A stretch of 21,530 nucleotides of DNA from a virus: the IMG/VR virus record IMGVR_UViG_3300044951_001523, positions 1 through 21,530 of that record; one strand, given 5' to 3'. A program made the translations under genes and the position numbers. Shown piece by piece: positions 1 to 21,530 of this stretch. The notes under the pieces are model-generated. The model was not told where the DNA came from and searched no databases. It saw only the letters and a program-made list of their open reading frames with translations. Numbering within the stretch: position 1 is the stretch's first letter; each line of letters starts with the position of its first letter.

Positions 1-169
1 TATCCCAAGAGCTATCAGCTATCTGAGCACATTCGGTAATAACCAATTTTACTAGATGTTCAGTATAATAGTCCATAAATCCTACGGGAGCATCGTCAGG
101 TAGATTTTTTATAGCTCTAGTTGCGTGCTGTTCTGCTTGTTCTGCTAGTTGTTTAAGATAGTGATTCAT
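1..169 (-). CDS. FAELIVxEC-family small phage protein, 3' end cut by window
   Basis: The first 56 residues of a member of the paralogous family that dominates positions 1-4300. The start MNHYLKQLAEQAEQ matches the family opening (MN-x-RI-x-x-L-A-x-Q-A), and LVKLVITECAQ matches the family core FAELIVxEC. The gene runs off the left edge, so its C-terminal tail cannot be checked. The ATG overlaps the TGA of the preceding gene (ATGA at 166-169), the usual coupling in this operon. Function is unknown; the family has no enzymatic motif that I recognise. Confidence 0.8.
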   Translation of the reverse strand, partial: MNHYLKQLAEQAEQHATRAIKNLPDDAPVGFMDYYTEHLVKLVITECAQIADSSWD

Positions 170-414
170 TCACGCATTCCTAACGGGTGAGTATTGCGTG
201 GATCATATCCGCCATTACTCAGTATATCAGTGTACTCGCTATTGATTTTATTTGCTTGGAGAACTTTAACAGCGGATTCCCATCCTTCCTGAAAAGTTTC
301 CCAATGTTCTTGTACTGTATCGTTATTGTATTCCCCATTAAAAAACACAACCTTACCATCCCGAAAGTTTGGCAAAGTATAAGTTTCAAACGCTTCACGT
401 ATTAATTGTTTCAT
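166..414 (-). CDS. hypothetical phage protein
   Basis: 82 residues beginning MKQLIREAFETYTLPNF. The start at 414 is chosen because GGAGAG lies 6 bases upstream and the ATG overlaps the TGA of the Lar-like gene (411-414); an in-frame ATG six codons earlier lacks this. The middle (VQEHWETFQEGWESAVKVL) is amphipathic and resembles the 'W..G...A' segment of the neighbouring paralog family, so it could be a distant relative, but the FAELIVxEC core is absent. Function unknown. Confidence 0.75.
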   Translation of the reverse strand: MKQLIREAFETYTLPNFRDGKVVFFNGEYNNDTVQEHWETFQEGWESAVKVLQANKINSEYTDILSNGGYDPRNTHPLGMRE

Positions 415-623
415 TTTGCTCTCCTGTTCCAATTGTCCATTGATTCTTCTTCAGTTTCACCGTACATAGTAGCCCCACATCCACCTGCTAATGTTTGACA
501 TACCACTTGCCAGGAGGTACGCTCGCGATCAGTGGGGTAAACAGTGTCCATAATATCATCACTGTTTAAGTCATGTCCACAGAATGGACAATCACGAAAC
601 GTTAGTAGTGGTTTTGATGTCAT
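411..623 (-). CDS. Lar-like restriction-alleviation zinc protein
   Basis: 70 residues with two cysteine pairs: CPFC at 12-15 and Cys42/Cys49 in a VCQTLAGGCGA context, followed by the W-N-R-R-A ending. This pattern (CPFCG, WxVxC, GCGAxxxGxTxEE, WNxRA) is that of the Lar_restr_allev/zinc-ribbon family. In Rac prophage, Lar modulates host type I restriction; many phage members of this fold are untested, so the restriction role here is inference. The start at 623 has GAGG upstream and lies 32 bases inside the preceding gene. Confidence 0.8.
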   Translation of the reverse strand: MTSKPLLTFRDCPFCGHDLNSDDIMDTVYPTDRERTSWQVVCQTLAGGCGATMYGETEEESMDNWNRRAK

Positions 624-804
624 TCTTTAATTCCTCATGTGTAAGATTGTTATATGGTTTACCGTATTTTACACTGACCGACATGATGTTGTCAAGTTCT
701 TTTTCAAACTTTTTGAATTCTGGGGTAGAATTAATCCTTTTCCAAAATGGACTATTAGGATCATCATTCATTACTTCTGCAATACTAGTTTTAATGACGG
801 TCAT
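592..804 (-). CDS. hypothetical phage protein
   Basis: 70 residues, charged and without cysteine, beginning MTVIKTSIAEVMNDD and ending in a Thr/Asn-rich tail. The 3' end overlaps the Lar-like gene by 32 bases. No convincing Shine-Dalgarno site is visible before the ATG, so translation may depend on coupling to the lipoprotein gene just upstream. Not recognised. Confidence 0.6.
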   Translation of the reverse strand: MTVIKTSIAEVMNDDPNSPFWKRINSTPEFKKFEKELDNIMSVSVKYGKPYNNLTHEELKNDIKTTTNVS

Positions 805-821
805 TATTCAATACCGCACTG

Positions 822-1061
822 TCATTTTGCCGACTCCGTACTATCAATGGTGATAGCTGTGGAGGGAGTCTTATTTGAATTCTTTACCGTGGTCGCTGAT
901 AGTGGACAACGAGCAACTGTAATCGCATGACCATTACCATCTGATAGATTATAGATTTTACAATCTTGCAATCCTTCAGGCATAACGGGCCAGCGTGTTT
1001 CTTTTGCATATGGCCCACATCCTGTTAGTAACACTAGCGAAAGTATCAAAATATATTTCAT
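822..1061 (-). CDS. small phage lipoprotein
   Basis: 79 residues starting MKYILILSLVLLTGC: a short basic start, a hydrophobic core and a lipobox LLTG-Cys15, so it should be exported and lipid-anchored by signal peptidase II. The mature part contains CKIYNLSDGNG followed by ITVARCP, giving two cysteines that could pair. I chose the start at 1061 because GAGG sits 7 bases upstream and the ATG shares a base with the TAA of the preceding gene. Phage lipoproteins of this size may be Rz1-like or act in superinfection exclusion; neither is shown here, and no Rz partner is adjacent. Confidence 0.75.
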   Translation of the reverse strand: MKYILILSLVLLTGCGPYAKETRWPVMPEGLQDCKIYNLSDGNGHAITVARCPLSATTVKNSNKTPSTAITIDSTESAK

Positions 1062-1252
1062 TACCAATCCTCTAAATTAGAAATTTCAATTGTAAATTTA
1101 CCCTTAATCCCATACAATGTAGTAGGAACAGTTAAAGTAGTTAGTGACCCAATTCCAGAACTATTGTCTTGATCCAAATCAAATTTATCAACTTCTGGAA
1201 ACGGTGCCATAACCTCTAAAATTCTTTCTACTTCTTTTTTAGTTATATACAT
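1061..1252 (-). CDS. hypothetical phage protein
   Basis: 63 residues beginning MYITKKEVERILEVM. The N-terminal half is helical and acidic, the C-terminal half strand-rich (LTVPTTLYGIKGKFTIEI). The stop TAA shares its last base with the ATG of the lipoprotein gene, so the two are translationally coupled, with the GAGGATTGG that encodes the last residues acting as the downstream ribosome site. Not recognised. Confidence 0.65.
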   Translation of the reverse strand: MYITKKEVERILEVMAPFPEVDKFDLDQDNSSGIGSLTTLTVPTTLYGIKGKFTIEISNLEDW

Positions 1253-1266
1253 TATAGTTCTCTAGG

Positions 1267-1503
1267 TTATTCTGGTACGATACCAAAATGTCTTTGTATA
1301 TTGTCAATAGATGCATCAACTGCCCAAACAATATCAAGATTATTAAAATTGCCAATACCCACTAAGGCAGTTTGACTAATGCAGTCCTGAATAATAAGTT
1401 TGGCGAACTTCTCTCTGTCAAACCATGTGTGACTAAGTGGTCCTTCTGCCACAGGTGTTGTTACCATTGCCTGTTCGACAAGTAGGAGAATTCTATCGTT
1501 CAT
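1267..1503 (-). CDS. FAELIVxEC-family small phage protein
   Basis: 78 residues: MNDRILLLVEQA start, core KFAKLIIQDC (the conserved Glu and the residue before Cys are changed), and a C-terminal IQRHFGIVPE that keeps HFG but departs from VEE. It is the most divergent tail in the array, and the gene is followed by a 14-base gap instead of an ATGA overlap. The site for translation, GGAG 7 bases before the ATG, lies in the retained tail sequence of the gene upstream. Function unknown. Confidence 0.8.
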   Translation of the reverse strand: MNDRILLLVEQAMVTTPVAEGPLSHTWFDREKFAKLIIQDCISQTALVGIGNFNNLDIVWAVDASIDNIQRHFGIVPE

Positions 1504-1506
1504 TCT

Positions 1507-1773
1507 TTAACTCCGAAAATGTTGTTTAATAGCCCGCCCCGATTCGACACAAGCCATATCCCAGGTGTGCCCCTGAGACTGCAGGCTGACTTCGTCTGTA
1601 ATTGGGCAAGGTGTTGCAACCGCAACCCTGGCACACTCTTGGATAATAAGTTCAGCGAATTGATCCATCTGACTAATAAAAGCAGGGACTGGGATATTAA
1701 CAAATCCAGCGGCATTGCGATACCCAACAAATCCAACTTCCTCAAGCAAGGCTTTGAGTCTTTGGTTGTTCAT
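1507..1773 (-). CDS. FAELIVxEC-family protein with frameshifted tail
   Basis: 88 residues: MNNQRLKALLEEVGF start, core QFAELIIQECARV, then AIKQHFRS. Relatives end HFGVEE. Here a fourth T in CATTTTCGG shifts the frame just after His-Phe, giving Arg-Ser-stop at 1507. With three Ts it would read HFGVKE and end in the usual ATGA overlap at 1500-1503. The GGAGTTAAAGAATG that serves the next gene is intact. Either a genuine late frameshift or a homopolymer error in assembly. Confidence 0.75.
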   Translation of the reverse strand: MNNQRLKALLEEVGFVGYRNAAGFVNIPVPAFISQMDQFAELIIQECARVAVATPCPITDEVSLQSQGHTWDMACVESGRAIKQHFRS

Positions 1774-1973
1774 TCTTCAACTCCGTACTCTGCTTTAACA
1801 GCATCCAATGCTTGGCGAACTTGATCCCTGATGGGCAGATACTTAACAGGATGAATAGGGTTATAATGCCAATCCTGACCGCCCCAAATTCTATCTCCCT
1901 CAAGGAGATGAAGCACCTTGGCCAAGACTTGAAAACGTGGATCAGACCACATTAGTTTAATTTCTTCTTTCAT
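1770..1973 (-). CDS. hypothetical protein carrying the array's GVEE tail
   Basis: 67 residues beginning MKEEIKLMWSDPRFQVLAKV. The body has neither the MN-x-RI start nor the FAELIVxEC core, yet the last residues are AEYGVEE, encoded by GGAGTTGAAGAATGA exactly as in the paralog family, with ATGA overlap to the next start at 1773. This is one of two apparently unrelated proteins sharing the tail. Function unknown. Confidence 0.7.
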   Translation of the reverse strand: MKEEIKLMWSDPRFQVLAKVLHLLEGDRIWGGQDWHYNPIHPVKYLPIRDQVRQALDAVKAEYGVEE

Positions 1974-2196
1974 TTTTCTCTAGCGCCTCTGTCAAACTAG
2001 CAATGACTTCTCTCAAATCATCCGGAGTCAAGAAGATTGAGACTTCTTGATCCAATTTAGGATCGTCGGACGTGTCGGACATTATGAGCCAAAACGAACC
2101 ACTTTGACTAACTCCACAATTTTTCAAACGCAGGGTAACGTACCTGTTGTCAACATCGTACACACACTGTGAATAAATCTGTTCAGTATCAATCAT
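1957..2196 (-). CDS. hypothetical phage protein
   Basis: 79 residues starting MIDTEQIYSQCVYDV. The ATG at 2196 is preferred because GGAG ends 6 bases before it; ATGs at 2199 and 2208 are in frame, but the site would then be too close or inside the gene. The predicted pattern is strands (YVTLRLKNCG, SGSFWLIMSD, VSIFLTPDDL) then a helix (LREVIASLTEALEKN). It overlaps the next gene by 17 bases. Not recognised. Confidence 0.7.
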   Translation of the reverse strand: MIDTEQIYSQCVYDVDNRYVTLRLKNCGVSQSGSFWLIMSDTSDDPKLDQEVSIFLTPDDLREVIASLTEALEKNERRN

Positions 2197-2198
2197 CA

Positions 2199-2309
2199 TC
2201 AACTCCATTGTATAGCTGCTATTGTAGCATACTTTGCATATTTTTGCCTAATCTTTATGGTTAGGCGATTTTCTGTAACATCGTATGTTGCTTCAAAAAC
2301 TGTAATCAT
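2199..2309 (-). CDS. 36-residue ORF with tail-encoded start
   Basis: Begins MITVFEATYDVTENRLTIKI and ends AAIQWS. The ATG overlaps the stop of the paralog upstream (ATGA 2306-2309) and uses that gene's GGAGTTGAAGA as ribosome site, so initiation is as well supported as for any gene in the operon. Its own last codons (TGGAGTTGA) in turn give the GGAG for the gene starting at 2196. The second half overlaps an inverted repeat and a possible promoter. It could be a real microprotein or a relay that maintains coupling. Confidence 0.6.
   Translation of the reverse strand: MITVFEATYDVTENRLTIKIRQKYAKYATIAAIQWS
2221..2250 (-). promoter_or_regulatory. possible internal promoter in the left operon
   Basis: TAGGCA (2245-2250), 18 bp, TACAAT (2221-2226) with an extended TGC. 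The -35 candidate overlaps one arm of an inverted repeat, GCCTAA/TTAGGC (2246-2251 and 2261-2266). It lies within a 36-residue ORF and could boost the distal half of the operon. Weaker than the consensus promoters. Confidence 0.4.
2246..2266. repeat. short inverted repeat, possible operator
   Basis: Perfect 6-bp arms GCCTAA and TTAGGC separated by 9 bases. It overlaps the -35 candidate of the internal promoter. There is no T-run on the minus strand after it, so it is not a terminator for this operon. Confidence 0.5.
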
Positions 2310-2563
2310 TCTTCAACTCCGAAATGTTCTTTAATCATACCATCTGCCCATTGAATGGCATCATTCCAACCTTTAGAATGTTGTCGATAATTTTCACTAT
2401 TGATTACAGTCCCACATTCCTGCACAATCAGTTCGGCGAACTTTTTGTTATACAGTTGGAACCATGCTTGGTCAAAGGTGTGGCGATCTGCTACACCTTC
2501 AGATGCCATTGCGTTTATCGGATCAAATGCCTCAAGTGCAAGTTCTTGAATTCGTGCGTTCAT
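2306..2563 (-). CDS. FAELIVxEC-family small phage protein
   Basis: 85 residues: start MNARIQELALEAF, core KKFAELIVQECG, a GWNDAIQWADG segment, then MIKEHFGVEE. The region between start and core varies strongly among paralogs while start, core and tail are nearly fixed. Coupled at both ends by ATGA overlaps (2306-2309 and 2560-2563), with GGAG in the tail of the gene upstream. Function unknown; the invariant Cys in the core is the only obvious candidate for a metal or disulfide role. Confidence 0.85.
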   Translation of the reverse strand: MNARIQELALEAFDPINAMASEGVADRHTFDQAWFQLYNKKFAELIVQECGTVINSENYRQHSKGWNDAIQWADGMIKEHFGVEE

Positions 2564-2790
2564 TCTTCAACTCCGAAATGTTGTTCAATATACCATGCGG
2601 CATTGAGTTGCCCAGCATACAATTCATCGTTCATACCACGATTATAGCATTGATTCAAGCATTCCCGCACAATCAGCTCGGCGAACTTTTGGTGATACAG
2701 ATCCATCCAACCCTGTCGATCAAGATCCGCATCGATGCTTTTGGCCTGTAGTCTAGCCTGTTCGTAAAGTTCTCGAATTCGTTCGTTCAT
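2560..2790 (-). CDS. FAELIVxEC-family small phage protein
   Basis: 76 residues: start MNERIRELYEQARL, core QKFAELIVRECLNQC, tail YIEQHFGVEE. The core is nearly identical at the DNA level to the copies at 2306, 3101 and 10795, which suggests recent duplication or gene conversion. ATGA overlaps on both sides. Function unknown. Confidence 0.85.
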   Translation of the reverse strand: MNERIRELYEQARLQAKSIDADLDRQGWMDLYHQKFAELIVRECLNQCYNRGMNDELYAGQLNAAWYIEQHFGVEE

Positions 2791-3104
2791 TCAGCAACTC
2801 CAAAATTTGATACCACAATTCCGGCAGATAGGACAGAATAGATATCTGCGGGATCGGCAGTAAAAACACCCCGAACAAGATAACATTCCATTGTAGTTCC
2901 CGTAATTAATTTAGATTCAAACGTTTTACTATCTAACGCCCAGCCTTCAACATTGTTGGCAACGAACCTACGATAGTTTGATCGTCTGAGTTCACATTCA
3001 GCAGTTACCGGTTTCATATAATTTTCAAAGGTAACTACTTCAAAACAATCAGCGATATCATCCAATACACCTTGCGGAATTTCTTCAAGATTAATTGTTG
3101 TCAT
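2787..3104 (-). CDS. hypothetical protein with array tail FGVAE
   Basis: 105 residues starting MTTINLEEIPQGVLDDIADC. It lacks both the MN-x-RI start and the FAELIVxEC core, and looks like an independent alpha/beta protein (FEVVTFENY, RRFVANNVEGWALD, ECYLVRGVF). It nevertheless ends VSNFGVAE, encoded by TTTGGAGTTGCTGAATGA, giving the same overlapping start signal for the next gene. Best example of the tail joined to a different body. Function unknown. Confidence 0.75.
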   Translation of the reverse strand: MTTINLEEIPQGVLDDIADCFEVVTFENYMKPVTAECELRRSNYRRFVANNVEGWALDSKTFESKLITGTTMECYLVRGVFTADPADIYSVLSAGIVVSNFGVAE

Positions 3105-3358
3105 TCTTCAACTCCGAAATGTTTCTTAATCGCTCTGGAACAATCGTGTGTTCCTCTTGACCATTCTGAACTAATCTTATGATCTAATAGTAAATCACAA
3201 TGATTGGCACATTCCTGCACAATCAGTTCGGCGAACTTTTCAGCACTCTTTTCACCCTGCCAATAAACAGTAGGAGGATTACCCTCACGCATAGGATCAC
3301 CGTCATAATGACGTATGCTATGGGCTTGTAGGTATAGTTCACGAATTCTGTCGTTCAT
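3101..3358 (-). CDS. FAELIVxEC-family small phage protein
   Basis: 85 residues: start MNDRIRELYLQAHS, a variable stretch rich in charged residues, core EKFAELIVQECANHC, then SRGTHDCSRAIKKHFGVEE. Three further cysteine or histidine residues follow the core (HC, HDC), so metal binding is imaginable but not shown. ATGA coupled on both sides. Function unknown. Confidence 0.85.
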   Translation of the reverse strand: MNDRIRELYLQAHSIRHYDGDPMREGNPPTVYWQGEKSAEKFAELIVQECANHCDLLLDHKISSEWSRGTHDCSRAIKKHFGVEE

Positions 3359-3582
3359 TCCGTAACTCCAAAATGTCGTTTAATCGCACCACTACATTCT
3401 TTAGCAAAGATAGCAGTTGGTGCCTGATCGTGTAGGAACCTTCCACCTTCTACAACTCCAACACATTCCCGAATAATAAGTTCGGCGAACTTTTCTATAT
3501 CAAAATGCCGACTAGCCATTACTTGGTCTCCCCAAATATCGGCACCGGCCTGATCGGCAAGTTGTTCAATTCGTTCGTTCAT
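3355..3582 (-). CDS. FAELIVxEC-family small phage protein
   Basis: 75 residues: start MNERIEQLADQAGAD, core EKFAELIIRECVGVV, tail AIKRHFGVTE. The tail codons GGAGTTACGGAATGA differ from the consensus only in the codon between GTT and GAA, leaving the GGAG and ATGA signals untouched. Its own start depends on the tail of the paralog upstream (3579-3582). Function unknown. Confidence 0.85.
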   Translation of the reverse strand: MNERIEQLADQAGADIWGDQVMASRHFDIEKFAELIIRECVGVVEGGRFLHDQAPTAIFAKECSGAIKRHFGVTE

Positions 3583-3827
3583 TCAGCAACTCCAAAATGT
3601 TTTGTAATCAACTCTTTTGCTTTGCGTAGCCCAGCGTTATACCCATACTCCCAGTCCTCACACGAATCGTGATAAGCGGCAGTTTCAATTTCCTTGATAC
3701 ACTCCAACCCGATCAGTTGAACAAACATCTGGATGTTAGTGTAGTCCGCGGTGCATTCTTCGCGGCCGCGCTGGTCAATAGTGATGTCAAAACACTTTTG
3801 CATAATTGCTGTGATTCGTGCGTTCAT
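3579..3827 (-). CDS. divergent FAELIVxEC-family protein
   Basis: 82 residues from the ATG at 3827: start MNARITAIMQKCFD, a diverged core MFVQLIGLECIKEI, an EYGYNAGLRKAKELI segment and tail TKHFGVAE. An in-frame ATG 15 codons earlier is rejected because 3827 gives the standard ATGA overlap with the preceding stop. The core keeps the hydrophobic pattern and the E-C pair. Function unknown. Confidence 0.8.
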   Translation of the reverse strand: MNARITAIMQKCFDITIDQRGREECTADYTNIQMFVQLIGLECIKEIETAAYHDSCEDWEYGYNAGLRKAKELITKHFGVAE

Positions 3828-4063
3828 TCTTGATCTGCCAAAAGATTTAATTTTTCTACCACTTGAACACACATACTTCTAATGCCAAGCACTCGTTCAC
3901 GGTGACTTAGAATTTCTTCGGTCTCGTTCAGAATGTCATTGACAATACACCAAGCACCAGGATAATCGAGTTCTCCACGACCAGCCTTGACACCAAGGCA
4001 TACAGCTTGGGCCAGTAAGTCTTTCAACATAATCTTGTCGTCAATAATACGATCTTCAATCAT
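3824..4063 (-). CDS. hypothetical phage protein
   Basis: 79 residues, helical, beginning MIEDRIIDDKIMLKDLLAQA and ending VVEKLNLLADQE. No FAELIVxEC core and no GVEE tail; it is inserted between paralogs but keeps the ATGA overlaps, and receives its ribosome site from the FGVEE tail upstream (GGAGTTGAAGAATG). Not recognised. Confidence 0.7.
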   Translation of the reverse strand: MIEDRIIDDKIMLKDLLAQAVCLGVKAGRGELDYPGAWCIVNDILNETEEILSHRERVLGIRSMCVQVVEKLNLLADQE

Positions 4064-4269
4064 TCTTCAACTCCGAACTGTTCTTTGATAAATTTTCCAG
4101 CAGTGCTGGGTGCTCCGTATGCTTCGTTAAGAGTGTCAACTAAATGAGCACATTCCCGAACAATAAGTTCGGCGAACTCCTCGATAGCAGCACGTTGCAC
4201 CGGCCCTGTCTCAAAAAAGTTTTGGATACGTTCATTGCACTTGGCAAGTTGTCGAATCTTTTCGTTCAT
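4060..4269 (-). CDS. FAELIVxEC-family small phage protein
   Basis: 69 residues from the ATG at 4269: start MNEKIRQLAKCNERI, core EEFAELIVRECAHLV, tail FIKEQFGVEE. The start is fixed by GAGG 5 bases upstream and by ATGA overlap with the preceding gene. This is the promoter-proximal paralog of the left array. Function unknown. Confidence 0.85.
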   Translation of the reverse strand: MNEKIRQLAKCNERIQNFFETGPVQRAAIEEFAELIVRECAHLVDTLNEAYGAPSTAGKFIKEQFGVEE

Positions 4270-4529
4270 ACCGTCCTCGCTCTCCACAGCAATTCTGTAG
4301 CAACCCTGCGTCCAACTAGTTCTGCATGAGCCTGTACTTCTGCAGTGTTCTTCTTGGTCAACTTAACATATATAAAGATATCAGTGCGACACCGTGCGGC
4401 CATCATGTCAGCGAACTCGTCCCACTTAAAGTTAACGCCACAGTTAGCAGGATTTGAGAACATGGCAAAATCACCTGCCACTATAGCAGTGCAGATGCTA
4501 TTGATAAAGAGTTGTTGATTTTGAGTCAT
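4266..4529 (-). CDS. hypothetical protein, first gene of the left operon
   Basis: 87 residues from the ATG at 4529, MTQNQQLFINSICTAIVAGD, with GAAGG seven bases upstream. Transcribed from the consensus promoter at 4556-4584, about 27 bases ahead. It contains KWDEFADMMAARCRTD, which has the same hydrophobic/Cys spacing as FAELIVxEC, so it may be a remote relative with a longer C-terminal part. Function unknown. Confidence 0.75.
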   Translation of the reverse strand: MTQNQQLFINSICTAIVAGDFAMFSNPANCGVNFKWDEFADMMAARCRTDIFIYVKLTKKNTAEVQAHAELVGRRVATELLWRARTV

Positions 4530-4555
4530 ATCTAACCTTCTGTGTGTATAACACA

Positions 4556-4584
4556 ATTATAGCATAGGATCAAAAAGGTGTCAA
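4556..4584 (-). promoter_or_regulatory. sigma70-type early promoter of the left operon
   Basis: On the minus strand TTGACA (4579-4584), 17 bp, TATAAT (4556-4561) with an extended TGC before the -10. Reads into the gene starting at 4529 and presumably the whole array to the left edge. The sequence after the -10 contains TATAA-N5-TTATA dyad symmetry. Confidence 0.9.
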
Positions 4585-4590
4585 CCTAAA

Positions 4591-5610
4591 TTATTTTTCA
4601 CGCAGGAGAAAAGAATTTGAAATCACCTTAAAGGACACTTGGCTGCTATTACACTTGAACACCAATCCTTCTCGTTCAGGACCATCTACTCCGCATAGTA
4701 CGCTCGCACCCTCAGCAGTGAACAACAGGTCATTTACCTTTTGTGCCTCGATTGAAAACGCAGACCTCAGCACGGGAACGTGCTTGATGTCAAGCTTAGC
4801 AACAAAGGTGATACGCTCGGCAGGGGTCAAGTATCGGCCTGCGTCAATATCGTAAATGTCAAATACAAGAAACTGCTGACCACGGACCTTGTAGCGATTA
4901 CCTTGAATCCCCTCACCAATAATCTCACCTTGAATAGCTAGGTTGCGGCCGCAAGCCCTAATCTTTTCAATGATTTGTTCGCGGCGAGCCACTTGCCACA
5001 TTGTATTCGTAGCATTATCGCGGAGTTGAAGATTCCGCGAACAAACCCCCTCTTCCTCATCACGCACAAAAACCGTCATTGATGATCCATCTAGCTTTTC
5101 CGTAACTTCCCAAGTAAGGTCTTGGGTACGCCACTCTGCTAATTCATTGGTAAGATTTTGAATGCGTTCCTGATCAGTCTTTGGGATCCAGCCGGGGAAC
5201 AACCCAACCGCATCGCCTGCCATTTGCGCGGAAACGGGAGCATCGTATTTCACGACACCGAGAGTCTCCGAAACATCAGCACCTTCCCACAGGTCAGCCC
5301 CAAAATTAGTGAGACAAGACATTGGTAGCAGCAAGCCTTGACTCAATTGCTTGCGCAATCGGACACTACGCAGCCGCTCACCCTTGATGCCATTAAACTC
5401 TAGCGGCTCGCGGCCCTTACTTAGAAAGGGAGCAAGATGCGTGGGGATCCAAGAGTCAATTTCACAGTAGACTGCAAGATCGCCCGCGACAAATTCGCCT
5501 CTCTTGACCACTACAGTCCATCCACCGATGACAGCGGTTTCAATTGAATCGGCATCAGGGATTAGCCTGAGTTCATCAATCTTACGAATGGTAGCCATCT
5601 TTCTAATCAT
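4591..5610 (-). CDS. ATP-dependent RNA ligase, DraRnl (Rnl5)-like
   Basis: 339 residues. Residues 1-120 match the N-terminal OB-type region seen in Deinococcus RNA ligase DraRnl, with the pattern IPDADSIE, GWTVVVKRGEF, GDLAVYCEIDSWIP. The nucleotidyltransferase core follows: motif I EKLDGSS with Lys172 as AMP acceptor, SRNLQL near 191-196, motif III VFDIYDI at 249-255, motif IV EGLVFK at 314-319 and motif V SFKVIS at 326-331. These enzymes seal 3'-OH/5'-PO4 nicks in RNA; in phages, RNA repair is usually thought to counter host tRNA cleavage. The start at 5610 has GGAG 6 bases upstream and ATGA overlap with the small gene before it. Confidence 0.9.
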   Translation of the reverse strand: MIRKMATIRKIDELRLIPDADSIETAVIGGWTVVVKRGEFVAGDLAVYCEIDSWIPTHLAPFLSKGREPLEFNGIKGERLRSVRLRKQLSQGLLLPMSCLTNFGADLWEGADVSETLGVVKYDAPVSAQMAGDAVGLFPGWIPKTDQERIQNLTNELAEWRTQDLTWEVTEKLDGSSMTVFVRDEEEGVCSRNLQLRDNATNTMWQVARREQIIEKIRACGRNLAIQGEIIGEGIQGNRYKVRGQQFLVFDIYDIDAGRYLTPAERITFVAKLDIKHVPVLRSAFSIEAQKVNDLLFTAEGASVLCGVDGPEREGLVFKCNSSQVSFKVISNSFLLREK

Positions 5611-5792
5611 TGCGCACTCCGCTTCCGCAACACTGTTCCCGGTACAAGCATACTTAGTGGGACAGAGTCCTCATACGATTGCAACACAACCCACTCCAAG
5701 GGCACTTCCAGTGCAGTAGCAATTTTCTCGGCGCTCTCACCTTGCTCTAAACGCTCTTGGATTTGCTGACTTAGTTGGCTCATAACTGACAT
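5607..5792 (-). CDS. small helical protein upstream of RNA ligase
   Basis: 61 residues beginning MSVMSQLSQQIQERLEQGES. The segment SAEKIATALEVPLEWVVLQSYE has the spacing of a helix-turn-helix (helix, Ala/turn, recognition helix), so a DNA-binding role is possible; it is too short to be sure. AAGGA lies 7 bases before the ATG; promoter at 5825-5853. Translationally coupled to the RNA ligase through ATGA at 5607-5610, so it could act with or regulate it. Confidence 0.75.
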   Translation of the reverse strand: MSVMSQLSQQIQERLEQGESAEKIATALEVPLEWVVLQSYEDSVPLSMLVPGTVLRKRSAQ

Positions 5793-5824
5793 ATTCTGAT
5801 CCTTATTTCTTACTGTATAAAGAT

Positions 5825-5853
5825 ATTATAGCACAGGTTCTATTTATTGTCAA
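5825..5853 (-). promoter_or_regulatory. early promoter of the RNA ligase unit
   Basis: TTGACA (5848-5853), 17 bp, TATAAT (5825-5830) on the minus strand, followed by the TATAA-N5-TTATA dyad. The TGA inside the -35 box is the stop codon of the gene at 5850-5999. Confidence 0.9.
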
Positions 5854-5999
5854 CCAAATTGTTTGCCAGCTTGAGCGGCTTCAAAATCTTCTAGCCATCG
5901 AACCGCATCTACCTCATAATCAAAATGAGGGCTCACTTCAATTTCAGCAGCATCAACCCAGACATACACACCATTAATTTCATCAGCTATTAATCTCAT
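5850..5999 (-). CDS. 49-residue acidic protein
   Basis: Reads MRLIADEINGVYVWVDAAEI and ends QAGKQFG. Acidic, with a short strand pair followed by a helix. Its TGA is the centre of the TTGACA -35 box of the next promoter. The ribosome site is weak, and the ATG follows the 23-residue membrane peptide gene by 15 bases, so it is probably coupled to it. Not recognised. Confidence 0.65.
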   Translation of the reverse strand: MRLIADEINGVYVWVDAAEIEVSPHFDYEVDAVRWLEDFEAAQAGKQFG

Positions 6000-6014
6000 A
6001 GTAAGTCTTTTGTG

Positions 6015-6086
6015 TTACCACTCATCCGTAACAGTGAACAAGACTGCAAACCCAACCAATACTGCAACCACACACCATGCAAACAT
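6015..6086 (-). CDS. 23-residue membrane peptide
   Basis: MFAWCVVAVLVGFAVLF forms one hydrophobic span, followed by TVTDEW. A strong AAGGAG lies 6 bases before the ATG, which is the main support for such a short gene. It is the third single-span microprotein of this operon (with 6443-6532 and 6529-6612). Function unknown; inner-membrane location is inferred from hydrophobicity. Confidence 0.65.
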   Translation of the reverse strand: MFAWCVVAVLVGFAVLFTVTDEW

Positions 6087-6106
6087 TTTCGTCTCCTTAT
6101 GAATGA

Positions 6107-6430
6107 TTAAGCAGTAAGCCATTGTTCTGCGGTTTGCAGAAGGATGCTTTCTTTTCCGTCATACTCACTGATGCGGAACTTAGCGCCGACGGGAACCCAT
6201 CGCACGGCGAGTCGATCTTCGCCGCTAAAGAACTGAGTAGGATACAATGCTTTAGCATAGGATCTGATCCATTCCCAAGCTGCAAACTTATCGATAGTTG
6301 TATCTTCTAGGATTGCAACGATCTTGGGATCATACAGTAGGTTCTCAATGCCATGCCATGAATACCAGCCGCTGCCGTACTCACAAGAAATGATCACCGC
6401 CACTTGCCCACCTTTGATAACTTTTTCCAT
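6107..6430 (-). CDS. hypothetical phage protein
   Basis: 107 residues beginning MEKVIKGGQVAVIISCEYGSGWYSWHG. Recognisable blocks are GQVAVIIS, the Gly/Trp/Tyr-rich GSGWYSWHG, and RWVPVGAKFRISEYDGKESI. I recall similar small proteins as conserved hypotheticals in other phages but know of no function. AAGGGG upstream of the ATG at 6430. It sits between two groups of membrane microproteins. Confidence 0.75.
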   Translation of the reverse strand: MEKVIKGGQVAVIISCEYGSGWYSWHGIENLLYDPKIVAILEDTTIDKFAAWEWIRSYAKALYPTQFFSGEDRLAVRWVPVGAKFRISEYDGKESILLQTAEQWLTA

Positions 6431-6442
6431 ATCTTATGCCCC

Positions 6443-6532
6443 TTAAAAGAATGATGCGACGAACAATGCCAAATTCATAATCACGAACAGTCCAAGCAGA
6501 CTGATCACTGTTAGATCAACGATGAGTTTCAT
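6443..6532 (-). CDS. 29-residue membrane peptide
   Basis: MKLIVDLTVISLLGLFVIMN followed by LALFVASFF: one continuous hydrophobic span. Its ATG overlaps the TGA of the microprotein gene upstream (6529-6532), so the two are coupled. Function unknown. Confidence 0.6.
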   Translation of the reverse strand: MKLIVDLTVISLLGLFVIMNLALFVASFF

Positions 6533-6612
6533 TGTAGGAACTTAGCCAATCCGATTAGTGTTAGGCCGATTACGGTCATGATAAAAATTGTTCTAGCAGC
6601 TTGTTCAAACAT
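6529..6612 (-). CDS. 27-residue membrane peptide
   Basis: MFEQAARTIFIMTVIGLTLI followed by GLAKFLQ: a short amphipathic start, then a single transmembrane span. AAAGGA lies 6 bases before the ATG, in a leader nearly identical to that of the gene starting at 10968 (AAAAGGAAGCAAGATG). Coupled to the next microprotein by a 4-base overlap. Function unknown. Confidence 0.65.
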   Translation of the reverse strand: MFEQAARTIFIMTVIGLTLIGLAKFLQ

Positions 6613-6632
6613 CTTGCTTCCTTTTGCGTTAT

Positions 6633-6758
6633 TCACTTATTTAGTACGGTATCTGCACAGGACTTGTCATTATAAACCTTGCGCAAAACCCACATAGCAT
6701 CTATTCGGCTAGCAAACCATTTGCTCAATTCCTTTGACTCGTCCTGCAGCAATGTCAT
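6633..6758 (-). CDS. 41-residue hypothetical protein
   Basis: MTLLQDESKELSKWFASRID, then AMWVLRKVYNDKSCADTVLNK. The start at 6758 has AAGGA seven bases upstream; a longer version from 6806 would run back over the preceding RNA ligase remnant and has a poorer site. Helical and amphipathic. Not recognised. Confidence 0.6.
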   Translation of the reverse strand: MTLLQDESKELSKWFASRIDAMWVLRKVYNDKSCADTVLNK

Positions 6759-6786
6759 TTTTTGATCCTTGTTGGGCTCGTCTGTG

Positions 6787-6963
6787 TTATAGACTGAAGT
6801 TTTCATCAACGATTGTTCCGCGGCATTCCTCGAGGTAGTCGTTCCACAGATTGTCGTAGAACACATTCCTCTTGTACTTCAACACGAACAGGCCCGGGGA
6901 CGTTTCACGCATCGTCACCAGCTTCGGGTTTTCCTTGACAAATTTTTGTAATTCTTGCTTCAT
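6787..6963 (-). pseudogene. N-terminal remnant of a T4 Rnl1-like RNA ligase
   Basis: 58 residues starting MKQELQKFVKENPKLVTMRE, then PGLFVLKYKRNVFYDNLWND and YLEECRGTIVDENFSL before a TAA. The LEECRGTIVDE segment corresponds to the LECRG motif of T4 RNA ligase 1-type enzymes, which lies ahead of the catalytic K-x-DG lysine. Everything from that lysine on is missing, and no continuation is visible in the other frames. It is therefore probably a truncated ligase, or a stand-alone domain kept for another role. It begins one base after the stop of the gene upstream and has a weak ribosome site. Confidence 0.65.
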
Positions 6964-6964
6964 T

Positions 6965-7201
6965 TTAAATGTCTATGTTGTTCATCAGTTTGACAAAGTC
7001 CGGGTACTTGATACAGATTCCCGAGTAAGTCGCTTCGTATTCGTTCTGCTCACCGCAGTTGCCTTCGCCCGGGTGAACCCTCTTGATGGAACTCGTAAAG
7101 GACTTGACCAGAGGAGAGAAAACCGACACGTATATGTCATCGACCTGGGCAATGAACATTACATTGTAGATGCTGTCGCACACTTTGACTTCAAATCTCA
7201 T
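6965..7201 (-). CDS. hypothetical phage protein
   Basis: 78 residues beginning MRFEVKVCDSIYNVMFIAQV, strand-rich in the first half, with three cysteines. AGGAG lies 4 bases before the ATG at 7201; the leader from the promoter at 7222-7250 is only about 14 bases. First gene of a unit that runs to 5850. Not recognised. Confidence 0.7.
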   Translation of the reverse strand: MRFEVKVCDSIYNVMFIAQVDDIYVSVFSPLVKSFTSSIKRVHPGEGNCGEQNEYEATYSGICIKYPDFVKLMNNIDI

Positions 7202-7221
7202 AAATCTCCTAGTAAGCGTGT

Positions 7222-7250
7222 ATTATAGCAGAACGGGAATTATTGGTCAA
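7222..7250 (-). promoter_or_regulatory. early promoter
   Basis: TTGACC (7245-7250), 17 bp, TATAAT (7222-7227) with TGC in front on the minus strand. The TGA of the -35 box is the stop codon of the gene at 7247-7438. Drives the eight-gene unit 7201-5850. Confidence 0.87.
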
Positions 7251-7438
7251 CCGACCTCGTCTTCGTCGATCAGCAAGCGATCAGTCGGCTCCGTGCGCCA
7301 CCTGAGTTGAACCGGCTTGTCCAAGAGCAGGGTGTGTTGAACCTTGCCGCCGTATTTCACGCGACTGAGTTCAACGGTGCCAGTAACCTGCTGCCCTTGA
7401 TACATCGCAGTGATCGTCTTGCCTTCTTTGTTCCACAT
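7247..7438 (-). CDS. 63-residue hypothetical protein
   Basis: Begins MWNKEGKTITAMYQGQQVTG, continues TVELSRVKYGGKVQHTLLLD and ends DEDEVG. Alternating strands with Gly turns suggest a small beta-barrel. AAGGA seven bases before the ATG, promoter at 7471-7499. It ends with Gly-stop where GGTTGACC forms the next -35 box. Function unknown. Confidence 0.75.
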   Translation of the reverse strand: MWNKEGKTITAMYQGQQVTGTVELSRVKYGGKVQHTLLLDKPVQLRWRTEPTDRLLIDEDEVG

Positions 7439-7470
7439 AATCTGTTCCTTGTTCTCGACTGTATAAAGCT

Positions 7471-7499
7471 ATTATAGCACAGGAGTGATTTATTGTCAA
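7471..7499 (-). promoter_or_regulatory. early promoter
   Basis: TTGACA (7494-7499), 17 bp, TATAAT (7471-7476), extended TGC. Part of a 42-bp sequence (7458-7499) repeated exactly at 7993-8034. The stop of the gene at 7496-7627 lies in the -35 box. Confidence 0.92.
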
Positions 7500-7627
7500 T
7501 CTTTGGCTTGTTCTTGGACTGTGGTTTTTACTTTGTTGACACCGTTATCCAGCAGTTTAGCAATGCCACTAAAACCTACTGTGGCGATCACAATGCCAAA
7601 TATGGTACCTAAAATAAAGTTTTTCAT
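7496..7627 (-). CDS. 43-residue single-span membrane protein
   Basis: MKNFILGTIFGIVIATVGFS forms a transmembrane span, followed by a short charged tail (DNGVNKVKTT, QEQAKD). No strong ribosome site; the ATG overlaps the TGA of the entericidin-like gene (7624-7627), so the two are co-translated. Its own TGA lies inside the TTGACA of the next promoter. May partner the lipoprotein; function unknown. Confidence 0.65.
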   Translation of the reverse strand: MKNFILGTIFGIVIATVGFSGIAKLLDNGVNKVKTTVQEQAKD

Positions 7628-7773
7628 TTGGTTGTTGATTTAATCCAATTGGACACTGTGTCAGTTCCTGACTTTACATCTTCGCCAGCGCCACGCACTG
7701 CACCAGCTACCGTGCTACAAGCAGAGATAATAGACAACACCACGGGTATCAAAATGTAAAGAAACTTAGTCAT
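7624..7773 (-). CDS. entericidin-like small lipoprotein
   Basis: 49 residues: MTKFLYILIPVVLSIISAC is a signal peptide with lipobox ISA-Cys19. The mature part STVAGAVRGAGEDVKSGTDT follows the entericidin A/B pattern (C-x-TV-x-G-x-G-x-D-x-x-x-G). In enterobacteria EcnA/EcnB are stress-linked membrane lipoproteins, described as antidote and bacteriolytic toxin. A phage copy might alter the envelope or exclude superinfection; that is inference. GAGGAG and AGGAG lie upstream. Coupled by ATGA to a membrane microprotein. Confidence 0.7.
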   Translation of the reverse strand: MTKFLYILIPVVLSIISACSTVAGAVRGAGEDVKSGTDTVSNWIKSTTK

Positions 7774-7787
7774 ATCTCCTGCTCCTC

Positions 7788-7973
7788 TTAGTACGAGTCA
7801 AAGCCCAGATTGTGCATAGCAGCCCGAAAGGGTTCGGGTTCGCCTTCATCCGCAAACAAATAAATAGAGCCTCGTAGGTAATTTGAACACTCGGTTTCAA
7901 AAACCTTGTACGCATCGGCAATGTCGGTCAATGTTTCAACGCGCACAATAAAGTCATTAAGTGTGTTAAGCAT
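7788..7973 (-). CDS. 61-residue hypothetical protein
   Basis: MLNTLNDFIVRVETLTDIAD, acidic, ending AAMHNLGFDSY. The ATG at 7973 has AAGGA seven bases upstream in the standard leader; a GTG seven codons earlier lies inside the leader and is rejected. First gene of the unit driven from 8006-8034. Not recognised. Confidence 0.75.
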   Translation of the reverse strand: MLNTLNDFIVRVETLTDIADAYKVFETECSNYLRGSIYLFADEGEPEPFRAAMHNLGFDSY

Positions 7974-8005
7974 TTTCAATTCCTTATTAATCACTGTATA
8001 AAGCT

Positions 8006-8034
8006 ATTATAGCACAGGAGTGATTTATTGTCAA
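8006..8034 (-). promoter_or_regulatory. early promoter
   Basis: TTGACA (8029-8034), 17 bp, TATAAT (8006-8011), extended TGC, in the second copy of the 42-bp repeat. The preceding gene stops 3 bases upstream of the -35 box (TAG at 8038-8040). Confidence 0.92.
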
Positions 8035-8037
8035 ATC

Positions 8038-8313
8038 CTAGTCACCGCTGTCGATGGTAAATCCCTCAGCACAATGCCGACAAGAGTATGCAGTAAGACA
8101 GCGGCCGATATTTTTGCCTGTGTATTCGTGCAAGCACGCCTCGCCATCTGGGCGAACGGAGACTTTTCCTGTTGCCCTTCCCCATTGATATTGGCCACCG
8201 CAGTTGTTGCAGGGCTTGTGTGTCTTGCCCTTGTTCCAAGAATAGTTGACCTCATCAGCTTCGAGGCTAATTTCCATGGATCCCTGACACTTGGGGCAAA
8301 CTAGCTTACGCAT
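8038..8313 (-). CDS. zinc-ribbon phage protein
   Basis: 91 residues with four Cys clusters: CPKC (6-9), CNNC (35-38), C-x-H (60-62), and Cys72 with C-x-x-C at 78-81. The arrangement looks like two zinc ribbons. The ending, RCLTAYSCRHC and FTIDSGD, is a motif I recall in small phage and bacterial zinc proteins of unknown role. Probably cytoplasmic and either nucleic-acid or protein binding. GAGG precedes the ATG, which shares a base with the TAA of the gene upstream. Confidence 0.75.
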   Translation of the reverse strand: MRKLVCPKCQGSMEISLEADEVNYSWNKGKTHKPCNNCGGQYQWGRATGKVSVRPDGEACLHEYTGKNIGRCLTAYSCRHCAEGFTIDSGD

Positions 8314-8540
8314 TACAGGAACCTCACTGTCTTACGAATAGTTCTATTCAACCGAATAATCTGCATGGTGATCTTATCGGCAGCCATCATAGCGTCATAG
8401 GCCGACACCGAGTTGAGCTTGCGATCCTGTTGAAGGCGGAGAGCGTTGGCCACCAACTCGTCCTTCTTTATCATTTTCTTGACCATATCAGCATCAACTT
8501 CAGCTAACCTACCCGCGACCATCATTTGAACTCGATCCAT
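8313..8540 (-). CDS. helical hypothetical protein
   Basis: 75 residues from the ATG at 8540: MDRVQMMVAGRLAEVDADMV, strongly helical, methionine-rich and basic at the C-terminus (LNRTIRKTVRFL). GGAG lies 6 bases before this ATG in GGAGTTGACAATG, very like the array's GGAGTTGAAGAATG signal. Coupled to the zinc-ribbon gene by TAATG. Not recognised. Confidence 0.75.
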   Translation of the reverse strand: MDRVQMMVAGRLAEVDADMVKKMIKKDELVANALRLQQDRKLNSVSAYDAMMAADKITMQIIRLNRTIRKTVRFL

Positions 8541-8552
8541 TGTCAACTCCGA

Positions 8553-8732
8553 TCAATCGAAATAGTTGCCGGGGCAGCATTGGAACGTGTTTTTTCCAGC
8601 CGGGTCCCAAGCCATGGGATGCAGATCCTTCTTGTCGATCACCTGCCGATTGCACAGTTCCATGGCCTTGAATGCCGTCTCCGCAGAGAACTTGAACTTT
8701 TCAGTACCGACGATGAATGTAAACTCAGACAT
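8553..8732 (-). CDS. 59-residue hypothetical protein
   Basis: MSEFTFIVGTEKFKFSAETA, ending NTFQCCPGNYFD. The start at 8732 is set by AGGAG 6 bases upstream in the repeated leader. The CCPGN ending could form a turn or bind metal with Cys39, but no family is recognised. First gene of the unit driven from 8765-8793. Confidence 0.7.
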   Translation of the reverse strand: MSEFTFIVGTEKFKFSAETAFKAMELCNRQVIDKKDLHPMAWDPAGKNTFQCCPGNYFD

Positions 8733-8736
8733 TTCT

Positions 8737-8795
8737 AACTCCTTACTAATCACTGTATAAAGCTATTATAGCACAGGCACCATTTACTGTCAACC
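8737..8795 (-). repeat. 59-bp exact direct repeat, copy A (promoter plus leader)
   Basis: Identical base for base to 9082-9140. Covers the -35 and -10 boxes, the presumed start site and the leader as far as the ribosome site. The two copies separate different genes, so the whole promoter-leader module has been duplicated or converted. Confidence 0.95.
8765..8793 (-). promoter_or_regulatory. early promoter
   Basis: TTGACA (8788-8793), 17 bp, TATAAT (8765-8770), extended TGC, with the TATAA-N5-TTATA dyad after it. The stop codon of the gene at 8790-9077 is inside the -35 box. Confidence 0.92.
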
Positions 8796-9077
8796 TTCTA
8801 GGAGGTCGATCTGAACGTCAATCTCAGTGCCACGATATCCAGGGCTGTTGCTATCCAACCTCGTTGCTAATCCAGTAGGAATAAGTCGACCGTTTTCTCG
8901 GGCAATACGACGGTCACGCACCAGAGTCTCAGTCACCGTCCACACCGCAATGCAGTGCGCCGAAGTAGCGAACTTGCCGGCAATTTCGCCTACTGTCATA
9001 TAGATGCCCACACCGTTAAGAATCACGCGGATCTTTTGGCTGTTCTTGAGACCGTAGACCAAAGTTTTTGTACGCAT
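8790..9077 (-). CDS. hypothetical protein, possible winged helix
   Basis: 95 residues from the ATG at 9077: MRTKTLVYGLKNSQKIRVIL. The stretch MTVGEIAGKFATSAHCIAVW, followed by TVTETLVRDRRIAREN, has the rhythm of a winged helix-turn-helix (helix, turn, recognition helix, basic wing), so a DNA-binding role is plausible but unproven. Ends LLEG with its TGA inside the next TTGACA. AGGAG 6 bases upstream of the ATG in the repeated leader. Confidence 0.75.
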   Translation of the reverse strand: MRTKTLVYGLKNSQKIRVILNGVGIYMTVGEIAGKFATSAHCIAVWTVTETLVRDRRIARENGRLIPTGLATRLDSNSPGYRGTEIDVQIDLLEG

Positions 9078-9081
9078 TTTC

Positions 9082-9140
9082 AACTCCTTACTAATCACTG
9101 TATAAAGCTATTATAGCACAGGCACCATTTACTGTCAACC
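9082..9140 (-). repeat. 59-bp exact direct repeat, copy B (promoter plus leader)
   Basis: Second copy of the sequence at 8737-8795, 345 bases away. It drives the gene at 8790-9077. Two further pairs of early leaders are exact over 42-44 bp: 7458-7499 with 7993-8034, and 9915-9958 with 10146-10189. Confidence 0.95.
9110..9138 (-). promoter_or_regulatory. early promoter
   Basis: TTGACA (9133-9138), 17 bp, TATAAT (9110-9115), extended TGC. The upstream gene stops at 9147, 8 bases before the -35 box. Confidence 0.92.
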
Positions 9141-9146
9141 AGTTAT

Positions 9147-9323
9147 TTAATAGGTTCCCGGGTTTATTTTGTTGTAGGCATTGAAGAACTCGATCACCCA
9201 TTCCTCTACATCAGTTGTATTGATGCCAGTGCTTTCATCAAGTTCGTGATACCAGCGATATGCGGTGCTGATCGCCAGCATATCGTGTATGGTGTCAAGT
9301 TGATTGGGGGTGAAGTTATACAT
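9147..9323 (-). CDS. 58-residue hypothetical protein
   Basis: Begins MYNFTPNQLDTIHDMLAIST, continues AYRWYHELDESTGINTTDVE and ends KINPGTY. Helical, aromatic-rich and acidic. It lies 24 bases after the preceding stop with only a poor AGG ahead, so its start is less certain than most. No family recognised. Confidence 0.65.
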   Translation of the reverse strand: MYNFTPNQLDTIHDMLAISTAYRWYHELDESTGINTTDVEEWVIEFFNAYNKINPGTY

Positions 9324-9347
9324 TTCAGAGGCCTGTGTATAGGCGGC

Positions 9348-9533
9348 TTAAACAGCCATAATGTCAACTTGGGTATTCATCATATCCAGCCTAGCCGTCC
9401 ACAGACTGAATTCAAACGCCTCGGCCCGTGTCTTGTATTGTTTCAACAGCAGGTCAGCGAGATCGTCAAGTGTTTGACTATTGAGGCTTGCGATTTCGTT
9501 GGCTAGCAGTTCAATTCCGGTCATTGTGTTCAT
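9348..9533 (-). CDS. 61-residue hypothetical protein
   Basis: MNTMTGIELLANEIASLNSQ, then TLDDLADLLLKQYKTRAEAF. Entirely helical. The ATG at 9533 follows the preceding TAA by 2 bases and has no clear ribosome site; an ATG three codons later is equally possible. Probably co-translated with the gene at 9536-9895. The central QTLDDLADLLLKQ is reminiscent of the FAELIVxEC helix of the paralog family, but Cys is missing. Confidence 0.65.
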   Translation of the reverse strand: MNTMTGIELLANEIASLNSQTLDDLADLLLKQYKTRAEAFEFSLWTARLDMMNTQVDIMAV

Positions 9534-9535
9534 TT

Positions 9536-9895
9536 TTAAACTGCCCGATTAAAGTAGCCATATGGGAGACCCTTTTTGTAGCAGAAGTACTCGGGGTCGC
9601 CCTCGGCTTCAGCTTCCCGCATCAACCAAGCAATCACACGCTCCCGGTTTGTAGCAGTGGTCAAAAGATTGGCCACGCTGTCTTCAAACTTGAGGATAGC
9701 CCTAGCCTCATCTTCCTTGCGAGCGGTTTCGCTGGCCTCGATAACACGCTCCAACTCATCCAACGCATCGTTGAATTGGACCTCAGTCCAAGAGTCAGTG
9801 TTGATACCACGAGGACGAACGCCATATGCGTCTTTATACATATCCCAATACACGCAATAAAGTTCGTCACGCTTGGTCATAGATGTCGAGTTCAT
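9536..9895 (-). CDS. conserved phage protein of unknown function
   Basis: 119 residues. The pattern KRDELYCVYWDMYKDAYGVR followed by PRG, then SWTEVQFNDAL, a long charged helix, and KKGLPYGYFNRAV at the end is one I recall from many phages and prophages, always uncharacterised. AAGGA seven bases before the ATG at 9895; promoter at 9928-9956. It leads a three-gene unit ending at 9147. Confidence 0.8.
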   Translation of the reverse strand: MNSTSMTKRDELYCVYWDMYKDAYGVRPRGINTDSWTEVQFNDALDELERVIEASETARKEDEARAILKFEDSVANLLTTATNRERVIAWLMREAEAEGDPEYFCYKKGLPYGYFNRAV

Positions 9896-9927
9896 TTCCA
9901 GTTCCTTATTTCTTACTGTATAAAGAT

Positions 9928-9956
9928 ATTATAGCACAGGAGCCATTTATTGTCAA
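9928..9956 (-). promoter_or_regulatory. early promoter
   Basis: TTGACA (9951-9956), 17 bp, TATAAT (9928-9933), extended TGC. Part of a 44-bp sequence repeated exactly at 10146-10189. The stop of the gene at 9953-10126 is in the -35 box. Confidence 0.92.
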
Positions 9957-10126
9957 CCGATATATTCAGCCCAAACTCGGTATTCGCCCATGCTGAAGAT
10001 GTCAGTGATAAACTTCAGCCCGGTTTTGCTCAGGAATTCCCTGGCTACCTTTTCGGCTTGCTCTGATGGCGCTTGAAGGACGGTGATGCGTTGACTGTCA
10101 GTACCAATAACGATTACATTGACCAT
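9953..10126 (-). CDS. 57-residue hypothetical protein
   Basis: MVNVIVIGTDSQRITVLQAP, a helix AEKVAREFLSKTG, then strands ending YRVWAEYIG: a compact beta-alpha-beta layout. AAGGAG lies 6 bases before the ATG at 10126. Single-gene unit between two exact promoter repeats; its Gly-stop coincides with the next -35 box. Function unknown. Confidence 0.75.
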   Translation of the reverse strand: MVNVIVIGTDSQRITVLQAPSEQAEKVAREFLSKTGLKFITDIFSMGEYRVWAEYIG

Positions 10127-10158
10127 TTGCTGCTCCTTGTTTCTCACTGTATAAAGAT

Positions 10159-10187
10159 ATTATAGCACAGGAGCCATTTATTGTCAA
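10159..10187 (-). promoter_or_regulatory. early promoter
   Basis: TTGACA (10182-10187), 17 bp, TATAAT (10159-10164), extended TGC, in copy two of the 44-bp repeat. The preceding gene stops 4 bases upstream (TGA at 10192-10194). Confidence 0.92.
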
Positions 10188-10191
10188 CCTA

Positions 10192-10386
10192 TCATCCCAG
10201 GACCTCTTGCCTACGAAGCAGGGCCCACTCGCCATCCAACTGGCATCGCAGGTCGTTTAGGATTTGACTGTAAGTCCAGTTTGGGTGCGCATTGTGCGTT
10301 ATCTTCTGCTCTAGATCAATCACCAGCAACAAGGCGTCGATTGCGGCTTGCAGATAATTCACCAATCGTTGTTGATCTGTAATCAT
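10192..10386 (-). CDS. 64-residue helical hypothetical protein
   Basis: MITDQQRLVNYLQAAIDALL, ending LLRRQEVLG. Two long helices separated by THNAHPNWTYSQ. The ATG overlaps the paralog's TGA (10383-10386), and the GGAG for it lies in that gene's GVSR tail. Not recognised. Confidence 0.7.
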   Translation of the reverse strand: MITDQQRLVNYLQAAIDALLLVIDLEQKITHNAHPNWTYSQILNDLRCQLDGEWALLRRQEVLG

Positions 10387-10598
10387 CGTGATACTCCGTA
10401 TCGTTGTGCCAGTTGACGAATAGTTTCAATGCGGGCCGGCCCCAGTGTATCGTCATTAGTCAATTCACCCAGTAAGTCAAACACAATCAACTCGGCGAAC
10501 TTTGTTTCCCACTCAATATCATAGAATTTATCGCCAAAATAGTATTTGTCACACCAGGCATCGGCCTCTATAGCTATCTTGCGAATTCGGTCGTTCAT
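10383..10598 (-). CDS. FAELIVxEC-family protein outside the main array
   Basis: 71 residues from the ATG at 10598: start MNDRIRKIAIEADAW, core TKFAELIVFDLLGEL (the E-C pair is replaced by D-L), tail LAQRYGVSR. The tail codons GGAGTATCACGATGA still provide GGAG and the overlapping ATG although only Gly-Val of the peptide motif is kept. That supports selection on the DNA signal. Function unknown. Confidence 0.8.
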   Translation of the reverse strand: MNDRIRKIAIEADAWCDKYYFGDKFYDIEWETKFAELIVFDLLGELTNDDTLGPARIETIRQLAQRYGVSR

Positions 10599-10798
10599 TC
10601 CCACTTCTCCTCATATGCTATATAGGTATCACGATCCCCATTATATCTTGTCCAAGCATCATCAGCGGCCCTGCCTGGAGTATCTCCATAACCACGCAAT
10701 TGATAGCGGGTCATACATTCGTCGTCTGCCCAATCCAAAAAAGCGCGGAAATCATCTCCACCCTTACATTGAATCGTGATATTCAAAAAGTGAATCAT
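10595..10798 (-). CDS. 67-residue hypothetical phage protein
   Basis: MIHFLNITIQCKGGDDFRAF, then RYQLRGYGDTPGRAADDAWT and ending YIAYEEKWE. The RGYGDTPxxAADDAW block is one I recall from other phage hypotheticals. Sits between two FAELIVxEC paralogs, with ATGA overlaps at both ends; its own EEKWE tail (GAGGAGAAGTGGGAATGA) supplies GGAG for the next gene, using different residues to the same end. Confidence 0.75.
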   Translation of the reverse strand: MIHFLNITIQCKGGDDFRAFLDWADDECMTRYQLRGYGDTPGRAADDAWTRYNGDRDTYIAYEEKWE

Positions 10799-10968
10799 TC
10801 TTCAACTCCGAAATGTTTCCTAATTGCCATAGCATCAATCTCTCTTAGTTGATTGCAACATTCCTGCACAATCAACTGGGCGAACTTATCTAGCTTAGTC
10901 GGAACGCCTGTTGGATTGTGGACTAGCAGTCCAGCTTCGCGGGCAAGTTCTAGAATTCGTTCGTTCAT
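10795..10968 (-). CDS. short FAELIVxEC-family protein outside the main array
   Basis: 57 residues, the shortest complete member: start MNERILELAREAGLL, core DKFAQLIVQECCNQL, tail AIRKHFGVEE. The variable segment is almost absent, so the family minimum appears to be start, core and tail. AAGGA 6 bases before the ATG at 10968; promoter at 10999-11027. Function unknown. Confidence 0.85.
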   Translation of the reverse strand: MNERILELAREAGLLVHNPTGVPTKLDKFAQLIVQECCNQLREIDAMAIRKHFGVEE

Positions 10969-10998
10969 CTTGCTTCCTTTTGCGTTGTTCATGTGTGT

Positions 10999-11027
10999 AT
11001 TATAGCAAGGATCTTAGAGCTTGTCAA
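10999..11027 (-). promoter_or_regulatory. early promoter
   Basis: TTGACA (11022-11027), 17 bp, TATAAT (10999-11004), preceded by TTGC. The stop of the gene at 11024-11269 is in the -35 box. The spacer differs from the main repeat type. Confidence 0.88.
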
Positions 11028-11269
11028 CCGTATTGGGTGAAGCCAAAAGTTTTGAGGTCTTCCCATGTCAGCTCACGGTCCAGGGCCAACACGGCATTGA
11101 ACTTGTCCTCAGCTTCGGGACCTGTGTAGCTGAGTTCCCAGCCAACAGGCCCGCCTAAATGACAGCACAGATCCCCATCTTCAAACCTGAACAAGGAGAG
11201 TCTGATATAACGGTCGTCATAGAGAACGTGCAGGTCCTGATAGAATCTGATGTAGCATTGTTTGTTCAT
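11024..11269 (-). CDS. 81-residue hypothetical protein
   Basis: MNKQCYIRFYQDLHVLYDDR, then strands (YIRLSLFRFEDGDLCCHLGG) and a C-terminal helix-turn ending FGFTQYG. AAGGAG before the ATG at 11269 decides this start over an in-frame ATG 22 codons earlier that lies beyond the promoter. Likely a small alpha/beta protein; not recognised. Gly-stop merges with the next -35 box. Confidence 0.75.
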   Translation of the reverse strand: MNKQCYIRFYQDLHVLYDDRYIRLSLFRFEDGDLCCHLGGPVGWELSYTGPEAEDKFNAVLALDRELTWEDLKTFGFTQYG

Positions 11270-11305
11270 ATTCGCTCCTTGTTGCTTTCTTGATTTGATA
11301 GAACC

Positions 11306-11334
11306 ATTATACCCAGATCCGGAATTACTGTACA
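11306..11334 (-). promoter_or_regulatory. early promoter, weaker -35
   Basis: TGTACA (11329-11334), 17 bp, TATAAT (11306-11311) on the minus strand. Lacks the extended TG and the repeat-type spacer, so probably weaker than its neighbours. Drives the gene at 11024-11269. Confidence 0.7.
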
Positions 11335-11347
11335 CAGGCTACGCTAG

Positions 11348-11370
11348 TAGTTGACCGTTCTTGTCAACTA
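11348..11370. repeat. perfect inverted repeat containing TTGACA
   Basis: TAGTTGAC, 7 bases, GTCAACTA: 8-bp perfect arms. The TTGAC within it resembles a -35 box, but no -10 box lies 16-18 bases downstream. Located between the ORFs at 11364-11549 and the promoter at 11306. Could be an operator or a decayed promoter. Confidence 0.6.
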
Positions 11371-11380
11371 TACAAAGCCT

Positions 11381-11530
11381 TTAGTCTCCAGAACATGCGC
11401 CACTGCCTGCTGGCCCGTTCACGATGCCGACTTTGAGTGCCCACATAAACATGAGTACCGATAAACCTGACACAAGGGCGAGTGCCCTTTGAAGATTGAT
11501 CTTGAAGCAACCTATCACTTGTTCGTTCAT
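11381..11530 (-). CDS. 49-residue membrane protein, start region possibly frameshifted
   Basis: MNEQVIGCFKINLQRALALV followed by SGLSVLMFMWALKVGIV gives one clear transmembrane span. The well-placed AAGGAG, however, precedes an ATG at 11549 in another frame (MTFPRAYERTSDRL, Arg-rich, ending at 11364). Removing one C from the CCCCC run at 11536-11540 would join that start to this frame as MTFPERMNEQVIG. So either the run contains an error or mutation, or the two frames overlap. I favour the membrane frame as the real product. Confidence 0.5.
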   Translation of the reverse strand: MNEQVIGCFKINLQRALALVSGLSVLMFMWALKVGIVNGPAGSGACSGD

Positions 11531-11581
11531 ACGCTCGGGGGAAGGTCATCACTTGCTCCTTGTTTCTCACTGTATGAGTAC

Positions 11582-11610
11582 ATTATAGCACAAGGGCCAT
11601 TTATTGTCAA
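11582..11610 (-). promoter_or_regulatory. early promoter
   Basis: TTGACA (11605-11610), 17 bp, TATAAT (11582-11587), preceded by TGC. The stop of the gene at 11607-11843 is in the -35 box. Downstream of the -10 lies TGTA-CTCA-TACA, a dyad differing from the main type. Confidence 0.9.
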
Positions 11611-11843
11611 GTTCGGGTAGTTCCCGCAGTCTTCACAGTGCCGTACTCAGCAACACATCCTGCTGGAATGCCCCGGGTATGACCTTTGAACTGAACAAGC
11701 AGACGGCCATTCTTGGACTCGCCTAGGACCATGCCACCACGGCCCACATACTTGCGAAGGTCGCGATGAATGCGGCCGCTCTTGGAGAGGATGCCAACAA
11801 CCCAAACAAACTTACCCTGCCACAGCACTTCTTGGTATGTCAT
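11607..11843 (-). CDS. small beta-rich protein, KOW/SH3-like
   Basis: 78 residues from the ATG at 11843: MTYQEVLWQGKFVWVVGILS, then RGGMVLGESKNGRLLVQFKG and IPAGCVAEYGTV. The alternation of strands with GxVxGxxxxGRLxVxF resembles a KOW or SH3-like barrel, which often binds RNA or ribosomal components; this is a fold guess only. The ATG follows the preceding TAA by one base. Ends with a stop inside the next TTGACA. Confidence 0.7.
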   Translation of the reverse strand: MTYQEVLWQGKFVWVVGILSKSGRIHRDLRKYVGRGGMVLGESKNGRLLVQFKGHTRGIPAGCVAEYGTVKTAGTTRT

Positions 11844-11844
11844 T

Positions 11845-12096
11845 TTAGACTCGCGCAATTCGGTTCAATTCTTCAATGAATGAAGCCTGCCGAGTCTTGG
11901 GCAACGTAGCAAGCAAGCTTGCCAACGCACTTTCCATATAACCCACACTAAACATAACCGCATCCTGCCGTTCATTGCCCTTGCCAACTTGCCGATCGAT
12001 CACTCGGGTAGCAGCTTGTCGGATAGCAGTGCTGAGAGAAGTATATTGACAGACAGATTGGGCAACAGCTTGTGACATATTAACGTTCTTGGACAT
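11845..12096 (-). CDS. 83-residue helical hypothetical protein
   Basis: MSKNVNMSQAVAQSVCQYTS, then a helical body including AVMFSVGYMESALASLLATL and a closing helix ASFIEELNRIARV. AAGGA seven bases before the ATG; promoter at 12131-12159. Not recognised. Confidence 0.75.
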   Translation of the reverse strand: MSKNVNMSQAVAQSVCQYTSLSTAIRQAATRVIDRQVGKGNERQDAVMFSVGYMESALASLLATLPKTRQASFIEELNRIARV

Positions 12097-12130
12097 GTTC
12101 AGTTCCTTAGTTCAGCGTTTCAATACAAGT

Positions 12131-12159
12131 ATTATAGCACAGGAGCCATTTATTGTCAA
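12131..12159 (-). promoter_or_regulatory. early promoter
   Basis: TTGACA (12154-12159), 17 bp, TATAAT (12131-12136), extended TGC. Same spacer as the 9928 and 10159 promoters but a different leader (AATAC-TT-GTATT dyad, then GAAAC). The preceding gene stops 3 bases upstream. Confidence 0.9.
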
Positions 12160-12162
12160 CTT

Positions 12163-12513
12163 TTAGGCTAGCTTTTTTAGCGAAGATAGAAGTGGAGTAA
12201 ACTTGCCTTCAGTTGGTCCCTCACTAAGGATACTCAGCATCCACGCATTGTTCATCCACAAGTAGGTGTATTTGCAGGTGACAAATGCCCATCGAAGATC
12301 AGCCAATTTGGTAAAGGTTTTTGCTGTCCCGCTTGGATCTGGAATGAATGGGTTTATACTGATTAGTCCCCCAGCAGAAATCAATTTGTTAACTGCGCTA
12401 CCCTGATAGGCAGTGTGAAGGATATTACCTAGTTGTTGCAATCCACCCTGCTGACACCTGATACCCTTGAATACTCCATTGTCCTCCATCGCAATACAGG
12501 AGGATTTACTCAT
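12163..12513 (-). CDS. hypothetical phage protein
   Basis: 116 residues from the ATG at 12513: MSKSSCIAMEDNGVFKGIRC, then LGNILHTAYQG, VNKLISAGGLISI, and YTYLWMNNAWM near the end. The order 'xGIxC, G..LG..L...Y, V..LI..G.LSS' is one I recall for conserved hypotheticals of phages and actinobacteria. The function is unknown. The start overlaps the preceding TGA (12510-12513). Ends KKLA with TAA just before the next promoter. Confidence 0.75.
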   Translation of the reverse strand: MSKSSCIAMEDNGVFKGIRCQQGGLQQLGNILHTAYQGSAVNKLISAGGLISINPFIPDPSGTAKTFTKLADLRWAFVTCKYTYLWMNNAWMLSILSEGPTEGKFTPLLSSLKKLA

Positions 12514-12836
12514 TCTGACACCACACGTTGGAAGACATTGAATGTAGTTTCGCAACCTCGGCCGCCCAGTCCAGCAAAGCGGAAATCCAAATCCAATGCC
12601 CACAATCCATCATATAGTAGCTCATTCATGTCCGCATCCTCCAACACGATTTTTTGCACCTTAACCATGAACTCAAAACAATGCGCCCGATAAACCAAGG
12701 TGTAGTTGACGCCAAACTTGTTTAGCACCTCGCAGGTGCCATCCCAGCACTCCTTGGTTTCACGGATATCCTGTTCAGTGGTTCCAATTTCGTAATACGC
12801 TACGAAGACCAGTGGGGTATCAATAAGCAATTTCAT
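12510..12836 (-). CDS. hypothetical phage protein
   Basis: 108 residues: MKLLIDTPLVFVAYYEIGTT, a CWDGTCEVLNKFG segment, then CFEFMVKVQKIVLEDADMNE. The mix of strands and acidic helices gives no clear family. AAGGA seven bases before the ATG at 12836. Middle gene of the unit driven from 13519-13547. Confidence 0.75.
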   Translation of the reverse strand: MKLLIDTPLVFVAYYEIGTTEQDIRETKECWDGTCEVLNKFGVNYTLVYRAHCFEFMVKVQKIVLEDADMNELLYDGLWALDLDFRFAGLGGRGCETTFNVFQRVVSE

Positions 12837-12848
12837 TATCAGTTCCTT

Positions 12849-13484
12849 TTATGAGCTTTTCACTCGGTTCAATTGTGTGCTGTTGTCACGATGAGCCTTG
12901 ACGGTACCGGCTACCGTCACCTTGCTACCAATAGTCATGGGGTTCTTAAAGCTAAAAAACACAACCTTTTCATCACTAGTAACGCCGGTGTTAAAGTAAA
13001 CTCCCCATTGTTGGGAGTAATTAGACTTTATAACCTCGATAGTGAGGGTTACCTTAGAACCGATTGCACCAACATACCCACCAGTCGCCTGCTCCACTCG
13101 CCGAGTAACGCCATCGCGGGCGATAGCTCGCACATAGCAACCCGGGAGACTAGTTATCACCGCAACATCGTAATTACCAGCAATGATATCCCGATTGGCT
13201 ATCACCATGGCGTTGTTATCAAACTCGTTAAGATTTTTGCCCTGCAAAATCTTAAACGTAAGGGCCTTGTAATACCGACGAACCGCAATCGCCTGCTCCC
13301 GATCAGCCTCAGTGATTAGGGTAGTATCAGCCAGGCACCGAGCAACGATCTGCCGATTGGTTTCACCGATGGCATCTCCCAAAATCTCTTTGAGGTAAGA
13401 ACCATTGATGCGTTGTGCAGCACAAGCCGCAGCCCAAACATCATCAGCGTTAAGATTCAGAACCGGACGTTGATAGCGAACCAT
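12849..13484 (-). CDS. two-domain phage protein with OB-like C-terminus
   Basis: 211 residues from the ATG at 13484. Residues 1-100 are helical (DDVWAAACAAQRING, REQAIAVRRYYKALTFKIL). The second half is strand-rich: GSKVTLTIEVIKSNYSQQWG, KVVFFSFKNP, then GSKVTVAGTVKAHRDN and QLNRVK. The repeated GSKVTxxxxV strands resemble an OB-fold, so nucleic-acid binding is possible; this is inference. GGAG 6 bases upstream sets the start; an ATG 21 codons earlier lies across the promoter. Confidence 0.75.
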   Translation of the reverse strand: MVRYQRPVLNLNADDVWAAACAAQRINGSYLKEILGDAIGETNRQIVARCLADTTLITEADREQAIAVRRYYKALTFKILQGKNLNEFDNNAMVIANRDIIAGNYDVAVITSLPGCYVRAIARDGVTRRVEQATGGYVGAIGSKVTLTIEVIKSNYSQQWGVYFNTGVTSDEKVVFFSFKNPMTIGSKVTVAGTVKAHRDNSTQLNRVKSS

Positions 13485-13518
13485 TTGTTTCTCCAATTGC
13501 TCAGTTTCAATACTACGT

Positions 13519-13547
13519 ATTATACACAGAAAACGATTTATTGTCAA
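13519..13547 (-). promoter_or_regulatory. early promoter
   Basis: TTGACA (13542-13547), 17 bp, TATAAT (13519-13524). The stop of the metallopeptidase gene lies in the -35 box. Followed by AATAC-GTA-GTATT dyad and GAAAC, like the 12131 promoter. Confidence 0.88.
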
Positions 13548-13978
13548 CCGTTTTTTATCAGTTTGATGATTTTATTTGTCAGGATACGTTCACGGCTGAA
13601 TGCCTCTAGTTCCCAAGGCCAGTCAAAATAGTCAGTGTAATACTTGCGGCCCAACCACTTAAATCCAACCTCACCGTTACGTTTGGTATAGAGTTTAAGT
13701 TGCCCCTTAGCGTGCTGTTTAGCGTGAACCATTTCGTGAGAGATAGTGGTACACAGTTGCTCCAGGGACAGCCGACTGTCAAGGGCCATCAGCAATTCAC
13801 GGTCACCTGTTTTACTAATGGCGCCGTTCATCCCGCTATTCTTGGCCATTCCGGGGACAGTGTAAATGATGAGATTGTAGCGGCTGTTGTCAATTTTGAG
13901 AACTTGAGCCAAATAAGAGGCTACCGCACGAATTAATTCTCGTTTCTCAGCCACCCTGTGTACCACTGTGATATTCAT
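13544..13978 (-). CDS. SprT-like HExxH zinc metallopeptidase
   Basis: 144 residues. HEMVHAKQ at 81-88 is a zincin motif (His81, Glu82, His85); the downstream WPWELEAF around 120-127 supplies a likely third ligand (Glu123 or Glu125). The layout, with the motif after a short alpha/beta N-terminus and an aromatic KWLGRKYY block before the EAF helix, is like the SprT/WSS1-type or small phage peptidase families. Substrate unknown; SprT/Spartan proteins act on DNA-bound proteins, but that is not shown here. AGGTGAT precedes the ATG; its TGA is inside the next TTGACA. Confidence 0.8.
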   Translation of the reverse strand: MNITVVHRVAEKRELIRAVASYLAQVLKIDNSRYNLIIYTVPGMAKNSGMNGAISKTGDRELLMALDSRLSLEQLCTTISHEMVHAKQHAKGQLKLYTKRNGEVGFKWLGRKYYTDYFDWPWELEAFSRERILTNKIIKLIKNG

Positions 13979-13984
13979 CCGGGA

Positions 13985-14212
13985 TCACCTAGCTATGAAT
14001 TTGCTAAGGACACTGTCGGATTCAGTGAAGGTTCCTTGCAAGGTTTGTGCCAGATCATTCAACTCGATAGCACGAAGCCTAAGCAAATCAATGACGTATT
14101 CTTGGATATAGTCCTCTAAGCCATCGTACCAGAGCTTGAGAGAGTCCTCCCCCTCATATTGAAGTTTATTTTGTATAAACTGAATATTACCGGGGTCGAT
14201 GTCTTTTTCCAT
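13985..14212 (-). CDS. 75-residue acidic helical protein
   Basis: MEKDIDPGNIQFIQNKLQYE, then LWYDGLEDYIQEYVIDLLRL and a C-terminal VLSKFIAR. Helical and acidic. Six bases ahead of the metallopeptidase gene, with the ribosome site of that gene inside its last codons. The ribosome site for this gene is weak. Not recognised. Confidence 0.7.
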   Translation of the reverse strand: MEKDIDPGNIQFIQNKLQYEGEDSLKLWYDGLEDYIQEYVIDLLRLRAIELNDLAQTLQGTFTESDSVLSKFIAR

Positions 14213-14241
14213 TAACTACTCTTTTTCACTAGAGAATATGT

Positions 14242-14270
14242 ATTATACTCTACCTGCGATTTACTGTCAA
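14242..14270 (-). promoter_or_regulatory. early promoter
   Basis: TTGACA (14265-14270), 17 bp, TATAAT (14242-14247). The preceding gene stops 3 bases upstream (TAA 14274-14276). Drives 14212-13544. Confidence 0.87.
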
Positions 14271-14273
14271 CCG

Positions 14274-14474
14274 TTAAATAACAAATTCCTCGTTCAGCGA
14301 CAGGATGAGGTCCCTGACTGCTTCCCGATCGTGGCTATCACCCTCGAAAGTTTGCCCTTCAGGCATACGGCACTTGTAAAGTTGGGTAGCAAAGTTAATT
14401 TGGGCCCCAGTGAAACCCATGGGATAAACGCCATCGGCACCATAAAACGCAAGCATATATTGTGTGAACGACAT
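14274..14474 (-). CDS. 66-residue hypothetical protein
   Basis: MSFTQYMLAFYGADGVYPMG, then FTGAQINFATQLYKCRMPEG and a C-terminal helix ending SLNEEFVI. AAAGGA before the ATG at 14474, in a leader shared exactly with the gene starting at 14824. Single-gene unit; not recognised. Confidence 0.75.
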   Translation of the reverse strand: MSFTQYMLAFYGADGVYPMGFTGAQINFATQLYKCRMPEGQTFEGDSHDREAVRDLILSLNEEFVI

Positions 14475-14506
14475 TTCGAGTCCTTTAATTAACTGTCTAA
14501 GTATGT

Positions 14507-14535
14507 ATTATAGCAGAAAGACCATTTACCGTCAA
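14507..14535 (-). promoter_or_regulatory. early promoter
   Basis: TTGACG (14530-14535), 17 bp, TATAAT (14507-14512). The leader and -10 form a 35-bp sequence (14478-14512) repeated exactly at 14829-14863. Confidence 0.87.
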
Positions 14536-14539
14536 CCGT

Positions 14540-14824
14540 TTACATAGACCAATACGTCTCCGAACTTGGGTCGCAGCACCAAGGGGTGTCACTATCAATA
14601 ACCACGTCCTGACCGGACATCAGATTTTTGACTGTCTTTTTAGCAGGATAATAATCAAAACGATAGCCCTTCTTGGCGGGATATAAAGACTTCAAACCAT
14701 CAATTTCTCGGCACATTGAGCGATCATCCCGATCACGCCAAACGGTCGATGAAATCAGACGATCACCTGTCAGTGTGCGCTTGTCTGCTTTGTAAATAGC
14801 CATCGTCCAGTCTTGCTTAGTCAT
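14540..14824 (-). CDS. 94-residue hypothetical protein
   Basis: MTKQDWTMAIYKADKRTLTG, then STVWRDRDDRSMCREIDGLK and ending SSETYWSM. Basic N-terminal half, two adjacent cysteines near the end (PWCCDPS). AAAGGA before the ATG at 14824. It is the first gene after the terminator, so the first of the early region. Not recognised. Confidence 0.75.
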   Translation of the reverse strand: MTKQDWTMAIYKADKRTLTGDRLISSTVWRDRDDRSMCREIDGLKSLYPAKKGYRFDYYPAKKTVKNLMSGQDVVIDSDTPWCCDPSSETYWSM

Positions 14825-14857
14825 TGCTGAGTCCTTTAATTAACTGTCTAAGTATGT

Positions 14858-14886
14858 ATTATATACCCAAAATGATTTACTGTCAA
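14858..14886 (-). promoter_or_regulatory. first early promoter after the terminator
   Basis: TTGACA (14881-14886), 17 bp, TATAAT (14858-14863) on the minus strand, 12 bases downstream of the terminator. Restarts transcription for the early region. Confidence 0.88.
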
Positions 14887-14897
14887 CCTCTGCAGCC

Positions 14898-14924
14898 AAA
14901 AAAATACCCTCAAAACGAGGGCAT
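14898..14924 (-). terminator. rho-independent terminator
   Basis: On the minus strand ATGCCCTC, loop GTTTT, GAGGGTAT followed by a run of seven Ts (14898-14904 on the plus strand as As). It lies 20 bases after the stop of the gene at 14944-15222 and separates the conserved block from the early promoter array. Confidence 0.88.
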
Positions 14925-14943
14925 TTATGTGTGGTTAACTAGA

Positions 14944-15222
14944 TTACCGTTTGTTAGTTGACTGATTTACAAAGTCATACATCTTTTGGGCGGTTTCTAG
15001 AACCTTGTCGAGGCCGGGAAATTCAGGCATGCCCACTGTGGTAACAAGTTGCCCTGTTTTCTCATCGCGTTGCGCACTAAGCTCCCAACCTTGAAACTTA
15101 TATTGATAGTCTGAACTAACCATATCCTTAGCCATTGCCAGGATGTCTGTCCGTAGTTCGTATCCGTTTTTTGTTGCCCGGAATTCGGGCATTTTTGGTA
15201 AATTAAATTTAGTGTCAGACAT
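14944..15222 (-). CDS. conserved T4-like phage protein
   Basis: 92 residues: MSDTKFNLPKMPEFRATKNG, then YELRTDILAMAKDMVSSDYQ, FQGWELSAQRDEKTG, and a C-terminal helix AQKMYDFVNQS. The 'YExRTxxLxxAK, GxxxSxxRD, P.FPG' order is one I recall in T4-like myoviruses of cyanobacteria and their relatives, without assigned function; it may be a virion or late protein. AAAGGA before the ATG. Last gene before the terminator. Confidence 0.75.
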   Translation of the reverse strand: MSDTKFNLPKMPEFRATKNGYELRTDILAMAKDMVSSDYQYKFQGWELSAQRDEKTGQLVTTVGMPEFPGLDKVLETAQKMYDFVNQSTNKR

Positions 15223-15223
15223 A

Positions 15224-15322
15224 TTAGTATCCTTTATCTTGAAATTTTTCGGGGTAATTCAATCGTTCCCATTCTTCGTCAGAGACGGGCCACCAGCCGG
15301 TCATTGGTTGCCATTGGTTCAT
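15224..15322 (-). CDS. 32-residue hypothetical protein
   Basis: MNQWQPMTGWWPVSDEEWER followed by LNYPEKFQDKGY. Tryptophan-rich. AGAGG lies 5 bases before the ATG, which overlaps the TGA of the gene upstream (15319-15322), and the stop is one base before the next ATG. Strong coupling on both sides supports a real microprotein. Confidence 0.65.
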   Translation of the reverse strand: MNQWQPMTGWWPVSDEEWERLNYPEKFQDKGY

Positions 15323-15483
15323 AGAAACCTCTTGTTTGCCGATAACTCATATTCAAATGTTAACCGATCAATATCACCAACATTCTGTGGGCTACGGCTG
15401 GTAATGTATCGTTCTAGGTTAGCGCCATAAGTATTCCTCGACACCACTCCGAATAATGCTTTTAGTGTTTTTATTAGCACCAT
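15319..15483 (-). CDS. 54-residue conserved small phage protein
   Basis: MVLIKTLKALFGVVSRNTYG, then ANLERYITSRSPQNVGDIDR and LTFEYELSANKRFL. The LExYIxSRxPQNxGDIxxL block is one I recall from several phage microproteins of unknown role. It starts 3 bases after the previous gene ends; no clear ribosome site, so coupling is likely. An alternative GTG start lies one codon later. Confidence 0.7.
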   Translation of the reverse strand: MVLIKTLKALFGVVSRNTYGANLERYITSRSPQNVGDIDRLTFEYELSANKRFL

Positions 15484-15485
15484 GA

Positions 15486-15725
15486 TTATTTGGCTTTCGA
15501 AGGTTTCATTATCTCATCAAAACATGCCTGAGAAGACATAATTGTTCCAAGAGCACTAGCGGTTTTCATTCCTGCGTCAATAGCAGATTTGGTGTATGCG
15601 CCTTGCGCATCAATGAATGAAGTTAGAGCGTTACTGATACCTTTATGTTGAATATAGGTTGTAACAAATTGGGTTTTGGCCGCTTGAATAGCGTCAACGG
15701 CACCGTGAGTGAAGGTACTAAACAT
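15486..15725 (-). CDS. 79-residue helical protein, phasin-like composition
   Basis: MFSTFTHGAVDAIQAAKTQF, then TSFIDAQGAYTKSAIDAGMK and TASALGTIMSS. Amphipathic helices rich in Ala/Thr/Ser, without charge clusters, reminiscent of phasins, though no such function is known in phages. AGGAG before the ATG at 15725. The 102-base leader (15726-15827) contains ATAAATA (15778-15784), a possible late-promoter element. Confidence 0.7.
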   Translation of the reverse strand: MFSTFTHGAVDAIQAAKTQFVTTYIQHKGISNALTSFIDAQGAYTKSAIDAGMKTASALGTIMSSQACFDEIMKPSKAK

Positions 15726-15827
15726 ATTTTTCTCCTGTGTGTGTAGTTGAGTTTTTACAGAACTCTAACTGTATTACTATTTATGCGTATGTTCTATGTA
15801 AAATAGTTATGTATTTAGAAATAGGGA

Positions 15828-16031
15828 CTAGCCCCATTTCTCGTCATACTTTTTCATTGCCAACAAGCGAGCAAGTAATAATCTAGTCTTTACATAGTCG
15901 GAAAGTTCTTCATCGCCATCGATATCAGCAACAATTTGAGCTTTACGGTAACCAACATGTAAATCTAGTTCATCAGGACCGATAAGAAAGTCACAGTCCT
16001 GAAAACTTAGATTACTTTTTTGCTGCGTCAA
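15828..16031 (-). CDS. conserved phage protein with no ATG start
   Basis: The part from NLSFQDCDFLIGPDELDLHV through IVADIDGDEELSDYVKTRLL to AMKKYDEKWG is a coherent acidic/helical protein, similar to phage hypotheticals I recall that begin near LxFxxCDYxxGPDEL. No ATG lies between there and the unrelated frame. A TTG at 16031 (LTQQKSNLSFQ) is the nearest candidate, with a poor ribosome site, and it overlaps the end of the secreted protein's gene by 20 bases. A +1 shift at the AAAAAAGTAA stop of that gene would fuse the two. Confidence 0.65.
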   Translation of the reverse strand: MTQQKSNLSFQDCDFLIGPDELDLHVGYRKAQIVADIDGDEELSDYVKTRLLLARLLAMKKYDEKWG

Positions 16032-16290
16032 CAGCAGGTGCTGCCTTTTTTTCGTCCTTGACAGGGGCAGTTGGGGCCGCTTCGCTTTTGGTAGCATCAG
16101 ACTTCTTTTTTGCCAACTTAACTCCGTCTTTCTTAGCAGCATCAGCTTTGGGGGCTGAAGCAGCGGGTGCAGCGACAGCAGCCTTAGCAGCGGGGGCGGC
16201 AGCTGCCTTAGGGGCTGCAGGAGCGGGTGCATCAGCAGCAAATGCAGTAGCGGTGATTAGGGTAGCAATGAGGGTAGCGATTTTTTTCAT
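16012..16290 (-). CDS. secreted Ala/Pro/Lys-rich low-complexity protein
   Basis: 92 residues from the ATG at 16290. MKKIATLIATLITATAFA is a Sec signal peptide, cleaved after AFA by the AxA rule. The mature chain is almost only Ala, Pro, Lys, Asp and Ser (APAAPKAAAAPA, KLAKKKSDATKS, DEKKAAPAVDAAKK). Such chains are common as periplasmic proteins in Burkholderiales, so it may come from a host. AAAGGA precedes the ATG. Role in a phage unknown; periplasmic or envelope binding is a guess. Confidence 0.75.
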   Translation of the reverse strand: MKKIATLIATLITATAFAADAPAPAAPKAAAAPAAKAAVAAPAASAPKADAAKKDGVKLAKKKSDATKSEAAPTAPVKDEKKAAPAVDAAKK

Positions 16291-16385
16291 TTTGGTTTCC
16301 TTTAAAGTGAATGAATAGAGAAAATTAATCTCTCTATATATATAACGTTTTAGCACATCATCCCGTTGACAAGAATAAATAATAA

Positions 16386-16874
16386 ATGCAATATATATCT
16401 TATTTGGGCATTTACGATGGTACTAATTTACAAGACGCGGGAACACCTGATCAACTAGGCAGAGCATTCAATTCTGGGTTCAGTTGTATGGTTAATGTTT
16501 GGCGTGTAGATGACATATTATACTTGGGTACTGACCAACCACTAACGCAAGTAACCGAAAAGTATATACAAGGTTCTCGTTTTTGGATTAATGCGATGAA
16601 TGACGATATGCAAACTTGGGTTGCTGCACAACCAATTAAACTATATCCAAACTATTTTTGGTTCCCCAATATCACTGAGAGCACTCCCGTGACTACCAGT
16701 AGTGGGAAAATTATTACTCCTGGGCCCGTCCCAATAAACGACACTAGCATTGTATTCCTTCCCGAGATACAGGATAGAGGAATGCTAAGCACTGTACACC
16801 TACGCTGCTTTGGGGTATGTAGTACCTACTTGACTTTTATTAAACGAATGCGCAATGAGGGCGCCTGGTATTAG
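16386..16874 (+). CDS. GDPD-like fold protein with lost catalytic residues
   Basis: 162 residues and the only clear plus-strand gene. The order LGIYDGTNLQDAGTPDQLGR, FSCMVNVWRVDD, LYLGTDQP (47-52), FWINAMND (66-73), YFWFPN (90-95), the TSSGKIITPGP block and FLPE (124-127) matches a viral family I recall, in which the corresponding blocks read ExDVW, LGHDxP and HAKN, and which resembles glycerophosphodiester phosphodiesterases. Here Asp to Asn and two His replacements remove the likely active site, so it may be a pseudoenzyme. No ribosome site is visible ahead of the ATG. Its stop overlaps the convergent gene's stop (TTAG). Confidence 0.7.
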   Translation: MQYISYLGIYDGTNLQDAGTPDQLGRAFNSGFSCMVNVWRVDDILYLGTDQPLTQVTEKYIQGSRFWINAMNDDMQTWVAAQPIKLYPNYFWFPNITESTPVTTSSGKIITPGPVPINDTSIVFLPEIQDRGMLSTVHLRCFGVCSTYLTFIKRMRNEGAWY

Positions 16875-17275
16875 CGTGGTATTTTCACTGAAGCCAGATA
16901 ACTTTCTAAGTCACCGTACAGTGACATCATCATAGCTATTTTGCTATCATAAAATCTAATATAGGGCTTGTGTGGCTTGACATTTTTCTGCGTATTTAGA
17001 TAATACGGGCATCTAATTTTTTTAGTCAACTCTAAGAGAAAGCTATGATAGCTTTGTCCTTCTTGGACCAAAGGAAAATCATAATAAGCAATTTCGGCCA
17101 GCGTAAAGGCCGATACTCCACGATCTGTAAGCCGTAGCCCATCTTGCCTACCGGTACTCCACCATTTGAATATAACATCCTCGATCAGCAATTCGTGATC
17201 AGTGGACAAATGTTTGGGTATCTCGGCTAAAACAGCTTCAGTAATTTGTTGTTTTATTGATTTACGATTGGTCAT
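16871..17275 (-). CDS. conserved T4-like phage protein
   Basis: 134 residues from the ATG at 17275: MTNRKSIKQQITEAVLAEIP, then DVIFKWWSTGRQDGLRLTDR, a CPYYL segment, and PYIRFYDSKIAMMMSLYGDL near the end. The WWxTGRxxGLRLTxxG and YDSKIAMM blocks are ones I recall from T4-like phages of cyanobacteria and freshwater bacteria; no function is assigned. The start lies inside the preceding gene; a GTG seven codons earlier is possible. Last gene of the exonuclease unit. Confidence 0.8.
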   Translation of the reverse strand: MTNRKSIKQQITEAVLAEIPKHLSTDHELLIEDVIFKWWSTGRQDGLRLTDRGVSAFTLAEIAYYDFPLVQEGQSYHSFLLELTKKIRCPYYLNTQKNVKPHKPYIRFYDSKIAMMMSLYGDLESYLASVKIPR

Positions 17276-17561
17276 CTGGGTATACGCACGACCCACTGTT
17301 CATAAACATCACGGTAAACAACGTAGTTTTAAATTGACTGTTAAGCTTCCTGCATAGATTTCTGGCATGTCCAGGATTAGAGAAACTTGTCTTTTTGTAT
17401 TTAGGAGTCGACTCGCTATCCAAATAATGTTGAGATTTCAAATTAATCGGCTGACCATCATAAAACACAGCCCAAATGCCAGAGGCTTCTACCACCTGAT
17501 CGCATTTATATGTTTTTTTGTCTACTATTTCTAGTAGCACTTTTGGGTGAGTTCGACTCAT
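17262..17561 (-). CDS. conserved phage protein of unknown function
   Basis: 99 residues: MSRTHPKVLLEIVDKKTYKC, then GIWAVFYDGQPINLKSQHYL, PKYKKTSFSNPGHARNLCRK and a strand FTVMFM. The GIWAVFYxGxPINLKS and YKKTSFSNPGHAxNL blocks recur, as I recall, in T4-like phage hypotheticals. Overlaps both neighbours by a few bases. Weak ribosome site GGCGGAT. Confidence 0.8.
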   Translation of the reverse strand: MSRTHPKVLLEIVDKKTYKCDQVVEASGIWAVFYDGQPINLKSQHYLDSESTPKYKKTSFSNPGHARNLCRKLNSQFKTTLFTVMFMNSGSCVYPDDQS

Positions 17562-17764
17562 TTAAAAGATCCGCCTTTAATATCGATTTGTATGACGGGG
17601 TTCTCGATAGGTGGTTTATCTAAGCTAGCTGAATAATGGTCAGCAAGGATCTTTGCTAATTCGTCACGTAGCCCGCGAGCCTCAATGATTGGAATAACAA
17701 CATCCTTACCCTGCTTACTCTCTAAGATAGAAACCTTATCAATGAACCTCTTCACGTGAATCAT
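17558..17764 (-). CDS. conserved small phage protein
   Basis: 68 residues: MIHVKRFIDKVSILESKQGK, then VVIPIIEARGLRDELAKILA and a C-terminal strand IQIDIKGGSFK. The EARxLRDELAKxLAD helix is shared with small proteins of T4-like phages, from recall. ATGA overlaps at both ends (17558-17561 and 17761-17764). Function unknown. Confidence 0.8.
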   Translation of the reverse strand: MIHVKRFIDKVSILESKQGKDVVIPIIEARGLRDELAKILADHYSASLDKPPIENPVIQIDIKGGSFK

Positions 17765-18219
17765 AGATTATTTATCACATTTTCTGCTTCAGTCCGTGTT
17801 TTGTAAGGGCCCGAGTACTTATATCGTTGAATGAAGATGTACTTGGGACAAAAAATAATCTCATTCTCTCCAGACTGGTCGACTACAAACCATCCCGCTA
17901 CATAAAAACATTTACTGTTTGGCGTTTTAGTGTATAGATGCACCCTGCGCTTAATATCTAAAATTGAATTATGTACCGGTTCTGTAGTTGGATAATGTGA
18001 GAATGGTAGTTCTATCTTTGTTTTATTGGTTTTTAGTGTTTGAAACTCAATACGGGTACTACGTTTTAGTTCAGTAGTGCTAGTGTAATGAGTATTGATC
18101 CCGTTTATTTTAAGATCCACCCCAGTACCGTTGGCAATAACATTTCCAACTTTCTTGTCACCGTCAGTGACAACCCAGTATTGATTTTTAATCACCGGTT
18201 TTGCAATTAGTGTTTTCAT
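17761..18219 (-). CDS. conserved T4-like phage protein
   Basis: 152 residues from the ATG at 18219: MKTLIAKPVIKNQYWVVTDG, a strand-rich body, SILDIKRRVHLYTKTPNSKC, YVAGWFVVDQ, then CPKYIFIQRYKYSGPYKT. The opening IAKPVIKNxxWVV and the ending CPKxIxxxRYxYxGPFKT are characteristic, from recall, of a T4-like cyanophage hypothetical. Start chosen for its ATGA overlap with the gene upstream; an ATG three codons earlier is in frame. Function unknown. Confidence 0.85.
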   Translation of the reverse strand: MKTLIAKPVIKNQYWVVTDGDKKVGNVIANGTGVDLKINGINTHYTSTTELKRSTRIEFQTLKTNKTKIELPFSHYPTTEPVHNSILDIKRRVHLYTKTPNSKCFYVAGWFVVDQSGENEIIFCPKYIFIQRYKYSGPYKTRTEAENVINNL

Positions 18220-18491
18220 ATATTCCATGTTCCTTTAGTATAATCCCAATGTCTATTATCATATATTTTAACAGAAAATACGTAACTTAGCAAGCCTATG
18301 GTTATTTCGGGGCCAGCATGATCCCTACCTCGCCAATGAAGATCACATTCAAAATATAATAGATTTTCAGAAAATCGAGTTAGCTCTATCTCCCAACATT
18401 TGTTTTTCGTAATAACTCCACTACGGCTAAAGATACTTTTGAAGGTATCTTGAATCCATGGTATGTCAATCACAAACTTACAATGTAGCAT
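18216..18491 (-). CDS. conserved T4-like phage protein
   Basis: 91 residues: MLHCKFVIDIPWIQDTFKSI, FSRSGVITKNKCWEIELTR, then LHWRGRDHAGPEITIGLLSY and KIYDNRHWDYTKGTWNI. Strand-rich, with a GRDHAGP turn and an IYDxRHW motif found, from recall, in T4-like phage hypotheticals. Overlaps the preceding gene by 14 bases and has a weak ribosome site. Function unknown. Confidence 0.8.
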   Translation of the reverse strand: MLHCKFVIDIPWIQDTFKSIFSRSGVITKNKCWEIELTRFSENLLYFECDLHWRGRDHAGPEITIGLLSYVFSVKIYDNRHWDYTKGTWNI

Positions 18492-18939
18492 GGTCTTTCG
18501 TCAGTTCACATACCAACCTAAAATGGTCATATGCCTTTCGAACTGCCTCGTTCTGCATTAGCTTTTCGGCTTCGGCGATCATGGCCTGGACACCTGCTTC
18601 TACACAGTCTTGGATACATAGCCCGCTCAGGGTGCAAAGATCATCTCCAAACTCTTTAGCAAGTTTATTCCAGGCCTTGCGCTGACCTTCTGTAATGGGA
18701 GTTCGCTGTGGTCGTAGTTCGCTTGCTTTACTGATGGCCTTGCAAATAGCATTCTCGGCAACTCGGCCTGCAGCAATCATAGCAGCGTGGTTGGGATTGA
18801 CATTGTACCTACGACTAATCCCACCAGGATAACACATTACAAGATGGTCACCCTTTGGGAAACTAGCCAGATAGTCACCGTCGTACTCGGCTATAGGGTT
18901 GTACCTATTCCCGACTTTTTCATAGTAAATTTTACTCAC
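18478..18939 (-). CDS. conserved T4-like phage protein, GTG start
   Basis: 153 residues. KIYYEKVGNRYNPIAEYDGD, then SFPKGDHLVMCYPGGISRRY, NPNHAAMIAAGRVAENAICK and a helical C-terminus. The GxRYxPIxEYDxDYLxSFPxGxHLV and RRYNxxPxxAAMIAA blocks are, from recall, strongly conserved in T4-like myoviruses. The GTG overlaps the preceding TGA (GTGA at 18936-18939), which fixes the start. Function unknown; possibly linked to DNA metabolism, by its neighbours. Confidence 0.85.
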   Translation of the reverse strand: MSKIYYEKVGNRYNPIAEYDGDYLASFPKGDHLVMCYPGGISRRYNVNPNHAAMIAAGRVAENAICKAISKASELRPQRTPITEGQRKAWNKLAKEFGDDLCTLSGLCIQDCVEAGVQAMIAEAEKLMQNEAVRKAYDHFRLVCELTKDHATL

Positions 18940-19172
18940 AGCATATACTTTTTCAAATAGGCAGTGGTCATAGATAGGTCATCGGTATCGATGTTATCAT
19001 CAATCTCAACCAACAACAATTGAATTAGCTGGTCAGCCATTGCAACCTCATCGCCACTCAGCGTATCTCGCCACTCTAGATAATCATCTTCAGAATCAAT
19101 CGCCCACATTGTATCAAGCATAGCAACTTGCTTTGGTGTCAATCCAGTAATTACAATTCCATTCTTGTCCAT
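18936..19172 (-). CDS. conserved small T4-like protein
   Basis: 78 residues from the ATG at 19172: MDKNGIVITGLTPKQVAMLD, then TMWAIDSEDDYLEWRDTLSG and a helical, acidic C-terminus. The GLTxxQxxMLDxMWxIDxExDYxxW pattern recurs in T4-like phages next to DNA replication genes, as I recall. GGGAG 6 bases upstream decides this start over one ten codons earlier. Function unknown. Confidence 0.8.
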   Translation of the reverse strand: MDKNGIVITGLTPKQVAMLDTMWAIDSEDDYLEWRDTLSGDEVAMADQLIQLLLVEIDDNIDTDDLSMTTAYLKKYML

Positions 19173-19194
19173 GATATTCTCCCAATGTATTATT

Positions 19195-20199
19195 TTACGC
19201 AACGGTGAGGTTGCCTTTGTATGCAGAATTCAGCCACTTAGCATACGTTTCCGCTTGTTCACTGATTTTAGTAAGTTCATACTTACCACAGAACCGCATA
19301 AGATGCACCCCAACCTGAGGTGTAATAGTTCTGCGGACATTGTCGGCGATTGACTTATCAACTGATTCCTTGATTGAATCAGGCTGGGCAGTTAGATCGA
19401 TTAGGGTACGATTACGTTCATAATCGTCACGTACTCGGTGTTCTTCGCCATTATGGTCTACCCATCGTTGTAGCATTATGTTATTCCAATTAAAGCCCTG
19501 TTTATTCCTATCGGCATAGGCTTCAATCAATCCAACCTTATTTTTACTGCCCTTTGTGCGGACTCCCGGATAAGCACTGAATACATTGTCAGTCGCATCT
19601 CCGCGCATACATTTTTCAAATAAATGAAACGCTGGTTCACCCAACAGTTTTGGCTCTTTAGTTTTCTTATCTTTGACAATGCGTCCCTTGTCATCAAAAT
19701 AACCATCAAGTTTAATCAATTGGCCTGAAACACCATTGTATTGCTGTACATTTTCACTGATCAACTGTACATAATCCGTGTCACTTGAAATAATGTAATG
19801 ATTGTCATCTGGATGCAGATGCACAAATCGAGCGATGAGGTCATCAGCCTCCGCAGTTGCGTCACGCAGAACACTGACATTGGTCTTTTCACGTAGAAAT
19901 GTAGTAAACAATTCATACGTTTCCCAGAACATCTTATTTTCTTCCTGTTCCGTCTCCGTCAATGCTTGAGCTACAACAGTACGATTGGCTTTATAAGGTT
20001 TGTAATGATCTTTCCGCCACGAGCGGCCTTCGAGGCAAAAGACAACGTGGTCGATTCCAAATTTACGAACAGCCTGATTAACAGACGATAGCGTAAGATG
20101 TAGTGCCATTCCGATCTTTTCCCAAGTATCACTGTTGCGTGATGCAACGTGTCGGGCACGGAAGAACGTATTTGCTGTATCGATTAGGGCATACTTCAT
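19195..20199 (-). CDS. 5'-3' exonuclease/flap nuclease, T4 RNase H-like
   Basis: 334 residues. The FEN/PIN metal sites are visible: LIDTANTF with Asp7, basic arch YKPYKANR (67-73), TAEADDLIA with Glu117/Asp119/Asp120, SSDTDY with Asp140/Asp142, and RGDATDN (199-205, Asp201/Asp204) followed by the helix-hairpin-helix region PGVRTKGSKN. T4 RNase H (about 305 residues) removes RNA primers from Okazaki fragments; this is the likely role here. GGAG precedes the ATG at 20199; promoter at 20226-20254. First gene of an eight-gene unit. Confidence 0.9.
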   Translation of the reverse strand: MKYALIDTANTFFRARHVASRNSDTWEKIGMALHLTLSSVNQAVRKFGIDHVVFCLEGRSWRKDHYKPYKANRTVVAQALTETEQEENKMFWETYELFTTFLREKTNVSVLRDATAEADDLIARFVHLHPDDNHYIISSDTDYVQLISENVQQYNGVSGQLIKLDGYFDDKGRIVKDKKTKEPKLLGEPAFHLFEKCMRGDATDNVFSAYPGVRTKGSKNKVGLIEAYADRNKQGFNWNNIMLQRWVDHNGEEHRVRDDYERNRTLIDLTAQPDSIKESVDKSIADNVRRTITPQVGVHLMRFCGKYELTKISEQAETYAKWLNSAYKGNLTVA

Positions 20200-20225
20200 T
20201 AAAACTCCAAAGTCTATGAAAAACT

Positions 20226-20254
20226 ATTATACATTAAACCATAATTAAAGTCAA
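20226..20254 (-). promoter_or_regulatory. promoter of the exonuclease unit
   Basis: TTGACT (20249-20254), 17 bp, TATAAT (20226-20231), preceded by ATG, giving a TG extension. AT-rich spacer, unlike the early repeat type. The preceding gene stops 7 bases upstream. Confidence 0.85.
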
Positions 20255-20261
20255 TCTTTTT

Positions 20262-20711
20262 CTAACTTACCTCAGTTCTACCATTACCCAAATCCCTACT
20301 CCTAATCACCCGAACATCTCGGTTATCGGGATCAGCTTGATTTTGTTCGTAGATTTCTAAAGCAATATTCCTGCAGACCGTCTGAAACCAACGGTCCACG
20401 ATAACCGTATCAGCATCATCATCACGCATCTTGTATCCGGCTTTGATTAGATTCAACAAAAATTTGTCATTCCAATCCAACTCAAATGACCCGTTATTAA
20501 TATCAGTTGGGTCGATTTCTACTTTAAGTATGTTGATATATGGTTGGTTGTTGAGTGTGGCGGTTTCTTTAGCAGTTGGCGGTGGAGGTTCAACCTTTTG
20601 AGGACGAGGCTTCCGTGGTTTCTTCTCCTTTACTACTGCAACGGGTGGAATATCTACAGGAGGGGGTGTTTCGGGTTCAGATGTAAACCATTTTTTAAAT
20701 TTATTAAGCAT
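20262..20711 (-). CDS. conserved phage protein with proline-rich linker
   Basis: 149 residues from the ATG at 20711: MLNKFKKWFTSEPETPPPVD, a basic/proline linker (KEKKPRKPRPQK, VEPPPPTAKE), then a globular part with SFELDWNDKFLLNLIKAGY, IVDRWFQTVCRNIALEIYEQ and NRDVRVIRSRDLG. The SGSFELDWNDKF and VDRWFQxVCRN blocks are, from recall, conserved in T4-like phages, where the protein is unassigned. AAGGA seven bases upstream. Its start lies inside the end of the UvsE gene. Confidence 0.8.
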   Translation of the reverse strand: MLNKFKKWFTSEPETPPPVDIPPVAVVKEKKPRKPRPQKVEPPPPTAKETATLNNQPYINILKVEIDPTDINNGSFELDWNDKFLLNLIKAGYKMRDDDADTVIVDRWFQTVCRNIALEIYEQNQADPDNRDVRVIRSRDLGNGRTEVS

Positions 20712-21530
20712 TAATTGTTCCTTGATTTTTAGTATATCTATCATAGAGTTGACGAGACCCTAAGTTTTTAGATTTGCACTCACACATTATATCAAATTCC
20801 TCTAGAAATGTCAATGCCCAATCATTAACTGCGTCTGACCACAGATAGTTACTATGGGCTCTGAGCTTTTGTTTCTTGTGTCCAGAAGCTAGTAGAGTGG
20901 CAAGATCGGGGCGCTGGTCTCCGGGAAAATCTCCGAGTACGTCTTCGCGAGATACACTGTAATGCATAGTAGGACGCTTACCTCGCCAACTATCAACAAT
21001 CCTTTTAATACGGTCATCAGATGCTTCAATATATTCTCCTGTGTGTACCCAATGGTGATGCACATCTAACACCAAAGCGAGATCGTGTGCCAATTCGAGG
21101 CTAGAGTCGATTCCCCAGGTGAGTTCGTCATTTTCGATAGTAATACAGTTTCTCGCCTCTGGTGAGAGACGTTGAAGTGCGGCTTTAATACCGGCTGGAC
21201 CTTCTCGACCTGATATGTGTACGTTGATTTTAAAGTCTTGGAAAGTCTTGCCGTATCCCAACCACCTGACCATATCTGCATGATATTCAAATTCCTCTAT
21301 ACTCTTATTTACTACTTCTTCGCGGCTACTCGCAAGAACTGTGAATTGTCCAGGATGAAATGATAAACGCACATCATTTGCTCGGGCTGTTTCACCAATA
21401 GGAGCAAACCAATCAGCTAACATCTTTTGAATATCAGTAGATTGCCAAAAAGGTTTCCAATCCTCGTGAGTATAAAATGAAAGCATATCGCTGGTCAATC
21501 TAACCATGCGCAATTCAGGATCTAGTGAGC
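20704..21530 (-). CDS. UV-damage endonuclease UvsE/UVDE-like, N-terminus cut by window
   Basis: About 275 residues visible; the reading frame is open to the window edge, so the ATG-like starts near 21510 are internal. RMVRLTSDML, LSFHPGQFTVLAS, INVHISGREG, ITIENDELTWG, LVLDVHHHWVH and MHYSVSRED are the ordered metal-binding blocks of the UVDE TIM barrel. The enzyme nicks DNA 5' of pyrimidine dimers, giving ATP-independent UV repair. The residue two before the late His, a metal-site lysine in Thermus UVDE as I recall, is Thr here. The 3' end overlaps the next gene by 8 bases. Confidence 0.88.
   Translation of the reverse strand, partial: SLDPELRMVRLTSDMLSFYTHEDWKPFWQSTDIQKMLADWFAPIGETARANDVRLSFHPGQFTVLASSREEVVNKSIEEFEYHADMVRWLGYGKTFQDFKINVHISGREGPAGIKAALQRLSPEARNCITIENDELTWGIDSSLELAHDLALVLDVHHHWVHTGEYIEASDDRIKRIVDSWRGKRPTMHYSVSREDVLGDFPGDQRPDLATLLASGHKKQKLRAHSNYLWSDAVNDWALTFLEEFDIMCECKSKNLGSRQLYDRYTKNQGTINA

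Follow-up and report, generated by a model that had tools for sequence, protein, structure and literature searches.

A conserved protein tail that may double as the ribosome-binding joint of a phage gene family apparently shuffled at short DNA islands

Introduction

The window analysed here, a virus fragment of 21.5 kb (21,530 nucleotides), contains an array of small genes on the minus strand, from about 4287 to 1267, many of which belong to one protein family with the C-terminal tail FGVEE. This raises the question of whether the tail is kept for its role in the protein or for what its DNA does for the gene that follows. The initial annotation proposed the latter, namely a portable stop-plus-start module that lets genes be added or swapped without breaking the operon. 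The question touches on phage mosaicism, to our knowledge a long-standing puzzle in that short homologies are generally not seen at the boundaries.

Results

Inspection of the window copies confirmed that the DNA encoding the tail places GGAG 7 nt ahead of an ATG that overlaps the TGA stop codon (Table 1). The sequence TTCGGAGTTGAAGAATGA is present in five exact copies (2306, 2560, 3101, 4060 and 10795), all on the minus strand and with none expected by chance, and GGAGTTGAAGAATGA in six exact copies, or 16 when up to three mismatches are allowed (0.88 expected). Two proteins had been described as sharing this ending in the absence of the family core, and those encoded at 1770-1973 and 2787-3104 indeed end in GGAGTTGAAGAATGA and GGAGTTGCTGAATGA, respectively, and are both missed by the family profile. 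Likewise, GVTE at 3355 (GGAGTTACGGAATGA) and GVSR at 10383 (GGAGTATCACGATGA) had been read correctly as endings with changed residues that retain GGAG and ATGA, as had the copy at 1507, in which the peptide is lost to the +1 frame (HFRS) and the DNA, GGAGTTAAAGAATG, is intact. At the joint at 3824 (GCAGATCAAGAATGA) the overlap is retained and GGAG is not, and the gene at 1267 retains HFGI with a GGT codon in the absence of an overlap.

Table 1. Positions of the array and of tail, core and start elements in the window
Feature	Position	Strand	Remark
Array	1267..4287	-	8 family members and 4-5 unrelated genes, joints mainly ATGA overlaps
Tail/RBS module TTCGGAGTTGAAGAATGA of family gene 2306-2563	2306..2323	-	next start at 2309
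Tail/RBS module of family gene 2560-2790	2560..2577	-	TTCGGAGTTGAAGAATGA exact
Tail/RBS module of family gene 3101-3358	3101..3118	-	unrelated gene next (3104 to 2787)
Tail/RBS module of family gene 4060-4269	4060..4077	-	unrelated gene 3824-4063 next
Tail/RBS module of family gene 10795-10968	10795..10812	-	TTCGGAGTTGAAGAATGA exact
Module variant GGAGTTACGGAATGA, GVTE	3355..3369	-	
Module variant GGAGTTGCTGAATGA, GVAE	3579..3593	-	
Module variant GGAGTATCACGATGA, GVSR	10383..10397	-	
Exact module, unrelated protein 1770-1973 (EYGVEE)	1770..1784	-	no match to family profile
Module GGAGTTGCTGAATGA, unrelated protein 2787-3104 (NFGVAE)	2787..2801	-	no match to family profile
Module GGAGTTAAAGAATGA, +1 frame in gene 1507-1773 (end HFRS)	1500..1514	-	
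Core island AAGTTCGCCGAGCTGATTGTGCGGGAATGC (KFAELIVREC), gene 2560-2790	2659..2688	-	putative intragenic exchange point
Core island of gene 3101-3358	3209..3238	-	
Start island ATGAACGAACGAATT of gene 2560-2790	2776..2790	-	
Family gene without overlap coupling, HFGIVPE, Gly = GGT	1267..1503	-	next start 14 nt downstream

Three scans of viral contigs yielded 249 related loci, in which we called genes ourselves with a simple hexamer score. A family profile built from the N-terminal part and the core, with the tail left out, gave about 700 matches, and about 580 family members (583 with distinct tails) were recognized in these loci, with up to 12 copies per locus. Loci L081-L200 had been fetched by tail DNA and were excluded, or tails preceded by TTY were set aside, where counts would be biased. 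The loci are metagenomic, and assembly could be misled by repeated islands; many of the chimeric halves described below were found again in separate samples. A blastn match of any kind was obtained for only 3641 of the 31125 locus pairs. Searches of Pfam and PHROGs gave marginal and inconsistent matches only, leaving the family without assignment at the sensitivities used, and a fold search of the PDB returned no significant match (best E 1.5); structural matches in BFVD are uncharacterised proteins of uncultured Caudovirales phages. Among cultured phages, near and protein searches at these sensitivities revealed no convincing relative, and a search with the island DNA gave chance matches of 17-26 nt only. 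The best cultured-phage match, MW202520 (E 0.04), was rejected: it has no annotated gene at the matching place and no array in its annotation.

A model built from 38 sequences predicts a fold of three helices (3-19, 25-50, which contains the core, and 58-72; pLDDT 90.6), of which the third stops at F72 of HFG and is followed by GVEE, such that HFG(V/I) may act as the cap (C-cap) of the last helix. It had been argued that homologues without a coupled downstream gene that kept the tail residues with free synonymous variation would speak for a protein function, and to some extent this is what we found: HFG(V/I) persists in some uncoupled members with other glycine codons (FGIVPE with GGT, FGINT with GGC and FGIE with GGG), indicating that the motif is also a protein feature.

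Several features of the tail DNA are tied to the next start codon. Of 595 family genes, 390 overlap the next start at -4 as ATGA and 42 at -1 as TAATG or TGATG, and among the 390 ATGA pairs GGAG is positioned 7 nt ahead of the start in 301 and 4 nt ahead in 30, and is absent upstream in 54 (~14%). Counted by tails, the start lies 7 nt past GGAG in 326 with an ATGA joint (stop at 8 nt) and in 64 with the stop at 5 nt, and a smaller group has it at 4 nt. The position of the stop varies from 5 to 20 nt past GGAG, and where it falls at 11-20 nt (in tails such as FGVEDE and FGVKNETN) an ATG is still often located 6-7 nt after GGAG. The glycine codon is GGA in 434 of 449 tails with a start in reach (97%) versus 21 of 31 without (p = 4.7e-7); since the latter fraction exceeds the baseline in the linkers (~0.26), part of the conservation of the tail comes from inheritance or homogenisation. 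Tails shifted to the +1 frame with intact DNA were found in 11 family genes and nine other genes, which end in RS or WS with a TGA stop inside the module, GGAGTTGAAGAATGA containing TGA in two frames; among the family genes, L013, L085 and L148 represent a single lineage, and at least eight lineages appear to be separate. Ahead of 143 unrelated genes the tail DNA is conserved and conservation ends at ATGA. We infer that the conserved tail peptide is in large part a DNA signal.

The suggested search for unrelated proteins ending in the module identified about 10 types with exactly this ending, preceded by different residues (VQGVEE, DAGVEE, AEGVEE, YHGVEE, EYGVEE, YLGVEE, QYIGVEE and others), so that the common part starts at GGAG. 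Within the unbiased loci, the exact module GGAGTTGAAGA terminates 12 of the 115 unrelated genes that overlap a family gene (the other 103 being without it), compared to 3 of the 272 that precede a non-family gene (p = 6e-5). The spacer TTGAAGA follows GGAG in 12 of 26 unrelated genes preceding family genes, for which composition predicts 0.0009. Among non-family ATGA pairs, 98 have GGAG at 7 nt, and many of these end in GE.. or GD...

The gene types of the window recur in five other loci, in the same order in L001 (100% protein identity for most genes) and in permuted order in L114, L019, L088 and L027, and most joints in all five are still ATGA or TAATG overlaps. L019 has one extra family gene, absent from the window, between the homologues of the genes at 1507 and 1267. 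In the window the 1507 gene runs directly into CGGAGTTAAAGAATG, with its frame lost and the RBS for the next gene intact; the frameshifted copy is thus explained as a joint at which a gene is present or absent.

A comparison of third codon positions between tail and core, proposed as a way of setting the tail apart, failed to do so: core and start show synonymous conservation too, the tail being only somewhat tighter. The core uses AAG (0.87), TTC (0.75), GCC (0.83), GAG (0.83), TTG (0.81) and ATT (0.95), against the local codon preference, as the same codons have frequencies of 0.37, 0.23, 0.18, 0.25, 0.31 and 0.65 in the linkers; values at the start are 0.86 for AAC and 0.85 for CGA, and in the tail 0.97 for GGA and 0.93 for GTT. 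Some window genes contain a palindrome, AGTTCGCCGAACT, within the core, which is not conserved, the family consensus being GTTCGCCGAGTTGA.

We then compared the halves of family genes, keeping genes with equal tails in the count and using the non-family genes of the same loci as a control. DNA is shared in one half only by 148 pairs of family genes and in both halves by 18, versus 4 and 89 control pairs, giving an odds ratio of 183 for pairs that are not independent; counted as components, the figures are 28 + 38 against 13 for the family and 1 + 3 against 68 for the control. When the N-terminal half is shared, similarity mostly stops 23-27 nt past the core F codon, and when the C-terminal half is shared it mostly starts between -6 and +3 nt of that codon and, compared in register, often breaks off close to the stop codon, at a distance of a few nt at most; in 75 of 81 such pairs the downstream genes differ. 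For example, the L006 gene 3370-3612 combines the N half of 3101-3358 with the C half of 2560-2790, both genes of the window. In nearly all gene pairs the linker DNA is unrelated and the island codons match. The edges of exchange thus fall in the core and at the tail junction, both of which are conserved DNA islands, and the synonymous conservation of start, core and tail appears to stem from this half-gene shuffling. Homologous recombination probably makes the exchanges, and the islands may be selected for it.

Discussion

Based on these comparisons, we consider it probable, at roughly three chances in four, that the tail is a dual-coded joint in a family shuffled at DNA islands. In a small phage protein of three helices, HFG(V/I) would close the final helix; GGA and the G of the codon after it would make up a GGAG Shine-Dalgarno site, with the spacer and the ATGA (or TAATG) overlap supplied by the later codons and the stop. 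Ribosomes ending one gene would begin the next, translation across the joints being coupled, and any next gene with an ATG in the overlap would be expressed because the 3' end of the upstream gene carries its RBS. Recombination at short islands, one formed by start and tail joint and the other by the FAELIVxEC core, would exchange whole and half genes with operon coupling preserved. The portable stop-plus-start module is largely supported, inasmuch as the DNA outlives the peptide, the start stays fixed as the stop moves, the tail precedes 143 unrelated genes with nothing in common beyond ATGA, unrelated proteins carry the exact ending and ATGA joints mainly survive permuted gene order. As first formulated it is incomplete, since exchange also occurs inside genes and not at joints alone and FG(V/I) is partly a protein feature. 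Selection for portability may have shaped the tail, as opposed to recombination combined with the keeping of an effective RBS. A bolder and more tentative version, to which we give somewhat less than an even chance, is a combinatorial array of hundreds of three-helix proteins assembled from swappable N and C half-cassettes, with islands selected for recombination and a tail that is also an RBS.

We considered four alternatives. Were FGVEE kept at the protein level, as helix cap, for partner binding or as a C-terminal signal, with the RBS as a by-product, uncoupled genes would be expected to keep HFG(V/I) with other glycine codons, as some do, and the glycine just past the predicted helix end suits a C-cap; however, independent frameshifted lineages drop the peptide and retain the DNA, GGA reaches 97% with a start in reach, the start is fixed while the stop shifts, and unrelated proteins have GVEE alone in common and not the residues before it, which renders this reading quite improbable. 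Tail, core and start might instead be nothing but short homologies for cassette recombination or homogenisation, with GGAG incidental. Synonymous conservation in all three islands, their coincidence with the exchange edges and the use of GGA in 21 of 31 genes even without a start in reach fit this proposal, and an RBS offers no explanation for the synonymous conservation of the core, which counts against the dual-coded joint, as do the ~14% of ATGA-coupled members that lack GGAG and the 103 of 115 unrelated genes that precede family genes and lack the exact module. We nevertheless think it unlikely that anchoring is the whole explanation, as the 7-nt spacing is fixed though the stop moves, the glycine codon is looser in uncoupled genes and generic unrelated pairs also have GGAG at 7 nt.

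This last observation favors ordinary intragenic Shine-Dalgarno sites at overlaps, which are widespread among prokaryotes (PMC6728339). GVEE-like tails could then be convergent, because in the ATGA phase a GGAG with 7-nt spacing is invariably translated as Gly-(Val/Glu/Asp/Ala/Gly), and the 98 non-family ATGA pairs with this spacing, many ending GE.. or GD.., are consistent with it. The frequency of the TTGAAGA spacer (12 of 26 against 0.0009) argues against convergence, which also leaves the core island and the half exchanges unexplained, and we regard such an origin as rather unlikely. Finally, the islands might only seem conserved in a family that spread recently. Near-identical relatives such as L001, with 100% protein identity for most genes, do exist, but the scarcity of blastn matches (3641 of 31125 locus pairs) and linkers that are unrelated in nearly all gene pairs while island codons agree make recent expansion very improbable.

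A dual-coded joint in a shuffled family would provide a concrete route by which phage accessory operons gain, lose and recombine tiny genes yet keep translation, and, if the combinatorial reading is true, new genes and new protein halves could be added at little cost to the operon. The analysis exposes an abundant family of environmental phage proteins whose halves appear to be exchanged like cassettes, and a peptide motif conserved mainly as a DNA signal calls for caution in predicting function from conserved tails.

In the literature searched, we found no case that combines a protein tail serving as RBS with a family-wide array and with half-gene exchange, and nothing relevant on the peptide motifs or on half-gene exchange. 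Its components have parallels. Intragenic Shine-Dalgarno sequences are frequent at gene overlaps and in many cases important for reinitiation (PMC6728339), and the joints described here resemble them in the stop/start overlap, the Shine-Dalgarno site within the upstream 3' end and the start a few nt later; whereas those sites occur singly in unrelated genes, here the site is the conserved C-terminal tail of one repeated family, which passes it to unrelated neighbours. The Start-Associated Sequences (SAS) of cluster K mycobacteriophages, a 13-bp GGGATAGGAGCCC before starts (PMC3203893), are also short repeats with a Shine-Dalgarno core, located just ahead of non-structural genes that belong to different families, but they are not described as a tail conserved among paralogous proteins; GGGATAGGAGCCC itself has no match here with two or fewer mismatches. 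For lambdoid phages, short conserved sequences at gene borders have been proposed to serve recombinational gene swaps (Clark et al. 2001, as cited in PMC3029335). As in that proposal, to the extent that the citing article relates it, mosaic similarity here often ends at a short conserved gene-border sequence; unlike in that proposal, there is an intragenic island as well, so that the swaps involve half genes, and the islands at the borders code for one family. Phage Rad52-like recombinases perform relaxed homologous recombination at imperfect homology (PMC3945230) and would be plausible machinery for mosaic exchange at islands of about 15-35 nt such as those found here.

Recurring joints at gene borders

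The terminal genes of the FAELIVxEC-core family in two related viral loci, L198 and L158, end in FGVE-TAA. Behind this ending come CCCTACAGGTTGACAGGTCTTT and an element similar to TATACT, which make up a stretch that resembles a promoter and is common to these genes; FGVE-TAA together with this promoter-like block is a second recurring joint, located at the operon end. A CPHCGEKL ending, encoded with GGAGARAARYTATGA and zinc-ribbon-like, recurs on another family, unrelated to that of the array (L119, L121, L137, L156), and this tail also has GGAG, 7 nt ahead of an overlapping ATG. Family-like genes carry a different recurring tail, EWP(R/K)EL-TAATG, without GGAG.

In the window, the minus-strand family gene 2306 is followed by a 36-aa ORF whose end, AATGGAGTTGA-TGATG, is a GGAGTT stretch in the +1 frame, ahead of another start. 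Annotated landmarks of this phage fragment are an RNA ligase, a 5'-3' exonuclease N-terminal domain and a UvdE-type UV endonuclease.

Coordinates of landmarks, tailed genes and repeats
Feature	Source	Positions	Remark
RNA ligase	window	4591-5610	annotation; PHA02142 OB-fold domain
5'-3' exonuclease N-terminal domain	window	19195-20199	annotation
UvdE-type UV endonuclease	window	20704-21513	annotation
36-aa ORF	window	2199-2309	
FGVE-TAA + CCCTACAGGTTGACAGGTCTTT	L198	9781-10039	terminal family gene
FGVE-TAA + CCCTACAGGTTGACAGGTCTTT	L158	426-675; 1414-1606	terminal family genes
CPHCGEKL tail	L137	3102-3339	example
EWP(R/K)EL-TAATG tail	L088	4864-5097	
EWP(R/K)EL-TAATG tail	L114	4959-5213	
EWP(R/K)EL-TAATG tail	L027	7184-7402; 8197-8340	
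Intergenic cassette	window	7436, 7971, 8730, 9075, 9893, 10124, 11547, 12123, 13514, 14237, 14472, 14829	read on minus strand

An intergenic cassette of up to 66 nt, with copies about 60-97% alike, is repeated across 7436-14888 of the window. Several genes have KEL.M extensions, which are this cassette translated in frame. Its minus-strand reading, TTGACAATAAATGG...GTGCTATAATA...AAGGAACTGAAAATG, looks like a repeated sigma70-type promoter with an RBS leader.
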